From NCBI RefSeq assembly GCF_001463885.1, contig NZ_BBWQ01000024.1, positions 62,001 to 126,000 on the forward strand: a DNA stretch of 64,000 nt. The letters run 5' to 3'. Numbering within the stretch: the stretch's first letter is position 1; each line of letters starts with the position of its first letter. Source of the stretch: Aureimonas altamirensis (lineage in GTDB: Bacteria; Pseudomonadota; Alphaproteobacteria; Rhizobiales; Rhizobiaceae). The notes under the pieces were generated by a model. It worked only from the letters and a program-made list of their open reading frames with translations, was not told where the DNA came from and searched no databases. Made by a program: the position numbers and the translations under genes. This document shows positions 1 to 64,000 of the stretch, in pieces.

Positions 1-1
1 C

Positions 2-529
2 GCCATCATCGGCGCAATGGCGCATGGCTTCATCAAGGGCGTCCTGTTCGATTCGCCTGCCATCATCTGCATCGCGCTGATCGTTGGCGGCTTCATCCTT
101 CTCTACATAGACAGGATGCCCCGCAGGATCCGCTACAAGGATGCGATGGAGTTTCCTCCGTCGGTCTGCCTGGCTATCGGCTTTTTCCAGTGCCTTGCGA
201 TGATTCCCGGTACGTCCCGTTCCGGCGCCACGATCGCCGGGGCGCTGCTGATGGGAACGGACAAGCGCTCGGCGGCCGAATTCTCGTTCTTCCTTGCCAT
301 GCCCACAATGGCCGGCGCCTTCACCTACGATCTCATCAAGAATCGCAACATCCTGTCGACCGACGACATGATGCTGATCGTCATCGGCTTCGTGGCTGCC
401 TTCCTGTCGGCGCTCTTCGTGGTGAAGTTCCTGCTGGACTTCGTGTCCAGACACGGCTTCGCACCGTTCGCCTGGTGGCGCATCATCTTCGGGACGGCCG
501 GGCTGATCGCCCTCTACGCCTTCGCCTGA
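2..529 (+). CDS. uppP: Undecaprenyl-diphosphatase UppP (BacA), C-terminal part
   Basis: The reading frame is open from the first bases of the window, so the N-terminus lies upstream. The visible ~175 residues carry the UppP signature [10 protein letters not shown] and several hydrophobic membrane segments, ending in a final helix just before the TGA stop. UppP dephosphorylates undecaprenyl pyrophosphate at the inner membrane, recycling the lipid carrier for peptidoglycan and other envelope polymers, and its overexpression gives bacitracin resistance. It converges with the NDUFA9-like gene on the other strand. The family call is secure; the full length cannot be judged. Confidence 0.95.
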
Positions 530-538
530 GGGCGGATC

Positions 539-555
539 GGCGCCGCAACGGCGCC
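539..555. terminator. Short G+C hairpin between convergent genes, possible terminator
   Basis: A 7-bp perfect stem (GGCGCCG / CGGCGCC) with a CAA loop lies 10 bases after the uppP stop, in the gap between two converging genes. No T-run follows, so it is not a classical intrinsic terminator. A bidirectional role is an inference from its position. Confidence 0.35.
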
Positions 556-587
556 CCGCCCCTCCCTGCCCCGGGTCATTCAGGCAT

Positions 588-1595
588 TCAGGGCCGGGGT
601 GCAATTTCCGGATCGATGGTCTGGTCCGAGGTCGGGCTGCCCTTGGTGAACTGGCCCTGCGGGCGGAACCGCACAAGATAGGTCGGCAGGACGGCTTCCA
701 GCGTCCGCGGCTGGATGCCGAAGGCCTCAAAGGTGCGTCCCTCCGCCTTCGCCGCTTCGGACACGACATTGTCCTGCCGCAACTGCTGCACCTGGTCGTG
801 GGTCAGCGGCGCGCCCGGCAGATACTTCATCACGCCGGCCAGCCGCTCGGCCGCGCCGAACGGAATGTCCAGGAAGCGGCGCTTGCGATCGATCACCAGA
901 AGCATCTCTTCCATCAAGGCGCGGAAGCTCAGGCTTTCAGGCCCGCCCAGCTCATACACACGGCCACCCGGCACCGCGCCATCGACCGTCTTCGCCACCG
1001 CTTCGGCGACATCGTTGACGTAGACCGGCTGGAACATCGTCTTGCCGCCGCCGATCAACGGCAGGAAGGGCGAAAAGCGCGCCATGTCCGCGAAGCGGTT
1101 GAAGAACTGGTCTTCCGCGCCGAAGACGATGGACGGGCGCAGAACGGTGGCATCGGGCACGGCCTCGAAGACATATCGCTCGCCCAGCGCCTTGGTGCGG
1201 GCGTAGCGGCTTTCGGAATTCTCGTCTGCGCCGATGGCCGACATCTGCGTCAGGCCGGCACCGCGCGCCGCGGCGGCCTTTGCAACCAAGCGCGCGCCTT
1301 CTGCCTGGATGGCGGTGTAGCGCTGGCGTCCGGCCTCGGTCAGGATGCCGACGAGGTTGACGACATGGTCGGCATCTTCCACGGCGCGTTGCACCGACCA
1401 CTCGTAGCGCAGATTGGCCTGGATGGGCTGGATCTGGCCGAGGCGGCCGGCCGTCTGCAGGTGGTAGGCCAGGTCGGGCCGGCGGGTCGCGACGCGGATG
1501 CGGTGCCCGCGCGAAGCAAGGGCGTGCACGACATAGCGACCCAGGAAGCCTGATCCGCCGAAGACGGTGACGAGCTTTTTGTTGTCGATTCGCAT
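588..1595 (-). CDS. Complex I NDUFA9-family NAD(P)-binding reductase
   Basis: A 335-residue extended short-chain dehydrogenase/reductase. The N-terminal nucleotide-binding motif FGGSGFLG is at about residues 11-18 and a YARTK (YxxxK) catalytic-type pair sits near the middle. Overall pattern and length match proteobacterial 'complex I NDUFA9 subunit family' proteins, which resemble the accessory NADPH-binding subunit of mitochondrial complex I and atypical epimerases. The chosen ATG is preceded by GGAAGGG at good spacing. An in-frame start 96 bases further upstream has no such site and would add an atypical basic tail. In alphaproteobacteria the gene commonly sits beside uppP, as here. Substrate unknown. 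Confidence 0.85.
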   Translation of the reverse strand: MRIDNKKLVTVFGGSGFLGRYVVHALASRGHRIRVATRRPDLAYHLQTAGRLGQIQPIQANLRYEWSVQRAVEDADHVVNLVGILTEAGRQRYTAIQAEGARLVAKAAAARGAGLTQMSAIGADENSESRYARTKALGERYVFEAVPDATVLRPSIVFGAEDQFFNRFADMARFSPFLPLIGGGKTMFQPVYVNDVAEAVAKTVDGAVPGGRVYELGGPESLSFRALMEEMLLVIDRKRRFLDIPFGAAERLAGVMKYLPGAPLTHDQVQQLRQDNVVSEAAKAEGRTFEAFGIQPRTLEAVLPTYLVRFRPQGQFTKGSPTSDQTIDPEIAPRP

Positions 1596-1755
1596 ATGCG
1601 GGCCCTTCCGATATCGATGGCGCTGGCCCTGCGCGCTGCGGCGCGGCATCGGCCTTGCGAGGTCATTTAGCGGGATTTCCCCGACGCGCAAAGGGCTTGG
1701 ATGCAGGCAAGCCGGATTGCCGCATTGTTTTTCCGCCGCAAGCCTTCACGGGGCG

Positions 1756-1782
1756 TTGACAGGCGCCCGGCCGCTCTCTAAT
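1756..1782 (+). promoter_or_regulatory. Sigma-70-type promoter of tRNA-Leu
   Basis: A perfect -35 hexamer TTGACA (1756-1761) is followed after 15 bases by TCTAAT (1777-1782). This puts the start point just upstream of the tRNA at 1795. The spacing is slightly short, but the position and hexamers suit a strong stable-RNA promoter. Confidence 0.65.
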
Positions 1783-1794
1783 GACACCGCCAGT

Positions 1795-1879
1795 GCCCAG
1801 GTGGCGGAATTGGTAGACGCGCACGGTTCAGGTCCGTGTGCCGCGAGGCGTGAAGGTTCGAGTCCTTTCCTGGGCACCA
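1795..1879 (+). tRNA. tRNA-Leu (anticodon CAG)
   Basis: A full cloverleaf can be drawn. The acceptor stem GCCCAGG (1795-1801) pairs with CCTGGGC (1869-1875). The D-arm contains GGAATTGGTAGAC, the anticodon loop TTCAGGT has CAG at 1829-1831, a long class II variable arm follows, and the T-loop is GGTTCGAGTCC. The CCA tail (1877-1879) is encoded. The last 17 bases form the core of a direct repeat that recurs at 7194-7210, so this tRNA is the insertion point of the island described below. The gene itself is intact. Confidence 0.97.
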
Positions 1880-1961
1880 ATTCACCGGATAGTTCCGGGA
1901 AGCCAAAGAGTTCAGCCACATCACTGTCCCGCAATGACCCGAGTTACGCGACCGGGTGATG
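1863..1961 (+). repeat. Direct repeat, left copy (attL-like) of tRNA-Leu island
   Basis: This 99-base segment starts in the tRNA T-arm and is repeated in the same orientation at 7194-7287. The first 17 bases (tRNA 3' end with CCA) are identical. Then come a 5-base gap and about 77 bases with 7 mismatches, counted by eye. Duplication of a tRNA 3' end is the usual mark left by tyrosine-recombinase integration. Extension of the similarity some 80 bases past the tRNA is unusual and suggests the element carried its own flank. Confidence 0.85.
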
Positions 1962-2002
1962 CAGATAGTTCTGCATATGGCTCAACCATGGCCGCATCCT
2001 AG

Positions 2003-2209
2003 ACTGGTGTTTTCTGGGTGCAGCGGGCTGTCTGGGCGAGTCGTCGCGATGCCGTAGGCAAGCGAGAGGAACTCGTTTCGCTAGGCACGAAGGACGCCAA
2101 GCTCGCGCGCGTGAAGTACGCACAGGTGTAGGCCGAGGTCGAAGCGCGATGGGCGAACCTGCAAAATGGTCAACGATCACTGACGGAGCGTGAAGCGCAC
2201 GCGATGGCG
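2003..2209 (+). pseudogene. Remnant of a tyrosine site-specific integrase (N-terminal part)
   Basis: Frame 2 read through one stop gives a protein-like stretch with the elements VGKREELVSLGTKD, then VEARWANL and SLTEREAHAMA. These match the N-terminal (DUF6538-like) region of integrases, where the consensus resembles GK.E...SLGT.D...A......VEARWANLR......LTEREAHALA. An in-frame TAG interrupts it at 2129-2131, another TAG lies at 2000-2002, there is no plausible start, and the catalytic domain is missing. It lies 40 bases after the left tRNA repeat, exactly where an island integrase would sit. The integrase assignment is by motif recall and has not been searched. Confidence 0.7.
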
Positions 2210-2372
2210 CGCTGGAACCGCATCACATCGATTGACTCCGGGCCCGTGCACACGTCGCAGTCGGTGGCGTGTACGCGGGGGCTGATGGTCTGGTTTTTCA
2301 TCCTAGGTCCGAAAATCCATGCTGGTTGATCTGATTGATCCTAACGGTTTTGTTCGCCGTAAAGGAGATACC

Positions 2373-3356
2373 ATGAGCACAGTACTCGTCACCGGTGGCA
2401 CCGGGTTTCTCGGTAGCCACTGCATCCTGCAACTCCTCCGCGACGGCCACGATGTGCGCACAACAGTGCGAGATCTTGGGCGGGAGCAACACCGAAGGTC
2501 TATCCTTGAAACCAACGGCGCCTCGACGGAGATGCCCTTGTCATTCGTGGCGGCCGATCTTCTGACCGAGAATGGCTGGATAGAGGCGGCGTCGGGCTGC
2601 GACGTCGTCCTGCACGTCGCCTCTCCTTTTCCCGCAACCCAGCCGAACAACGCGGACGAGGTCATTATCCCCGCAAGGGACGGCACCCTGCGTGTGCTTC
2701 GTGCGGCCCGCGACGCGGGGGTCAGGCGTGTCGTGCTCACGTCGTCGTTCGCCGCAGTTGGTTACGGACGGCAGCACCCGGGCCGGGCCTACGACGAACG
2801 GGACTGAACCGAGGAAGATGCGCCGAACGCCCCCTACATCCGGTCCAAGGTCATCGCCGAGCGAGTGGCTTGGGATTTCGTTGCGCGCGAAGGCAATGAT
2901 CTAGGCCTAAGCGTCGTCAATCCGACCGGCATATTCGGGCCCACGCTCGGTGCCGACTACTCGGCCTCGATTGGAATGGTAAAGGCGATCCTCGAAGGGC
3001 AGGTGCCCGGTCCACCCGACATGGCTTTCGGTGTCGTGGATGTGCGCGATGTCGCGGACTTGCACATACGGGCCATGTCGAGTCCCAAGGCAGTGGGCGA
3101 GCGGTTCATTGCCGTTGCGGGCCCCGCGCTTTCGCTGAGAGACGTGGCGTGGACCCTCTCTGAAGAACTCGGCGAACGGGCTGACGGCATATCGCCGGCA
3201 CTTCTGAGCGCACCGTCAACAACGCAGGAAGGCACCCAGCGTCCGGACGCCAGCAGCGCAAAGGCGCGTCGTATTCTCGACTGGTCGCCGCGCCCGGCCA
3301 GCGAAGCGATACTCGCCAGTGCGCAAAGCCTCCTGCAACTGGGCCTCATCGAATGA
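2373..3356 (+). pseudogene. NAD-dependent epimerase / dihydroflavonol-reductase-like gene with in-frame TGA
   Basis: The start has an excellent ribosome site (AAAGGAGATACC then ATG). The product begins STVLVTGGTGFLGSH, an extended-SDR nucleotide-binding motif, and runs 144 codons to a TGA at 2805-2807. The same frame then continues without a gap through a YIRSK catalytic motif (2839 onward), NPTGIFGP and the C-terminal domain to 3356. The TGA sits where related proteins usually have Trp (a DW or TDW context before the YxxxK), so a single TGG-to-TGA change explains it. Total length of 327 codons is normal for the family. Probably a recently inactivated gene; a sequencing error or a strain-specific mutation is possible. 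Confidence 0.85.
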
Positions 3357-3486
3357 TCGACCGCTATGAGAAGACGCTTAGAAGGGTTTCCCCAACAGGC
3401 AGGTGGTCGGAAGCGCCGTCGCGAAACGTTGAGGCATACTGATGCGAGGCATTAGGATTTAGCGCCGTCTTGCTCGAAAGCGACGT

Positions 3487-4194
3487 TCAGCCTGGAACGC
3501 TTCTTTCGCCTATCTTACGTCGCAACTTGTCTGAGGCCTTGGAGAGTATCGGGCGTCCATGACCGAACACTGCCTTCTCAAACTGGAGATGGGCGAGCCT
3601 ACGCTGGGAGCGTCGTCCTTCAGCCTCGTCTTCGAATCCAACCGGGTCGGCTAGGCCTATGATGTTCATGAACACGTCGCCACCGATCAAAAGGTGATCG
3701 TCCCGCCAGAGGTAAGCGAGGTGTCCCGCGTCATGACCCGGTGTGTGTATTGCTCGCAAACCGCCGGCGATGTCCAGTACTTCGTCGCTCGTGACCTGCT
3801 GGTCGATTCGGATGGGTCGCGTACGCTCATCGGGATTCCATACCAGCCTGAACATGGTTTTGTGTAACACTCCAGGCGCAGCCGTCATCGGCCGGAAAGG
3901 ACCACCGCTTTCAGCGATCATAGCGTCGGCCGCATGTATGTAGGTCCGGGCGCCGGTCGCAGCGACGATGGCCGCCGCGCTTCCAATATGGTCGGGGTGG
4001 CCATGAGTTAAGACGAGATGACGAAGATCACTTGGCTTGCGGCCAAGCTGGGTCAGGGCACGAAGGACGACGTGCTCCTTGTCAGGGAACCCGGCGTCCA
4101 CAAGCGTCAGTTCGCCCTGATGATCGAGCAGGACCGCGTTGGCATTGCCAAGCGCGAGAAGCCAAGCGCCGTCGGCGATCTTTGTCAGTGCCAT
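3487..4194 (-). CDS. Metallo-beta-lactamase-fold hydrolase
   Basis: A 235-residue protein with the metal-binding signature THGHPDHIG near residue 64, a second metal histidine in HTPGHDAGH, the GGDVF aspartate motif and a C-terminal GHG. This is the full ligand set of the MBL fold (glyoxalase II / lactonase / beta-lactamase-type hydrolases). There is no signal peptide, so it is probably cytoplasmic. Substrate cannot be told: lactonase, thioesterase and general hydrolase are all possible. It lies inside the tRNA-Leu island, convergent with the broken reductase gene. Confidence 0.85.
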   Translation of the reverse strand: MALTKIADGAWLLALGNANAVLLDHQGELTLVDAGFPDKEHVVLRALTQLGRKPSDLRHLVLTHGHPDHIGSAAAIVAATGARTYIHAADAMIAESGGPFRPMTAAPGVLHKTMFRLVWNPDERTRPIRIDQQVTSDEVLDIAGGLRAIHTPGHDAGHLAYLWRDDHLLIGGDVFMNIIGLADPVGFEDEAEGRRSQRRLAHLQFEKAVFGHGRPILSKASDKLRRKIGERSVPG

Positions 4195-4446
4195 CCCAAA
4201 ATTCCAATCGAAGTTGTCTGCCAGATGTCGTTGCCCCTAGTATCGCACTCTGCCTTCATGGCGGCGGCATAGAGTTCGTCAACCTTTACAGGGTTCGCCT
4301 TTGCCATCAGGATCAGCGAGTAGAATGCGACCGTACGGATCCTTCTCGGTCGCCTCGCCCGGGTGGACCTGACGTCGGAAGCGGAGTGTTCCCGGATTTG
4401 ACGGGTAGCGAAGGGTGGCAAGGCAGGCGCTTGTCCATCCATCACA

Positions 4447-5145
4447 TCAGTATGTCTGGAAGGCGCCGAAACCCTTCGCCAGGATAGGCCCGGTCGGCAG
4501 CCCGGTTGGCGATCCACCTTCAGGCTCAAGCGTGATCTCGTAGAGCTGGTCTTCTGCCGGTGGCGGTAGGTTGAAATCGTCCAGCCGCGTCACGCGGGCG
4601 TCCGGCAAGAGACCCATGGATCTGGGGCCCATATCGGCAGAAGGCAGAGTCCACACCTGCATCACGCGATCGTCCGGCACCTCGACGGCCGTGAGAAATC
4701 GAAGACGCGCCGTATCGTCTCCGAAATCTTCCACCATCGCCCGTGGGACGCCCGCATCATCCAGAAGAACAGCAATGACCCGAGGGTCGGCAGAGCCGGC
4801 CTGCCAGCCGATCCCAAGCCCCACGGCCAGCGCCAGCATGGCCGCCGCCGCCGGCAGCACCGTGCGCCGCACCATCGACTTGCCGCTGGCCGCCGACCGA
4901 ACCGGTACCGTGTCGACCCGCTGATCGATCGACGTCAATTCCGCAAGGATGCGTGTCGACAGGCCGCCGGGCATGGTCAACGGCGCCGTTTGCAAATCCA
5001 ACTCGACGAAGCGGTCGCGCGATTGGGCAATGGCGCGCGCAACTCCCTCGTTTGTCTCGGCAAGCCTCTCGATACGCCGCGCCTCTTCCTCATCCAGAAG
5101 TCCAAGGACGTACTCGTCGGCTGTCTCGGGAGAAAACGGGCTCAC
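4447..5145 (-). CDS. RskA-family anti-sigma factor
   Basis: A 232-residue membrane protein from a GTG start that overlaps the sigma gene's TGA as GTGA, implying translational coupling. An earlier ATG at 5187 is also in frame. The N-terminal ~90 residues include DEYVLGLLDEEEARRIE, typical of the RskA cytoplasmic zinc-less anti-sigma segment. One hydrophobic segment (AAAAMLALAVGLGIGW) crosses the membrane. The C-terminal periplasmic domain ends in EGGSPTGLPTGPILAKG, the RskA C-terminal signature. It should hold the adjacent ECF sigma factor inactive until a periplasmic signal is sensed. Confidence 0.88.
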   Translation of the reverse strand: MSPFSPETADEYVLGLLDEEEARRIERLAETNEGVARAIAQSRDRFVELDLQTAPLTMPGGLSTRILAELTSIDQRVDTVPVRSAASGKSMVRRTVLPAAAAMLALAVGLGIGWQAGSADPRVIAVLLDDAGVPRAMVEDFGDDTARLRFLTAVEVPDDRVMQVWTLPSADMGPRSMGLLPDARVTRLDDFNLPPPAEDQLYEITLEPEGGSPTGLPTGPILAKGFGAFQTY

Positions 5146-5756
5146 GACAGGCACTCCCGCAGTTTCAGAAGCCCTCGGCGTATCCATGACTTGGCCGTAC
5201 CCAGCGGAACCTTCAGGACAGCTGCCACCTCTCCGTGGCTGTATCCGGAAAGATGCGCCAGAAGGATACCGGTCCGTGTCGCCGGTTCGACTTGCTCCAG
5301 ACAATGCCGAAGCCGGCTCGATCCGGGCAGCATGCGCCATTCGGTCGGTTCGTCATGAATGGCCCGCGCATCTTGAAGTTCGACGATGTCTTCGGGTGCC
5401 AGTAAACTCATACGCTTTTCGCTGCGCAGGATATTGAGACAACGGTTGCGCAGGATCGCATACACCCAACCACGCGCCGATCCGTGATCGGCCTTGTGCT
5501 GATCCGCCTTCCGCCAGATCTGGATCATCGCGTCCTGCAAGGCTTCTTCGGCAAGTTCGACACGACCGAGAATGCGCTTGGCCACCGCAAAGAGCCGGTC
5601 GCCCTCGAGGGACAGGATCTGCGCGATGCCGTCGCGATCCCCGCCTGCACATGCCGCAATTGCTGCGCCCAAATGTTCGTCGCCAACGGGATCAGCCGAC
5701 GCACCACCGGATGCCGGAGCAAAAGCGAACCCACTGGTGGGCGTCGTCTCGGTCAC
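5142..5756 (-). CDS. ECF (sigma-70 region 2/4) RNA polymerase sigma factor
   Basis: A 204-residue extracytoplasmic-function sigma factor. Region 2 includes AEEALQDAMIQIWRKAD and WVYAILRNRCLNILR. Region 4 has the helix-turn-helix HGEVAAVLKVPLGTAKSWIRRGLLKL near the C-terminus. It overlaps the RskA-type anti-sigma gene downstream, the standard SigK/RskA arrangement, and is transcribed away from the secreted DUF4394-like gene. That gene is the obvious candidate target. The 171-base divergent gap has no motif I can call a cognate promoter with confidence. Confidence 0.93.
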   Translation of the reverse strand: MTETTPTSGFAFAPASGGASADPVGDEHLGAAIAACAGGDRDGIAQILSLEGDRLFAVAKRILGRVELAEEALQDAMIQIWRKADQHKADHGSARGWVYAILRNRCLNILRSEKRMSLLAPEDIVELQDARAIHDEPTEWRMLPGSSRLRHCLEQVEPATRTGILLAHLSGYSHGEVAAVLKVPLGTAKSWIRRGLLKLRECLS

Positions 5757-5927
5757 GCACGCATCCTTCTTATTACCCGTCCAAACGGCACCGACTTACA
5801 GGATGACAACGCACAATCGCAAACGGATGCAGAAAAACATGCGGGCCCTGCATCCAAACGCAGCATGGGAGTGTCTTCAAGGTCGGCATCGTAAATCGCG
5901 ATGTCCAACCATTAGTGGAGAACGCGC

Positions 5928-6716
5928 ATGATCCGCACCACCACCACCCTCATCGCCTCGGCAGCCCTCTTGGCCTTCGGCACGACCGCCTCAGCGGCCC
6001 CGGCAGTCGCACTGGTCGGAGAAAAGACACTCGCCATGTTCGATACCGACACCCGCGCCATCACCGGCACGATGGATGTCTCGGGCGTCGACAGGCTCGT
6101 CGGCATCGACTTCCGCCCGGCCGACAACACGCTTGTCGGCGTGACGGATGCCAACGTTGTTTTCACCATCGATCCGGCAACCGGTGCGGCCAGCGAATTG
6201 TCGACTATGGACACGCCTCTGGACATGGGCGACATGCCGGTCATCGTCGATTTCAATCCGATGGCGGATCGTCTGCGCTACATGACAGGCACGACGAACC
6301 ACAGGGTGAATGTGGACACCGGTGAAGTCACCGTCGACGGTGATCTCAGCTTCGTCGAGGCCGACATGCACGCGGGCGAAGAGCCGGCCATCGTGGCGGC
6401 AGCCTATATCAATAGCCTTGGCAAGCCTGAAAGCACCGCGATGTACAACATCGACGGCACCATCGTCGCGCTCATACAGCAGACCGCTCCCAATGATGGA
6501 ACGCTGGCGTCCATCGGCAAATTGGGAATCGAGAATCCTGCCTCAAACTATGCGTTCGACATCTCGGCCGACGCCGAGTTGAACAACACCGCATGGCTCG
6601 TCAATGGAACGACGTTGTTCACCGTAGATCTTGAGACTGGCGCAGCTACGGCTGTCGGCATGATCGAAGGCGTGGACGGTGAGATCCGCGACATTGCTAT
6701 CGCCCCGCCGATGTAA
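5928..6716 (+). CDS. Secreted DUF4394-like beta-propeller-type protein
   Basis: A 262-residue protein with a clear Sec signal peptide (about residues 1-23, ending ASA-AP). The mature part is made of repeating short beta-rich units such as LVGIDFRPADNTLVGV, FTIDPATGAAS and FTVDLETGAAT, the pattern of DUF4394 proteins. RBS: GTGGAGAACGCGC before the ATG. It is divergent from the ECF sigma/anti-sigma pair, so it is likely their regulated product, acting in the periplasm or outside. Its biochemical role is unknown. Confidence 0.8.
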   Translation: MIRTTTTLIASAALLAFGTTASAAPAVALVGEKTLAMFDTDTRAITGTMDVSGVDRLVGIDFRPADNTLVGVTDANVVFTIDPATGAASELSTMDTPLDMGDMPVIVDFNPMADRLRYMTGTTNHRVNVDTGEVTVDGDLSFVEADMHAGEEPAIVAAAYINSLGKPESTAMYNIDGTIVALIQQTAPNDGTLASIGKLGIENPASNYAFDISADAELNNTAWLVNGTTLFTVDLETGAATAVGMIEGVDGEIRDIAIAPPM

Positions 6717-7193
6717 GCACTGCCGCTTCCAGTCGCATGGCGCCAGCCGTCCCGATGTTCGGTTTGGCTCGTGCTGTGCTCAGATTGCTGCTCCGCGAAC
6801 TCGGCGCCCTTTGCGACGGCGACCGCGTTCCCGGACAGTATATCGGCTTTCCTGACCAGGATTCCTGTCTACAACTCAAGTCGGACTGCGCCGCCGAAGC
6901 TATAGGTTGATGAGCGGCCATACCCAGATGAGGATCGTCAACACCGCAAGGGCGCCCGCGTATAAAGCACCGACCGCGTCGAGTGCAGGGGAAGCTGCCG
7001 GTCCGCTGATCCCAGTAAAAGCCGTTGCCACTGGGATGCGCGAGGCATCCTATGCAGTCGTTCTCTTGAACCACCTCGCCGTCCGTTCGATTATCGCCTC
7101 CTTGCCATTTGCTACAGAACGACGATACAAAACTTAAGCGTCAGCATCTGATAAGCCATTGTATTATCTTGATATTACTACGTCCGGGCTCGT
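6717..7193. other. Gene-free stretch with decayed sequence at the right end of the island
   Basis: No convincing gene. The only recognisable content is the tctA 3'-end scrap at 6882-6960. On the minus strand its frame stays open for some 50 codons upstream (a DASRIPVATAFTG-type stretch) but is preceded by stops and lacks a start. The last ~60 bases before the right repeat are noticeably A+T-rich compared with the rest of the window. Confidence 0.6.
6882..6960 (-). pseudogene. 3'-terminal fragment of a tctA-like gene (dispersed repeat, copy 1)
   Basis: This 79-base stretch matches 39379-39457, the 3' end of the intact tctA, with 7 mismatches by eye. Read on the minus strand it encodes AGALAVLTILIWVWPLINL followed by TAG, where the intact gene has Trp and then LRRRS. 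Upstream of the match the two sequences diverge. It is a relic of a tripartite tricarboxylate transporter gene within the island and cannot make a functional protein. Confidence 0.85.
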
Positions 7194-7287
7194 TCCTTTC
7201 CTGGGCACCACCGGATTGTTCCGGGAAGCCAAAAAGCTCAGCCACATCACGGTCCCGCAATGACCTGGGTTACACGACCGGGTGATG
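7194..7287 (+). repeat. Direct repeat, right copy (attR-like) of tRNA-Leu island
   Basis: Starts with 17 bases identical to the tRNA-Leu 3' end (TCCTTTCCTGGGCACCA) and continues with about 77 bases at roughly 91% identity to the left copy. It ends two bases before the stop codon of the glutamate-receptor-like gene. It has only the tRNA tail, not a tRNA, as expected for the distal attachment site of an integrated element. Confidence 0.85.
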
Positions 7288-7288
7288 G

Positions 7289-8395
7289 CTACTTTTCACC
7301 CAGATACTGAAACACAAGCTGCTTCCACCAGTCGCTTTCGACGGTTTGGATGAGGCTGACGTTCACGGGCTCACGCAGCGCGCTGTTGTTGGGCAGGGCA
7401 ATCGCGTAGTTCTGCTTGACGAAGGTGGTGTCGAGAAGCTGCAGGCTGGATGCGTAGTCTTGCGAGATCAGCCAGTTCAGGAGAGGCCGGTCGTAGACGA
7501 AGGCGTCAATCTGGTTTGCTCGCAACGCCTCCAGGCCAGCTTGGACCGTCGGGTAGTCCCGATGGCGGACTTGCGTCGCATCGAGATAGGCGGCGGTCGA
7601 AGAAGCCTCGACGTTGCCCACTCGGACGGACTTCAGGTCGCCTTCGTTCTGTACCAGCCCCTCAAGCTGGTTGACCGTCAGAACCGAAGTCACCCCGGCC
7701 GTGAAGATCGCAATGCCGAGGATCGAGCCAATCATCCAGACGACGGCGAGAACCTGGCCTGGAACAGAACGCGGACCGAAATTGCCGGTGGTCGCCTGGG
7801 TCGCCGCGTTGGTGGCCCACCACAAGCTCGCGAACATACCCTTGGCGACCCCTCCGCCGAAGTCTTCATTGTCGCGACGTTCGAACAGCCAGATCAACAA
7901 GCCGACAAGCAGCGAGATCCCGATCAGCGCCAGGATGGCCTGCACGAAGCCGAACGAGGTCAGCGCGTTGAGAAGTGGACGCCAGGACGGTTCGCGGCTG
8001 GCAGGGATCGCGATGCCGAGCCCGGTCGCGTAGAAGGGCTGCGTGAAGTCGACGGTCTTCTCGCGTTCGGCCGTAACGGTGATGGCGGCGGTCGCCGCGT
8101 CGAACCTGCCGGAGGCGACGCCCGCAATCTGCTCCTGGACGGTTCCGACTTCCTCAAATCGATATTGCAGCTGAAGCGAGTCTGCGATGCGCTGCCACAA
8201 ATCGACGCTGAGGCCGGTCCAGGTCCCGTCCTGACGCTTGTAGGCGAAGGGTGGCGCAAGCTTGATGCCGATGATGAGTTCGGCAGGTGAACCGCCCGCA
8301 GGGGGTTGCACCGGCCTAGGAGACTGAGCCGCGGCGGTGCCGCTCAGAACGAGAAGAGAGAGCAGGATGCCGACAACCAAGCGAGCCAGACGCAT
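7289..8395 (-). CDS. Ionotropic glutamate-receptor-like ligand-gated channel protein
   Basis: From the chosen ATG the protein has 368 residues. A signal peptide (1-24, ending GTAAAQS) is followed by the first periplasmic-binding lobe (about 38-145), membrane helix M1 (about 151-172), a re-entrant pore segment (about 190-208) starting LWWATNAATQ, helix M2 (about 214-240), and a second binding lobe (about 245-366). This S1-M1-P-M2-S2 order is that of prokaryotic GluR0-type receptors. The pore reads TTGNFGP at 202-208, where potassium-selective relatives have TVGYGD, so ion selectivity is probably different. An ATG 30 bases upstream is an alternative start. If the channel is not functional, the protein could be an amino-acid sensor. 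It ends at the right border of the island. Confidence 0.8.
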   Translation of the reverse strand: MRLARLVVGILLSLLVLSGTAAAQSPRPVQPPAGGSPAELIIGIKLAPPFAYKRQDGTWTGLSVDLWQRIADSLQLQYRFEEVGTVQEQIAGVASGRFDAATAAITVTAEREKTVDFTQPFYATGLGIAIPASREPSWRPLLNALTSFGFVQAILALIGISLLVGLLIWLFERRDNEDFGGGVAKGMFASLWWATNAATQATTGNFGPRSVPGQVLAVVWMIGSILGIAIFTAGVTSVLTVNQLEGLVQNEGDLKSVRVGNVEASSTAAYLDATQVRHRDYPTVQAGLEALRANQIDAFVYDRPLLNWLISQDYASSLQLLDTTFVKQNYAIALPNNSALREPVNVSLIQTVESDWWKQLVFQYLGEK

Positions 8396-8656
8396 GAAAC
8401 CTGCTATCGTCACGGAGAACGTCATGGAGCTTCGTCCCGGCAGGACAACCCAAGGAAAGAAGGGATTGGAGTACTCTGTCCGGTTCCGTACTTTAGATTG
8501 CAAGTAGAAACCTGTCTACGGGATCGGACTCACTGGCGTCTGATTGCCGTTTGCCGATCTTGCTTCCGTTACCACCAGCTTCTCGACCTCATCGCCCGAA
8601 CCACGCCGCGGGACGAAAAAACTCCCCGCGTCCGCAACAACAAAATAAACTACCTC

Positions 8657-8674
8657 CAAAATCTATCAATTTTG
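8657..8674. promoter_or_regulatory. A+T-rich inverted repeat upstream of thioredoxin-fold gene
   Basis: CAAAAT - 6 bases - ATTTTG is a perfect inverted repeat in the most A+T-rich part of the 8396-8711 gap, about 40 bases before the 8712 start. It may be an operator or part of a promoter. No regulator can be assigned. Confidence 0.3.
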
Positions 8675-8711
8675 TAGACTTTAATGCGGTGACGAACTTG
8701 AGGTCATTTCG

Positions 8712-9299
8712 ATGCCGCAGACGCCTTCCAATCCGATCCAACTGGGCTCCAGCCTGCCGGACTTCGTCCTGCCCGGGCCCAATGGCGCAAGCATAACCCC
8801 GGCCGATTTTGCCGGGGCCCCGGCCCTGCTGGTGGCCTTCATTTCCAATCGGTGTCCCTTCGTCGTACTGATCCGCGAAGAGCTCGCAGCCTATGCCCGC
8901 GATTACGCCGGGAAGGGTGTCGCCGTTCTGGCGATCAATTCCAACGATGCGACCCTTTACCCGGAAGAAGCGGCGTCGGAACTGGCACGTGAGGCAAGCG
9001 ACCACGGCTATGCCTTCCCCTATGTGAAGGACGCGACACAGGACGTCGCGCGGGCATTCCGCGCGGCCTGCACGCCGGACCTCTTCCTTTATGATGGCGC
9101 GGGCCGCCTCGCCTACCACGGCCAGTTCGACGACGCGCGTCCGGGCAACGGCAAGCCGGTCACGGGTGCGGATCTGAGGGCGGCAAGCGACGCCATCCTG
9201 GCGGGTCGCCCGCCCGTTGCAGCGCAGCTTCCGTCCATCGGGTGCAACATCAAGTGGCTGCCTGCCGAGGTCCTGCCGGACCAGCGCAAGGCCTCGTGA
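8712..9299 (+). CDS. Thioredoxin-fold (AhpC/TSA-redoxin type) protein
   Basis: A 195-residue cytoplasmic protein of the redoxin family: LPDFVLPGPNG at the N-terminus, a VAFISNRCPFV segment placing a single Cys at the active-site turn (no CxxC), VAINSNDA, TPDLFLYDGAGRLAYHG, and a conserved end PSIGCNIKW with a second Cys. The pattern matches the 'thioredoxin family protein' group with SNxCPxV and SxGCxIKW motifs, thought to act as peroxidase or thiol-disulfide exchange proteins. It stands 44 bases before the flavoprotein gene and may be co-transcribed with it, which would suit a redox pathway. Substrate unknown. Confidence 0.82.
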   Translation: MPQTPSNPIQLGSSLPDFVLPGPNGASITPADFAGAPALLVAFISNRCPFVVLIREELAAYARDYAGKGVAVLAINSNDATLYPEEAASELAREASDHGYAFPYVKDATQDVARAFRAACTPDLFLYDGAGRLAYHGQFDDARPGNGKPVTGADLRAASDAILAGRPPVAAQLPSIGCNIKWLPAEVLPDQRKAS

Positions 9300-9343
9300 T
9301 CGCGGCGCGAGCTTTTCCAACGCATCTTCAGTCAGGAACGCCG

Positions 9344-10972
9344 ATGGCAACGGCCCGCAAGGACAGTTCGCTACCCAATGGCACCGTGCTCGGCTGCGAC
9401 GTCCTGGTTGTCGGCGGGGGGCCGGCCGCAGCCTGGGCGGCTCTGTCCGCGGTCGAGGCGGGCGCCCGCGTCGTGCTGGCCGACAAGGGCTATTTCGGCA
9501 CGAGCGGCGCGACCGCCCCGTCCAATACCGGTACCTGGTACGTGCCCCCGGGCGAAGCCCGCGCAACGGCGGTCGACGCCCGCTGGAAGAAGACGGCGGG
9601 GCTTGCCGACCGCCGCTGGATGATGCGCTGCGTCGATACCTGCTACGATAACCTGTCTCGGTTGGTCGAATGGGGATACCCGTTCCCCAGCGACGACGGC
9701 GGAAACCTGTACGTCGCCAACCTGCGCGGTCCCGATTACATGCGCTTCATGCGCGAGCGCGTATCGAAAGCGGCCGTGCGTATCCTCGATCATCACCCGA
9801 TCCTCGAACTCATCGGCGAGGGCGCGTCCATATCGGGGGCCGCCGGCTTGGCGCGCGCCAACGGGCACGATTTTCGGATCGAGGCGAAGGCCGTGGTGCT
9901 CGCCACCGGCGGATGCGCCTTCTTCGAACGTATCCTTGGCGGAACGGGCCTGACCGGCGATGGCCATCTCTTTGCGCTCGAAGCAGGCGGCGCCCTGTCC
10001 GGAATGGAATTCAGCGGGAAATACACGCTCGCCCCCTACGGATCGTCGGTCAACAAGGGTTTGCCCTTCCGCTGGGCAAGCTTCTACCGCGCGGACGGCA
10101 CCCCTCTCGTCGGGCCGGACGGCGCGCAGTTGACGAATGGAATAGGCGGAGCAGAACGGGCCATCGCCGCGGCCCTGATGGAGGGGCCGGTTTACGCCCG
10201 GCTCGATCTGGCCAACGCTCCCCTGCGCGATGCACTCCGCCGGGGGCAACCCAATTGCTTCGCCCCCTATGACCGGATGCGGCTGGACCCGTTCGAGGAT
10301 CGCTTCCGTATCGAGCTGAAATACGAAGGGACCATCCGCGGCACGGGCGGAATCCGGATCGCCTCTGCCGAATGCGCAGCCGGCGTGGCCGGGCTGTTCG
10401 TCGCCGGCGACGCGGCCAGCCGCGAAAACGTAACCGGTGCGATCTCCGGCGGCGGCGCCATCAACGCGTCCTGGGCGATGGCGAGCGGCTGGTGGGCGGG
10501 CCACGGCGCGGCGTCCTTCGCGGCCAGGCGGCCGGGCATCGACGCCGGGCGGCTGACACCCCTCGGGCGGACGGGGCTGCGCGGCGCAAGCAGTGCCCGG
10601 CCCGTCGACATCGCGGCGGCCGCGTTGCGGGTGCATGCCGAAATTGCGCCGCTTGGCAAAAGCTACATTCGCGACGCCGCAACCTTGCGGCAAAGCCGAA
10701 ATGCCGTCGACGCGGTCTGGCAGGAGCTCCATGACCATCTGGAGGCGACCGGCCGCGAGCGGCTGCGCGCCCGGGAACTGGTCGCGGTGACGGCTGCAAG
10801 CCGCGCTACGCTGACAGCCGCCGCTTTGCGCACGGAAAGCCGGGGCGTTCACCGCCGGGCGGATTTCCCCGGCGAAGTGCCCGGCATGGGACGCCGCATC
10901 ATCGTATCCGGCGTGCAATCCGTCTCGGCGCAGCTCGAAGCGGAGGCAATCGACGCCGGGGTCGCATCATGA
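9344..10972 (+). CDS. FAD-dependent oxidoreductase (APS reductase / fumarate reductase flavoprotein superfamily)
   Basis: A 542-residue flavoprotein. The FAD-binding motif VLVVGGGPAAAWAAL is near residue 17, a GTSGATAPSNTG segment near 47 contacts flavin in this superfamily, ATGGCAF lies mid-protein, and a C-terminal GLFVAGDAASRENVTGAISGGG closes the FAD site. It matches the adenylylsulfate reductase alpha / succinate dehydrogenase flavoprotein group in layout. Its stop overlaps the start of the two-cluster ferredoxin as ATGA, so the two likely form a complex analogous to AprAB. The next genes encode a taurine/sulfonate-type ABC transporter, suggesting action on an imported sulfur or small organic compound. 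An in-frame start at 9242 is inside the previous gene and was not used. Confidence 0.85.
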   Translation: MATARKDSSLPNGTVLGCDVLVVGGGPAAAWAALSAVEAGARVVLADKGYFGTSGATAPSNTGTWYVPPGEARATAVDARWKKTAGLADRRWMMRCVDTCYDNLSRLVEWGYPFPSDDGGNLYVANLRGPDYMRFMRERVSKAAVRILDHHPILELIGEGASISGAAGLARANGHDFRIEAKAVVLATGGCAFFERILGGTGLTGDGHLFALEAGGALSGMEFSGKYTLAPYGSSVNKGLPFRWASFYRADGTPLVGPDGAQLTNGIGGAERAIAAALMEGPVYARLDLANAPLRDALRRGQPNCFAPYDRMRLDPFEDRFRIELKYEGTIRGTGGIRIASAECAAGVAGLFVAGDAASRENVTGAISGGGAINASWAMASGWWAGHGAASFAARRPGIDAGRLTPLGRTGLRGASSARPVDIAAAALRVHAEIAPLGKSYIRDAATLRQSRNAVDAVWQELHDHLEATGRERLRARELVAVTAASRATLTAAALRTESRGVHRRADFPGEVPGMGRRIIVSGVQSVSAQLEAEAIDAGVAS

Positions 10973-11298
10973 TCGAGATCGTTTCCGAGGCACGCTGCAT
11001 CCGCTGCGATATCTGCGAACGGGTCTGCCCTGCCTTCGTCTTCGACCGGGACGAATCCGGACTGCCCTTCATCGCAAGGCAGGATGACTGCCAGACCTGT
11101 TTCCTCTGCGAAATCTATTGCCCCACCGACGCGCTCTACGTGGCCGAGCATGCCCACGGGCCGACCGGCATCAGCGAGGCGGAGGCCGAGGCCGCCGATC
11201 TGTTCGGCAGCTATGCCCGCGCGCTCGGATGGCGGCGTGGCCGCTCCGGCGGCGCTGCGGACGATCCGACACATCGCCTCCGGATGGCGCAGGCATGA
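10969..11298 (+). CDS. 2[4Fe-4S] ferredoxin subunit
   Basis: A 109-residue protein with two classical cluster motifs, CIRCDICERVCP at about residues 10-21 and CQTCFLCEIYCP at about 43-54. A ~50-residue tail lacks cysteines. The ATG overlaps the flavoprotein stop, and it is very probably the electron-transfer beta subunit of that enzyme, as in adenylylsulfate reductase. The exact physiological partner is not visible. Confidence 0.9.
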   Translation: MIEIVSEARCIRCDICERVCPAFVFDRDESGLPFIARQDDCQTCFLCEIYCPTDALYVAEHAHGPTGISEAEAEAADLFGSYARALGWRRGRSGGAADDPTHRLRMAQA

Positions 11299-11317
11299 AG
11301 TTCGAGAGGAGAAGCCC

Positions 11318-12154
11318 ATGGACCGCATAACAGTGAGGGACGTCTGCAAGACGTTTCGCCTCAGGCCGGGCCAGACCGTGACGCTGGATGGCCGCAAGAG
11401 CGATCGGGTCGAGGTTCTGGCCGGCGTCGATCTTTCGATCCGCCGCGGCGAGTTCATAACCCTCGTCGGCCCTTCGGGCAGCGGCAAGTCGGTCCTGCTC
11501 GACGTCATTGCCGGATTGACGGATGCGACGTCCGGCAGCGCCGAGATCGACGGACGCTCGGTGACGAGACCTCACGCCGATACGGCCTACGTCTTCCAGC
11601 AATATGCCCTGTTTCCATGGCGGACGGCCATCGAGAACGTCGAGTACCAGCTCGAGGTCCGGGGCGTGGGAAAGGCGGAGCGGCGCGAGCGGGCTCTCCA
11701 CTTCCTCAACCTCTTCGGTCTGCGGGGCTTCGAGGATCGCTACCCCTCGCAACTGTCGGGCGGGATGCAGCAGCGCGTGGCCATCGCGCGCTCCTTATCG
11801 AGCGACCCCCAGGTCCTGCTGATGGACGAACCCTTCGCCGCGCTGGACGCCCAGACGCGCGATATCCTTCAGATAGAGCTTTTGCGCATATGGGAGACGA
11901 TCCGCACGACGGTCGTCTTCGTCACGCACTCGATCGACGAGGCCATCTTCCTGGCCGACCGCGTCGTGGTCATGACGGCGCGTCCGGCCCGGGTGAAGGA
12001 GATCGTCGAGATAGACCTGCCGCGCCCGCGCGACATCGAATGTCGGAACGGCGCCGCCTTCAACGACTATCGCGGCCATGTGTGGAATGCCCTGCGGGAT
12101 GAAGTCCGCAAGGCCCAGGCCGACTGGTCCCTCGCTTCCGCCTTCGGTCATTGA
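11318..12154 (+). CDS. ABC transporter ATP-binding protein (taurine/sulfonate/nitrate type)
   Basis: A 278-residue ATPase. Walker A is GPSGSGKS near residue 50, the Q-loop is VFQQYALFPW, the signature LSGGMQQRVAIAR, Walker B LLMDEPFAALD, and the H-loop VTHSIDEA. The FPW after the Q-loop and the DEA after the H-loop are typical of the SsuB/TauB/NrtD group. The start is set by GAGAGGAGAAG upstream; the longer open frame overlaps the ferredoxin. It belongs with the permease and binding protein that follow. Confidence 0.93.
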   Translation: MDRITVRDVCKTFRLRPGQTVTLDGRKSDRVEVLAGVDLSIRRGEFITLVGPSGSGKSVLLDVIAGLTDATSGSAEIDGRSVTRPHADTAYVFQQYALFPWRTAIENVEYQLEVRGVGKAERRERALHFLNLFGLRGFEDRYPSQLSGGMQQRVAIARSLSSDPQVLLMDEPFAALDAQTRDILQIELLRIWETIRTTVVFVTHSIDEAIFLADRVVVMTARPARVKEIVEIDLPRPRDIECRNGAAFNDYRGHVWNALRDEVRKAQADWSLASAFGH

Positions 12155-12164
12155 GGAGCCGGTC

Positions 12165-13022
12165 ATGACCTATGCATCATCAGCCAAGGGCGGTGAAACG
12201 CCATTTCCGACGAATAGGCGGCTTCGGTTCAGCGTGGCCAACTCGGCCTTGCGGGCCGCTGCAAGCACGATCGGCTGCGGGCTCCCGGCAATGCTTGCAT
12301 TCGCCCTCCTTTGGGAGATGGCGCCCCGGCTGGGCTGGATCAACGCGCTGTTCTTTCCGCCGCTCAGCCGGGTCCTGGCCAGCCTCGGCGACATGATCGC
12401 CAGTGGCCTCATCGTGCAGCATCTGGGTATCAGCCTGCAACGCGCGGCCATCGGCTTCCTGCTGGCCGTGGCGGTGGCCATCCCGCTCGGGCTGCTTATG
12501 GGCCGTTACACGCTGTTCGAGCGCATGAGCGACTTTCTGGTGCAGACCTTACGCAACACATCGCAGTTCGCCCTGCTGCCCGTCTTCATCCTGGTGCTCG
12601 GCATCGGCGAGGCATCCAAGATCGCCATCACCTTCTATGCCGCCGTGTTCTTCCTGCTGGTCAATACCATCGTCGGGGTCAAGTCGACCGATCCGCTGCT
12701 GCTGAAGGCTGCGCGCTCGATGGGCACGTCGGACTGGGACCTGTTCCGCAAGGTGATCCTGCCGTCGGCGATCCCGTCGATCGTGGCCGGCGCACGACTG
12801 GGCGTGAAATCCTCGCTGTTCTCGGTCATCGCAGCCGAGATGCTGGCAGCGCAATCGGGCATCGGCTTTCTCATCCAGAACTCGTCGCTGATGCTTCAGA
12901 CAGACCGCATGTATGCCGGCATTCTGACGCTCACGATCGCCGGCCTCCTGCTCAATTATGCCCTCGTCGCCTTCGAGCGGCGCGCCACGCGCTGGCAGCC
13001 GCACGGCGACGAAACCGACTGA
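12165..13022 (+). CDS. ABC transporter permease (SsuC/TauC type)
   Basis: A 285-residue inner-membrane protein with about six hydrophobic helices. The cytoplasmic coupling loop (EAA motif) is SMGTSDWDLFRKVILPSAIPSIVAGARLG. Family pattern: GWINALFFPPLSRVL near the start and IAAEMLAAQSGIGFLI near the end. RBS GAGGAGCCGGTC precedes the ATG, 11 bases after the ATPase stop. Partner of the adjacent ATPase and the binding protein at 13062. Confidence 0.92.
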   Translation: MTYASSAKGGETPFPTNRRLRFSVANSALRAAASTIGCGLPAMLAFALLWEMAPRLGWINALFFPPLSRVLASLGDMIASGLIVQHLGISLQRAAIGFLLAVAVAIPLGLLMGRYTLFERMSDFLVQTLRNTSQFALLPVFILVLGIGEASKIAITFYAAVFFLLVNTIVGVKSTDPLLLKAARSMGTSDWDLFRKVILPSAIPSIVAGARLGVKSSLFSVIAAEMLAAQSGIGFLIQNSSLMLQTDRMYAGILTLTIAGLLLNYALVAFERRATRWQPHGDETD

Positions 13023-13061
13023 TCCCTTTTTCAATCCAATCGAAACGGAAGGCCGTTACCC

Positions 13062-14099
13062 ATGCGCACGACCAAACCCCTTCTTACGCGGCGCCTGTTC
13101 TCCGCCACTCTTGCCGCCGCAGTCGCCATCGGCGCCGTTCCGCTGGCCGGGGCGGCGTCTGCCGCCGACGACAAGCCGGACGCCATACGCATCGGCTCCA
13201 CCGCACCGGGGCATTTCAAGTTCATCCTGTTCCGCCACCAGAAGCTTCTCGAGAAGGAATTCGAGGCGGATGGAATCCCGATCGAGCTGACGACGTTCGA
13301 CGGCGGCTCTGCGGCGTCGGTTGCACTGGGGTCCGGCGCCCTCGACGTCACCTATATCGGCAACAACCCTTCGCTGCGGTTGGCGGCGAGCGGCGCCAAC
13401 GTCAAGCTTGTCGGGCTTTCGAGCTGGCTGCCGTCCAACGAGACCCTTGTGCTCACCCGCGCCGACTCCGACATCCGGACGCTTGCCGACCTTAAAGGCA
13501 AGCGCGTCGGTTATCTTGCGGGGACGGTTCGCCACTCGACATTCGCCAAGGCACTGGAAGCACAAGGACTGTCGATCGACGATGTCGAGAGCCTGAACAT
13601 CGGCATCGAGAGCTCCGGACCGGCCCTCGCCCGGGGCGATATCGACGCGATCGTGGAGGGGCAGGGTTCCGCTCAGCGCCTCGTGGAGGCGGGTCAGGCA
13701 CGCATCGTCTTCGATGCGGCCAAGGACGGCCGCCCCGAATGGGCGGTGCCGCATGCCATAAGCGTCAACGGCGATTTCGCCCAGCGTTATCCCGACATCG
13801 TCGAGCGCATCCTGAAGGTCGACATCGCGGCGGCCGAGTGGGTCGAAGCCAATCCGGAAGAAGCCATCTCGATCTTCGTCGAGGAGACCGGCAACAGCGA
13901 AGCCGCTGTCAGGGCGACCTATGCGGATGGTCGTTTCTACCAGAACCCCGAGATCACGCCGGCGGCCGTGGAGGCCCTCAAGGGCGAGGAAGCCTTCATG
14001 GCGAAGGCCGGCCTGCTGCAGGGGTCGATCGACTACGACCGCTGGGTCGACCGATCCTTCTTCGAGGCGGCGACCGCCGAGCGCACCGCCGGCAACTAA
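13062..14099 (+). CDS. ABC transporter substrate-binding protein (aliphatic sulfonate/taurine type)
   Basis: A 345-residue exported protein. The N-terminus MRTTKPLLTRRLFSATLAAA is a long signal peptide with a twin arginine, cleaved near ASAAD. The mature part has the SsuA-type pattern: IRIGSTAPGHFKFILFR, LTTFDGGSAASVALGSGALDVTYIG, a LKGKRVGYLAGTVRHSTF hinge and AWVEANPEEAISIF-type helices near the end. It should deliver a sulfonate-like or related small anion to the 12165 permease. The ligand cannot be specified from sequence. It is followed directly by an MFS exporter. Confidence 0.9.
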   Translation: MRTTKPLLTRRLFSATLAAAVAIGAVPLAGAASAADDKPDAIRIGSTAPGHFKFILFRHQKLLEKEFEADGIPIELTTFDGGSAASVALGSGALDVTYIGNNPSLRLAASGANVKLVGLSSWLPSNETLVLTRADSDIRTLADLKGKRVGYLAGTVRHSTFAKALEAQGLSIDDVESLNIGIESSGPALARGDIDAIVEGQGSAQRLVEAGQARIVFDAAKDGRPEWAVPHAISVNGDFAQRYPDIVERILKVDIAAAEWVEANPEEAISIFVEETGNSEAAVRATYADGRFYQNPEITPAAVEALKGEEAFMAKAGLLQGSIDYDRWVDRSFFEAATAERTAGN

Positions 14100-14102
14100 A
14101 CC

Positions 14103-15533
14103 TTGCCGAGCGCAACGACCAGCGACAGCCGAGCGGAGGAGCGGGCCGGGCGTCCGCGCCTCGTTGCCGGCATCGTCGCCGTCGCCTTCTTCATGCAGAT
14201 GATCGACGGAACGATCATCGCAACCTCCCTGCCCGCCATGGCGGCCGATTTCCGGACCGACGCGATCTCGCTCAATGTCGGTTTTACGGCCTATCTTCTG
14301 GCGATGGCGATCTTCATTGCGCCGTCGGGTTGGCTGGCGGAGCGGTTCGGCGCCCGACGGGTCTTCCTTCTGGCCACGATCCTCTTTACCGCCGCGTCGC
14401 TGGCCTGCGCGGCGGCGGGCTCGCTCACCTCATTCACGCTGGCCCGCGTGGTGCAAGGCGCGGCGGCGGCCCTGATGGCCCCGGTCGGGCGGCAGCTCGT
14501 CCTGCGCGGCACGCAGAAGCACGAGCTCGTCCGCACCATCGCAATCATCACCTGGCCGGCGCTGATCGCCCCAGTCGTGGGTCCCCTCCTTGGCGGGTTC
14601 ATCACCACCCATGTCGGCTGGCGGTGGAACTTTCTGATCAACCTACCCATCGGCATTGCCGGCGCCCTACTGATCCGTCTTTTCATCCCTGCGGATGAAG
14701 CACGGACGGCCCGGCGGTTCGACTGGGCCGGCTTTGCGCTGTCCGCCGGGGCCCTCGCCGCTCTCGTCACCGGCCTGGAACTCTTCTCGCATGAGGGCCG
14801 CGCCGGGCTGGCGCTGTCGCTTGTCGCCGCCGCGACGGCAACCGGCATGCTGGCGATACGGCACATGAACCGAAGCCTGGCGCCGTTGCTGGACCTCAAG
14901 GTATTGCAGGTCCGGACATTCGCTTTCTCGGCCTTGTCCAGCGGCATCCTGACGCGAAGCGCGATCAACGCAACGCCCTTCCTGCTGCCGCTCCTGCTGC
15001 AAATCGGCTTCGGCCTCGACGCAATCGCCACCGGCTCGCTGATCCTGGTCTATTTCCTCGGCAATTTGGCGATGAAGGCGGCGACGACCGGCTTCCTGCG
15101 GCTTCTGGGCTTTCGGACATTGCTGGTCTTCAACGGTGTCCTCGCTTCAGCCCTCGTGGCCTGTCTCGGGCTGATCGGCCCGGACACCGGCAATACGCTC
15201 CTGTGGCCGGTGCTGTTTGCCGCCGGATTGACGCGGTCGATGCAGTTCACTGCGCTGAACACCATTGCCTTCGCCGACATCGAGGCTCGCCAGCGGGGCG
15301 ACGCGGCCACCATATCGGCCATGTCGCAGCAGATTTCCCAACTTCTGTCCATCGCAGGATCGATCGCCGTCATACGGCTGATCCACGCGTTCGACCTTGT
15401 CGGGCCAGACCGGGAAGCGGCCGCGTTCGCCCTTGCCCTCATGGTGATGGGGGCCATCGGCATCGCATCTTCGCTAGCCTTCCTGCGGCTGCCGGCAGAT
15501 GCCGGCCACGAAGTTTCCGGCCGCCGCGCCTGA
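14103..15533 (+). CDS. MFS transporter, DHA2 (14-helix drug:H+ antiporter) family
   Basis: About 476 residues with roughly fourteen hydrophobic helices. The DHA2 motif near the N-terminus is FFMQMIDGTIIATSLPAMAADF, then GWLAERFGARRVF (motif A) and GPLLGGFITTHVGWRWNFLINLPIG (motif C region). No ATG is available before the first helix; the frame opens with TTG three bases after the preceding stop, so the start is uncertain. It probably exports a drug or metabolite. Its place directly after the ABC genes suggests export of a product of that pathway, but this is inference. Confidence 0.85.
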   Translation: MPSATTSDSRAEERAGRPRLVAGIVAVAFFMQMIDGTIIATSLPAMAADFRTDAISLNVGFTAYLLAMAIFIAPSGWLAERFGARRVFLLATILFTAASLACAAAGSLTSFTLARVVQGAAAALMAPVGRQLVLRGTQKHELVRTIAIITWPALIAPVVGPLLGGFITTHVGWRWNFLINLPIGIAGALLIRLFIPADEARTARRFDWAGFALSAGALAALVTGLELFSHEGRAGLALSLVAAATATGMLAIRHMNRSLAPLLDLKVLQVRTFAFSALSSGILTRSAINATPFLLPLLLQIGFGLDAIATGSLILVYFLGNLAMKAATTGFLRLLGFRTLLVFNGVLASALVACLGLIGPDTGNTLLWPVLFAAGLTRSMQFTALNTIAFADIEARQRGDAATISAMSQQISQLLSIAGSIAVIRLIHAFDLVGPDREAAAFALALMVMGAIGIASSLAFLRLPADAGHEVSGRRA

Positions 15534-15715
15534 CAGGCATACAGGCAGATGGAAGGGCTTGTGTCGCCATCGTCACGACGACGGCTTCCTGCTTTCGCTT
15601 ACATCCGGTCGGTTGTCGAAGTCCGGGAAGCCCTGTCGACGACCAAAGCTGTTATGCTAACGTGGGTCGATTCACTCCCAACGACCCTTCCATATCTCAG
15701 GCTCGGACACCCTTG

Positions 15716-16192
15716 ATGAAGCTTGACCGTATCGACATCAAGATCCTGCACGAGTTGCAGAAAAACGGTCGCGTGACCAATGTCGAACTAGCCAAGCTTG
15801 TCAATCTTTCCGCCAGCCCGTGCCTGATGCGCGTGAAGAAGCTGCAGGCGGAAGGCTACATCTCCGGTTATTCCGCGCAGATCAACGTCGCCAAGCTCGG
15901 TGCGACCCTCACGGTGTTCACCGAAGTCACGCTGAAGAACCATCAGCAGATCGACTTCGCGCGCTTCCTTACGGCCGTCGAAAAGGTCGATGAAGTGGTG
16001 GAATGCCACCTCGTTTCCGGCGGGTACGATTACCTGCTCAAGGTCGTGGCAGCGGGGATCAGCGAGTATCAGGCGATCATGGAGCGTCTGTCGGGCCTGG
16101 ACATCGGCATCGACAAATATTTCAGCTTCGTTGTCCTGAAGTCGCCTGTCGTGCGGGCCCACCTGCCGCTGAAATCCCTGTTTCCCTACTGA
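15716..16192 (+). CDS. Lrp/AsnC-family transcriptional regulator
   Basis: A 158-residue regulator. The N-terminal winged helix begins LDRIDIKILHELQKNGRVTNVELA with a recognition segment VNLSASPCLMRVKKLQAEG. A C-terminal RAM ligand-binding domain follows, with VVECHLVSGGYDYLLKVV and FVVLKSPV. Lrp-type regulators sense amino acids, and the surrounding kinase, aminotransferase, amine oxidase and dipeptide-transport genes are plausible targets. The 182-base gap before it and the 181-base gap after it contain no clear operator. Confidence 0.95.
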   Translation: MKLDRIDIKILHELQKNGRVTNVELAKLVNLSASPCLMRVKKLQAEGYISGYSAQINVAKLGATLTVFTEVTLKNHQQIDFARFLTAVEKVDEVVECHLVSGGYDYLLKVVAAGISEYQAIMERLSGLDIGIDKYFSFVVLKSPVVRAHLPLKSLFPY

Positions 16193-16373
16193 CGATCCGC
16201 TGCGCGGACCCCGCCTCCGGCCTTCAGTGCAGGCCATCGTGCCGAAATCCCCCCCATAAACGGAATATCCTGCTCCGGGACCGCAGAATTCGGCAATCCG
16301 TCCGGTGTGTTCAGTCCTACCGTCATCGCATCGCTCCACCCGGCATCCCGCGCCGGCCAAAAGGACAGTGCGC

Positions 16374-17042
16374 ATGAACACCTTCCGCCCGAAGTACATC
16401 ACCTTCGACTGCCATGGCACGCTCATCCATTTCCAGATGGCGGAAGCGGCCGTGGATCTGTACGGCGCCCAGCTCGGCAAGGAGCAGTTGGAGGCGTTCA
16501 TCAGGCACTTTTCGGCCTATCGGCTGGACGAAGTGATGAAGGACTGGCAGCCCTATGCCGACGTCGTCCATAATGCGCTGGAGCGGACCTGCAAGCGCAA
16601 CGGCGTTGCCTTCAAGGCAGAGGATGCACAGAACATCTACGAGCGAATTCCTTCCTGGGGCCCCCATGCCGACGTGCCGGAGGGGCTCGCCAAGGTCGCC
16701 AGGGAGTTCCCGCTTGTCGCGCTGACGAACTCGATGGACGCCCAGATCCACTCCAATGTCGCCAAGCTCGGCGCGCCCTTCCATGCAGTTCTGACGGCCG
16801 AGCAGGCCGGCGCCTACAAGCCGCATTTCCGGGCCTTCGAGTATATGTTCGACACGCTGAACTGCGGCCCCGAGGACATCCTCCACGTTTCGTCGTCGTT
16901 CCGCTACGACCTGATGTCGGCCCACGATCTCGGGATCAGAAACAAGGTCTGGGTGAACCGGGGCCACGAGCCGGCCAACCCCTATTATGGTTACACCGAA
17001 ATCCCCGACATCCGTCACCTTCCGGGCGTCGTCGGCCTTTGA
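16374..17042 (+). CDS. Haloacid-dehalogenase type II-like HAD hydrolase
   Basis: A 222-residue HAD-superfamily protein. Motif I is FDCHGTLI at about residues 9-16, the conserved ALTNSMD (motif II Thr/Ser) lies mid-protein, AGAYKPHF supplies motif III Lys, and HVSSSFRYDLMSAHDLG is the motif IV region. Length and spacing match the (S)-2-haloacid dehalogenase type, but many relatives are phosphatases. The stop overlaps the next gene as TTGA, and the following genes encode a phosphotransferase and a PLP phospho-lyase-like enzyme, so a phosphate-handling role is attractive. Not proven. Confidence 0.85.
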   Translation: MNTFRPKYITFDCHGTLIHFQMAEAAVDLYGAQLGKEQLEAFIRHFSAYRLDEVMKDWQPYADVVHNALERTCKRNGVAFKAEDAQNIYERIPSWGPHADVPEGLAKVAREFPLVALTNSMDAQIHSNVAKLGAPFHAVLTAEQAGAYKPHFRAFEYMFDTLNCGPEDILHVSSSFRYDLMSAHDLGIRNKVWVNRGHEPANPYYGYTEIPDIRHLPGVVGL

Positions 17043-18130
17043 GCGCACCCATTGGCCCCGTCGTGGGCACGGCGCCCGCCTTGGCAGGGCAGGCACCGGG
17101 TCCGCGCACGGGAGCCTATTTCCGTGCCGGCGCGGCGGCCCTGACGAACCTGCCAAGCGTCTTCGATGCGCGTATCCTGGCCGAGTTGCTCGATCGTCAC
17201 TACGGCCTGTCGGGTGCGATCGAGCCTTTGTCATCGGAGGTGGAGCATACGGCCGAGGTCACGCTCGCCGATGGCACGCGGCTGATCCTGAAGACCGCGC
17301 GCCAACCGGAGGCCGTGCCCAGCTTCCGCTTTCAGTCCGCAGCCATGGCGGCCCTGGAAGGTGCCGACGGATTCCTTGCGCCACGCCTTCTGCGCACGCT
17401 GCGGGGGGCCTCGATGTTCGAGGAAGCGGGCGTCTCGGGCTATCTCCAGACCCGTCTGGACGGCGTACCCCTCTATCGCGAGCGTCGCACACCCGACCTC
17501 CTGCGCCGAACGGGCCGCGCGCTTGGTTGCCTCGACCGTGCGCTGGCAGCGCACGACCTTCCGGCCGCCGACCGCCCGGTCCTGTGGCACGTCGGCTGCT
17601 GGTCCCATCTCATTCGGCTTCGGACCTACCTGCCGCAGGGGCCCGTGTCGCAAACCGTTGCCCGCGCGATGGAAACCTATGTCGATCGCGTCGAGCCGGC
17701 GCTCGTCGATCTGGCGTGGCAGGTTGCGCACAACGATCCAAGCCCCTTCAACACTTTGGCTTCGGATGAGGGCATCGCCTTTATCGACTTCGGCGACGGC
17801 GTCTTCGGCCCCCGCATCCAGGATCTCGCCGTTGCGGCGAGCCATCTCGTCTCCGATCCCGCACTTCCGCTCGGCGGCGCCGAGCACTTGATCGCGGGTT
17901 ACCATTCCGTTCTGCCATTGTCCGCGCTGGAGGCGCAGCTCCTGGTGGGGCTGATGACGGCGCGGCAAGGCGCGTTGATCCTCATAAACTACTGGCGCTC
18001 GCACCTCTTCCCTGCCGACGCCGCCTACATCAACAAGAACGTCGGCCGTGCCGAAGCGGGCCTCGCCATTCTCGACCGTCTGAGCCCGATCGAGGGTGAG
18101 GCGGCGGTGCGCGCGGCCCTTGAAACGTGA
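17039..18130 (+). CDS. Aminoglycoside-phosphotransferase-fold small-molecule kinase (hydroxylysine-kinase-like)
   Basis: A protein-kinase-like-fold kinase of ~363 residues. The catalytic loop is HNDPSPFN (Asp and Asn of the HxDxxxxN motif) and the metal-binding loop is FIDFGDGVFGPRIQDLAVA. The IDFGD form is typical of hydroxylysine-kinase (AGPHD1-type) relatives rather than antibiotic kinases. The frame starts at a TTG that overlaps the HAD stop. It is followed 61 bases later by a class III PLP enzyme resembling the phospho-lyases that act on phosphorylated hydroxyamines. Predicted to phosphorylate a hydroxy-amino compound. Confidence 0.8.
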   Translation: MSAPIGPVVGTAPALAGQAPGPRTGAYFRAGAAALTNLPSVFDARILAELLDRHYGLSGAIEPLSSEVEHTAEVTLADGTRLILKTARQPEAVPSFRFQSAAMAALEGADGFLAPRLLRTLRGASMFEEAGVSGYLQTRLDGVPLYRERRTPDLLRRTGRALGCLDRALAAHDLPAADRPVLWHVGCWSHLIRLRTYLPQGPVSQTVARAMETYVDRVEPALVDLAWQVAHNDPSPFNTLASDEGIAFIDFGDGVFGPRIQDLAVAASHLVSDPALPLGGAEHLIAGYHSVLPLSALEAQLLVGLMTARQGALILINYWRSHLFPADAAYINKNVGRAEAGLAILDRLSPIEGEAAVRAALET

Positions 18131-18191
18131 AGCCACCCAACGCGGCCGCTTGCGAGCGCCGCATCCCCCTCCTTCGAACGGGACGGTTCCC

Positions 18192-19520
18192 ATGTCCGTA
18201 GATCTGATGCCCAACCGCTACCGGCCCGGCGAGGCCAATCTCGCCCCGCGCGAGGCCGACCTCATCGCCCGGCGCGACGGCGTCCTGGGTGCGTCCTATC
18301 GCCTGCAGTACCGCAACCCGGTGCACTTCGTGCGTGGCGAGGGCATGTGGCTCTTCGATCCCGACGGGCGGCCCTATCTGGACTTCTACAACAACGTCCC
18401 GTCACTCGGTCACTGCCATCCGGAGGTCAACGCCGCCATGGCCGAGCAGGCCGGGCGGATCAGCGCGAACACGCGCTATCTCGAGCCGCGCCTCGTCGAG
18501 TACGCGGAGCGGCTGGTTGCCACCTTCCCGGCAGAACTCGACCGCATCGTCTTCACCTGCACGGGCAGCGAGTCCAACGACCTCGCGCTGCGCATCGCCC
18601 GGTTGGTCTCGGGCAACGAGGGTGTGATCGTCTCGGCCTATGCCTATCACGGCACGAGCGCAGCTGCGGCCGAAGTATCGCCCAATCTCGGCGATGCGGT
18701 GAAGCTCAGCCCGTCGGTGCGCATGGTTCGGCTGCCGGGCGTTAAAGGCGTCGCACCGGACAAGGCAGCCGCCTTCTTCGAGGCCGAGGTCCGGGGGGCG
18801 ATTTACGATCTCCAAAGGCGCGGCATCGGGGTCGCGGCCCTTCTGGTCGACAGCATCTTTTCCAGCGACGGTGTCCATGTCGATCCGCCGGGCTTCATCG
18901 CCGGGGCGGTGGCGGCGGTGCGGGAAGCGGGAGGGCTTTTCATCGCCGACGAGGTGCAGCCCGGTTTCGGCCGGACGGGCGCGCATATGTGGGGCTTCGA
19001 GCGGCATGACGTGGCCCCCGATCTTGCGACGCTGGGCAAGCCCATGGGCAACGGCTTTCCGATCGGGGCGGTAGTCGGACGTCAGGCGCCGATGGACCGG
19101 TTCGGGGAAACCGCGCGCTATTCCAACACCTTCGCCGGCAACACGGTGGGCATCGCGACAGCCGACGCCGTTCTGCGCATTCTCCAGCGAGACGGCATCC
19201 TCGAAAACGCTTCGGCCATGGGCGAGCGGCTGGCCGCAGGGCTGCAGGCACTGTCCGCACGCATGGACGGTGTGCGCGCCATGCGCCATGCCGGCCTGTT
19301 CTTCGGCATCGACATCGGCAGCGACGACATGCCACCGGCCGCGCGCCGCGCAATGGCGCTCGACGTGGTCAACGCGATGCGCGACGACGGCGTCCTGATC
19401 AGTACCTGCGGCGCCAACGAAGACACATTGAAGGTGCGTCCGCCGCTGGTATGCGAGGCGCAGCATGTCGACCGCTTTCTCGAAGCGCTCGAAGCGGCGC
19501 TTCGAAAGCTGGCCGCATAG
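18192..19520 (+). CDS. Class III aminotransferase-fold PLP enzyme (phosphoamine phospho-lyase-like)
   Basis: A 442-residue fold-type I PLP enzyme. GHCHPEV follows YLDFYNNVPSL near residue 67. The PLP-phosphate site is TGSESNDLALRIAR, the cofactor-binding Asp lies in FIADEVQPGFGRTG, and the Schiff-base Lys in TLGKPMGNGFP. The NNV..GHCHP and SNDLALR wording resembles ethanolamine-phosphate and 5-phosphohydroxylysine phospho-lyases (AGXT2L1/2) more than ordinary omega-aminotransferases. With the upstream kinase this would convert a hydroxylated amine, via its phosphate ester, to an aldehyde plus ammonia and phosphate. A plain aminotransferase remains possible. Confidence 0.82.
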   Translation: MSVDLMPNRYRPGEANLAPREADLIARRDGVLGASYRLQYRNPVHFVRGEGMWLFDPDGRPYLDFYNNVPSLGHCHPEVNAAMAEQAGRISANTRYLEPRLVEYAERLVATFPAELDRIVFTCTGSESNDLALRIARLVSGNEGVIVSAYAYHGTSAAAAEVSPNLGDAVKLSPSVRMVRLPGVKGVAPDKAAAFFEAEVRGAIYDLQRRGIGVAALLVDSIFSSDGVHVDPPGFIAGAVAAVREAGGLFIADEVQPGFGRTGAHMWGFERHDVAPDLATLGKPMGNGFPIGAVVGRQAPMDRFGETARYSNTFAGNTVGIATADAVLRILQRDGILENASAMGERLAAGLQALSARMDGVRAMRHAGLFFGIDIGSDDMPPAARRAMALDVVNAMRDDGVLISTCGANEDTLKVRPPLVCEAQHVDRFLEALEAALRKLAA

Positions 19521-19940
19521 GCCGGCAAAAGGCGGCCGGACCCGCCCGCGCCGCTGCCTTGTTGCTAGGCGGTCTGCGCACCAGAGTGGCAAAGGGTCGG
19601 CGCACCGGCGAAGCCGCCGTGCCGCGCCTTTCGTCGCCGCCATCCAGGCACCGGGAGCCGCCGAAAGCGGGCACGCGCCGCGGACCTTCCGGGTCGAGTG
19701 GATCGTGCCGAATCGCCGACCCCGTGCAGAAGCTTCTGCTGCCGCCGCGGCACGATTCAGCGATTTCAGTTGGCCCAAACGCGCCACACTCGATGCAGGC
19801 GCCGGGAAGCCTTCGAAGCGAATGCCCATCGAGAGCACGAGAGTTTCCCGCACTGCCGGATTGAGTTGACGGCCTCGAATGCCATCGTCTGCCCCATCGA
19901 TGTGATGATTTATCAGACAGCACTGACAGGAACGAGTTCG
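19521..19940. other. 420-base gap without a recognisable gene
   Basis: The stretch between the PLP enzyme and the peptide-transport operon is G+C-rich with short open frames on both strands, none of which has a ribosome site or a familiar motif. A TTGACG at about 19867 could be a -35 element for the transporter operon, but no matching -10 is seen. The operon promoter is probably within the last 100 bases. Confidence 0.4.
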
Positions 19941-21611
<1,671 letters not shown>

Positions 21612-21666
21612 TGCCGCGCCACCGATACCCATACCTTCAACCCGACACTGAAATGGAGACGACGTC

Positions 21667-23334
21667 ATGACGGATACGACCATCCCCAAGTCCGGCCTTT
21701 CGCGCCGCGACGCCCTTCGCCTCATGGCGGCAGGCGGACTTGCCACCTTCGTCGCTCCCCAATTCGGGGCGGGCGTCGCCTTCGCGCAGGACGGCGCGGC
21801 GCCCAAGGGCCGCATCGTGGTCGGCATGTCGCAGGAGCCGACCGTCTTCAACCCGCTGATGGTCCATAACGAGGTCGACGACGCGGTGGCTTTCTCGGTT
21901 TTCGATGCACTGTTCCGCATCGACCCGCAGGGCCAGATCCAACCCAATCTTGCCGCCGAGGTGCCGACGACCGAGAATGGCGGCATTTCGGCCGACGGCC
22001 TGTCCTGGCGCGTCCGTCTGCGCGACGACGTCAAGTGGCACGACGGCACGCCCTTCACGGCCGAGGACGTCAAGTACACGCTCGAACTGATCGTCGATCC
22101 GAAGTTCCGCGCCTGGCGCACGGGCGGCCACGCCCTGGTGCGCGACCTTACGGTGGTCTCTCCGACGGAGATCACCTGGCGCATGGAGAGCCCCTTCGCG
22201 CCCTATCTCGCCTTCCTCGCCGAGACCTTCATCGTGCCCAGGCACATCCTGGAACAGGCAGAAGACCCGAACGCGGCGCCCTTCAACCAGGCTCCGGTCG
22301 GGACAGGTGCGTTCAAATGGAGCCAGCGCGTGGCCGGCGACCGCATCGAACTCGTCGCCAACGAGGACTATTTCGGCGAAGGCCCGTTCATCGAGCAGCT
22401 CATTTTCAAGTATATCCCCGACATGACGGTGCTCTACACCCAGTTCCAGAGCGGCGACATCGATCTGGTGGATCAGGCCTACATCACCGCGGACCACTAC
22501 GAGGAAGCCAAGACCCTTCCGGATCGTGTCGTATCGCTGGAATCCAGCTCGTCGATCGAGGGCATCTTCTTCAACCTCGAGCGGCCGCAGTTCAAGGATC
22601 CGGCGGTCCGCAAGGCGCTCTATGCCGCGCTCGACCGCAAGGCGATCATCGACAGCATCTACTATGGCGTCGGCACGGTCACCGAGAGCTTCATGCCGCC
22701 GCGCTCTCCCTATTATGACGCCAACCTGCCGGTTCAGGAATTCGACCTCGAAGGCGCGCGCAAGATGCTCGACGACGCCGGCTGGGTTCCCGGAGCGGAC
22801 GGCATCCGCGCCAAGGACGGCGTACGCCTGTCCTTTGCCAACTCCACGACCGCGGGCAACCACCTTCGCGAGCAGGTGCAGCAGTACATCCAGCAGGTCT
22901 ACCGCGAAATCGGCGTAGAGATGACGATCTCCAACCTGCCGGCGGCCGTCATGTGGGGCGACTTCTGGACCCGGTCCCAGTTCGATACCGGCATTTCCGG
23001 CGTCGTCTTCCTGATCGCCTCCGACCCGGACGTCACCAACCGTTTCGCCTCCACCTCCAGCCTCGCCAAGGGCGGCAAGGGGTCGAACGTGATGCAGTAC
23101 GCCAACCCGAAGGTGGACGAACTCCTCGAGAAGGGCCGCAGCAGTTTCGACATCGAGGAGCGCAAGGCGGTTTATACCGAGGTGCAGCAGATCGTCCGCG
23201 AGGACCTGCCGTTCATGCCGCTCTTCGCCTACACCAACGTCCTGGGCCGCAAGGCCGGGCTGGAGGGCTTCGTCTTCAATTCCAACACGCGCACGGCCTC
23301 CTCGCACGCCGCCGCCTGGTACTGGAAGGACTGA
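21667..23334 (+). CDS. ABC transporter substrate-binding protein, peptide/opine family 5
   Basis: A 555-residue exported binding protein (SBP_bac_5). The N-terminus has a Tat-like signal LSRRDALRLMAAGG and a likely cleavage site at AFAQD. Family landmarks: PNLAAEVPTTENGG, WRVRLRDDVKWHDGTPFTAEDVKYTLE, QAPVGTGAFK, VRKALYAALDRKAIID, and FMPLFAYTNVLGRKAGLEGF. Such proteins bind peptides, opines or other charged amino compounds in the periplasm. The downstream oxidase and acetyltransferase genes favour an amino compound as ligand. RBS ATGGAGACGACGTC. Confidence 0.93.
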   Translation: MTDTTIPKSGLSRRDALRLMAAGGLATFVAPQFGAGVAFAQDGAAPKGRIVVGMSQEPTVFNPLMVHNEVDDAVAFSVFDALFRIDPQGQIQPNLAAEVPTTENGGISADGLSWRVRLRDDVKWHDGTPFTAEDVKYTLELIVDPKFRAWRTGGHALVRDLTVVSPTEITWRMESPFAPYLAFLAETFIVPRHILEQAEDPNAAPFNQAPVGTGAFKWSQRVAGDRIELVANEDYFGEGPFIEQLIFKYIPDMTVLYTQFQSGDIDLVDQAYITADHYEEAKTLPDRVVSLESSSSIEGIFFNLERPQFKDPAVRKALYAALDRKAIIDSIYYGVGTVTESFMPPRSPYYDANLPVQEFDLEGARKMLDDAGWVPGADGIRAKDGVRLSFANSTTAGNHLREQVQQYIQQVYREIGVEMTISNLPAAVMWGDFWTRSQFDTGISGVVFLIASDPDVTNRFASTSSLAKGGKGSNVMQYANPKVDELLEKGRSSFDIEERKAVYTEVQQIVREDLPFMPLFAYTNVLGRKAGLEGFVFNSNTRTASSHAAAWYWKD

Positions 23335-23353
23335 GCCTAAGCCATTCCCCACT

Positions 23354-23380
23354 CCCCTCCGCCGGACATCGGCGGAGGGG
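23354..23380 (+). terminator. Strong intergenic hairpin between binding-protein and permease genes
   Basis: A perfect 11-bp stem (CCCCTCCGCCG / CGGCGGAGGGG) with a 5-base loop lies in the 83-base gap after the binding-protein stop. The T-run is minimal (TTCTCC). In transporter operons such hairpins commonly stabilise the upstream mRNA or attenuate downstream transcription, giving more binding protein than permease. Confidence 0.6.
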
Positions 23381-23417
23381 TTCTCCCGCGGCACCGTCAT
23401 CAAGGGGCGAAAGCTGA

Positions 23418-24368
23418 ATGCACGGCTTCCTACTCAAACGGCTTCTGCAGAGCCTCGTCCTGCTTGTCATCGTATCGGTGATCGGCTTCTTCGTGCTCAA
23501 CCTTCTGCCCGGCGGCCCCCTGGCCCAGTTCGGGCTCGACTCCAGCATGACGCAGGAGGACATCGCACGTCTGTCCGCCCAGCTCGGATTGGACCGGCCG
23601 CTTTATGTCCAGTATTTCGACTGGGCCTGGCGGCTTCTGCAGGGCGACTGGGGCCACTCGTTCCGGGACGGGAACCCGGTTCTGGAGGTCATAGCGCGCC
23701 ACCTTTGGGCAACGTTTCTGCTGATGGGCTCATCCACGGTCATCGCGGTGGCTGTCGGCGCATGGATCGGCATCCGCAGCGCAACGCACCGCGGCTCGAC
23801 GTTCGATTACGTATCCACCGTCGGCGCGATGGTGGCACTGTCGATCCCGACATTCTGGTTCGGCCTCGTCGGCATCTACGTTTTCTCTTTGAAGCTCGGC
23901 TGGCTCCCGGCCGGCAACATGTACACGGTCGGCGACGAAACGGTCCTCGACTATCTCCACCACCTCATCCTGCCCAGCATCGTGCTGGCCCTCGTGCATG
24001 TCGCCGTCTGGAGCCGCTACATGCGCTCGGCGACGCTCGATGTCATCAACCAGGACTTCGTCAAGACAGCGCGCGCCAAGGGCCTGTCCGAGCGGCGCAT
24101 CCTGATGAAGCACGTCGTCGGCAACGCCCTCCTGCCCATGGTGACGCTTGCCGGCATCCAGTTGCCCAGCGTCCTGACCGGCGCACTCGTGACCGAAACG
24201 GTGTTCACCTGGCCGGGCATGGGGCGCCTTTTCCTGGATAGCCTCGGCTACAGCGACTACCCGGTGGTGATGGGCCTTCTGATGTTCTCGGCGATCCTCG
24301 TGATCGTGAGCAACCTCCTGGCCGACATCGCCGTCGCCTTCATCGATCCCCGCATTCGTCTGGCCTGA
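23418..24368 (+). CDS. Dipeptide-type ABC transporter permease (DppB family)
   Basis: A 316-residue inner-membrane protein with six predicted helices. The N-terminal signature is LLQSLVLLVIVSVIGFFVLNLLPGGP, DRPLYVQY with GDWGHSFRDGNPV is typical of DppB, and the coupling loop is DFVKTARAKGLSERRILMKHVVGNALLP. It ends TWPGMGRLFLDSLGYSDYPVVMG, a DppB hallmark. It pairs with the DppC-type gene three bases downstream. Confidence 0.95.
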   Translation: MHGFLLKRLLQSLVLLVIVSVIGFFVLNLLPGGPLAQFGLDSSMTQEDIARLSAQLGLDRPLYVQYFDWAWRLLQGDWGHSFRDGNPVLEVIARHLWATFLLMGSSTVIAVAVGAWIGIRSATHRGSTFDYVSTVGAMVALSIPTFWFGLVGIYVFSLKLGWLPAGNMYTVGDETVLDYLHHLILPSIVLALVHVAVWSRYMRSATLDVINQDFVKTARAKGLSERRILMKHVVGNALLPMVTLAGIQLPSVLTGALVTETVFTWPGMGRLFLDSLGYSDYPVVMGLLMFSAILVIVSNLLADIAVAFIDPRIRLA

Positions 24369-24371
24369 GCC

Positions 24372-25289
24372 ATGTCATCCATCGCCCGAGACAGGGAGTC
24401 AGCCACCATGACCACCGTCACTGCTTCCCCCGCCCGGCGTGAGCGCTGGTGGAACAGCCGCACAATGCACCGCTTCATGTGCAACAACCTCGCCTTGTTC
24501 GGGGTAGCGATGATCACGGTTCTGGTGCTGGCCTGCGTGTTCGGCCCGCATCTCCTGCCCTACACATCGCTCAACATCGACCTGCGCGCGCGCTTCGCGC
24601 CGCCCTTCACCGGCCAGCACTATCTCGGCACGGACCCGCTCGGGCGAGACATCGCCGCGCGCCTTCTGGAAGCCGGGCGTATTTCGCTTTCCGTCGGCTT
24701 CTCGGCCATGCTTCTGTCCACGATCATCGGAACGCTGGTCGGCGTCATCGCCGGCTATCGCGGCGGCTGGGTCGGCACGATCCTGATGCGCACCGTGGAC
24801 GGGTTCCTGTCCTTCCCCTCCATCTTCCTCGTACTGGCGCTGGCCGCCGCGCTGAAACCCAGCGCCATGATGATCACGGTCGTCATCGCTCTCACGAGCT
24901 GGATGGAAGTGGCGCGCATCGTCGAGACGGAAGTGCGCTCGCTGCGCGAGCGCGAGTTTGTCCAGGCGGGGCGGATGCTGGGCCTCAGCGGCGCGCACAT
25001 CATGTTCCGGGAGATTCTGCCAAACGCCATCGGCCCGATCATCGTGGCGGCAACGCTGACCGTCGCGCGCGCCATCCTGATGGAGGCCTATATCAGCTTC
25101 CTGGGCTACGGCATCCAGCCGCCCCTGCCCTCCTGGGGCAACATGCTGAACGGCGCGCAGCAATATCTCGGCAGCGCGCCCTGGCTTGCCATCATCCCGG
25201 GTGCGGCCATCACCATCGCGGTCGCGAGCTTCAACTTCATCGGCGACGGCCTGCGCGACGCCTTCGACGTGCGTGGCGACCACAAGTAG
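24372..25289 (+). CDS. Dipeptide-type ABC transporter permease (DppC family)
   Basis: A 305-residue permease. HYLGTDPLGRDIAARLLEAGRISL is the DppC signature, the coupling loop is EFVQAGRMLGLSGAHIMFREILPNAIGPI, and it ends SWGNMLNGAQQYLGSAPWLAIIPGAAITIAVASFNFIGDGLRDAFD. An ATG at 24408 is an alternative start; the one at 24372 follows the previous stop by three bases. Completes the importer ATPase / binding protein / two permeases. Confidence 0.95.
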   Translation: MSSIARDRESATMTTVTASPARRERWWNSRTMHRFMCNNLALFGVAMITVLVLACVFGPHLLPYTSLNIDLRARFAPPFTGQHYLGTDPLGRDIAARLLEAGRISLSVGFSAMLLSTIIGTLVGVIAGYRGGWVGTILMRTVDGFLSFPSIFLVLALAAALKPSAMMITVVIALTSWMEVARIVETEVRSLREREFVQAGRMLGLSGAHIMFREILPNAIGPIIVAATLTVARAILMEAYISFLGYGIQPPLPSWGNMLNGAQQYLGSAPWLAIIPGAAITIAVASFNFIGDGLRDAFDVRGDHK

Positions 25290-25392
25290 GACACCACGAA
25301 CCAAAGCATGGCGCGCGGCGGCAGCATCGCGCCATCCCATCCCCCGCAAGTCGGTCGCCACCGCGACACCCACAGCCGAAAGACACATTCCC

Positions 25393-26727
25393 ATGCGCAT
25401 CGTCGTGAACCGCCTGAAGGACAGCCCCGACCTTGTCGAGAAGGTCGACGTCGTCGTGATCGGCGCCGGCATCGTCGGCTCTTCCACGGCCTACGAGCTG
25501 GCGCGCAAGGGCTTGTCCGTCGCCCTGATCGAGAAGGGCATCGTGGCTGGCGAGCAGTCGGGTCGCAACTGGGGCTGGGTGCGCGCGCAGAACCGCGACC
25601 TGCACGAACTGCCGCTCGCCATGTACAGCATGCGGCGCTGGGGCGAACTCGACGAGGAGATCGGCGCCGACCTCGGCTTCCGCCGCAGCGGCTGCCTGTA
25701 CGTCACCAGGGACCCTGCCGAGCTGGCGCGCTGGGAGGCCTGGAACGCCAAGGCACGGGCCATGGGCTTCAGGAACGAGAGCCTGACCCAGGCGCAGGCG
25801 CAGGAGCGCATGAAGGGCAGCACCACGCGTTGGGCGGGCGGGCTATGGTCGCCGACCGACGGGCGCGCCGAGCCCGGCATGGCCGCACCGGCCATAGCAG
25901 CAGGGGCTCAGGCGCTCGGCGCCTTCCTCTATCAGAACTGCGCGGTCCGCGGTCTCGACATCGCCAATGGAGAGGTGCAGGGGGTCTGGACAGAGCGTGG
26001 CCTGATCCGCTGCGATGCGGCGGTCCTGGCAGGCGGCGCGTGGAGCTCTCGCTTCCTGCGCCGCCACGGCATCGACCTGCCCGTCGCCAATATCGAGGGG
26101 ACCGCCCTGCGCACCACGCCGGCGCCGGAAGTCGTCGAGGCGGGCTGCGTGACGGGCGCGGGCTATGCGCTGCGCCGACGCCTGGACGGCGGCTACACGA
26201 TCTCGGTGCCGGGGCACGGCGTGGTCAACCTTGCGCCGCAGGGCATCCGCTACGCCGCCAAGTTCCGCGAGATGATGAAAGCCAAGATTGCCAAGAAGCT
26301 CAAATACAAGCTCAGCAGTCGGTTCTTCAACGGCCCCGACGCGTGGGGCAGCTGGGACTTCGACAAGATTTCGCCCTTCGAAAAGATCCGCATCATGGAC
26401 CCGGCGCCGCAGCAGGATCTGGTGGACGAGGCCATTCGTGCGCTCGTCGCCGACTTTCCCATCTTCAAGGGCATCGGCGTTGCGGGGGCCTGGGCGGGTC
26501 TGATCGACACGTCGCCCGACCTGGTACCCGTCGTCGGCAATCCATCCGAAATCCGCGGCCTGACGGTTGCTACCGGGTTCAGCGGCCATGGCTTCGCGCT
26601 CGGGCCCGGCGCCGGACGGTTGGCGAGCGAGCTTGCGACCAACGACACGCCGTTCGTCGAAATCGATGCCTATCGGGTGAACCGCTTCACCGACGGCTCG
26701 GCCATCAAGCGGCCGGACATGATGTGA
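25393..26727 (+). CDS. FAD-dependent D-amino-acid/amine oxidoreductase (DAO family)
   Basis: A 444-residue flavoenzyme. The dinucleotide-binding motif VVVIGAGIVGSSTAYELARKG is near residue 20, an SGRNWGWVRAQNRD segment follows, and the FAD-closing C-terminal motif is GLTVATGFSGHGFALGPGAGRLASE. It belongs to the DAO group (D-amino-acid dehydrogenases, sarcosine and glycine oxidases, opine oxidase B subunits). No transmembrane segment is seen. It follows the peptide/opine importer by about 100 bases in the same direction and probably oxidises the imported amino compound. The N-terminal extension before the Rossmann motif is longer than usual. Confidence 0.9.
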   Translation: MRIVVNRLKDSPDLVEKVDVVVIGAGIVGSSTAYELARKGLSVALIEKGIVAGEQSGRNWGWVRAQNRDLHELPLAMYSMRRWGELDEEIGADLGFRRSGCLYVTRDPAELARWEAWNAKARAMGFRNESLTQAQAQERMKGSTTRWAGGLWSPTDGRAEPGMAAPAIAAGAQALGAFLYQNCAVRGLDIANGEVQGVWTERGLIRCDAAVLAGGAWSSRFLRRHGIDLPVANIEGTALRTTPAPEVVEAGCVTGAGYALRRRLDGGYTISVPGHGVVNLAPQGIRYAAKFREMMKAKIAKKLKYKLSSRFFNGPDAWGSWDFDKISPFEKIRIMDPAPQQDLVDEAIRALVADFPIFKGIGVAGAWAGLIDTSPDLVPVVGNPSEIRGLTVATGFSGHGFALGPGAGRLASELATNDTPFVEIDAYRVNRFTDGSAIKRPDMM

Positions 26728-26917
26728 TGCAGCGCGCATCGCGATGCACCAGGTGTCCCGCGCGGCACCGTTGCGGCCAACAGGCCACAAATGGTATCGG
26801 ATGGTGCCCCTTTGCCGGAGCGTACGCAAGGCGCGGACGGCTTCGGGAACCGTCCGGAAATTCGATGCCGAAGATCGGTCCCACGAGCAGACCTGCGGGC
26901 GAGAAGGATTCCTCTCG

Positions 26918-27793
26918 ATGCAAGAATCGGTGCACCTGAAGTCCTTCGAACTCTTCGTGCAGGACATCGCCGGTGTCGACGTGGGCCTCCTGCACGCGCT
27001 GTCGCTCAGCGTCGGCTGGTCGCATCGTCCGAAGGACTGGGAGTTCCTGCGGCGGATCGGCAAGGGGATCGTCGCCGTGGACGGCATCGGGCGGGTGTTC
27101 GGCAGCGCGATGTGGTTTCCACACGGCGAGGACTTCGCCACGATCGGCCTGGTCATCACGACGCCGCGCCTCCAGGCGCAGGGCAATGGGCGCTGGCTGA
27201 TGGATCACGTGCTTACGCAATGCGGGTCGCGCAACCTCAGCCTGAACGCGACCAAGCCCGCCTACCTCCTCTACCATTCGCTCGGCTTCGTCACCGAAGG
27301 AACGGTCCATCTGTATCAAGGGCAGATGCCGGCCATGCCGGCCGCGCGGCTTGAACTGGAAGGCAAGATCGACGCGCTTGCGCCGCATGCACTGGCCGAA
27401 ATCGCTGCCCTCGACACGCAGGCCTTCGGCGCCGACCGCATGGCGCATCTGGCGGCACTGGCTGAAACCGCCACGATCCACGTGCTGCGGCGCGCCGGCG
27501 CTATCGTCGGCTATTCGATGTGCCGGGCGTTTGGGCGGGGTCATGTGATCGGACCGATTGTGGCAGTCAGCGAAAACGACGCCATCCATCTGGCGGCCGC
27601 GCACATGGATGGACTTGGCGGCCGCCACGTGCGCGTCGATACACGCTCCGAGGGCCCGTTTGCCGATTTCCTGCGCCGCAGCGGGTTGTCGGCCATCGAG
27701 ACCGTCACCACCATGTCGAAGGGCCGCCGCGTTCTGACGTCCGAAGCCGGCCAGCCAATTATTTTCGGCCTTGCGGGCCACGCTCTGAACTGA
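26918..27793 (+). CDS. Tandem GNAT-domain acetyltransferase, paralogue 1
   Basis: A 291-residue protein. The first half is a GNAT fold (SVGWSHRPKDWEFLRRIGKGIVAVDG, then ATIGLVITTPRLQAQGNGRWLMDHVL, the acetyl-CoA loop region), and the second half is a diverged GNAT-like domain (VLRRAGAIVGYSMCRAFGRGHVIGPIVA). A paralogue with the same two-domain layout and a similar C-terminus lies at 34586. Start ATG 26918 has GAGAAGGATT upstream. Probably acetylates an amino group in the local pathway. Substrate unknown. Confidence 0.85.
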   Translation: MQESVHLKSFELFVQDIAGVDVGLLHALSLSVGWSHRPKDWEFLRRIGKGIVAVDGIGRVFGSAMWFPHGEDFATIGLVITTPRLQAQGNGRWLMDHVLTQCGSRNLSLNATKPAYLLYHSLGFVTEGTVHLYQGQMPAMPAARLELEGKIDALAPHALAEIAALDTQAFGADRMAHLAALAETATIHVLRRAGAIVGYSMCRAFGRGHVIGPIVAVSENDAIHLAAAHMDGLGGRHVRVDTRSEGPFADFLRRSGLSAIETVTTMSKGRRVLTSEAGQPIIFGLAGHALN

Positions 27794-27834
27794 GGAAAGG
27801 CGATGCGGCCTCGCCGCTTCGCCTTATCCTGCCG

Positions 27835-29211
27835 TCAATCGCGCATGGCGGCGCGCACGTCCGGATCGTCGAGCGTCTGGTCCAGCGTGGCGCGGGTCCG
27901 CTCGACGATGGCGTCGATGTCGTCGTCCGTGCAGCAGAGCGGCGGGGCGTAGCCGAGGATACCGGTCGGGAAGGCGCGCACGACGAGGCCGTTGTCCCAG
28001 GCGCGGTCGAAAATGCGGCGCGCCGGCTCGGCGGTGGCCGGAAGTGGCGTCTTGCGCTCCTTGTCGGTGACGAGTTCCACCGCCGCCAGCATGCCCCGGC
28101 CGCGAACCTCGCCGACCAGCGGATGATCGGCAAGACTACGAAGCCCCAACATCAGCCGCTGTCCCGCCCGGCGGCCATTGTCCAGGAGGCCGTCCTCATA
28201 AAGTTCGAGGCAGGCGAGGCCGACGGCCGCACTGACCGGGTGGGCGGAATAGGTGTAGCCATGGCCGACGGCCGCGGCTCCTGCTCCGTCCGCAATCGTA
28301 TTGTAGACCTTATCCGACAGGAACACCGCGCCCATCGGAGAGTAGCCGGAGGTCAAGCCCTTGGCCACCGTCATGAGATCGGGCACCACGCCCTCCTCCT
28401 CGCAGGCGAAGAGCGGGCCGGTGCGTCCGAAGCCCGTGATCACCTCATCGGCGACGAACAGTATGTCGAGCTCGCGGCAGGTGTCGCGCATGGCCTTGAC
28501 CCACCCGTTGGGCGGCACGAGCACCCCGCCCGAGCCCTGGATCGGCTCGACGTAGAAGGCGGCGACCCGCTCCGCGCCGAGTTCCTCGACCTTGGCCCGC
28601 AGCGCCGCCACAGAGGCGTCGATGATCGCCCGCGCCTCGGTGCCAACCGGGTTGCGGTAGCTGTAGTGCGTCGGGATCGTGTGTTGCCAATCGAAGGGCA
28701 GGCCGAAACCGGCGTGGAAGACGGGCAGCGCCGTCAGGCCCGCGCCGACCGTCGAGGAACCGTGGTAACCGCTCATCACCGAGATGAACTGATCCTTTTC
28801 CGGCTTGCCGAGCGAATGGTGGTAGTAGCGGATGAACCGCACGGTGGAATCGACCGCGTCGGAGCCGCCGAGCGTGAAGTAGACGTGGTTGAGATCGCCC
28901 GGCGCGCGGTCGGCCAGCTCCGAAGCGAGCCGGATCGCCGGCTCCGAGCCCAGTCCGAAGTAGCCCGTCGCATAAGGCAGCTCGCGTAGCTGACGCGCGG
29001 CGGCCTCGATGATCCTGTCCTGCCCGTAGCCGGCATTGACGCACCAGAGGCCCGCGAAGCCGTCGACCAGTTCGTGGCCGGCTGCGTCGCGGACGCGCGC
29101 CCCCTTGCCGGATGCGAGCACCCTGACGCCGGCCTTCTCGTGCCCGCGGTACGAGGCGACCGGATGGATAAGATGGGCGCGGTCGAGTTCGACCAGCGAA
29201 TTTAGCAGCAT
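27835..29211 (-). CDS. Class III omega-aminotransferase
   Basis: A 458-residue PLP aminotransferase. DGFAGLWCVNAGYG is near residue 50, followed by FTLGGSDAVDSTVRFIRYY, SGYHGSSTVGAGLTALP, the cofactor Asp in FVADEVITGFGRTG, and the Schiff-base Lys in TVAKGLTSGYSPMGA. The pattern is that of aspartate aminotransferase family enzymes acting on omega-amino acids, polyamines or beta-alanine with pyruvate as acceptor. It is followed on the same strand's upstream side by a succinate-semialdehyde-type dehydrogenase, so the pair likely turns an omega-amino compound into a semialdehyde and then an acid. Confidence 0.92.
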   Translation of the reverse strand: MLLNSLVELDRAHLIHPVASYRGHEKAGVRVLASGKGARVRDAAGHELVDGFAGLWCVNAGYGQDRIIEAAARQLRELPYATGYFGLGSEPAIRLASELADRAPGDLNHVYFTLGGSDAVDSTVRFIRYYHHSLGKPEKDQFISVMSGYHGSSTVGAGLTALPVFHAGFGLPFDWQHTIPTHYSYRNPVGTEARAIIDASVAALRAKVEELGAERVAAFYVEPIQGSGGVLVPPNGWVKAMRDTCRELDILFVADEVITGFGRTGPLFACEEEGVVPDLMTVAKGLTSGYSPMGAVFLSDKVYNTIADGAGAAAVGHGYTYSAHPVSAAVGLACLELYEDGLLDNGRRAGQRLMLGLRSLADHPLVGEVRGRGMLAAVELVTDKERKTPLPATAEPARRIFDRAWDNGLVVRAFPTGILGYAPPLCCTDDDIDAIVERTRATLDQTLDDPDVRAAMRD

Positions 29212-29277
29212 GTCAAACTCCTTTGACCGGGCAGGCGCCGTAGCGTGCTGGCCGGGCCGTCGATGCGTGAGGCGCCC

Positions 29278-30741
29278 TCAAGCGCTCTGGCGGATGCCGC
29301 CCATGTGGAGGGTTTTCACTTCCAGATATTCCTCGATCCCGAGATGCGACCCTTCGCGTCCGAGGCCCGACTGCTTGACCCCGCCGAACGGGGCGACCTC
29401 GGTCGAGATCAGGCCGGTATTGAGGCCGACCATGCCGAACTCCAGCGCCTCGCCGACGCGCCAGGCGCGCGACAGCCCTTCGGTGAAGAAATAGGCGGCC
29501 AGGCCGAAGGGTGTGCCGTTGGCGATGGCGATGGCCTCTTCTTCCCGCTCGAAGCGGAACAGCGGAGCGACCGGTCCGAATGTCTCCTCCGAGGCCAGCA
29601 GCATGTCGGTGGTCGCCTCGCCGATCACGACGGGCCGGGCATATTGCGCGCCCTCTGCCAGATTGGCGCCTTCGGCCAGGATCCGGCCGCCCTTGGCTTT
29701 CGCGTCCGCCACATGGCGGTCGATCTTCTCGATTGCCGCCATGTTGATCATCGGGCCGATGGAGACCCCCTCCTGCGTCCCCGGCCCGACCGTCAGCGCC
29801 CGCACGCGGGCTGCCAGCTTTTCGGCGAAAGCATCGTAGATGCCCGACTGCACGAGGATGCGATTGGCGCAGACGCAGGTCTGCCCGCCGTTGCGGAACT
29901 TGGAGGTCATGACGCCCTCGATCGCAAGATCGAGATCGGCATCGTCGAACACGATGAAGGGGGCGTTGCCGCCGAGTTCCAGGCTGAGGCGCTTGATCTG
30001 GTCGGCCGCACCCCGCATCAGAAGCGCACCGACGCGGGTCGATCCCGTGAACGAGATCTTGCGGACAGCCTCGCTTTCCATGAGGGCCTTGCCGATGCCC
30101 GCCGGCATGCCGGTGACGATGTTGATGACGCCGGCCGGAATGCCCGCCCGCTCGGCCAGCACCCCGAGGGCAAGTGCGGAATAGGGCGTGAATTCCGAAG
30201 GCTTGATGACGACGGTGCAGCCGGCAGCCAGCGCCGGGGCAACCTTCCGCGTGATCATCGCGGTCGGGAAGTTCCACGGCGTGATAATGCCGCAAACGCC
30301 GACAGCCTCCTTGAGGACGACGATGCGCCGGTCGGGCGTCGGCGAAGGGATCGTCGCCCCGTTGATGCGCCGCGCCTCCTCCGCGAACCATTTGACGAAG
30401 CTGGCGCCGTAGCGGATCTCTCCCTGCGCCTCGCCGAGCGGCTTGCCCTGTTCCCAGGTCAGGATGCGGGCCAGGTCTTCCTCATGCTCGACCATGAGCG
30501 CAAACCACGTGTCGAGAAGCGCGGCGCGCTCGGCGTGGGTGCGGCGCTTCCAAAGTTTGAAAGCGCGCTCCGCCGCCTCGATCGCGGCCAGCGTTTCCGC
30601 CTCTCCCATGTCGGGCACAGTGCCGATGGCGCTCTGGACGGCAGGGTCGACCACCTCGATCGTCGCGCCGGAGCGCGCGTCCTGCCAGCGCCCGTCGATA
30701 AAGCCCTGGAAACGCAAGAGGTCCTTGTCGGTAAGCTGCAT
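29278..30741 (-). CDS. gabD: NAD(P)-dependent succinate-semialdehyde dehydrogenase-type aldehyde dehydrogenase
   Basis: A 487-residue aldehyde dehydrogenase. ITPWNFPTAMITRKVAPALAAGC is near residue 150, the catalytic Glu lies in LELGGNAPF, the catalytic Cys in NGGQTCVCANR, and EETFGPVAPLFRF follows. The wording (GYIDGRW-like start, GQTCVCANR, GLNTGLIS near the end) is that of GabD. The chosen ATG has GGAAGGAGAAG upstream; a start seven codons earlier has none. It should oxidise succinate semialdehyde or a close omega-semialdehyde made by the adjacent aminotransferase. Confidence 0.92.
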   Translation of the reverse strand: MQLTDKDLLRFQGFIDGRWQDARSGATIEVVDPAVQSAIGTVPDMGEAETLAAIEAAERAFKLWKRRTHAERAALLDTWFALMVEHEEDLARILTWEQGKPLGEAQGEIRYGASFVKWFAEEARRINGATIPSPTPDRRIVVLKEAVGVCGIITPWNFPTAMITRKVAPALAAGCTVVIKPSEFTPYSALALGVLAERAGIPAGVINIVTGMPAGIGKALMESEAVRKISFTGSTRVGALLMRGAADQIKRLSLELGGNAPFIVFDDADLDLAIEGVMTSKFRNGGQTCVCANRILVQSGIYDAFAEKLAARVRALTVGPGTQEGVSIGPMINMAAIEKIDRHVADAKAKGGRILAEGANLAEGAQYARPVVIGEATTDMLLASEETFGPVAPLFRFEREEEAIAIANGTPFGLAAYFFTEGLSRAWRVGEALEFGMVGLNTGLISTEVAPFGGVKQSGLGREGSHLGIEEYLEVKTLHMGGIRQSA

Positions 30742-30758
30742 GGTCGCTTCTCCTTCCA

Positions 30759-31802
30759 TCATGCCAGGGCGTCGAGGACGGCCTTGGTGATCGTGTCTGT
30801 CCTGTCCTGTCCCGGCCGTGTGCCGATGCCCCGGGCGGTGGCCGCCTCGACCGCTTCCACGACACTGGCGGCGGCCTCCCGCTCGCCCAGGTGCTCCAGC
30901 ATCATCGCCCCGGACCAGACCGCGGCGATTGGGTTGGCGATGCCCAGATGCGCGATGTCGGGCGCCGAGCCGTGCACCGGCTCGAACATCGAGGGGGCGC
31001 TGCGGTCGGGGTTGATGTTGGCCGAGGCCGCGAAGCCGAGCCCCCCCTGGATCGCCGCGCCGAGGTCGGTGAGGATGTCGCCGAAGAGGTTGGAGGCGAC
31101 GACCACGTCGAGGCTTTCGGGTGCCATCACCATGCGCGCGGCCATGGCGTCGATGTGGTAGGATGTTGCCTCGACGTCCGGATAGTCCCTGGCCACGAGC
31201 CTCGTCATCTCGTCCCAGAACACCATCGAGTGCTTCTGGGCGTTTGACTTGGTCACCGATGCCAGCTTGCCGCGCCGTGCCCTGGCCTGTTCGAAGCCGA
31301 AACGCAGGATGCGCTCGACCCCGGTGCGGGTAAAGATCGAGGTCTCTACCGCCACCTCGTCGGGCGTGCCGACATGAACGCGCCCGCCGGCACCGGAATA
31401 CTCACCCTCGGTGTTCTCGCGGATGCACAGTATGTCGAAATTCGTCGTACGCAGCGGCCCCTCGACGCCCGGAAGAAGTCGGTGCGGGCGGATGTTGGCG
31501 TACTGCCTGAAAGCCTTGCGGATCGGCAGCAGAAGCCCGTGCAGCGAGACGGAGTCGGGCACCTCGGCCGGCCAGCCGACCGCACCCAGGAAAATCGCGT
31601 CGAAGGGGCGCAGCGTCTCGATGCCGTCCGCCGGCATCATCGCGCCAGTCTGCCGATAGAACGCGCAGGACCAGGGAAACCGCGTAGCCCTGAGCGTGAA
31701 GCCGTGACGCGAGGCGGCGCGCTGGAGCACGTCCCAGGCGGCGTCGATGACCGCCGTGCCGATGCCATCGCCGGGAATGAGCGCGATAGAGAAGGTCTTC
31801 AT
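30759..31802 (-). CDS. Tartrate / D-malate (isopropylmalate-type) dehydrogenase
   Basis: A 347-residue beta-decarboxylating dehydrogenase. IALIPGDGIG is at the start; IRENTEGEYSGAGGRVH, TKSNAQKHSMVFWDEM and SNLFGDILTDLGAAIQGGLGFAASANI carry the substrate-arginine, catalytic Tyr/Lys-equivalent and metal-binding Asp regions. It matches tartrate dehydrogenase/D-malate dehydrogenase (TtuC/DmlA) more than LeuB. The ATG at 31802 has GTGAGGA upstream. It lies 17 bases before the aldehyde dehydrogenase in the same operon. Confidence 0.88.
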   Translation of the reverse strand: MKTFSIALIPGDGIGTAVIDAAWDVLQRAASRHGFTLRATRFPWSCAFYRQTGAMMPADGIETLRPFDAIFLGAVGWPAEVPDSVSLHGLLLPIRKAFRQYANIRPHRLLPGVEGPLRTTNFDILCIRENTEGEYSGAGGRVHVGTPDEVAVETSIFTRTGVERILRFGFEQARARRGKLASVTKSNAQKHSMVFWDEMTRLVARDYPDVEATSYHIDAMAARMVMAPESLDVVVASNLFGDILTDLGAAIQGGLGFAASANINPDRSAPSMFEPVHGSAPDIAHLGIANPIAAVWSGAMMLEHLGEREAAASVVEAVEAATARGIGTRPGQDRTDTITKAVLDALA

Positions 31803-31860
31803 GAATGTCCTCACGCGGTGGGCGGCAGCAGCGCGCGATGGCGCGCGCTTGCCCGGACCG

Positions 31861-32217
31861 TCAGGCGTAGACGCAGACGTAAATCTTGCGAACCGTCTCG
31901 ATCGTGCGCCAGATTCCGACGAAGCCCGGCTTCATCACGAAGCTGTCGCCCGCCCTGAAGGTGTAGGTCGGCCCGTCCTTTTCCTCGATTTCGACGTGGC
32001 CGGCGAGAAGGTGGCAGAACTCGAAGGTCGTGCCCTTGATCGAATGGGTCTCGCCGGGCGTCGCTTCCCACACGCCTGTCTTGATCGCCTCGCCGTTGGA
32101 ATCGTCCTGCGCCCAGGTCTTGAAGGTCGGGGAGCCCGAGATCAGCCGCTCGGGAAGCGGCACGCCGGGCTTCGGCTCGAAGGAGGGGTTGGTATCGATC
32201 GGAACGATAAGCGACAT
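31861..32217 (-). CDS. Small cupin protein (DUF861 type)
   Basis: A 118-residue single-domain cupin: GVWEATPGETHSIKGTTFEFCHLLAGHVEIEEKDG and FRAGDSFVMKPGFVGIWRTIETVRKIYV correspond to the two cupin motifs of the (S)-ureidoglycine aminohydrolase-like DUF861 group. CTCAGGAGACCACCC precedes the ATG. The much longer open frame covering it is an artefact of the overlapping gene. Function is not known; such small cupins often sit in amino-acid and ureide catabolic operons. Confidence 0.85.
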   Translation of the reverse strand: MSLIVPIDTNPSFEPKPGVPLPERLISGSPTFKTWAQDDSNGEAIKTGVWEATPGETHSIKGTTFEFCHLLAGHVEIEEKDGPTYTFRAGDSFVMKPGFVGIWRTIETVRKIYVCVYA

Positions 32218-32261
32218 GGGTGGTCTCCTGAGGTTGAGGGTGGTCTGACGCTCGGCGCGTG

Positions 32262-33197
32262 TCAGTAGCCGCGGGCGCGGTCGACGAGGCCGACCATGGG
32301 CCGGCCATCGCGATGGCGTCGAAGATTGTCGATCACGGCGCGGGCGGCCGTGTCGGCCTGGGTCACGCTCGCCACGTGCGGGGTGATCAGCACCTTCGGG
32401 TGACGCCAGAGCGGGTGGCCGGCGGGCAATGGTTCGGGGTCGGTGACGTCGAGGATGGCCGCAGAAAGCTGTCCGTCGTCCAGCGCGGACACGAGCGCCT
32501 GAGCGTCGAGTTGCGGACCGCGCCCTGTATGGACCAGCGCCGCCCCGCGCGGCAGGCGGGCGAAGAGCTGACCGTTCAGGAAGCCGCGCGTATCGTCCGT
32601 CAGCGGCAGGAGGCAGACGAGGATGTCGGTGCGCGCCAGGAAATCCGGGAGCTGGTCGGGGCCGTGGAAGCTTTCGACGCCGGCAACCGCGCGCGGCGAG
32701 CGGCTCCAGCCGGCGAGCGGAAAGCCGAATGGCATCAGCCGTTCCATCGCCGCCTGGGCCAGCATCCCCTGCCCCAGAAACCCGATGCGACGCCCGCTCG
32801 CCTGCCGAGATGGCAAGGCACTCCAGAGCTCCTCGCGCTGCTGGCCGAGATAGGCAGGAAGGTCGCGGTGCAGCGCCAGTACGGCCATCGTGACATATTC
32901 CTGCATCATGCGGATGATGCCGTCCTCGACCATCCGCACCAGTGCGACATGCGCCGGCAGGCCGGCCGTATCGAACTGGTCGACACCGGCGCCTATGGAA
33001 AAGACGACCTCCAGGTTCCGGTAGCGGGCAAGGTCCGCCGGGAGCGTCCAGGTGATGAGGTAGCGCACGTCGTCCGGCCGGACGGCGGCGGCATCCGTCG
33101 CGAAGTCGACATCGGGCATGTCCGCGGCGAAGGCTGGGCCGAACACGGCCGCGCGCTCGGCGGTCGAGTTGAACAGGAATACGGGCCGGTCGGTCAT
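32262..33197 (-). CDS. ghrA: Glyoxylate/hydroxypyruvate reductase A-type D-2-hydroxyacid dehydrogenase
   Basis: A 311-residue NAD(P)-dependent reductase. The nucleotide-binding motif is [14 protein letters not shown], the substrate Arg is in [13 protein letters not shown] and HTGRG regions, and the catalytic Glu and His are in [27 protein letters not shown]. This matches GhrA, which lacks the usual N-terminal extension. ATG overlaps the stop of the M20 peptidase gene as ATGA. It would reduce glyoxylate, hydroxypyruvate or a similar 2-oxoacid released by the pathway. Confidence 0.9.
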
Positions 33198-34315
33198 CCG
33201 CGGAGCCTTTCTCCAAGCGCGAGGATCAGCCCGAGACATTCGTCCAGCTCGCCGCGCGTAATGTATTCATCGGGCCGGTGGGCGCGGGCGATATCGCCCG
33301 GCCCGCAGATGACGGCGTCATGGCCCGCCGCCTGGAACAGGCCCGCCTCCGTACCATAGCTCACCGCCTCGCACGGGGGCCGGCCGGTCAGCCCGGTCAT
33401 CAGCGCCGCCAGCGCGCTGTCGTGCGATAGCGCCAACGCGGGATAGGCGGCGAGTTCGTCCCAGCGGGCCACGAAGCCCCTTGCCTCAAGCGCCACCAGG
33501 CGCGCACGCACGGGCTCCAGGCCCCCGCGAGGGTCTACCCCGGCGATGGCGCGGACCTCGATCTCGGCCGTGCAGCGGTCCGGGATCACGTTCAGTGCCC
33601 GGCCGCCGGACACGACGCCCACCTGAAGCGTCGAGTAGGGTGGCGCGAAGCGGGTATCGAACGGCCCGCCTTCCAAGGCGCGTCCATGGGCCACGGCTTC
33701 GCCCAACACCTCGACCATCGCATGGACTGCGTTGAGCCCCTGGTCGGGCCGCGAGGAATGGCCCGAACGCCCTTCTACCTCCAGCCGTGCCGCTGCCTTG
33801 CCCTTATGGGCCAGGACAGCCTGAAGGCCGCTCGGCTCGCCGACGATGACGCCGAGCGGCGGGGCGCAGAGACGGGGCAGTTCGGCGATCATGTGCGGGA
33901 CGCCCCGGCAGCCCGCTTCCTCGTCATAGGAGAAGGCCAGATGGAGAGGGCGCTCCAGTGCCGTGGCGGCCAGGACAGGAAGCGCGGCAAGCGCGCAGGC
34001 GAGAAAGCCTTTCATGTCGGTGGTGCCGCGCCCGTAGAGGCGATCGCCGTCCGGCCGCAGAATGAAGGGATCGGCGCTCCAGCCGTCTTCGCCTGCGGGC
34101 ACCACGTCGGTATGGCCGGACAGGACATAGCCCGGCAGATCGGCCGGACCGATGGTCGCGAACAGGTTGGCGCGGTCGCCCTCGGGGCCGGGCAGCACGC
34201 GGACGGCAGCGCCATGCGAGCGGCAGTAGTCGGCGATCCAGTCCACGATAGGCGTATTGGGCGTGCCGACGACGGACGGAAAGGCAACCAGCCTTGCCAG
34301 GATGTCCTCGACCAT
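33194..34315 (-). CDS. M20 deacetylase, acetylornithine deacetylase (ArgE)-type
   Basis: A 373-residue zinc amidohydrolase. The metal-binding motif [11 protein letters not shown] and [10 protein letters not shown] lie near residues 60-105, the catalytic Glu/metal pair is DEEAGCRG, a dimerisation-domain [15 protein letters not shown] follows, and the last metal His lies in [16 protein letters not shown]. The pattern is that of ArgE. The start is chosen for GGAGG upstream. First gene of a six-gene minus-strand operon. In a cluster with two acetyltransferases it may remove N-acetyl groups from a pathway intermediate rather than serve arginine synthesis. Confidence 0.92.
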
Positions 34316-34585
34316 GTCGGCGCCTCCGTTGCGAATGGCGCTGAGAGTAAGGAAACGAACCCGCCGTTCGTGCCGTAGATCCGGCAACTTCGGAAGATGA
34401 TACCGAAAAGCACCCGATCTGCGGTAGAACCTTCGGCCTCTCCCGGATCACCCTACGGCATGAAGAACCAGGGGTGCGGAGCCCGCCCGCAGGCGGGAGG
34501 AAACCACGGCTCCCTTCCCTTAATGCAACGGGGCAGCGCCTTTGCCGCCCCGCTCGAAAAGCCAGCAGAAAAGCGGTAACGCCTC

Positions 34586-35458
34586 ATGGAAACGGCTGCC
34601 ATTCAGAATCGCGACCAGGCGGGCGACGAGGTCGCGATGGTTCCCTTCTCCGCTCGCCACCTGCCGGGCGCCCACAAGCTCTCACTCGACCTTCGCTGGC
34701 CCTACCGCCTCGATGATTGGGCCTTCGCCATCGAGCTTGGCCAGGGCTTTGTGCTGGAGCGGCAGGGCGAAGTCCTCGGAACGGCTGCCTGGTTTCCCTA
34801 TGGCGACACCTGCGCGACGATCGGCATGATCATCGTGGCGGACGCGGTGCAGGGGCGCGGATACGGCGCCAGGCTCATGGACGCGCTGCTGGCGGCAGCC
34901 GGCCCGCGCACCATCCTTCTGAACGCGACGCCCGAAGGCCAGGCCCTGTATCTGCGGCGCGGCTTCCGTCCGGTCGGCACGATCCACCAGCACCAGGGCG
35001 TCGTGCCTGCAACCTTTAAAGCCGCCTCGACGGCGGACATCGTGCGCCCGATGGTGCCGGAGGATTTCGACGCGATGCTTCGTCGCGACCGGGAGGCGAC
35101 GGGCTTCGAACGCCGGCCGCTTCTGGAGCGCCTTCTGGATGTCGGCGAGGCAGACGTGCTTCTGCGCGATGGCGAGGTCGCGGGCTATGCGGTGTCCCGT
35201 GTCTGGGGCCGCGGCCATGTCGTCGGGCCGGTCGTCGCGCCGACGCCACACGACGCGCGCCTTCTGATCGAGGTGGCCCTGTCGCGGCTGCAAGGGCGCT
35301 TCGTGCGCATCGACACGGACGTGGAAACGGGTCTTTCCCCCTGGCTCGCGGAGATTGGCTTGCTTCAGGTGAGCGACGCGCTGGTCATGGTTCTGGGCCA
35401 GATGCCGCCGACGGGACCGGCCCGCGTCTTCGCCCTGTCCAACCAGTCGCTCAACTAG
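34586..35458 (+). CDS. Tandem GNAT-domain acetyltransferase, paralogue 2
   Basis: A 290-residue protein with the same two-domain layout as the 26918 gene: the first GNAT part contains GTAAWFPYGDTCATIGMIIVADAVQGRGYGARLMDALL with the acetyl-CoA motif QGRGYG, and the second part contains DGEVAGYAVSRVWGRGHVVGPVVAP. Shared stretches (WFP.G..ATIG, RGHV.GP.VA, C-terminal F.L....LN) mark it as a paralogue. No good ribosome site is seen before 34586; ATG 34638 is an alternative. First gene of a plus-strand operon divergent from the M20 gene. Confidence 0.85.
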   Translation: METAAIQNRDQAGDEVAMVPFSARHLPGAHKLSLDLRWPYRLDDWAFAIELGQGFVLERQGEVLGTAAWFPYGDTCATIGMIIVADAVQGRGYGARLMDALLAAAGPRTILLNATPEGQALYLRRGFRPVGTIHQHQGVVPATFKAASTADIVRPMVPEDFDAMLRRDREATGFERRPLLERLLDVGEADVLLRDGEVAGYAVSRVWGRGHVVGPVVAPTPHDARLLIEVALSRLQGRFVRIDTDVETGLSPWLAEIGLLQVSDALVMVLGQMPPTGPARVFALSNQSLN

Positions 35459-35468
35459 GACGCCCGGT

Positions 35469-36614
35469 ATGTCGCACGCCTCCCATCTCGCCGATCTGCC
35501 GACGCCCGCGCTTATCCTGGACACGGAGCGCCTCGACCGCAATCTCGACCGCCTTGCCAGGCGCATGGACGGGTTTGGCATAACGCTTCGCCCGCACATG
35601 AAGACGGCCAAATCGATCGACGTCGCGCGGCGCGCCTTCCGGAACGGGCCGGGTCCGATCACCGTCTCCACCCTTGCCGAAGCCGACTACTTCGCGGCGC
35701 ACGGCTTTGTCGACATGACCTACGCCGTCGGCATCGCGCCCCACACGGCCGCGCGCGCCGCGCGGCTGCGCAGGGACGGCGTCGACATCAAGGTGCTGCT
35801 CGACACGGTTGCACAGGCGCAGATCCTCGGTAAGGCGGGCCGCGCCGCCGGCGTAAGCCCGAGCGCCTTCATCGAGATCGACTGCGACGGCCACCGCGGC
35901 GGTCTGCGGGTCGACGACCCCAAGCTCCTCGACGTGGCCTCCGCCATGAAGGTGGCGGGCGTTACGCTTGCGGGTGTCCTCACCCATGCGGGCGAGTCCT
36001 ATGCGCTCGACACGCCGCAAGCTCTGGAGGCCGCCGCCGAAAACGAGCGGGCCGTCGCGGTGGATGCCGCCACCCGCCTGCGCGCGGCCGGCCACGACTG
36101 CCCGATCGTCAGCGTCGGTTCGACGCCGACCGCCCATTTCGCCCAGGCGCTCGACGGCGTCACGGAAATGCGGGCCGGCGTCTACATGTTCTTCGATCTG
36201 GTGATGCACGGCGTCGGGGTGTGCTCGACCAGCGATCTTGCGCTTTCGGTCCTGGCCACCGTCATCGGCGCCAAGCCCGAAAAGGGCTGGATCATGATCG
36301 ACGCTGGCTGGATGGCCCTGTCACGCGACCGGGGCACGGCGGCCCAGCGCGTCGACCAGGGCTACGGCCTCGTCTGCGACCTCCAGGGGCGCCTCTATCC
36401 CGATCTCGTGGTGGTCGGCGCCAGCCAGGAGCATGGAACGCTCGCCATCCGCTCCGGCTCGAATGCGACGCTGCCCGACCTGCCTGTGGGCGCCAGGGTG
36501 CGCATCCTGCCAAACCATGCTTGCGCCACCGGCTCCCAGCACGAGCGCTATCACGTCGTCGCGGGCCCGGATGGCTCGGTGACGGCCGAGTGGCCGCGCA
36601 TCCGCGGCTGGTAA
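35469..36614 (+). CDS. D-threonine aldolase / D-3-hydroxyaspartate aldolase-family PLP enzyme
   Basis: A 381-residue fold-type III (alanine-racemase-like) enzyme of the DSD1/D-TA family. The N-terminal LPTPALILD precedes RPHMKTAK, which carries the PLP lysine. FIEIDCDGHRGGL lies mid-protein, and the C-terminal PNHACATGSQH provides the His and Cys that bind the divalent metal in this family. Such enzymes cleave or dehydrate D-3-hydroxy amino acids (D-threonine, D-3-hydroxyaspartate, D-serine), often giving glycine plus an aldehyde or oxoacid. A glyoxylate reductase and a tartrate-type dehydrogenase on the other strand could use such products. Confidence 0.9.
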   Translation: MSHASHLADLPTPALILDTERLDRNLDRLARRMDGFGITLRPHMKTAKSIDVARRAFRNGPGPITVSTLAEADYFAAHGFVDMTYAVGIAPHTAARAARLRRDGVDIKVLLDTVAQAQILGKAGRAAGVSPSAFIEIDCDGHRGGLRVDDPKLLDVASAMKVAGVTLAGVLTHAGESYALDTPQALEAAAENERAVAVDAATRLRAAGHDCPIVSVGSTPTAHFAQALDGVTEMRAGVYMFFDLVMHGVGVCSTSDLALSVLATVIGAKPEKGWIMIDAGWMALSRDRGTAAQRVDQGYGLVCDLQGRLYPDLVVVGASQEHGTLAIRSGSNATLPDLPVGARVRILPNHACATGSQHERYHVVAGPDGSVTAEWPRIRGW

Positions 36615-36642
36615 TATCCTTCTTCCTGCGATCGGATATGTC

Positions 36643-37923
36643 ATGAAGCTCGCATCCTACTGGCTGGATACATCGACGCCCTTTGCAGGCGGCGCCACGG
36701 GGCCTGTCGAGGGAACCTACGACGTCGCCGTGATCGGCGGCGGGCTCACCGGCTCGTCTGCCGCTCTTGCGCTCGCCAGGAAAGGCGCCCGCGTCGTGCT
36801 TTTCGAAGCCGACATCATCGGCAGCGCGGCCTCGGGCCGCAACGGCGGCATGTGCAACAACGGCTTCGCCCAAGACTACGGGGCGATGTCCGAGCGGCTT
36901 GGACGCGAGGCCGCCAACACGCTCTACCGAGCCTTCGACGCGGGCGTCGACATGGTCGAGAAGCTGATCGCCGAGGAACGCATCGACTGCAACTTCGCCC
37001 GCGTCGGCAAGTTGAAGCTGGCCGCCAAGCCGGAGCACTACGACAAGCTGGCGCGCGCCCAGGAGCTGCTGGCAGCCAATGTCGACCCTGACACCGAGAT
37101 GGTCTCGCGCGCCGGCCTTGCCGCCGAAGTCGGGACGGACCGCTATCATGGCGGCCTGATCTACAGGAAGAGCGCCACCATCCATATCGGCCGCTTCGTG
37201 CGCGGGCTGGCGGAAGCGGCGGCCCGCCACGGCGTCGATATCCACGAGCACACGCCGATGACGGGCCTGAAGCCCGCGCCGGGCGGCGGCCATGTCGTGG
37301 AAACGTCGAAGGGCAGTGTCAGGGCCGCCCAGGTGCTGCTGGCCAGCGGCATATCCCATGTCGGGCGCCCGCTCTCCTGGGTGCGGCGGCGCATCGTGCC
37401 GGTCGGCGCCTTCATCATCGTCACCGAGCCGCTGCCGCGGGACCTTCTTTCCAGGCTCATGCCCCGCCGGCGCAACTGCGTCGACACCAAGAACCTTGTG
37501 AACTACTTCCGCACCACGCCCGACAACCGCCTTCTTTTCGGTGGCCGGGCGCGGTTCGCCGTATCCAATCCCGCGTCCGACACCAAGAGCGGCGCCATCC
37601 TGAACGCCGCCCTGAACGACGTCTTTCCGGAGCTGCGCGACACCCGCATCGACTATTGCTGGGGCGGCATGGTGGACATGACGCGCGACCGGCTGCCCCG
37701 CGCCGGCGAGCGGAACGGCATCTATTACTCCATGGGCTACAGCGGCCACGGCACGCAGATGTCCACGCTGATGGGCACGATCATGGCCGATGTCATGGGC
37801 GGGCACGCGGAGAAGAACCCCTGGAAGGACTTCCGGTGGCCCGCCATTCCCGGTCATTTCGGCAAGCCCTGGTTTTTGCCCGTCCTCGGCGCCTACTACC
37901 GCATGAAGGACCGCTTCCAATGA
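36643..37923 (+). CDS. FAD-dependent amine oxidoreductase (gamma-glutamylputrescine-oxidase-like DAO)
   Basis: A 426-residue flavoenzyme. It begins SYWLDTSTPFAGG, a common start in PuuB/OrdL-like oxidases. The FAD motif is VAVIGGGLTGSSAALALARKG, then SGRNGGMCNNGFAQDYG near residue 64, and the C-terminal GIYYSMGYSGHGTQMSTLMG closes the cofactor site. Its stop overlaps the aldehyde dehydrogenase start as ATGA, so the two are coupled. The expected chemistry is oxidation of an amine to an aldehyde, which the dehydrogenase then converts to an acid. Confidence 0.92.
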   Translation: MKLASYWLDTSTPFAGGATGPVEGTYDVAVIGGGLTGSSAALALARKGARVVLFEADIIGSAASGRNGGMCNNGFAQDYGAMSERLGREAANTLYRAFDAGVDMVEKLIAEERIDCNFARVGKLKLAAKPEHYDKLARAQELLAANVDPDTEMVSRAGLAAEVGTDRYHGGLIYRKSATIHIGRFVRGLAEAAARHGVDIHEHTPMTGLKPAPGGGHVVETSKGSVRAAQVLLASGISHVGRPLSWVRRRIVPVGAFIIVTEPLPRDLLSRLMPRRRNCVDTKNLVNYFRTTPDNRLLFGGRARFAVSNPASDTKSGAILNAALNDVFPELRDTRIDYCWGGMVDMTRDRLPRAGERNGIYYSMGYSGHGTQMSTLMGTIMADVMGGHAEKNPWKDFRWPAIPGHFGKPWFLPVLGAYYRMKDRFQ

Positions 37924-39407
37924 CCGATCCCGTACGTCATCTGGCACAGACGGGCCATCTCGATCGCTTCTACATCGATGGCGCCTGGGTAAAGCCGCTG
38001 GGGCGTGAGCGGGCCGAGGTCGTCGACCCCGCCACCGAAACCGTGATCGCCGAGATCCCGCTCGGCTCGATTTCCGACACCGATCACGCCGTGCAGGCTG
38101 CCCGCAGGGCGTTTCCCGGCTGGTCGCGCACCACGCCCAGCGAGCGCGCGGCCCTTCTTTCGCGCATCCATGCGCTGGTGCTGGAGCGGGCCGACCTGAT
38201 TGCCTATGCGCTGAGTGCCGAGATGGGCGCGGCGATCACCTATGCCCGCCAGGCCCAGGTGCCGCTGGCAGCCGAACACATCCGCGTCGCGCGCGACAAC
38301 CTTGCAACATTTCCCTTCGTCTCCCAGCGCGGCACGACGGCGATCTGCAAAGAGCCGATCGGTGTCTGCGCTCTGATCACACCCTGGAACTGGCCGCTTT
38401 ACCAGATCACCGCAAAGGTCGGCCCGGCGCTTGCCGCCGGCTGCACGGTCGTCCTGAAGCCAAGCGAAATGTCGCCGCTCAGCGCGATCCTGTTTGCCGA
38501 GATCATGGAAGAGGCCGGCTGTCCGCCCGGCGTCTTCAATCTCGTCCATGGGTCCGGGCCGGTGGTCGGCGAAGCGCTTGCCTCGCACGACGCGGTGGAC
38601 ATGGTCTCCATCACCGGCTCGACCCGGGCAGGCGTACTGGTCGCCACGGCCGCCGCGCCCACCGTCAAGCGCGTGGCGCAGGAACTCGGTGGCAAGTCGC
38701 CCAACATCGTTCTGCCCGACGCCGACCTTGCGCATTGCGTGCCCCTCGGCGTGGCGGCAGGCATGCGCAATCTCGGCCAGTCCTGCAGCGCACCGACGCG
38801 CATGCTCGTCCCCCGGACGCGCCTTGCCGAAGTCGAGGCGCTGGCGGCAGAGACCGCCTCGTCCTTTATCGTCGGAATGCCGCTCGACGAGACGGTGACG
38901 CACGGGCCGATCGCCAACCGGGCACAGTACGAGCGTATCCAGACGATGATCGAGGCAGGCATCGCCGAGGGCGCGAAGCTGTTGACCGGCGGCACGGGAC
39001 GGCCCGAGGGGCTTGCGGCCGGGCTCTTCGCCCGCCCGACCGTCTTCTCCGAAGTGCGGCGCGACATGGCCATCGCCCGGGAAGAGATCTTCGGCCCGGT
39101 CCTTGCGATCATGCCCTACGACACGGTGGAGGAGGCGGTCGAGATCGCCAACGACACCGTCTACGGCCTCGGCGCACATGTCCACGGGCGCAACCTGGAC
39201 GCCGCGCGGGCGGTCGCTTTGCAGATCCGCGCCGGGCAGGTTCACATCAACGCGCCCGCCTGGGACCCACAGGCTCCCTTTGGCGGTTACAAGCGCTCTG
39301 GCAACGGGCGCGAATACGGACGCGAGGGTATGGAAGAATATCTCGAAACCAAGGCTATCCTTGGTTTCTACCCGCAACCGGACTGCGCCTCCGAAGCCAC
39401 AGGTTGA
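37920..39407 (+). CDS. NAD-dependent aldehyde dehydrogenase
   Basis: A 495-residue aldehyde dehydrogenase. ITPWNWPLYQITAKVGPALAAGC is near residue 150, the catalytic Glu lies in QELGGKSPNIVLPDADL, the Cys in NLGQSCSAPTRML, and REEIFGPVLAIMPY follows. It starts within the amine oxidase stop (ATGA). Its last 53 bases run antiparallel over the 3' end of tctA on the other strand. Expected to oxidise the aldehyde made by the upstream amine oxidase. Confidence 0.93.
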   Translation: MTDPVRHLAQTGHLDRFYIDGAWVKPLGRERAEVVDPATETVIAEIPLGSISDTDHAVQAARRAFPGWSRTTPSERAALLSRIHALVLERADLIAYALSAEMGAAITYARQAQVPLAAEHIRVARDNLATFPFVSQRGTTAICKEPIGVCALITPWNWPLYQITAKVGPALAAGCTVVLKPSEMSPLSAILFAEIMEEAGCPPGVFNLVHGSGPVVGEALASHDAVDMVSITGSTRAGVLVATAAAPTVKRVAQELGGKSPNIVLPDADLAHCVPLGVAAGMRNLGQSCSAPTRMLVPRTRLAEVEALAAETASSFIVGMPLDETVTHGPIANRAQYERIQTMIEAGIAEGAKLLTGGTGRPEGLAAGLFARPTVFSEVRRDMAIAREEIFGPVLAIMPYDTVEEAVEIANDTVYGLGAHVHGRNLDAARAVALQIRAGQVHINAPAWDPQAPFGGYKRSGNGREYGREGMEEYLETKAILGFYPQPDCASEATG

Positions 39408-40860
39408 TGAGCGGCCATACCCAGATGAGGATGGTCAACACCGCAAGCGCACCGGCGATCGGCCGATCGACGAAGGCAAGCGGATTGCCATGTGACTTCA
39501 TCATCGACGTCAGGAAGTTCTGCTCCAGCAGCGGACCAAGCACGATGCCGAGCACGAAGGGCGCCAGGGGTATGCGATTTGCTTCCATGAAGAAGCCGGC
39601 CACCCCGAAAGCCAAGGCAACACCCACGGCCGCGACGGTGTTTTCCATGGCGAAGGCACCGACCAGGCAGAAGACGAAGATGATTGGCATCAGAATGCCG
39701 AGCCGGACGGACAGCATCAGGCGGCTGAGCTTTATGGCTACCCAGCCGAGCGGGATCATCAGAAGGTTGGCCAAAAAGAAGATGCCGAAGATGGCATAGA
39801 CCACGGAAGGGTTGTTCAGGAAGATCGTCGGCCCAGGGTTGATGCCCTTCATGAAGAGGACGCCGATGATGATGGCGGCGATGGCGTCACCGGGGATACC
39901 GAAGACGAGTGAGGGAATGAACCCACCGCTGACCGCCGCATTGTTGGCCGCGCCGGCCGCCGCAAGGCCCTCGCGCGAGCCACGGCCGAACTCCTGCGGC
40001 TTGCGCGAGAAGCGCTTGGCGAGCGAATAGGAAATCCATGCGGCGATATCGGCGCCGGCGCCGGGCAGGATACCCAGAAGCGTGCCAAGAACATTGCCCT
40101 GCGCGATGGCCCGGCGTTCTTCCCAGAGGATTTTCCCCTGCCCCTCGAAGACGCCCTTGATCTCGACCTGTTCAAGCTTGGCCCGTTGGACGCGCCGCGC
40201 ATAGAACCGGAAGATTTCGGCAATGGCAAAGAGGCCGATCATGACCGGTACCAGCGACAGACCGCCGATCAGCGCGGTGCTGCCGAAGGTGAAGCGCGGC
40301 ACGCCGCTGACAGGATCGATCCCGACGGTGGCCACCAACAGGCCGAGAGCGAGAGATATGACGCCCCGTGTACGAGAAGACTGGATCATGAATCCGGCTG
40401 TCGTCAGCCCAAGCAGGCAAAGCCAGAAATATTCGTAGGACGAAAAGCGCAGTGCGACCCGGGCCAGCGGGGGCGCCAGAGTGGCCAGGATCAAGGCTCC
40501 GAAAAGACCGCCGATGGCCGACGTCAACAGACAGATGCCCATGGCAACGTGCGCCTGTCCCTTCCGGGTCATGGCGAAGGCGTCGTTGGTATAGGCCGCC
40601 GATGCCGGCGTCCCGGGCATTCGCAACAGGACGGAGGGAATGTCTCCGGCGAACATCGCCATGGCGGACGCGGTAACCATCGCCGCGACGGCCGGAACAG
40701 GGTCCATGTAGAACGTCACGGGTACAAGGAGCGCAACCGCCATGGTGGCGGACAGCCCCGGCAGCGCTCCCATGAAGAGGCCGAATGTCGCGCTGGCCAG
40801 CATGACCAGAAGCACGAAGGGGTCGAAAAGAAGGGCCAGTCCGGCCAGGATGTTGCTCAT
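39355..40860 (-). CDS. tctA: Tripartite tricarboxylate transporter large permease TctA
   Basis: A 501-residue membrane protein with about a dozen helices. TctA signatures include FGLFMGALPGLSATMAVALLVPVTFYM, GDIPSVLLRMPGTPASAAYTNDAF, LLGILPGAGADIAAWISYSLAKR and FIPSLVFGIPGDAIAAIIIGVL. It forms the ion-coupled permease with TctB, fed by the periplasmic TctC. ATG overlaps the tctB stop by one base (TGATG). The gene's last 53 bases overlap the convergent aldehyde dehydrogenase gene. Confidence 0.96.
   Translation of the reverse strand: MSNILAGLALLFDPFVLLVMLASATFGLFMGALPGLSATMAVALLVPVTFYMDPVPAVAAMVTASAMAMFAGDIPSVLLRMPGTPASAAYTNDAFAMTRKGQAHVAMGICLLTSAIGGLFGALILATLAPPLARVALRFSSYEYFWLCLLGLTTAGFMIQSSRTRGVISLALGLLVATVGIDPVSGVPRFTFGSTALIGGLSLVPVMIGLFAIAEIFRFYARRVQRAKLEQVEIKGVFEGQGKILWEERRAIAQGNVLGTLLGILPGAGADIAAWISYSLAKRFSRKPQEFGRGSREGLAAAGAANNAAVSGGFIPSLVFGIPGDAIAAIIIGVLFMKGINPGPTIFLNNPSVVYAIFGIFFLANLLMIPLGWVAIKLSRLMLSVRLGILMPIIFVFCLVGAFAMENTVAAVGVALAFGVAGFFMEANRIPLAPFVLGIVLGPLLEQNFLTSMMKSHGNPLAFVDRPIAGALAVLTILIWVWPLINLWLRRRSPVAGRNQG
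39379..39457 (-). repeat. Dispersed repeat copy 2: the 3' end of tctA
   Basis: This part of the intact tctA matches 6882-6960 in the island with about 91% identity by eye. It codes for the last transmembrane helix and the basic tail. It shows that the island scrap derives from a tctA-type gene of the same lineage. Confidence 0.85.
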
Positions 40861-41336
40861 CAGAGGTAACCTCCCAGCGGCGACATGACCCCGAGCGGCA
40901 GCGGCACGAGCAACAGTCGCGCGAAGATGAGGTAGATGACCAAAGCCCCGATGAGCGCGATGAGTGCGGACAGCCCGGTGCCGACCTTGCCCATTTTCAG
41001 AAGGATGAACAGGATGATCGCCGCCAGGACCGGGAAACCGACGATCCCGACAAGCATGATGTAGGCGATCGCCGCAAGCCCGACGACGCAGGGACGCCAG
41101 TAGCTCATGCCACTGGATTCTGAGTCATCGTCCTCGTCTTCGTATGCCGGCTCCGGAGCGTTCAGGGCGCACATGACCACGCCGGCAACGACGATGACGA
41201 TGCTGAGGATCGTCGGGAAGAAGCCGGGTCCATAGGAGATCCGCGTCGCCGCCATGGGGGCCGGCAATTGTATTGACATAACCAGCAGGACGACGCCAAG
41301 GGCGGCAAAGCCCGCGCCGAGCATTCTATCAGTCAT
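40860..41336 (-). CDS. tctB: Tripartite tricarboxylate transporter small permease TctB
   Basis: A 158-residue protein with four hydrophobic helices and an acidic loop (YEDEDDDSESS) between helices two and three. GPGFFP near the start and GFPVLAAIILFILLKM later are characteristic of TctB. It partners the TctA immediately downstream. Confidence 0.92.
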   Translation of the reverse strand: MTDRMLGAGFAALGVVLLVMSIQLPAPMAATRISYGPGFFPTILSIVIVVAGVVMCALNAPEPAYEDEDDDSESSGMSYWRPCVVGLAAIAYIMLVGIVGFPVLAAIILFILLKMGKVGTGLSALIALIGALVIYLIFARLLLVPLPLGVMSPLGGYL

Positions 41337-41421
41337 GCGATCAGCTCGAGTTTCGAGGAAAGGATCGGCCCCATCGGATACCGACCGACGGAGCCGCGTT
41401 TCAGGATCGACAGATCCTTGC

Positions 41422-42390
41422 CTATCGTCCCGACAGCGCGTCCAGGACCTTTCGCGTCTCGTCGAAATGTTCCGTTAGGAACTGGGTGAATGCGGCATGA
41501 TCGAGATACGCGATCCCGAAGCCACGATCCTCCATGCCCTTGATGAACCTGTCCTGCTGCACAGCGTTCTCCACCGCGCCTTCGATCCGCTCGACAAGCG
41601 CCGGCTCCATACCTGCGGGCCCTGCGATACCGCGCCATGTGCCGCCGACATAGGACGTTCCGATGGCCTCTTCGACCGTGGGAACCGCGTCATCGATAGG
41701 CAGGCGCTTCTCGCTCATCACCGCGAGGGTCTTGACGACCCCGGCATCCTTGAGCGCCGTCGCCTCGGGAATGGAACAGAGCACGACGTCGATGCCGCCC
41801 GATGCCAGTTCCTGGAGGGCAGCCGACGACCCTTGTGCCGGGATGAGGTTCAACTTGGTGACGTCGACCCCTTCGCCAAGGAGCATGGCTACGAAGGGGA
41901 TGTCCCAACTGGCATTGCAGGTGCCGCCGCAGGAGATGTTGAGGCTTCCCGGGTCTTCCTTGATCGCGGCGACCAGTGACGCAAGATCCTGGTAGTCCGA
42001 GCTGGCCGAGACGTGGATCGCGGATGGATCCGCGTTGAATTGCGCTATTGCGGTAAAATTCTCGGGCGTGAAGTTCGCTTGACCGAGAAGGGTGAACTGC
42101 GCGATCGGCGAAAGCTGGCCAAGGACGTAGCCGTCCGGAGCTGCCGCCGTGTAGGTCGTATAGCCGACGATCCCGGATGCCTGAGCCTGGTTTACCACCG
42201 GAAACGGCTGGCCGAGCGCCGCCTCCAGTTCGGCGGCGAGCAGGCGGAACGTGTAGTCGGATCCGCCTCCGGCTCCCGCAACGACCACAAGTTGCACCGG
42301 CCGTTCGGGCCAGTCCGCAGCCATGGCGATTGATGACGTCGTTCCTAGGAGCCCGGCGGCAACGAGTATGCTGGCAATCGATCTCTTCAA
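41422..42390 (-). CDS. tctC: Tripartite tricarboxylate transporter substrate-binding protein TctC (Bug family)
   Basis: A 322-residue exported binding protein. A signal peptide of about 24 residues ends IAMAADWPERP. The mature protein has the Bug pattern: PVQLVVVAGAGGGSDYTFRLLA, VVNQAQASGIVGYTTYTAAAPDGYVLG, and WRGIAGPAGMEPALVERIEGAVENAV. Bug proteins bind carboxylates with two conserved ordered waters. The dapA-like and kinase genes upstream in the operon hint at a sugar-acid or hydroxycarboxylate ligand, which is inference. Confidence 0.94.
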   Translation of the reverse strand: MKRSIASILVAAGLLGTTSSIAMAADWPERPVQLVVVAGAGGGSDYTFRLLAAELEAALGQPFPVVNQAQASGIVGYTTYTAAAPDGYVLGQLSPIAQFTLLGQANFTPENFTAIAQFNADPSAIHVSASSDYQDLASLVAAIKEDPGSLNISCGGTCNASWDIPFVAMLLGEGVDVTKLNLIPAQGSSAALQELASGGIDVVLCSIPEATALKDAGVVKTLAVMSEKRLPIDDAVPTVEEAIGTSYVGGTWRGIAGPAGMEPALVERIEGAVENAVQQDRFIKGMEDRGFGIAYLDHAAFTQFLTEHFDETRKVLDALSGR

Positions 42391-42453
42391 GGTTTCCTCC
42401 CCTTTGTGCGGTAAATCGAAGGCGCCCCCACCGTTGCGGAGGCGCCCGAACTG

Positions 42454-43335
42454 TCAGTGCGGTATGGCCTTGAGCGCCTCGGCGATCAGCGCCTTGCGCG
42501 CGTCGTCGGGTGCGCGCATCGGCGCGCGCGGATAGGCAAATGGCACGCCCTGCAGCGACTGCGCATATTTGATGTTTGCGGGCAGATCGTCCGTCAGGAT
42601 CGCGTTCCAGAAGCGGAGCAGGCCGGCATGGAGGGTGCGGGCCTCGTCATGGGCGCCCGCCTTGACCAGATCCCACAGCTTGACGACGGCTTTCGGCGCG
42701 GCCGCGGGGTTGGCGGCGATGGTCCCGTGGACGCCCAGGACGAAGCTTGGATAGAGCAACGCGTCCACGGCCGTGAAGACAAGCTTGCCCTCTGGCAGGT
42801 CGAGCAGCAGATCGGCCGTCAACTTCAGGTCACCATTGGATTGCTTGACACCGATGACACCCGGAACCTCGCGCATGATCCGCCGCAGCAGCGCTGGGCG
42901 AAGATAGCACCAGGGGACCACGTTATAGATCAGGACGGGAAGCCCGCTTTCTTCCGAGATAGCCCGGAAATGATCGACCAGCGCATCATCCGACGGGTGG
43001 AAAACGTAATGCGGCGGCGTGACCTGCAGGGCAACGGCGCCGGCTTTCCGCGCCCGCCGCGAGCGTTCGACGGCCTGGCGGGTCGAGTTGATGATGATGC
43101 CGGCGATCAGCGGAACCCGTCCGCCAAGGGCTTCCTGCGATGTCTCGAGAAGCTTGTTCAATTCGTCGGCGTCGAGCGTATGGCCCTCTGCGGACGAGCC
43201 GCCGACGCAAACGCCATGGACGCCGGCTTCGACCATCCAGTCGATCTGGGGCTTCATCAGCTCGTACTGGATATCGCCCTCTGCATTAAAGGGCGTCGTG
43301 GTCGGGGGAATCACACCATAGAAAGCTTCGGACAT
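42454..43335 (-). CDS. Dihydrodipicolinate-synthase-family aldolase/dehydratase
   Basis: A 293-residue class I aldolase-fold enzyme. GVIPPTTTPF is at the start, then VHGVCVGGSSAEGHTL (the GGTTGE-equivalent loop), the conserved Tyr in LIYNVVPWCYL and the Schiff-base Lys in GVIGVKQSNGDLK. The pattern fits 2-keto-acid aldolases or dehydratases of the DapA superfamily, not lysine biosynthesis, since it lies in an inducible-looking catabolic operon next to a carboxylate importer. Exact substrate unknown. An inverted repeat lies just upstream of its ribosome site. Confidence 0.9.
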   Translation of the reverse strand: MSEAFYGVIPPTTTPFNAEGDIQYELMKPQIDWMVEAGVHGVCVGGSSAEGHTLDADELNKLLETSQEALGGRVPLIAGIIINSTRQAVERSRRARKAGAVALQVTPPHYVFHPSDDALVDHFRAISEESGLPVLIYNVVPWCYLRPALLRRIMREVPGVIGVKQSNGDLKLTADLLLDLPEGKLVFTAVDALLYPSFVLGVHGTIAANPAAAPKAVVKLWDLVKAGAHDEARTLHAGLLRFWNAILTDDLPANIKYAQSLQGVPFAYPRAPMRAPDDARKALIAEALKAIPH

Positions 43336-43351
43336 AGTCTTCCTCTAAAAT

Positions 43352-43366
43352 CGGACACTATGTCTG
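43352..43366. promoter_or_regulatory. Inverted repeat upstream of dapA-like gene, candidate IclR operator
   Basis: CGGACA - CTA - TGTCTG is an imperfect palindrome (5 of 6 positions pair) located 17 bases before the dapA-like start and 46 bases after the iclR gene ends. A second GGACAT element follows at 43373. Position between iclR and the catabolic/transport genes makes it a candidate binding site, possibly at an internal promoter. Confidence 0.45.
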
Positions 43367-43412
43367 ATTAATGGACATCTTGTTCACGGTCAATGACAAA
43401 GGCTGTCTGCGA

Positions 43413-44216
43413 TCAGCGGCTTCCCTCGCCACCCAGCCGCATGGAGATGAGCCGCGCCTGCTGCTTCACGAGCTCGGCAAAGCCGGGAATCGTCTTGTCG
43501 TCGAAGCGTGCCTTGTCGCCGGTGACGCTGATGGCGGCGAAGATGCGTCCGCTTGCGTTCCAGATCGGCGCGGCAACGCAGCGCCGCCACTCCTCATATT
43601 CCATGTCGTCGATCGAGTAGCCGCGCTCCAGGGTCTTTCGCAGCTCTTGGCGCAGGGCCTCCGGGTCGGTGATGGAATGGGCGGTGAAAGCCGGCAGACC
43701 CTGGCTGATGACGCGCTCGACGACCGTGTCGCTTTGATGCGCCAGCACGGCCTTTCCCGTTGCGCTGCAATGGGCCGCAGCACTTTCAAGTGTAATGAGA
43801 TTGTTCAACCCGCGGGAATCGTGCCGGCTTACCATGATGATGCCGTGCCCGTCGAAGACGCCCAGATGGACTGACAACCCGGTCTTGTTGGAGAGGGTGG
43901 TTATGCTTTCCGCCGCCTCGCGTTGAACGTCCATGTTGGCGAGCACGGTGTTTCCGAGCTCGAACAGCTTGAGGCCCAGACGGTACCGCTCCCTGTCCCG
44001 GTCCTGCTCCAGAAGGCCTAGAGTGCAGAGCGTTCTGACAAGCCTGTGCACGGTCGTGCGCGGCAGATCGATCCGCTTTGAGATCTGCAGGACGGACAGC
44101 GCCTTGTCGCTGCGCGAAAAGCACTCGAGCACCGCCATCATCTTGAAGTAGGACAGCATCTGCCCCGATGCTTCGCTGCGCCCCGTCTCGACCAAGGATT
44201 TTGGATCGCCCGTCAA
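43413..44216 (-). CDS. IclR-family transcriptional regulator
   Basis: A 267-residue regulator. The winged helix spans about residues 22-80 (MMAVLECFSRSDKALSVLQISKRIDLPRTTVHRLVRTLCTLGLLEQD), and the C-terminal effector domain includes GLSVHLGVFDGHGIIMVSRHDS, AHCSATGKAVLA and VAAPIWNASGRIFAAISVTG. It sits inside the operon, two bases after dhaL and 77 bases before the dapA-like gene, and is the likely local regulator. Confidence 0.95.
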   Translation of the reverse strand: MTGDPKSLVETGRSEASGQMLSYFKMMAVLECFSRSDKALSVLQISKRIDLPRTTVHRLVRTLCTLGLLEQDRDRERYRLGLKLFELGNTVLANMDVQREAAESITTLSNKTGLSVHLGVFDGHGIIMVSRHDSRGLNNLITLESAAAHCSATGKAVLAHQSDTVVERVISQGLPAFTAHSITDPEALRQELRKTLERGYSIDDMEYEEWRRCVAAPIWNASGRIFAAISVTGDKARFDDKTIPGFAELVKQQARLISMRLGGEGSR

Positions 44217-44218
44217 CT

Positions 44219-44824
44219 CTATCTCCCGATCGCTTCCATAATTCTCAAGACTGCCAGCATACCGGGATCGTCCTGCCCCTTGGAAGCATCCGCGAACATT
44301 CGGGCACGGCCGATCTTGTTGGGACGCCCCCGAAAGGCCTCGAGCGCATCGTGGGCGGCTGCTTGCGCCACCGCCCCCAATCCGGGCCCGTCACCGTGAC
44401 CATCGACGGCCTGTGCAAGCGCATCGAGCGAATCAAGGACAGTCTTGTCACCCAGCGCGGCGCCACCGCGAGCCGCCATGGCATCGCGCGCGGACGAAAG
44501 GATCGCGCCGAGTTCGGACACAGGAAGCTCCGTTCGGCCCTTCGTGGCGCGTGCCGCCGTCATGAAAGCCGTCGCGATCAGCGTGCCGAGGCTGGAGCCC
44601 GTCGCGCCGGCCGTCGCCCGGGCATAGGCAGAAAACGTAGCGCCGAGCTCGGCGCCGTCTGCGGGCGCTTCCCTCTGGATGGCGCCAACGACGCGAGCCA
44701 GCATGGTGCCGGTGTCGCCGTCTCCCAGCCTGCTGTCGGCCCGGTTCAACTCAGCTTCGATGGCCGGCAGCGCGCGGGCGATATTGTCGACCGCCGCATG
44801 AACGGAATTGCTCGTCAGGACCAT
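44219..44824 (-). CDS. dhaL: Dihydroxyacetone-kinase-like DhaL subunit (ATP-binding)
   Basis: A 201-residue all-helical DhaL domain. The Mg-ATP loop ADSRLGDGDTGTMLARV carries the Asp residues of the family, and ATAGATGSSLGTLIATAFMTAAR and a C-terminal GRARMFADASKGQDDPG complete the nucleotide pocket. With the separate DhaK three bases upstream it would form a two-subunit kinase. No DhaM (PTS) gene is nearby, so ATP rather than PTS phosphate is likely the donor. Confidence 0.92.
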   Translation of the reverse strand: MVLTSNSVHAAVDNIARALPAIEAELNRADSRLGDGDTGTMLARVVGAIQREAPADGAELGATFSAYARATAGATGSSLGTLIATAFMTAARATKGRTELPVSELGAILSSARDAMAARGGAALGDKTVLDSLDALAQAVDGHGDGPGLGAVAQAAAHDALEAFRGRPNKIGRARMFADASKGQDDPGMLAVLRIMEAIGR

Positions 44825-44827
44825 GGT

Positions 44828-45823
44828 TCAGACCTTCCAGAAGGGGCAATTGGCCGGCGCAGCAAGGAGGGGCTCCAACTCATCGTCGATCGCGATGAGG
44901 CTGATCGATGTCCCGGCCATTTCCATGGACGTCACGTAGTTGCCGACCATGGGCCGTCGGATCCGCATGCCTGCGGCCTCGATACGTTTGGCGACTTCGC
45001 CATAAAGGATGAAGAGTTCATCGAGCGGCGTGGCACCAAGCCCATTCACCAGTACGCCGACAGCCTGGCCTGGCACCTGGCCGAGTTCCGCGATCAACCG
45101 GTCCACCATCTCTTCGGCCAGCGCGTGTGCAGGCTTCAACTTGCCGCGCCAGATACCGGGCTCGCCGTGGATTCCCATTCCCATCTCGACCTCATCATCC
45201 TCGATGACGAAATTGGGCGCGGATGCCCCCGGCACATGGCATGAGCGCAGCGCCACCCCGATGGTGCGCGTATGGTCCACGGCCTTCTGCGCCAGGCGGG
45301 CAACCTCGTCGAGCTCGAGGCCGGCGGCTGCGGCGGCACCCGCAACCTTGTAGGCGTAGATCAGACCGGCAACGCCGCGGCGCTTGCCGGACTCTTCCAG
45401 CGGCGCACTGGCGATATCGTCGGTACCGAGTACCGTCCGGGTGCGGATCCCCTCGTCTTCCAGCATCTCGACGGCCATCGAAAAGTTCATCCGGTCGCCG
45501 CCGTAATTGCCGAACAGAACCAGCACACCTGCACCAGCGTCGGCCATTCGGATCGCATCGATGCAGGAGGCGAGATTCGGCCCCTCGAAGACGTTACCAA
45601 CCGAGCACGTATCGAGAAGGCCCTCGCCAACATAGCCGGCGAAGAGCGGCAGATGTCCCGATCCGCCACCGGACGCGATACCCACTTTGGAAGGCGCCGG
45701 ATCACCTGCGCGGCGGACGACCCGTCTACCTTCGCCTGCCAATACCATACCCGGATTGGCAGCCACCATTCCGGCAAGGGCGTCATCGACGTAGGTATCC
45801 GACGAATTGATAAGCTTCTTCAT
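44828..45823 (-). CDS. dhaK: Divergent DhaK-type ketose kinase, substrate-binding subunit
   Basis: A 331-residue DhaK. The substrate-anchoring His219 lies in GMGIHGEPGI, and the catalytic pair His57 and Asp110 (E. coli 56 and 109) are kept in GGGSGH and GNYGGDRMNF. The segment after His57 reads LPLFAGYVG, where ordinary dihydroxyacetone kinases have EPxHxGxVG, so the Glu and second His near the active site are replaced. This suggests another ketose or hydroxyketone as substrate. The real start is the ATG at 45823; the open frame extends 173 codons further upstream without kinase features. First gene of a seven-gene operon ending in tctA. Confidence 0.92.
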   Translation of the reverse strand: MKKLINSSDTYVDDALAGMVAANPGMVLAGEGRRVVRRAGDPAPSKVGIASGGGSGHLPLFAGYVGEGLLDTCSVGNVFEGPNLASCIDAIRMADAGAGVLVLFGNYGGDRMNFSMAVEMLEDEGIRTRTVLGTDDIASAPLEESGKRRGVAGLIYAYKVAGAAAAAGLELDEVARLAQKAVDHTRTIGVALRSCHVPGASAPNFVIEDDEVEMGMGIHGEPGIWRGKLKPAHALAEEMVDRLIAELGQVPGQAVGVLVNGLGATPLDELFILYGEVAKRIEAAGMRIRRPMVGNYVTSMEMAGTSISLIAIDDELEPLLAAPANCPFWKV

Positions 45824-46091
45824 ACCGAACTCCGATCGCATGGACGAACGCCATCCGTAGATGTTCGCTATTCGGACATCAAGTCTAACTTTTGCAATTG
45901 CCCTTGCTCTCGCAATGCCGAAATTCTGATTTGCTCCGGCAAAAAACGGCCTCGAAGGGATGGCATCCAAGTTGACGGCTTCAGCCGTCCGAAGTTCGGG
46001 ACAGCCAGTCCCACGCGATTGCGGTCCTGGGTCGGTGACACGGCGGCGCTCTGCCGCCGGCCGCGACAGGGTAGAAAGGTTCGGGAGCAGG

Positions 46092-47003
46092 ATGGACACG
46101 GTCCCCACACCGGAATCCGCAGGCTCAGGATGGGCAGAGGGCATGTCCCGCGCCCTTCCCGGAAAGCTGCTCGGATGCAGCGCCGGGCGCGGGTGGACAT
46201 CCATACTCCTGCGCCGGTATCGCGAGCCGCTTACGGTCGAGGACCTCGAACTCGAGCCCTCCCGAAACGCCGTCATCGTGCTTGTGCGGCGCGGAACCTG
46301 CAAGATCGAAAGCCTTTCAGCGGGCCGTTGGAACCATGCCACCTTTCGGGCCGGCGATCTGGGAATGACCCCGCCCGGAGAGCATGACCGGCTCCGGTGG
46401 TATGGCGAGAAGCCGCACGAGACATTGCACCTTCATTTACCGCAGGAGATGCTGAACGGCGCGATTGCCTCAGCCGGCAACCGGCATGGGGAAAACTTGT
46501 CCTTTCCCAGTCGCCTGCGCATGAAGGACACCACCGTCGAAACCGCCATGATTGCCCTGGAAAGCGCCCTCGCCGACGGCGCTGACGAGCTCTACGCCGC
46601 CTCGGCGGGCCACTGGCTGGCATCCCATATCCTGTTCCGCCACGGCGCCACGCCGCTGTCGCCTGCACGGAGCGACGAGGGTGCGGCGACCCTGCGCCAT
46701 GCGGACGCCTATATGCGCGCGCACCTTGCCGAACGGGTCACGCTCGATGACCTCGCGCGCGTTGCCGGCTGCGGCACCTTCCAGCTTATCCGGATCGCCA
46801 AGCGCAACTGGGGCGAAACGCCCTTGCAAAGGATGACGCGGCTGCGGATGGAACATGCCTGCATCCTGCTGGCCGGATCGCAAATGTCAGTCATTTCCAT
46901 CGCCTTGGAATGCGGATACTCGAACCCCACCCATTTCGGTGTCGCCTTCCGCCGCAGGTACGGTGTGACGCCGCTAGGCTACCGGCACGAACGCACGGCC
47001 TGA
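46092..47003 (+). CDS. AraC-family transcriptional regulator
   Basis: A 303-residue regulator. The N-terminal half is a cupin-like sensor domain (VIVLVRRGTCKIESL, AGDLGMTPPGEHDRLRWYG). The last 100 residues are the double helix-turn-helix: HLAERVTLDDLARVAGCGTFQLIRIAKRNWGETPLQ, LRMEHACILLAGSQMSVISIALECGYSNPTHFGVAFRRRYGVTPLGYR. An ATG at 46143 is an alternative start. It is divergent from dhaK (268-base gap) and precedes the molybdenum hydroxylase genes by 107 bases, so it may control either operon. Confidence 0.93.
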   Translation: MDTVPTPESAGSGWAEGMSRALPGKLLGCSAGRGWTSILLRRYREPLTVEDLELEPSRNAVIVLVRRGTCKIESLSAGRWNHATFRAGDLGMTPPGEHDRLRWYGEKPHETLHLHLPQEMLNGAIASAGNRHGENLSFPSRLRMKDTTVETAMIALESALADGADELYAASAGHWLASHILFRHGATPLSPARSDEGAATLRHADAYMRAHLAERVTLDDLARVAGCGTFQLIRIAKRNWGETPLQRMTRLRMEHACILLAGSQMSVISIALECGYSNPTHFGVAFRRRYGVTPLGYRHERTA

Positions 47004-47110
47004 CCCGGCAATACCGCGATAGGCGTCCCGCAGGATCGCGAGAGACGCAGAGGCCTGCTTCGTTTCCAATGAACGCCCGCACCGACGCCCCCGTCGACAA
47101 GGACGTTCCC

Positions 47111-47737
47111 ATGGATCCAGACAATCCCCGACCGTTCGACCCATCGTCCCCGCTTGTGCTCAATCGGCGCGACCTGATGGTCGGCACGGCAACCGCGGCT
47201 GTGGCCGGCACGCTCGCCACGCCGGGCGAGGCAGGCGCCGCGGCGAATGCCGCTGTGTCCGCCATGACGGATCTGTCGGTCACCATCAACGGCGTATCCC
47301 ACAGAATTGCGCTCGACGTGCGCAGCTCGGCCCTGGACATGCTTCGCGAAGTCTTCGGGCTGACCGGTTCCAAAAAGGGCTGCGACCATGGCCAGTGCGG
47401 GGCCTGTACCGTTCATGTCGACGGGCGGCGTGTCGCGGCCTGCCTGACCCTGGCGGCGCAGCTCGAGGGCCGCGCGGTCACGACGATCGAGGGCATCGCC
47501 CCCGGCGACGGCCCACTCCACCCCATGCAGCAGGCCTTTATCGACAATGATGCCCTGCAGTGCGGCTATTGCACCCCCGGCCAGATCATGGCGGCCATTG
47601 CCTGCGTGAACGAAGGCAATGCCACCTCCTCCGAGAGGATCCGCGAATATATGAGCGGCAACATCTGCCGCTGCGGCGCCTATGCAGGTATCGTCGCAGC
47701 CATTCAGCAGGCCGCGCCGCAGATGCAGGAGGCCTGA
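47111..47737 (+). CDS. Molybdenum hydroxylase 2Fe-2S subunit with Tat signal (PaoA type)
   Basis: A 208-residue protein. A twin-arginine signal (NRRDLMVGTATAAVAGTLA) comes first, then the plant-type 2Fe-2S motif CDHGQCGACTVHVDG...C and the second cluster motif CGYCTPGQIM...CRCGAY. This matches the small subunit of periplasmic aldehyde oxidoreductase PaoABC. ATG 47111 has AAGGACG upstream; an in-frame ATG at 47069 has a weaker site. It begins a three-gene operon with overlapping or near-overlapping starts. Confidence 0.92.
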   Translation: MDPDNPRPFDPSSPLVLNRRDLMVGTATAAVAGTLATPGEAGAAANAAVSAMTDLSVTINGVSHRIALDVRSSALDMLREVFGLTGSKKGCDHGQCGACTVHVDGRRVAACLTLAAQLEGRAVTTIEGIAPGDGPLHPMQQAFIDNDALQCGYCTPGQIMAAIACVNEGNATSSERIREYMSGNICRCGAYAGIVAAIQQAAPQMQEA

Positions 47738-47740
47738 GCG

Positions 47741-48742
47741 TTGCAACCTTTCGCCTATTCTCGTGCCGCCTCGAGCGCGGATGCGATCCGACGCCTGGCC
47801 GCCTCCGACGGCAGGGCGAAGCTCTTGTCCGGCGGGACGACGCTCTACGACCTGATGAAACTCGGGGCCGAACGACCCGATGCGATCATCGACATCAATG
47901 GCCTGTCGAATCTGGCTTTCATCGAAGCCCAAGACCCCGGCGGACTGCGTCTCGGTGCCCTTGCCAGGATGAGCGACGTCGCGGCCGACGCGGCCGTCCA
48001 GGCCAACTATCCCGCCATTGCGGAATCTCTTTCGCTTGCCGCATCGCAGCAATTGCGCAACATGGCGAGCCTTGGCGGAAACCTTTTGCAGCGAACGCGC
48101 TGCGCCTACTTCCGGGCCGGCGCTCCCTATGCCTGTAATAAACGCGTGTCGGGCAGCGGTTGCTCGGCAATCGACGGCATCGACAGGGGCCATGCCCTGC
48201 TCGGCGGCAGCCAGGACTGCCGGGCGGTCTATCCGGGAGACTTCGCCGTGGCGCTTGTGGCGTTCGACGCATCCGTCGAACTTGCCGGCCCAGGCGGGAC
48301 AAGGCTTCTGCCCGTGGAAAGCCTTTACCGCGAGCCAGGCGATGCCCCGGACCGCGACACGATCATTGCCGCCGACGAACTCATCCTGGCAATTCACGTG
48401 CCCCCGGCCGCCTGGGCGGGACGCTCGACCTACCTGAAGATCCGGGATCGGAAGTCGTACGCCTTCGCCCTGGTTTCGGCCGCGGTCGCGCTGGATATCG
48501 CAGCCGACGGTACGGTGCGCGAGGCACGCATCGCGCTCGGTGGAGTCGCGACACGCCCGTGGCGCGCCCGATCGGCCGAAACGTTGCTTGCCGGGCGTCC
48601 GCTCGATCGCGCGGCAGCCTTGGCCGCCGGGGAGATGGCCTTTGCCGATGCGCGGCCCGGCCGACACAACGCCTTCAAGATCGAGCTCGGCCGGCAGACA
48701 GTCGCCGACGCGCTCATGACTGCGGCCGAAAGGAACGGATGA
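47741..48742 (+). CDS. Molybdenum hydroxylase FAD subunit (PaoB type)
   Basis: A 333-residue FAD-binding subunit. AKLLSGGTTLYDLMKLGAERPDAIIDIN is the FAD-binding loop, followed by LRLGALARMSDVAAD and LRNMASLGGNLLQRTRCAYFR. The cysteine-bearing segment PYACNKRVSGSGCSAIDG resembles the extra 4Fe-4S site found in PaoB-like subunits. The start is a TTG with CAGGAGGCC upstream. It partners the 2Fe-2S and molybdopterin subunits on either side. Confidence 0.9.
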   Translation: MQPFAYSRAASSADAIRRLAASDGRAKLLSGGTTLYDLMKLGAERPDAIIDINGLSNLAFIEAQDPGGLRLGALARMSDVAADAAVQANYPAIAESLSLAASQQLRNMASLGGNLLQRTRCAYFRAGAPYACNKRVSGSGCSAIDGIDRGHALLGGSQDCRAVYPGDFAVALVAFDASVELAGPGGTRLLPVESLYREPGDAPDRDTIIAADELILAIHVPPAAWAGRSTYLKIRDRKSYAFALVSAAVALDIAADGTVREARIALGGVATRPWRARSAETLLAGRPLDRAAALAAGEMAFADARPGRHNAFKIELGRQTVADALMTAAERNG

Positions 48743-50946
48743 TGACGGGACCCGGCTTCGCCCCGATCGCGCGTGTCGATGCGCAAGACAAGGTCCGCGG
48801 TCGCGCCATCTACGGCACCGACCGCGCGCTGCCGCGCATGGTTCATGCGGTACTGGCCACGGCGAAGATCGCGCGGGGGTCGATCCGGTCGATCGCAACC
48901 GATATGGCCCTTGCCGTTCCCGGCGTGCGCCTGATCCTGACCCATGAGGATATCGAAATCGTTGAACCTGCGCAGTTCATCCTGGCGGGACAGGGCTACG
49001 GGTTTCAAAGCATCCAGCCCTTGGCGACCCGAAAGATCGGGTACAAGGGCCAACCGGTCGCCGTGGTCGTGGCCGATACGCTCGAAGCGGCCATGCAAGC
49101 GGCCGACGCGCTGGATGTCATCTACGATACCGAAGCGTTCCAGGCGCTCATCGACGCAGCGTCGGACGAGGATATCGTCGCCCAACAAGGGTCGCCGCTG
49201 CCGCAGGAAGCGTTCGGCGACAAGATCGTCGGAGATGCGGATGCCGCGATCCATAGCGCGGCCGTGCAGGTCGACGCTTCCTATGTTTTCCACGCCCAGC
49301 ATCAGAACCCGATCGAATTGATCTCGACCGTGGCGCATTGGCAGGGCGAGCGGCTGGTCGTCCACGAGGGGACGCAGAATGCCGGGGCCATCCAGCACGG
49401 GCTGGCCCGCCAGTTCGGCATCGACTCGGCCCTGGTGGAGATCATCTCTCCCCATGCCGGTGGCGGATTCGGGCAGAAGAACTCCATGCAGTCGCAGACT
49501 TTCCTTGCGGCGGTTGCGGCACGCCGTCTCGGCCGGCCGGTGAAGTTGGTCATGACCCGGGAGCAGATCTTCCATACGGCAAGCTTTCGGCCGGCAGCAA
49601 GGCATCGCGTGCGGCTCGGAGCAACCAGGGACGGCCATATCGTCGGAGCCGTCCACGAGGTGGACCAGCAGACATCGCGCCATGACCTGTTCGCCAGTTC
49701 GACGGCGAGTATCACCGCGAGGCTGCATGGCATCGCGAACTTCCGGGGCAGCGAACGACTCGTCCGGACCGATGTCCAGACTCCCGGTTACATGCGTGCG
49801 CCCTTCGAGCATTCCGGCACCTTTGCCTTCGAAACCGCGATCGACGAACTGGCCTACGCGCTGTCGAGCGACCCGGTCGCGCTGCGGCTGGCCAATGATG
49901 CGACGGCCGATCCGCTCACCGGACGTCCCTTCACCTCGCGGTTCCTGGCGCAATGCCTGACCATCGGCGCCGAACGCTTCGGCTGGTCGCGGCGACAGAT
50001 GGCGGCCGGCTCCATGTCAGGGGAAAATGGCGAGCTGATCGGTTGGGGCGTTGCCTGCGGCGCCTACAAGGCGGCTGTCGCCCCGGCGATCGCCACGATC
50101 GAGGTGCATGCGGACGGTGCCGTCGTCGTCAGCGTATCCGGCCACGAGATGGGCCAGGGTTTGCGCACGGTGGTCGCCAACGTCGTGTCGCGGCGGCTGG
50201 GTATAGAGCCGGGCCGCGTGGACCTCGTGCTGGGCGAGACGCGTGGCGCGGCTCCGCACCTGACTGCGGGGTCGTGGGGCACGGCAACGGCGATCCCCGC
50301 AGTGGAAGCGGCCATGGATGCTCTGGACGAGGAGGTCCGCCGCATCGGCGCCGGGGCCGATGGGTCCGGCATCGACGCGGTGCTGCGCCGCGCCGGCATG
50401 ACCCGGATTTCGTCGGAAGCGCGCAGCAAGGCCCCGGGTCAGCCCGACGCCGTCTATGAGCGGCTGGTGACGGGGCTTCCGGCCGCGTCCGGGCCCGTCT
50501 TCCCGGATTTCGTGGCCATGAGCTATATCGCCCATTTCATCGAGGTGCGGGTCGAACGGAGCACGCGCAGGATCAGCATTCCCAGGGTCGTCAGCGTTGC
50601 CGATTGCGGCCGTGTCGTCAGCCCGGTCACCGCCGCCAGCCAGGTTCGCGGCGGCGTCGTGGGCGGTATCGGCGGCACGCTGATGGAGATCAGCGAAGTC
50701 GATCCGCGCCATGGCGGCTTCCTGAACGCCGATCTTGCCGAGTACGTCGTGCCGGTGAACGCCGATATCGGCGACATCGAGGTCCATTTCGTGGACGAGC
50801 CCGACCCCACCCTCAACACGCTCGGAGCCAAGGGCCTTGGAGAAGTGGCCATGACCGGCGTCGGCGCGGCGATCGCAAACGCAATCCATCATGCCACGGG
50901 GCGGCGGCATCGCAGCCTGCCGATCCGCATCGAGGACATGCTCTGA
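48739..50946 (+). CDS. Molybdenum hydroxylase large (molybdopterin) subunit, PaoC/XdhB type
   Basis: A 735-residue Moco subunit. RVDAQDKVRGRAIYGTD opens the domain, HAQHQNPIELIS carries the conserved hinge, PHAGGGFGQKNSMQSQ is a Moco contact, SGHEMGQGLRTV is the next, and the base Glu lies in GAKGLGEVAMTGVGAAIANA near the end. It overlaps the FAD-subunit stop as ATGA. The enzyme should oxidise an aldehyde or N-heterocycle by hydroxylation; with a Tat-carried partner it probably acts in the periplasm. No chaperone gene of the XdhC/PaoD type is visible next to it. Confidence 0.93.
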   Translation: MMTGPGFAPIARVDAQDKVRGRAIYGTDRALPRMVHAVLATAKIARGSIRSIATDMALAVPGVRLILTHEDIEIVEPAQFILAGQGYGFQSIQPLATRKIGYKGQPVAVVVADTLEAAMQAADALDVIYDTEAFQALIDAASDEDIVAQQGSPLPQEAFGDKIVGDADAAIHSAAVQVDASYVFHAQHQNPIELISTVAHWQGERLVVHEGTQNAGAIQHGLARQFGIDSALVEIISPHAGGGFGQKNSMQSQTFLAAVAARRLGRPVKLVMTREQIFHTASFRPAARHRVRLGATRDGHIVGAVHEVDQQTSRHDLFASSTASITARLHGIANFRGSERLVRTDVQTPGYMRAPFEHSGTFAFETAIDELAYALSSDPVALRLANDATADPLTGRPFTSRFLAQCLTIGAERFGWSRRQMAAGSMSGENGELIGWGVACGAYKAAVAPAIATIEVHADGAVVVSVSGHEMGQGLRTVVANVVSRRLGIEPGRVDLVLGETRGAAPHLTAGSWGTATAIPAVEAAMDALDEEVRRIGAGADGSGIDAVLRRAGMTRISSEARSKAPGQPDAVYERLVTGLPAASGPVFPDFVAMSYIAHFIEVRVERSTRRISIPRVVSVADCGRVVSPVTAASQVRGGVVGGIGGTLMEISEVDPRHGGFLNADLAEYVVPVNADIGDIEVHFVDEPDPTLNTLGAKGLGEVAMTGVGAAIANAIHHATGRRHRSLPIRIEDML

Positions 50947-50959
50947 GCTGCCGGGACGA

Positions 50960-51145
50960 TCAGCTCAACCGCTCGTAATCGACTTCGAAGACGCCCATCT
51001 GCACAGCGCCTTTTTCCGCTTCCCAGACATCGAGAACATCATTCAAATATTGGCCGGAGGGTTCATCTTCAGGCCAGGATGCTTCAGCTTCCCAAACCAG
51101 ATGACCATCCTGTTTGATGCGAACGATATAGCCTGCCAGTGCCAT
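50960..51145 (-). CDS. Small hypothetical protein, 61 residues
   Basis: A short ORF with an excellent ribosome site (GAAGGAGGTCGTG before ATG). The product begins ALAGYIVRIKQDGHLVWEAEASWPEDEPSG and is acidic and beta-rich with no signal peptide or membrane helix. I do not recognise a family. The strong initiation site and convergent position next to the hydroxylase operon support it being a real gene. Confidence 0.65.
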   Translation of the reverse strand: MALAGYIVRIKQDGHLVWEAEASWPEDEPSGQYLNDVLDVWEAEKGAVQMGVFEVDYERLS

Positions 51146-51327
51146 CACGACCTCCTTCGATAGGTCGCTAACGACTTTGGAAATCGGCTGGTTCGATGCC
51201 GGATTGTCGCACGGCTGCAGACCCGGAGCGATGACCGCATCGAAAAACAATGCACGACGGAGCTTACGCCGCCGATCTACATTCCATAGCAAGCGTCTTG
51301 TGAAACAGAAGGCAAAAGGATCGCGTG

Positions 51328-51747
51328 ATGCATTCCATCTCCCATGCCGCAGCTATCGGCTCTGCAATCATGATGGCTATCGCGGCCGTGCCCGCACACG
51401 CGCAATCCTCCTCGACGTGCGATCAGTATGGGGGGTACGAAGCGGAAAACTGCCTGAATGATGCCCTTGCGACCGCCAATGATGCGTTGAACGCAGCCTA
51501 CCAGCAGGCCGAGGCTTTTATTGCCGGTGATCCGGATACGGCTGCTGCGGACAAGGCCACCTGGAAGAACGACCTGATCGCCGCCGAACGCGCCTGGGTT
51601 GCCTACCGCGATGCGAACTGCAAGTTCGAGCTTATCGGCGCCGAGTGGCACAATGGCAGTGGCACCACTGCGGCACAGCAGGATTGCGTGCTGACGATGA
51701 CGACGCAGCGCACGAGCGAGTTGACCGAGAGATACAGCGCGAAGTGA
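51328..51747 (+). CDS. LprI-like (DUF1311) secreted protein
   Basis: A 139-residue exported protein. Signal peptide about 1-25 (ends VPAHAQ), then CDQYGGYEAENCLNDALATANDALNAAYQQA and ERAWVAYRDANCKFE, the paired cysteines and helix pattern of the lysozyme-inhibitor LprI / DUF1311 family. ATG has AAAGGA upstream; a GTG one codon earlier is possible. It may protect against host or phage lysozyme, but the family is only partly characterised. Confidence 0.85.
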   Translation: MHSISHAAAIGSAIMMAIAAVPAHAQSSSTCDQYGGYEAENCLNDALATANDALNAAYQQAEAFIAGDPDTAAADKATWKNDLIAAERAWVAYRDANCKFELIGAEWHNGSGTTAAQQDCVLTMTTQRTSELTERYSAK

Positions 51748-51753
51748 TTGGTG

Positions 51754-52686
51754 TCATGCCAGCAGGCTTTCATCGGACAGGTCCAGCTCGTGTGCATGGT
51801 GCCAGTCATGATCGAACACGGTTATCAGCCGGTCCAGGACGTGCTTGCCGTCCGTCTCGATCGCAAGCTCTCTGCGGCTGTCGAAGCTGCCCGGCGCAAG
51901 GTTGATCGAACCGACGATAGCCCGCGAGCCATCTGCGACCAGCACCTTCCCATGCAGTTTCAGATGACGCAGTTGCCGGACCTTTGCGCCGACATCCTGC
52001 AGTATGCGCAAGCCGCCCACGGCCTCGACGAGTTGCTGAGCCTTCAGCTTGTGCGGCGGCTTCGCCATGATATGAACCTGCACGCCCCGCTGGACGGCCC
52101 GCACGATCCGCTCGATGATGACCATGTCCTGATAGCGCTCGTTCTGCACCCAAAGAGAGTGTTTGGCGCCGTCGATGAAGGCGGCCAATCGCGCACGCCC
52201 GTTGTTCGGGCACCAGATCAGGCTTGAATTGTGTGCCGGCTCGAAGGGTTCACGCGCCCAGTCGCACTCGAAGCACTGGACCATTTCGGACACTTCCGAA
52301 TGATCCCTGGTCGAGACCACATAGTCGCGCGTTTCGGTCAGGTTTCGATCGTCCCAGTTCAGCGATTTCACGAACCCGATCTCGCTGTCGATCACCATCG
52401 ATTTCTGGTGCGTCAGGGCAAAGTCCGGGCTGCTGTCGCGAACCTGCACGCCGGCATCCTCCAGCGCACGGCGTGCCTCCTCGTTCTCACAGACACCGTT
52501 TCGCCTGGCGGGGTTCAGCATCACGCGGACCGTCACGCCGCGCCGTTGTGCAGAGGTGACCGCATGCAGCAGCGGCCGGCTCGTGAACACGAACATGCGG
52601 ATATCGATGCTCTTCGACGCTTCCGCGATCGGCTTGATGATAGCGTCGGCGGTGTCGTCCGGTAGAACGATGAGTTTGCGGGACAC
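51754..52686 (-). CDS. Phospholipase-D-like (HKD) protein
   Basis: A 310-residue protein with two HKD motifs, HQKSMVID (about residues 93-100) followed by GFVKSLNWDD, and HGKVLVAD (about 244-251) followed by VGSINLAPGS. These are the two halves of one PLD active site. The frame starts at a GTG. It has no signal peptide, so it resembles cardiolipin-synthase-like or nuclease/transphosphatidylase proteins of the cytoplasm. It follows the ABC exporter by 15 bases on the same strand, so the two are probably co-transcribed. Confidence 0.88.
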   Translation of the reverse strand: MSRKLIVLPDDTADAIIKPIAEASKSIDIRMFVFTSRPLLHAVTSAQRRGVTVRVMLNPARRNGVCENEEARRALEDAGVQVRDSSPDFALTHQKSMVIDSEIGFVKSLNWDDRNLTETRDYVVSTRDHSEVSEMVQCFECDWAREPFEPAHNSSLIWCPNNGRARLAAFIDGAKHSLWVQNERYQDMVIIERIVRAVQRGVQVHIMAKPPHKLKAQQLVEAVGGLRILQDVGAKVRQLRHLKLHGKVLVADGSRAIVGSINLAPGSFDSRRELAIETDGKHVLDRLITVFDHDWHHAHELDLSDESLLA

Positions 52687-52701
52687 TGTGCCTATCCACC
52701 C

Positions 52702-54498
52702 TCAATTGGTTCGCGAAATGCTTCGCTCGTTGGTCGGGTCGTTCTGAACGCGATGCAGCTCGGCATAGAGGCCGCCAAGTGCCAGAAGCTCGGCGCCCGA
52801 CCCTTGTTCCGCAACGACACCCTCTTTCAAGACCACGATCTTGTCTGCATTGCTGACCGTGCTCAACCGATGCGCGATCATAATCACGGTGCGGCCCTCC
52901 ATCAAACGGGCCAGGCCCTCCATCACGAGATGCTCGGACTCCGTATCGAGCGCCGCTGTCGGCTCGTCGAGGATCATGATGGGGCTGTTGCGGATTACCG
53001 CCCGCGCAATGCCGATACGTTGACGCTGGCCACCGGACAACGTGTCGCCGCGTTCGCCGACGAGGGAGTCGTACCCCTGGGGCATGCGCTCGATGAACTC
53101 GTGGGCGTTCGCGATCCGGGCCGCCTCGATGACCTCCTCGGGGCTGGCATCCGGCCGGCCATAGGCGATGTTGTCGCGAATGGTGCCCCGGAACAGAACG
53201 GTCTCCTGCAGCACGAACCCGATCTGCGACCGCAAACTGGTGAGCTTCAGGTCGGCAACGTCGCTGCCGTCGATCATGATCGTCCCGCTGTGAGCGTCAT
53301 AGAAGCGTGGGATCAGGCTCAACACGGTCGATTTCCCGGAGCCGGTAGGCCCGACGATCCCGACGACCTGCCCCGGCTCCACCGAGAACGAGACCCCGCG
53401 CAGCACAAGGTCTTCTTTCGTATACCCAAACGTCACGTCGCGAAGCTCGATGGCGCCGCTCAGGCTTCCGGGCTCGCGCGCGTCGGCGCGCTCTTCGATC
53501 ACGTCGTCGGCCGCCAGGATCGCCTGTATCCGCTCGATCGCGACCGTCGTCTGCGCGACCGTCGCCGTCATGCTGGCCAGATCCTGGACCGGCTTGAAGA
53601 ACTTCGCGAGATAGGCAAGGTACACCGTCAGCGCGCCCGCCGTCATCACGCCGGCCACGATCAGGGCCGTCCCCCGCCAAAGAACGATCGCGGTGCAGAA
53701 CGCCACGACGATCGCAACCAGCGGCGACATCAGGGACTTCACCTTGCGCGCCCGCAACGCCGCCTCGACCGTGGCATGGCTGGCGGCCTCCAGATGGGCA
53801 AGCTCCATATCCTGCCTGCCGAATGCGGTGACGGCCCGCACGGAGCCGAGCCCCTCCTGCACAACGGACAGAACTTCCGCCTGCCGCACCCGCACGATGC
53901 GCGTGATGCTTTTCACGGCCTTCCGGAATCGCGACAGGAAAATAAGGAGAAATGGTGTGACGCCGACCGCAATCAGCGTAAAATCCCAGTCGAGCCAGAA
54001 CATGATCCCGATCATGAAGACGATCGTGACGATATCGACCAGGATATCCAGTACCGACGATGACGCAAAGTCCTGAACCGTATCGACATCGGTCGTTATG
54101 GTGGAAATCAGGGCGCCGGTCTTGGCGGTATCGTAATATCGCAACGACAGCCTGTTGAGGTGCTCGTAGATGCGGATGCGAAGATCGTTTGCGACCCACT
54201 GCCCGATGCTGGTTGTGTAATAGCTGTCGATATAGGTGGCCACGCCCCCAAGAAGAGCGATGACAAGCGTCGCCAAGCCGGCAAACAGGGCAACCCCCAT
54301 CGCATCTCGCGGAATGCCCAGATCATGAGCCCAGCTCAGCCACGCCGGCAGCGCGTGATGGCCGAGTGCATCGTCGATCACGATCTTCAGCGGCCACGGA
54401 GCGGCGAGGCTCATGGCGATTTCGACCAGCATGGCCAGCAGAACGATCAGCAGGCGCCAGCGATAGGGAAAGAGCATCTCCCGCAAAAGACGGGTCAT
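52702..54498 (-). CDS. ABC-type multidrug/lipid exporter (half-transporter with ATPase)
   Basis: A 598-residue exporter. Six membrane helices lie in the first 320 residues, followed by an ATPase with Walker A VGPTGSGKST, signature LSGGQRQRIGIAR, Walker B IMILDEPTAALD and H-loop IAHRLSTV. It is of the MsbA/LmrA type and should act as a homodimer. Divergent from tetR, with two palindromes in the 192-base gap between them. Confidence 0.95.
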   Translation of the reverse strand: MTRLLREMLFPYRWRLLIVLLAMLVEIAMSLAAPWPLKIVIDDALGHHALPAWLSWAHDLGIPRDAMGVALFAGLATLVIALLGGVATYIDSYYTTSIGQWVANDLRIRIYEHLNRLSLRYYDTAKTGALISTITTDVDTVQDFASSSVLDILVDIVTIVFMIGIMFWLDWDFTLIAVGVTPFLLIFLSRFRKAVKSITRIVRVRQAEVLSVVQEGLGSVRAVTAFGRQDMELAHLEAASHATVEAALRARKVKSLMSPLVAIVVAFCTAIVLWRGTALIVAGVMTAGALTVYLAYLAKFFKPVQDLASMTATVAQTTVAIERIQAILAADDVIEERADAREPGSLSGAIELRDVTFGYTKEDLVLRGVSFSVEPGQVVGIVGPTGSGKSTVLSLIPRFYDAHSGTIMIDGSDVADLKLTSLRSQIGFVLQETVLFRGTIRDNIAYGRPDASPEEVIEAARIANAHEFIERMPQGYDSLVGERGDTLSGGQRQRIGIARAVIRNSPIMILDEPTAALDTESEHLVMEGLARLMEGRTVIMIAHRLSTVSNADKIVVLKEGVVAEQGSGAELLALGGLYAELHRVQNDPTNERSISRTN

Positions 54499-54649
54499 GA
54501 ACCATTATCTCCCTGGGCGGGCTCGGTTGGTGAAGGTCAGGAATGCGGGGATGCGATACGTCGCACGACTTTAAGCAAGCCGCAGCGAATTGGTAAAGAA
54601 GGAGATCGAACCCGACCAGCCATCGCGCCGCAGACAACCTTGACGGGTG

Positions 54650-54686
54650 TGTCACTAAGTGACATATCAGTAGTCACTTGGTGACA
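54650..54686. promoter_or_regulatory. Two TetR-type palindromic operators
   Basis: TGTCACTAAGTGACA (54650-54664) is a perfect 15-base palindrome. GTCACTTGGTGAC (54673-54685) is a near copy with one mismatch. Their centres are 22 bases apart, two helical turns, which suits a pair of TetR dimers on one face of the DNA. They end just before the tetR start and lie upstream of the divergent exporter. Confidence 0.85.
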
Positions 54687-54690
54687 GAGT

Positions 54691-55344
54691 ATGACGATGA
54701 CTGAGCGAAGCAAACTGGACGAAGCGCGGCTGGCGGTCTCCCGCCATGCGGCGGAGCTGTTCTGGAAAAAGGGTTTCGAGGCAACCAGCGGCGACGACAT
54801 CGCAGCGGCCGCCGGGATCTCCAAACGCACTGTCTGGCGTTACTTCAGGTCCAAGGAAGCGTGCGTCGAGCCCCTGTTTCTGCTGACGAGCTATCGGTTC
54901 GTCGATCAACTGCGCCGCTGGCCGAAAAGCATCTCGCTGGAAACGTATCTGCGTGAGGTGATCGGCACGATGTACCGGACGGATGAAGAGATCCGCGACG
55001 CAGTTGCCGCAGCGCGCCTCGTGTCGCGGTTCGACCGGGAGCCGCCGCTTCGCTCGGCCTATCTGATGGCAAGTGCGCAAGCCGAGACCGGGATGGTCGA
55101 AGTCGTCGCCGATCGGCTGGACCGGTCGATCAGAAATCTCGAGGTCAGGCTGTCTGCCGCAGCGGCGATGGCCGCGCTGCGCATCGTGGACGAGACGATC
55201 GCATCAGCCGCCATCAATGACGGTCAGCTCTACGAGCCGGACGAAATTGCGGAACAACTGGCCACGTCCATTCGCGCGGTGAGCGCTCCGGGGTTTTGCG
55301 ACCCTGTATCGGACGGTGCTTTGCAGATGAGGCAAGACCCATGA
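54691..55344 (+). CDS. TetR/AcrR-family repressor
   Basis: A 217-residue regulator. The N-terminal helix-turn-helix is AAELFWKKGFEATSGDDIAAAAGISKRTVWRYFRSKEA (residues about 15-55), and the C-terminal part is the helical ligand domain. Its gene begins five bases after the second palindrome, so autoregulation and control of the divergent exporter are likely. Its stop overlaps the peptidase start as ATGA, coupling repressor and peptidase. Confidence 0.95.
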   Translation: MTMTERSKLDEARLAVSRHAAELFWKKGFEATSGDDIAAAAGISKRTVWRYFRSKEACVEPLFLLTSYRFVDQLRRWPKSISLETYLREVIGTMYRTDEEIRDAVAAARLVSRFDREPPLRSAYLMASAQAETGMVEVVADRLDRSIRNLEVRLSAAAAMAALRIVDETIASAAINDGQLYEPDEIAEQLATSIRAVSAPGFCDPVSDGALQMRQDP

Positions 55345-57404
55345 ACTATCCCGCGACGAAACAGGTGGATGTGTCGGACGTGCGTTTCGGCACCACCATT
55401 GCCGACCCCTATCGCTGGCTCGAAAACGACATCCGGCGCGACACCGACGTGGCCCTTTGGGTCGATGCGCAAAACGCCCTGTCCGCTTCCTATCTGGCAA
55501 GCCTGCCGGGGCGCGCGATCTTTCACGCGCGGCTGACCGCGCTCTACGATCACGAACGGCTCTCGACGCCGGAGAAGCGCGGCTCACGCTACTTCTTCAC
55601 GCGAAACGCGGGGCTGGAGGCCCAATCCATTCTCTACCTCCGCGAGGCCGGTGACGGCATCGACCGCGTCGTGATCGACCCGAACGCATGGTCCGAAGGC
55701 GGCACGAGCGCACTTGCCGAATGGGCGCCATCGCAGGATGGAACGCACCTTGCCTATGCCGTCCAGGAAGATGGCGCGGACTGGCGCACGATCCGCGTTC
55801 TGGATGTCGACAGCGGTGCCATCATGGAAGACGAGATCCGTTGGGCCCGCTTCACCAGCATGGCCTGGGCGAAGGACGGCTTCTTCTATGCGCGCAACCC
55901 TGCCCCAACGGCGGACACCGGCTTCGAGGCGGTGGTGCGCGACCACGCAGTCTACTTTCACCGGCTCGGCACCCCGCAGGCGCAGGATCGCCTTGTCCAC
56001 GCGCCGCAGCACGAGCTGCCGCTCATCCATACGATAGAGACGACGCCGGACGGCCGATACCTTCTGATCTACACCACGGCTCTCCAGGGCGGCGCGGCCC
56101 TCTCGGTGGTGGACCTTTCGTCTTCCGAATGGATGGTGCGTTCCCTGGTCGACGGCTTCGACACACTCTGGACGCTGGCCGGCAACCAGTCGACGACGCT
56201 CTACCTCGTCACCGAGGACGGCGCCGAGCGCGGCAGGCTCGTGACGGTGGATTTGAACGACCCCGATCCCGTGTTCGTCGAACTGATCCCTGAGCACAAG
56301 GATCGCGTCCTGCGCCATGCGTCGCTGGTGGGCGATCGCCTGCTCGTCGCCTACTCCGTCGACGCCAAGACCGAAGTCGAGCGCTTTCGGCTCGACGGCA
56401 CGCCCGACAAGGCGGTGGACCTGCCGGGCATCGGCAGCGCGGGCGCCTTCCACGGCCGGCCCGGCGACGACGAGGCCTTCTTCCTGTTCACCAGCCACGA
56501 CGCCCCGACGAGCATCTATCGTTACGACGTCGCCACCAACACGCGCACCGTCTGGGCGAAGCCCGACGCGAAGGTCGATCTGGACCGCATCCATGTCGAA
56601 CAGCATTTCTACACCTCCAGGGACGGCACGCGCGTGCCGATCTTCGTGGTGCGCCGTACCGATGTGACGGGTGCCGCGCCGACCATGCTGACGGCCTATG
56701 GCGGTTTCGGCATTCCGATGGTGCCCTTCTATTCGCCCGACGCCATGGCTTGGGTGGAACAGGGCGGCGTCTACGCCGTGGCCAACATCCGCGGCGGCGG
56801 CGAGTACGGCCAGGTCTGGCACGAGGGCGGGCGGCTCGGACGCAAGCAGAACAGCTACGACGACTTCATCGCCGCGGCCGAATTCCTGAAAAGCGAAGGC
56901 ATCGCCAGGCCGGGCGGGCTGGCCATCCACGGTGAGTCCAATGGCGGCCTTCTGGTGGGTGCGGTGGTCAACCAGCGGCCCGACCTTTTCGCCGCGGCGC
57001 TTCCCGGCGTCGGGGTGATGGACATGCTGCGCTTCGAGCAGTTCACCGGCGGCCTGCTCTGGTCTCAGGAGTTCGGCAGCCCCTCGGTGGAGGCGCAGTT
57101 CCGCAACATCCTGTCATACTCGCCATTGCACACCGTGCGGGACGGCGCCTTCTATCCGGCGATCCTTACGACAACGGCCGACACGGATGACCGCGTCGTG
57201 CCGGCCCATTCCTTCAAGTATGTCGCGACACTTCAGGCCGCCGACATCGGAGACCGGCCCCACCTTCTGCGCGTCGAGACGCGGGCCGGCCATGGGGCCG
57301 GCAAGCCCATCGACAAGGTGATCGAGGAAGTGGCCGATCGATGGGCATTTGCAGCGCACTGGACGGGACTGGAGGTCGCCGGCAGTGACGACCGGCAGCG
57401 CTGA
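55341..57404 (+). CDS. Prolyl oligopeptidase (S9 family)
   Basis: A 687-residue serine peptidase. It begins [22 protein letters not shown], the S9A start. A seven-bladed propeller region follows, then the hydrolase domain with GGGEYG, catalytic Ser533 in HGESNGG, the Asp in the [10 protein letters not shown] region near 616 and His in RAGHGAGK near 650. No signal peptide, so cytoplasmic. It cleaves short proline-containing peptides. Coupled to tetR, it may destroy a peptide that induces the regulon. Confidence 0.95.
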
Positions 57405-57443
57405 CCAACTGGAAGTCTGTCCGTTCCGGTTGTAGAGCACACC

Positions 57444-58262
57444 ATGGATTTTGCAGCCCAGCCTATCGGATCAGCCTCGATGCGCGGAACGCTCGAACAG
57501 CTCTACACCTATCCTGTCAAAGGGCTTTCGGCCCAAAGTGTCGACAAGGCGGTCCTTCGTGCCGGCGAAGGGTTTCCGGATGATCGCCTGTTCGGCTTCG
57601 CGCGGCACGACAGCGGCTTCGACCCGCACGATCCTCAGCCGCTGCCGAAGGATCGCTTCGTTGTGCTGGTGAAGGAGGAACGGCTTGCCGGCCTTGCAAC
57701 ACGGTTCGACCCTGTGAGCCGCCATCTGGTGATCTCGGTTCAGGGTCACGTGGTCTTCGACCGGAAGCTGACGAATGAGAATACGGTCCGCGAGGCCGAG
57801 GATTTCATCGCGCGGATGTTCGACCTGGAAGATGGCATGCGGCCCATCTTCGCCTATTCGGGCGTCCACAGGTTTACCGATGTGTCCGTCGTCTCGAAAG
57901 AACTGATGAACGCCGTTTCGCTGATCAATCTCGATACCGTGCGCGATCTGGAACAGCGCATCCGCGCACCAGTCGATCCCCTCCGGTTTCGTGCAAATAT
58001 CTACTTCAGCGGATGGGAAGCCGGCAGCGAACTGGACCTCATGGGCAGAACCTTCCGCATCGGCGCGGCAAGGATGCGGATTATCAAGCGCACACGGCGC
58101 TGTGCGGCAACGGAAGTCAATCCTGTAACGGCGCGGCGCGACCTCAAGACGCCGCGACTGATCTTGCAGCACTATGGCCATGCCGATATGGGCGTCTACG
58201 CGGAAGTGATCGAAGGCGGAGAGATCCGCTCAGGTGACACGGTCGTCATCGAGGAGGAGTAG
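57444..58262 (+). CDS. MOSC-domain molybdenum-cofactor protein (YcbX/mARC-like)
   Basis: A 272-residue protein. MOSC N-terminal beta-barrel: GTLEQLYTYPVKGLSAQSVDKAVL and FPDDRLFGFAR. The MOSC domain ends with RRCAATEVNPVTARRD, where Cys220 matches the Cys that ligates molybdenum in mARC and YcbX proteins. There is no fused 2Fe-2S domain, unlike YcbX. The next gene, five bases away, encodes a reductase with its own 2Fe-2S domain. Together they would make a two-component system reducing N-hydroxylated compounds. Other MOSC roles are possible. Confidence 0.85.
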   Translation: MDFAAQPIGSASMRGTLEQLYTYPVKGLSAQSVDKAVLRAGEGFPDDRLFGFARHDSGFDPHDPQPLPKDRFVVLVKEERLAGLATRFDPVSRHLVISVQGHVVFDRKLTNENTVREAEDFIARMFDLEDGMRPIFAYSGVHRFTDVSVVSKELMNAVSLINLDTVRDLEQRIRAPVDPLRFRANIYFSGWEAGSELDLMGRTFRIGAARMRIIKRTRRCAATEVNPVTARRDLKTPRLILQHYGHADMGVYAEVIEGGEIRSGDTVVIEEE

Positions 58263-58267
58263 GCATC

Positions 58268-59206
58268 ATGGATGATCTTTTCCCGGTGATCGTGAAGCGT
58301 CGCGACAATCTGACGGACGAGATTACGCGTTTCGAGTTCGTCGCCGAGCCGGGAGCGCAATTGCCGCCCTTTACGGCCGGGGCGCATATCAGGGTGGCGA
58401 CGCCAAGCGGGCATCTTCGCACCTATTCGCTCAACAATGACGAAGCCGAGCGGGATCGCTACGTCATTGCGGTTAAGCGCGAAGATACGGGCCGTGGCGG
58501 TTCGCTGAGCATGCATGACGGTCTTCGACCCGGAGCGCGTGCAGATATATCTGCGCCCATCAATCTCCTTCCGGTGGTGCCGGCGCCCGGCTATCTGCTG
58601 ATTGCCGGTGGAATCGGGATCACACCCATCCTGTCGATCGCACGCAAAATGCGGCGCGAGAGGCACGAGAACTGGCGTTTGCTGTATCTGGCCAAAGGCC
58701 CGAAGGAAGCTGCTTACCTGACCGAGCTTCTGTCCGAGGACTTCCGCAACCATGTGACTGTGCATTTTTCCGACAGGGATGGCCGTATCGACGTGTGGCC
58801 ACACCTCGAAAGGCAGGACAAGGCGCATCTCTACTACTGCGGCCCGAAAGGGCTGATGGACCATATCTATGCCCTGACGGTTCACTGGCCACGCAGCAGG
58901 GTGCATTCCGAAGAGTTCACCAACGTCGTCAGCACGCTCGGCAATCAGCCCTTCCAGGTGCGACGTGCGTCCAACGGCGAAATCGTGGACATTCCGGCCG
59001 ACAAGAGCATCGTCGAGGTATTCCGTCAGAAAGGCTACAAGCCGAAATCGAGTTGCGAAACGGGGACGTGCCGGACCTGTATCGTGCCGATGCTGGGTGG
59101 CGAGCCGGACCACCGCGATCTGTGCCTCAACGAGGATGAACGAAACCGATACTTTGCGCCCTGCGTGTCGCGTGCCGCAGGCGACATGATCACCCTGGAT
59201 CTATAG
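58268..59206 (+). CDS. PDR/VanB-type ferredoxin-containing oxidoreductase
   Basis: A 312-residue reductase. The flavin domain includes HLRTYSLNND and AGGIGITPILSIARKM (NAD site), and the C-terminal plant-type 2Fe-2S domain has SCETGTCRTC followed by a distal Cys in RDLC. This is the phthalate dioxygenase reductase / vanillate demethylase reductase layout, FMN-NAD-2Fe-2S. No oxygenase gene is adjacent; the partner visible here is the MOSC protein, whose missing electron source it could supply. Confidence 0.93.
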   Translation: MDDLFPVIVKRRDNLTDEITRFEFVAEPGAQLPPFTAGAHIRVATPSGHLRTYSLNNDEAERDRYVIAVKREDTGRGGSLSMHDGLRPGARADISAPINLLPVVPAPGYLLIAGGIGITPILSIARKMRRERHENWRLLYLAKGPKEAAYLTELLSEDFRNHVTVHFSDRDGRIDVWPHLERQDKAHLYYCGPKGLMDHIYALTVHWPRSRVHSEEFTNVVSTLGNQPFQVRRASNGEIVDIPADKSIVEVFRQKGYKPKSSCETGTCRTCIVPMLGGEPDHRDLCLNEDERNRYFAPCVSRAAGDMITLDL

Positions 59207-59230
59207 CAGCGATCGCTAGCCGCTCCGTCG

Positions 59231-60367
59231 TCACCCCGGCGACAGGCCCTTGCGGCCCGTCATCGCCATGGCGGCCTCCAGCTCATTTGCCAGGACATCG
59301 AAAAGCGCCCGGGGGCCTTCCGGCCCGTAAGCGGCGACGGCATACAGGAACGGCCGCCCGACGAAGACGAAGTCCGCGCCGGCGTCCAGAGCCTTGAGTA
59401 TGTCCTCGCCGGAGCGGACGCCCCCGTCCAGCGCGATCGGAAATCCCTCCGGCACCGCTGCGCGGATCGCAGGCAACACGTCGAGTGGCGCCGGCGCTCC
59501 ATCCAGTTGTCGGCCGCCATGGCTGGAAACCTGGATCGCGTCGGCGCCGGCCGCGGCGGCCAGGGCTGCATCCTCTGCATCCAGAACGCCTTTCAGAACG
59601 AGCCTGCCCTTCCACCGGCGGCGGATCTGCCCGAACACGTCCCAGTCGAGACGGCCGGAGCTTTGCGCCGCCATCACCTGAGCCAAGGTGCGCGCGCCGG
59701 CACCGGGCTTGGCATAGGGGGCCAGATTGGCAAGGCGGGGCGCCCCATGGCGAAGGGTTGCGATGGCCCAGGCGGGATGTCGCGCAAGGTCCAGCAGCGT
59801 GCCCGCACCGAACCGGAGCGGCAGGCCGAAGCCATTGCGCAGATCGCGCAGACGCTTGCCAGGCCGCGGTACATCGGCCGTGACCAGCAGCGTATCGAAC
59901 CCGGCCGCCTCGGCCCGTGCGATCAGGTCTTCCGTGATGTCCGGCGAGGCGCCGACATAAAGCTGGAACATCGAGCGTGTGGGTGCCGCCGCGCGCAAAG
60001 CCTCCAGTGTCTGCGTCGCCGGCGTCGGGCAGACATAGGGCGCGCCGAAGGCTTCGGCCGCCCGGGCGAATGCAAGATCGGCACCCGGCCATGCCAACCC
60101 CGGCAGGCCGAGCGGCGCGATGCCGAACGGCACCGACCAGCTCCGGCCGAGAAAGCGGCACGACAGGTCGGCCCGGATTTCCGAATTGACCAGGATACGC
60201 GGCCTCAGGCACGTCCGCACGAAGGCCGCGCGGCTGCGGCATGCGGCGTTTTCCTCGCCCGCTGCGCCGTCGACATAATCGAACGCGAAGCGCGGGATGC
60301 GCGAGCGGGCGCGCTTGCGCATGTCGTGCGACGAGATCGGCGAGATCGTCTTGCGGCGGTCGGTCAT
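59231..60367 (-). CDS. FMN-dependent alpha-hydroxyacid oxidase/dehydrogenase
   Basis: A 378-residue TIM-barrel flavoenzyme. RIPRFAFDYVDGAAGEE is at the N-terminus, then APLGLPGLAWPGAD, LYVGASPDITEDLI, the FMN Lys in LVLKGVLDAED, the catalytic His and Arg in SSHGGRQLDGAPAP and the phosphate site DGGVRSGEDILKALDAGADFVFVGRPFLY. This is the LldD/glycolate-oxidase/mandelate-dehydrogenase family; substrate not fixed. Divergent from the LysR gene across a 182-base gap. Confidence 0.93.
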   Translation of the reverse strand: MTDRRKTISPISSHDMRKRARSRIPRFAFDYVDGAAGEENAACRSRAAFVRTCLRPRILVNSEIRADLSCRFLGRSWSVPFGIAPLGLPGLAWPGADLAFARAAEAFGAPYVCPTPATQTLEALRAAAPTRSMFQLYVGASPDITEDLIARAEAAGFDTLLVTADVPRPGKRLRDLRNGFGLPLRFGAGTLLDLARHPAWAIATLRHGAPRLANLAPYAKPGAGARTLAQVMAAQSSGRLDWDVFGQIRRRWKGRLVLKGVLDAEDAALAAAAGADAIQVSSHGGRQLDGAPAPLDVLPAIRAAVPEGFPIALDGGVRSGEDILKALDAGADFVFVGRPFLYAVAAYGPEGPRALFDVLANELEAAMAMTGRKGLSPG

Positions 60368-60549
60368 CCTCGGGTCACTGCAATGGTCCGGACTGGCAGG
60401 GAAAAGGCGGCGAGCCGAACCCTGCCTGCCCAAAGCCGGCATGGAAATTCGAAATTACCTTCGAACGGCGAAGCGGCGCTCGACGCAGCCGCGGCCTCTC
60501 ACCTTTTGACACCCTTGCGCGCGATCCCGGCAGCTTCCAGAGTTCGGCG

Positions 60550-61467
60550 ATGGACCTACAGCTCTCACTGAAAACACTCCGCTACATCGTGGAGACCGCA
60601 GATTGCGGCAGCGTCACCGAAGCGGCGCGCCGACTGCAGGTTTCCCAACCGTCCGTTTCGTCGGCGCTGGCGCAGGCCGAACGCGATCTCGGCGTCCAGA
60701 TCTTCGTACGCCACCACGCACGCGGAATGACCCTTTCGGTGCCGGGCCGCAGGCTGGTGGACGAAGCCAGGCCACTTCTGGTCCATGCAGCGGCCTTCTC
60801 GAAAACCGCGCGCGCGCTGGGCGACCCGCTCAGCGGCCAGATCGTGGTCGGCAGCTTTCCAACCCTTGCCATGCGATACATGCCGCGCATCATCGACGGC
60901 TTCGCGCGCGCCTTCCCCAAGATCGAGATCAGCCTGATCGAGGGCGACCATCACGAGATTCTCTCCGCCCTGCAGGATGGCGGAATGGAGATCGCCATCG
61001 GCTACGACTATGCGTTGCCGCCGGAGCTTCATGCCCATGAGCTGGCTGCGCTGCCTCCCCATGCGCTGCTGATGCCCGATCATCCCCTTGCCGGCGAAAA
61101 GGCGGTCTGGCTGGGCGACCTGGCCGAAGATCCCTTCATCCTTCTCGATCTTCCACACTCGCGCGACTATTTCGCGGGCCTGTTCGCCGCCTGCGGCGTC
61201 GAGCCGAACATCGCCTTTCGCAGCCGCTCTCCCGAACTGGTCCGCGGCCTCGTCGGCAACGGCCGTGGCTTTTCCCTCAGCAATGTCCTGCCTGCCGTGC
61301 CGATCGCCTATGATGGCAGCCGCATCGCAACGATACCGCTGCGCGACGACCTGCCCCCGGTGCGGATCATGCTGCTTCATCTGCCGGGATCCGGCATGCG
61401 CCCCGCCGTTGCGGCTTTCGCCGGCCATCTGCGCGCCGAATTTGCGGGCGGCGGCACCTCTGGTTAG
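60550..61467 (+). CDS. LysR-family transcriptional regulator
   Basis: A 305-residue regulator. The winged helix has SVTEAARRLQVSQPSVSSALAQAERDLGVQIFVR at about residues 19-52, and the C-terminal effector domain shows LSGQIVVGSFPTLAMRYMPRII and GRGFSLSNVLP. Start ATG 60550; the longer open frame overlaps the oxidase gene. It is divergent from the hydroxyacid oxidase and also lies just upstream of the TRAP operon in the same direction, so either could be its target. Confidence 0.95.
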   Translation: MDLQLSLKTLRYIVETADCGSVTEAARRLQVSQPSVSSALAQAERDLGVQIFVRHHARGMTLSVPGRRLVDEARPLLVHAAAFSKTARALGDPLSGQIVVGSFPTLAMRYMPRIIDGFARAFPKIEISLIEGDHHEILSALQDGGMEIAIGYDYALPPELHAHELAALPPHALLMPDHPLAGEKAVWLGDLAEDPFILLDLPHSRDYFAGLFAACGVEPNIAFRSRSPELVRGLVGNGRGFSLSNVLPAVPIAYDGSRIATIPLRDDLPPVRIMLLHLPGSGMRPAVAAFAGHLRAEFAGGGTSG

Positions 61468-61587
61468 AGCGCGCCTATGCAGGGATTAGTTTGCACATGG
61501 CTATACGATGATAGCGTCTCCTTATCCGTAGCATAGTTACAGGTTTTAACGCATCGATTTTGGTTCAATGCCTAAATTATGGATGCT

Positions 61588-61603
61588 CATTCATCGATGA
61601 ATG
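61588..61603. promoter_or_regulatory. Perfect palindrome upstream of TRAP operon
   Basis: CATTCATCGATGAATG is a 16-base perfect palindrome in the A+T-rich 216-base gap between lysR and dctP, about 80 bases before the dctP start. The position and A+T bias fit an operator overlapping a promoter. Which regulator binds is unknown; perfect short palindromes suit GntR/FadR- or TetR-type proteins more than LysR. Confidence 0.55.
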
Positions 61604-61683
61604 CTTAATTATTAAACGGCTTTGCCATTGCAGGCGTAAGTCGCAGCAAACGATCCTTGGCTGGAAACTTCCAGGGGATCGAC

Positions 61684-62664
61684 ATGAAAACACTGATCGC
61701 GACGATACTGGCTTCCTGCACGGCCGGGCTAATAATGAGTTCTGCAGCATTGGCGCAGACCCAGATGCGCCTTGCCGTCGAGACGACGAGCGGAGATCCG
61801 ACGCATGTGATGTTGTCTACCTTCCGCGACGCCTTGAGCGAGAGCGCCGGGGACGCCGTCACGTTCACCTTCAACGACGGCGGTTCGTTGGGCGATGAAA
61901 CCGCGCTGGCCGAGTTGATCCGGGCCGGTGCGGTAGAGGTGATCCCGATGGGGTCCGACGGTGTCGCATCGCTGGACACCCACTTCTCGATCTTCGATAC
62001 GCCGTTTCTGTTTTCCAGCAAGGATGATGCCAGGAAGGCGCTGGACGGCGAGTTCGGCGACGTGATGGCGCCATCGCTGCGGGAAAAGGCAAACCTGGAG
62101 GTTCTGGCCTTCGGCGAACTCGGCGTTCGCGTCATCAGCAACTCGAAGCACGAGGTCAAGTCTCCGGCGGACCTGTCGGGCCTCAAGCTGCGCACACCCA
62201 GCAGCCCGACACGCATGATGGCGTTCCAGACGCTGGGCGCCGTGCCGACCAACCTGCCGCTGGGCGAAGTCTACATGGGCCTGCGCCAGGGGGTGATCGA
62301 CGGGCAGGAGAACCCCTTGTCCGTCATCAAGGAATTCTCCCTGCACGAGGCGCAACCCTATATCTCGCTGACCAATCACATCTACACCCCGATTACGCTG
62401 GTCATGAACGGCGTGGCCTATGACGCGCTCAGCGACACGCTGAAGGCGCAGGTAAAGGCGGCGGCGGAAGCCGGCGTCGAGGCCACAAGGACCCTGTCCG
62501 ACGAAAGCGACGCCAAGCTGGTGGGTGAGTTCCGGGAAGCCGGCGTCACCGTCACCGAGCCGGACATCGCGGCCTTCCAGACGGCAGCCGAGCCTGTCCG
62601 GGCACAGATCGCCGAGATCGTCTCGCCGGAATTCATGGACAGCGTGAAGGGCCTGCTTCCATGA
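61684..62664 (+). CDS. dctP: TRAP transporter substrate-binding protein DctP
   Basis: A 326-residue exported protein. Signal peptide about 1-25, ending ALAQT. The mature part has the DctP pattern: TSGDPTHVMLSTFRDALSE, FSIFDTPFLFSSKDDARKAL, GELGVRVISNSKHEVKSPADLSGLKLRTPSS with the ligand Arg, and LGEVYMGLRQGVIDGQENPLSVI. The ATG has CAGGGGATCGAC upstream. TRAP proteins of this type usually bind carboxylates. Its stop overlaps the next gene as ATGA. Confidence 0.95.
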   Translation: MKTLIATILASCTAGLIMSSAALAQTQMRLAVETTSGDPTHVMLSTFRDALSESAGDAVTFTFNDGGSLGDETALAELIRAGAVEVIPMGSDGVASLDTHFSIFDTPFLFSSKDDARKALDGEFGDVMAPSLREKANLEVLAFGELGVRVISNSKHEVKSPADLSGLKLRTPSSPTRMMAFQTLGAVPTNLPLGEVYMGLRQGVIDGQENPLSVIKEFSLHEAQPYISLTNHIYTPITLVMNGVAYDALSDTLKAQVKAAAEAGVEATRTLSDESDAKLVGEFREAGVTVTEPDIAAFQTAAEPVRAQIAEIVSPEFMDSVKGLLP

Positions 62665-63437
62665 GCGCCGTCGCCACCCGCTACCCCCGCTTCATGCCCG
62701 ACGGCTCCGGCACCCTCGCGCGGATCGGCCTCATCTACATCGCGTCCTCGGTCGTGATGGAGGAAGAGATGTCGGCCATGTCCGCTCCCGGCGTCTCCAC
62801 CCATACCGCCCGCATTCGCCTGCCGAAGGTGACGGTCGAGGGGATAGAGGAGATGATGAACGCGCCGGAGCTGGAGACGGCAGCGCGCCACGCTGCCGCG
62901 CCGCCCATCGACGTTCTATGCTTCGGCGGCACGAGCGCCTCGTTCCTGCACGGGACGGCATACGACACGGCCCTGATCCGCAAGATCCGGGCATGGACGC
63001 CCGGGCCGATCGTCACCACGGCCTCGACGGCGACGCTTGCCGCCCTGCGGCAGGTGAAGGCCGGCAAGGTGGCGCTGGCAACGCCTTATGTCGGTGCGAT
63101 CCACGACCGGGCCGTCCGCTTCCTGTCCGAGAACGGACATGAGGTCGTCAAAGGCGCCCATCTGGATATCACCGAGGACCACGCGCTGGCCGAAGTGCCG
63201 CTGGAACGCGTCTACGACCACATCCTGTCGGTCGACCATCCGGAGGCGACCGCCATCTTCGTGTCCTGCACCAACTTCCGCACCGTCGGCGCCATCGCCG
63301 CGCTGGAAGAGCGGCTGGGCAAGCCCGTCATCTCGGCCGTTCAGGCCTCGTTCTGGCATTGCCTGCATCTCGTTGGCGTGAAGGGCGCGAAGCCCGGCTA
63401 CGGCCAGCTCTTCGCGGGGCTCGAAGCCGATGTCTGA
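62661..63437 (+). CDS. Arylmalonate-decarboxylase-like member of the Asp/Glu racemase superfamily
   Basis: A 258-residue protein. The oxyanion-hole segment FGGTSASFLHGTAYDTAL (Gly90) matches the GTSLSF region of arylmalonate decarboxylase, where maleate isomerases and racemases have a catalytic Cys (CTSGS). The second half keeps the other catalytic residue, Cys203 in VSCTNF, plus LATPYVGAIHDR and KPGYGQLFAG, all close to the decarboxylase pattern. One catalytic Cys rather than two predicts a cofactor-free decarboxylase, not a racemase. It sits between dctP and dctQ with overlapping starts, so the substrate is probably a carboxylate taken up by this TRAP system. Confidence 0.85.
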   Translation: MSAVATRYPRFMPDGSGTLARIGLIYIASSVVMEEEMSAMSAPGVSTHTARIRLPKVTVEGIEEMMNAPELETAARHAAAPPIDVLCFGGTSASFLHGTAYDTALIRKIRAWTPGPIVTTASTATLAALRQVKAGKVALATPYVGAIHDRAVRFLSENGHEVVKGAHLDITEDHALAEVPLERVYDHILSVDHPEATAIFVSCTNFRTVGAIAALEERLGKPVISAVQASFWHCLHLVGVKGAKPGYGQLFAGLEADV

Positions 63438-63921
63438 CAGTGTCGCCCTGACGGTCCCGCGCGGCGCCTTGCGGCGCAACGCCCTGATGGTCGTGGAGAT
63501 CGCGGCGATCGCGCTTCTGGTCGCGCTCGTCGTCCTGGTGCTCGCCAATTCCCTCGGGCGCTATCTGTTCTCGCGCCCGCTGCCGTGGAGCGAAGAGATC
63601 GTCCGGTCTTTGCTGATGTGGCTCGGCGGCCTCGGCATCACGGTGGCGGCCCTGCGCAACGGGCTCATCGCCTGCGCCATCTGGACCTCGCGGCTGGGGG
63701 CAACCGCGCAGCGGCGGCTTCGCGTGGCACAGAACCTGTTCGGCATTGTCACCATGGCCGCGCTGGCCTGGTACACCTGGCAGTATCTGGGCATCTTCGG
63801 CGCCGACCGTTCGCCGCTGCTGGGCATTCCCAAGGCAGTGCCGATCAGCGGCATCATCGGCTGCGCGGCAGGCATGTCGCTTGCATTCATCATCGACCTG
63901 ATCGCGCCGGAGGATCTGTAA
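63430..63921 (+). CDS. dctQ: TRAP transporter small permease DctQ
   Basis: A 163-residue inner-membrane protein with four helices; the central LFSRPLPWSEEIVRSLLMWLGGLGITVAALRNG is the DctQ hallmark. It overlaps the preceding gene by eight bases and the following dctM by one base (TAATG), so translation is coupled. Confidence 0.94.
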   Translation: MSDSVALTVPRGALRRNALMVVEIAAIALLVALVVLVLANSLGRYLFSRPLPWSEEIVRSLLMWLGGLGITVAALRNGLIACAIWTSRLGATAQRRLRVAQNLFGIVTMAALAWYTWQYLGIFGADRSPLLGIPKAVPISGIIGCAAGMSLAFIIDLIAPEDL

Positions 63922-64000
63922 TGCTCGGCCTTGCCGCCATAACGCTGGGCGCCCTGTGCGCGCTCGTGCTGCTCGGACTTCCCGTCGTCATCTCGCTGGT
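63921..64000 (+). CDS. dctM: TRAP transporter large permease DctM, first ~26 residues only
   Basis: The frame starts at an ATG overlapping the dctQ stop and runs off the window. The visible residues, LGLAAITLGALCALVLLGLPVVISL, form a first hydrophobic helix as in DctM. Identity rests mainly on its place directly after dctP and dctQ. Confidence 0.85.
   Translation, partial: MLGLAAITLGALCALVLLGLPVVISL

Follow-up and report, generated by a model that had tools for sequence, protein, structure and literature searches.

The segment 1863-7210 of the window, a 64,000-nt stretch of the Aureimonas altamirensis contig NZ_BBWQ01000024.1, is very probably the wreck of an integrative element of the DUF6538 tyrosine integrase type that targeted the 3' end of tRNA-Leu(CAG) (Table 1). 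A decayed tRNA-targeted element had been proposed here in a first-pass annotation, and the proposal holds: both termini resemble the termini of elements in two relatives, G012 and G014, and the interior is absent from this locus in relatives. The comparison set comprised 20 same-genus (Aureimonas) genomes, in which 19 tRNA loci were compared, with about 17 kb downstream of each. The backbone left of the tRNA was alignable in all 19.

Table 1. Features of the tRNA-Leu(CAG) locus (window coordinates)
Feature	Position	Strand	Remarks
tRNA-Leu(CAG), integration target	1795..1879	+	Intact; ARAGORN
Left attachment core, 17 nt	1863..1879	+	tRNA 3' end; identical to 7194-7210
Left arm	1880..1955	+	Hairpin 1880-1904; eroded pair of arm-type sites, placed by position, ~1941-1963, into integrase start
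DUF6538 tyrosine integrase, 5' remnant	1956..2212	+	~86 of 547 codons; frameshift, in-frame stop, truncated
HxlR-type regulator gene, 5' part remnant	2203..2304	-	Approximate bounds; fused to integrase remnant, 10-nt overlap 2203-2212
NAD-dependent epimerase/reductase (SDR) pseudogene	2319..3356	+	Single frame, one in-frame stop 2805-2807
MBL-fold hydrolase, open frame	3487..4194	-	Scores under the cut-offs of all 25 NCBIfam models shown
Anti-sigma factor (RskA_C)	4447..~5160	-	Start codon approximate
ECF sigma factor	5142..5756	-	Open frame
DUF4394 protein	5928..6716	+	Divergent from sigma gene
tctA 3'-end scrap	6882..6960	-	91% over 79 nt to 39379-39457
Element right arm	6993..7193	+	Degraded arm-type site ~7120-7132, by alignment position
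Right attachment core, 17 nt	7194..7210	+	Exact copy of 1863-1879
Second left arm, putatively of an older element	7211..7287	+	To about its integrase start; 91% to first left arm

Attachment cores and direct repeat

The first-pass annotation had described the tRNA 3' end as recurring within a direct repeat of about 95 bases, and the repeat was recovered as 17 exactly repeated nucleotides and 79 nt at 91% identity beyond the cores (1883-1961 against 7209-7287), with a 5-nt indel as the spacing difference between the two copies. Genome-wide, only the second copy matched past the tRNA part (E = 1.7e-29); two more matches in the genome were confined to that part (query positions 7-71), and the repeat therefore stands far above chance. 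The left start of the element at 1863 was retained from the earlier span, while its right end, previously drawn at 7287, was moved: we assign the boundary to the core end at 7210 and give 7211-7287 to the next unit. In base composition the interval (57.4-63.1%) is just mildly lower than the left backbone (65.2%), a point against an inserted element.

The core is perfect at all 29 sites in the window and its relatives (25 found with one mismatch allowed, all of them perfect, and four more by exact search), and the DNA left of it varies between right ends. This pattern bears on the idea that the repeat is a segmental duplication of the tRNA 3' region that involved no integrase. Such a duplication would suit a repeat longer than its 17-nt tRNA part and the repeat of G007, which is perfect over 74 nt, but it is highly improbable given the invariant core beside differing left-side DNA, the integrase homology after the core at 18 of the 29 sites (absent at 11), and the integrases and arm sites of the relatives.

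Integrase remnant and proposed integration

Positions 1803-2212, covering the tRNA, the arm and the integrase start, share 88% nucleotide identity with G014 over 411 alignment columns, and G014 encodes a 547-aa DUF6538/Phage_integrase protein at the matching position. The remnant itself matches DUF6538 at 35.9 bits, with one TAG in the matched stretch. A tyrosine integrase gene thus occupies the tRNA-proximal end both in the window, as a remnant, and in relatives, where the same gene follows the same tRNA at full length. Mobilisation in trans by another DUF6538 integrase of the genome was considered and rejected, the remnant being the only DUF6538 match genome-wide. The integrase frame opens about 76 nt past the core end, and repeated sites lie at its start or immediately ahead of it, an arrangement in which attL and the integrase promoter should probably overlap. 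Such an overlap is described for another tRNA-associated integrase gene, KplE1 intS (PMC2951348); the window case differs in resting on sequence, with no directionality factor identified.

The element would have entered the tRNA 3' end by a tyrosine-recombinase crossover, bringing along a copy of the final 17 nt of the gene, by which the tRNA gene would have been rebuilt at the left end, while the displaced 3' end would have stayed at the right end. Its integrase was presumably transcribed away from the tRNA, just past a left arm with two arm-type sites, and the right arm would have borne one. Insertion probably took place ahead of an older related element, and the left arm of the latter would remain after the right core. 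Later, the integrase may have been severed after some 86 codons and joined to the regulator/reductase segment, the reductase would have acquired its stop and the arm sites would have eroded. With its integrase cut and its arm sites eroded, the element would no longer be movable by an integrase of its own.

Hairpin after the core

The hairpin that follows the core was aligned as 12 distinct rows from 23 of the 29 sites, leaving aside five sites of other sequence (G016, G020, G009, G018 and G001 at the tRNA) and the second copy in the window, in which 5 nt are missing. Its stem is paired in 93.1% of cells (shuffle mean 83.6) and its covariation score is 0.227 (shuffle mean 0.072), neither value being reached in any of 500 shuffles. 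The two pairs with double changes and the two further pair types are not outstanding, being matched by 82 and 480 of 500 shuffles, respectively. A role as an intrinsic terminator was rejected, since a T-run never directly follows the hairpin in the listed sites.

The same locus in relatives

A comparison with relatives had been suggested as a search for an empty site. At 8 of the 19 tRNA loci a single core was found in the stretch of about 17 kb and integrase homology was absent from the first 3.2 kb, so that the suggested comparison favours insertion; the DNA after the single core differs among most of these eight, so they offer no clean empty site with two flanks. Further core copies occur in 7 of the 20 relatives, at distances of 12.4 kb (G012), 46.6 kb (G014) and 13.3 kb (G007), at 12.3 kb and then 8.8 kb after the preceding core in G006, and on other contigs in G009, G018 and G020. 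Near full-length integrase homology follows two of the three G006 cores and a 26-codon scrap follows the third.

Window positions 2300-6990 found no match of at least 80 nt at E <= 1e-8 in the tRNA-proximal stretch of the 19 relatives. Ancestral presence of the whole interval, followed by loss in the relatives, is very unlikely. The distribution of DUF4394, present in 2 of the 20 same-genus relatives (G007 and G017) and, across the order sample, in 39 of 249 genomes when that of the window is counted, does indicate frequent gain or loss; however, the gene lies away from this tRNA in G007 and G017, the two genomes in which its position was looked at, and no part of 2300-6990 is at the locus in any relative, while element ends recur.

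Cargo between the cores

The broken integrase, broken reductase, MBL hydrolase, sigma/anti-sigma pair and tctA scrap listed in the first-pass annotation were all found, together with a DUF4394 gene that it had missed. The frames of the MBL-fold gene and of the sigma/anti-sigma/DUF4394 trio are still open. In all 20 loci examined, the window's included, homologues of the sigma and anti-sigma genes adjoin DUF4394. The nearest MBL-fold protein in the genus is that of G018 (71% amino acid identity, with one TGA), and assignment of the window gene as a metallo-beta-lactamase resistance gene was rejected at 70.9 bits against the subclass B3 cut-off of 240 (NCBIfam). Pfam and NCBIfam scans of seven interval frames, and a Pfam scan alone of an eighth, gave neither relaxase nor conjugation genes; the element is not classed as an ICE or IME.

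Against a single element, none of the interior (2213-6992) matches what lies inside the G012 and G014 elements, so its arrival with the element is not demonstrable, and the two ends could stem from sister elements joined by deletion. A composite origin, in which the ends are relics of two tandem sister elements, ordinary accessory genes recombined in later and no one element ever held this cargo, we consider unlikely; it shares the tRNA-targeted relic ends with the preferred reading, and the two probabilities overlap. Besides the unmatched interior, three fragments speak for it. Positions 2203-3365 are 82.7% identical to a G004 locus, away from the tRNA, where an HxlR gene diverges from an intact reductase homologue. 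A 506-nt piece of the anti-sigma gene occurs at 93% identity in G005 and G012 beside an apparent broken integrase. The tctA scrap copies a stretch overlapping the 3' end of the TctA gene at 39355-40860 (- strand), 32 kb away in the same window. Against a composite, the two ends are of one element type and stand in the order and orientation expected of it, and a single element requires fewer events.

Right end and surroundings

The right end of the element aligns at 75% identity with that of G012 over 219 nt, core included, and with that of G014 over 100 nt; the left ends of these two relatives' elements carry the integrase type of the window remnant. The best reading of the stretch 7211-7287, 91% identical to the first left arm, is that it represents an older element's left arm and not displaced host flank. 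No integrase homology was detected in the 3.2 kb after it. On this reading, tRNA-Leu(CAG) is a tandem-insertion hotspot.

Within a variable region of about 57 kb, the island is the unit nearest the tRNA, and DNA shared with the nearest species resumes only at ~59,243. The glutamate-receptor-like gene, earlier taken as the right flank, failed as an anchor: none of the 20 same-genus genomes contains a close homologue of it (the best match, in G014, has 29% identity), and it is thus also variable DNA. The 8500-11300 block was likewise rejected as right backbone. It is at this locus in G012 (92%), is found at 71-72% in G004, G018, G014 and G009 on contigs other than that of the tRNA, and gave short matches or none in the remaining relatives. 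No tandem repeats were detected in 15500-23500.

Arm-type sites

In the elements of relatives, putative arm-type sites usually lie two on the left and one on the right and match within each element. Paired sites agreed at 11 or 12 of 12 positions in eight relatives' elements, although among 100 shuffles the highest value was likewise 11 for G007, G020 and G009; none of 20,000 permutations paired the 12-mers by element as well. The eroded sites of the window agree at 8 of 12 positions (shuffle mean 8.49, maximum 11) and, being no better than shuffles, lend the window no support by themselves. Two neighbouring G006 elements have private words, TGTTCAACAG and TGTACAACAG. It is a speculative idea, and we think a rather improbable one, that Aureimonas elements with the invariant 17-nt core distinguish themselves by such words, that tandem neighbours are excised separately and not mixed by each other's integrases, and that the site serves as an addressed rack in which defence and other cargo is stored.

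Relation to known islands

The window unit clearly exemplifies a known process; it does not represent a novel type of system. The Dehalococcoides ssrA islands (PMC3146451) likewise abut one another downstream of a single RNA gene, have as borders the RNA 3' end and direct repeats that are short (20 bp, against 17 nt here), and carry integration genes at the RNA-proximal edge, which some islands lack; they differ in using a serine recombinase instead of a DUF6538-type tyrosine integrase, and the window unit is dead. The Klebsiella asn-tDNA islands (PMC4891358) similarly show targeting of a tRNA 3' end, composite islands built by tandem accretion and, in one island, a 17-bp perfect repeat, but excision was measured in Klebsiella, whereas the integrase of the window unit is truncated. 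Literature searches returned no paper on DUF6538 or on DUF4394 with a sigma factor and, judging by titles and the opening of abstracts, no work on Aureimonas genomic islands that concerns this site.

To the known process the comparison adds putative arm-type sites specific to each of the relatives' elements, a testable set for how integrases separate tandem neighbours. The window unit captures stages by which a tRNA-linked element dies, with its integrase cut, its arm sites eroded and some cargo still open. As far as the window goes, the finding is an ordinary one, and the locus is a landing site used by many members of the genus. Some other occupants of the hotspot carry defence-type genes.

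Termini of the element at tRNA-Leu(CAG)

In the host genome of 4.19 Mb, of which the window covers bases 62001-126000 of contig C24, the last 17 nt of tRNA-Leu(CAG) recur exactly as a second core, and beyond the core a further 79 nt are repeated at 91% identity with a 5-nt indel. The duplicated tRNA 3' end within a direct repeat, as proposed in the first-pass annotation, is sound, and a genome-wide search yielded no third copy of the repeat beyond tRNA similarity. The decayed-island reading drawn from it holds as well, except that the repeat past the tRNA end is better read as a second arm and that the glutamate-receptor-like gene, which bounds the interval proposed there for comparison, is a false right anchor with no close relative in 20 same-genus genomes (designated by G numbers). 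The kind of element is well known and this member is new; similar layouts are described for the ssrA islands of Dehalococcoides (PMC3146451) and for the asn islands of Klebsiella, which accrete in tandem (PMC4891358).

Window coordinates of features at and beyond the tRNA-Leu(CAG) locus
Feature	Position	Remark
tRNA-Leu(CAG)	1795-1879	
Left core	1863-1879	17-nt tRNA 3' end
Post-core hairpin	1880-1904	25 nt
Anti-sigma/ECF sigma/DUF4394 trio	4447-6716	
tctA 3'-end copy	6882-6960	79 nt, 91% identical to 39379-39457
Right core	7194-7210	exact second copy
Second left arm	7211-7287	
Glutamate-receptor-like gene	7289-8503	
Segment common to G012	8607-15544	same locus
Resumed shared block	from ~59,243	same orientation in G012, G014 and G005

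At the left end, window 1803-2212 matches the G014 locus at 88% identity over 411 columns, tRNA included. The G014 integrase comprises 547 aa with DUF6538 and Phage_integrase domains, and its frame begins 76 nt beyond the core, or 93 nt counted from the core's first base, although the true start codon may be further in. The window copy carries a frameshift after ~16 codons and an in-frame stop, ends at 2212, and is the only DUF6538 match in its genome. From 2203 on, the window instead tracks a locus of G004 (82.7% over 1166 columns), which holds an intact reductase and an HxlR gene divergent from it, and the integrase break is thus a junction with a 10-nt overlap. At the other end, the window's 200 nt leading up to the second core are similar to the right termini of the G012 and G014 elements (75% in both, over 219 and 100 nt, respectively, core included), and the match to the remaining right ends consists of the core and at most ~11 nt beside it. 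The left ends of the G012 and G014 elements carry an integrase of the G014 type (that of G014 is the query itself; that of G012 shows 94% identity through codon 455 and diverges beyond it), and the window thus retains both termini of one element type.

The right core is followed by another left arm, which is 91% like the first arm of the window and whose similarity to the 12 other arms compared does not exceed 77%. It reaches the expected integrase start position, with no integrase homology within 3.2 kb after it. An integrase scrap likewise stands after the second core of G012, with a 71-codon match at 77% and a further 41-codon piece in another frame. The G007 element, whose cores lie at positions 3174 and 16425 of stretch L093 (reverse-complemented), is bounded by a perfect 74-nt repeat reaching 57 nt past the tRNA end, and after the shared 57 nt the left copy alone runs on into arm sites. 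We read the second arm of the window as probably the left arm of an older element, already in place when the first would have inserted ahead of it.

Occupancy of the tRNA site in relatives

Stretches of ~20 kb at the same tRNA were compared for 19 of the 20 relatives, G002 being excluded because its contig ends 0.5 kb past the tRNA; the G018 stretch extends only 2.5 kb beyond the tRNA, and a second G018 contig was added. The left backbone was alignable in all 19 stretches. A search tolerating 1 mismatch yielded 25 cores, every one perfect, and exact-match searches of later stretches added four, for a total of 29, window included. Integrase homology lies at most 3.2 kb after the core at 18 of these 29 sites. 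The suggested check of the tRNA interval in relatives favored an insertion: among the tRNA-proximal sites (n = 20 with the window), 12 have integrase homology and 8, each with a single core in the stretch compared, do not (G017, G019, G010, G008, G015, G003, G011, and G001), and the window interior (2300-6990) has no match of at least 80 nt at E 1e-8 in any relative's stretch. Additional cores lie 12.4 kb (G012), 46.6 kb (G014), and 13.3 kb (G007) from the previous one, and 12.3 kb and then 8.8 kb from the preceding one in G006; in G009, G018, and G020 they are on different contigs.

The hairpin directly 3' of the core has a covarying stem and no T-run directly after it. Same-place hairpins, of 12 distinct sequences, follow 23 of the 29 cores in the genus and are kept both with and without an integrase. 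The pattern of core plus hairpin matched 22 DNA stretches in the genome collection (21 titled Aureimonas and 1 Aurantimonas). At the tRNA of G009, G018, and G020, a different sequence takes the place of this hairpin, by eye also a hairpin.

Putative arm-type sites

In eight elements from seven relatives, a word is repeated in the left arm immediately ahead of the integrase start. The left-arm 9-mers are spaced 13 nt apart in seven of the eight (identical in six, 8/9 in one), and the pair was not found in G007. The right arm holds a single copy, 74 nt before the core in seven elements and 72 nt in G007. For every one of the eight, left and right words agree at 11 or 12 of 12 positions, where shuffling gave means of 8.5 to 8.8; among 100 shuffles, the maximum was as high as 11/12 for G007, G020, and G009. 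With the window as a ninth pair, the matched 12-mer pairs sum to 98 versus a permutation mean of 84.9, and none of 20,000 permutations gave so high a sum (14-mers, 0; 10-mers, 2), figures that are optimistic because of dependence among the elements (G012 and G014 are alike, as are G009, G018, and G020, whose arms were paired across contigs by assumption). From their position, the words are probably integrase arm sites, "arm-type" being the term used for lambda-like integrases, and their matching is a useful detail. The window's own copies are eroded, the best match being 8/12, no better than shuffles.

Extent of variable DNA

The segment common to G012 is absent from the longer stretches compared of G005, G014, G007, and G006. 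The distance from the tRNA to the resumed shared block is ~57.4 kb in the window, 32.5 kb in G012, 70.5 kb in G014, and 81.1 kb in G005; matches to this block in other relatives are weak or absent, which makes it a clade-level anchor. Most of the window between 15.5 and 59 kb has native-like composition (65.2% GC) and is not called an island.

Cargo of the elements

The ECF sigma, anti-sigma, and DUF4394 genes are a set, which recurs as a divergent trio across the order: DUF4394 is adjoined by sigma and anti-sigma homologs at 20/20 loci, the window's own included, these being the best 20 of 43 matches. The distribution of DUF4394 is patchy, both in the genus (3 of 21 genomes) and in an order sample (39 of 249 genomes, with no same-genus relative among those listed and 190 without a match unlisted), the window's own being counted in each. 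The library searched yielded no paper on DUF4394 together with a sigma factor. A 506-nt anti-sigma piece, 93% identical to the window, adjoins a putative broken tyrosine integrase in both G005 (L158:1501-2600) and G012 (contig C38, L159), so parts of the trio may also have resided in mobile DNA at other places. A lactamase identity for the MBL-fold gene was rejected on its NCBIfam score. The tctA 3'-end copy directly precedes the right arm of the element.

PADLOC models, together with Pfam, were run on ten proteins selected from elements in G012, G006, and G009; seven had PADLOC model matches at E 0.001, several of them weak, and three had none. Defense-type genes in these elements at the same tRNA include an NsnA/NsnB/NsnC set in G012 (L086:11693-15017), an RT-Toprim I-C reverse transcriptase in G006 (L105:2528-4306), and a protein kinase adjoining a protein with weak PP2C-type similarity in G009 (L107:2757-4888).
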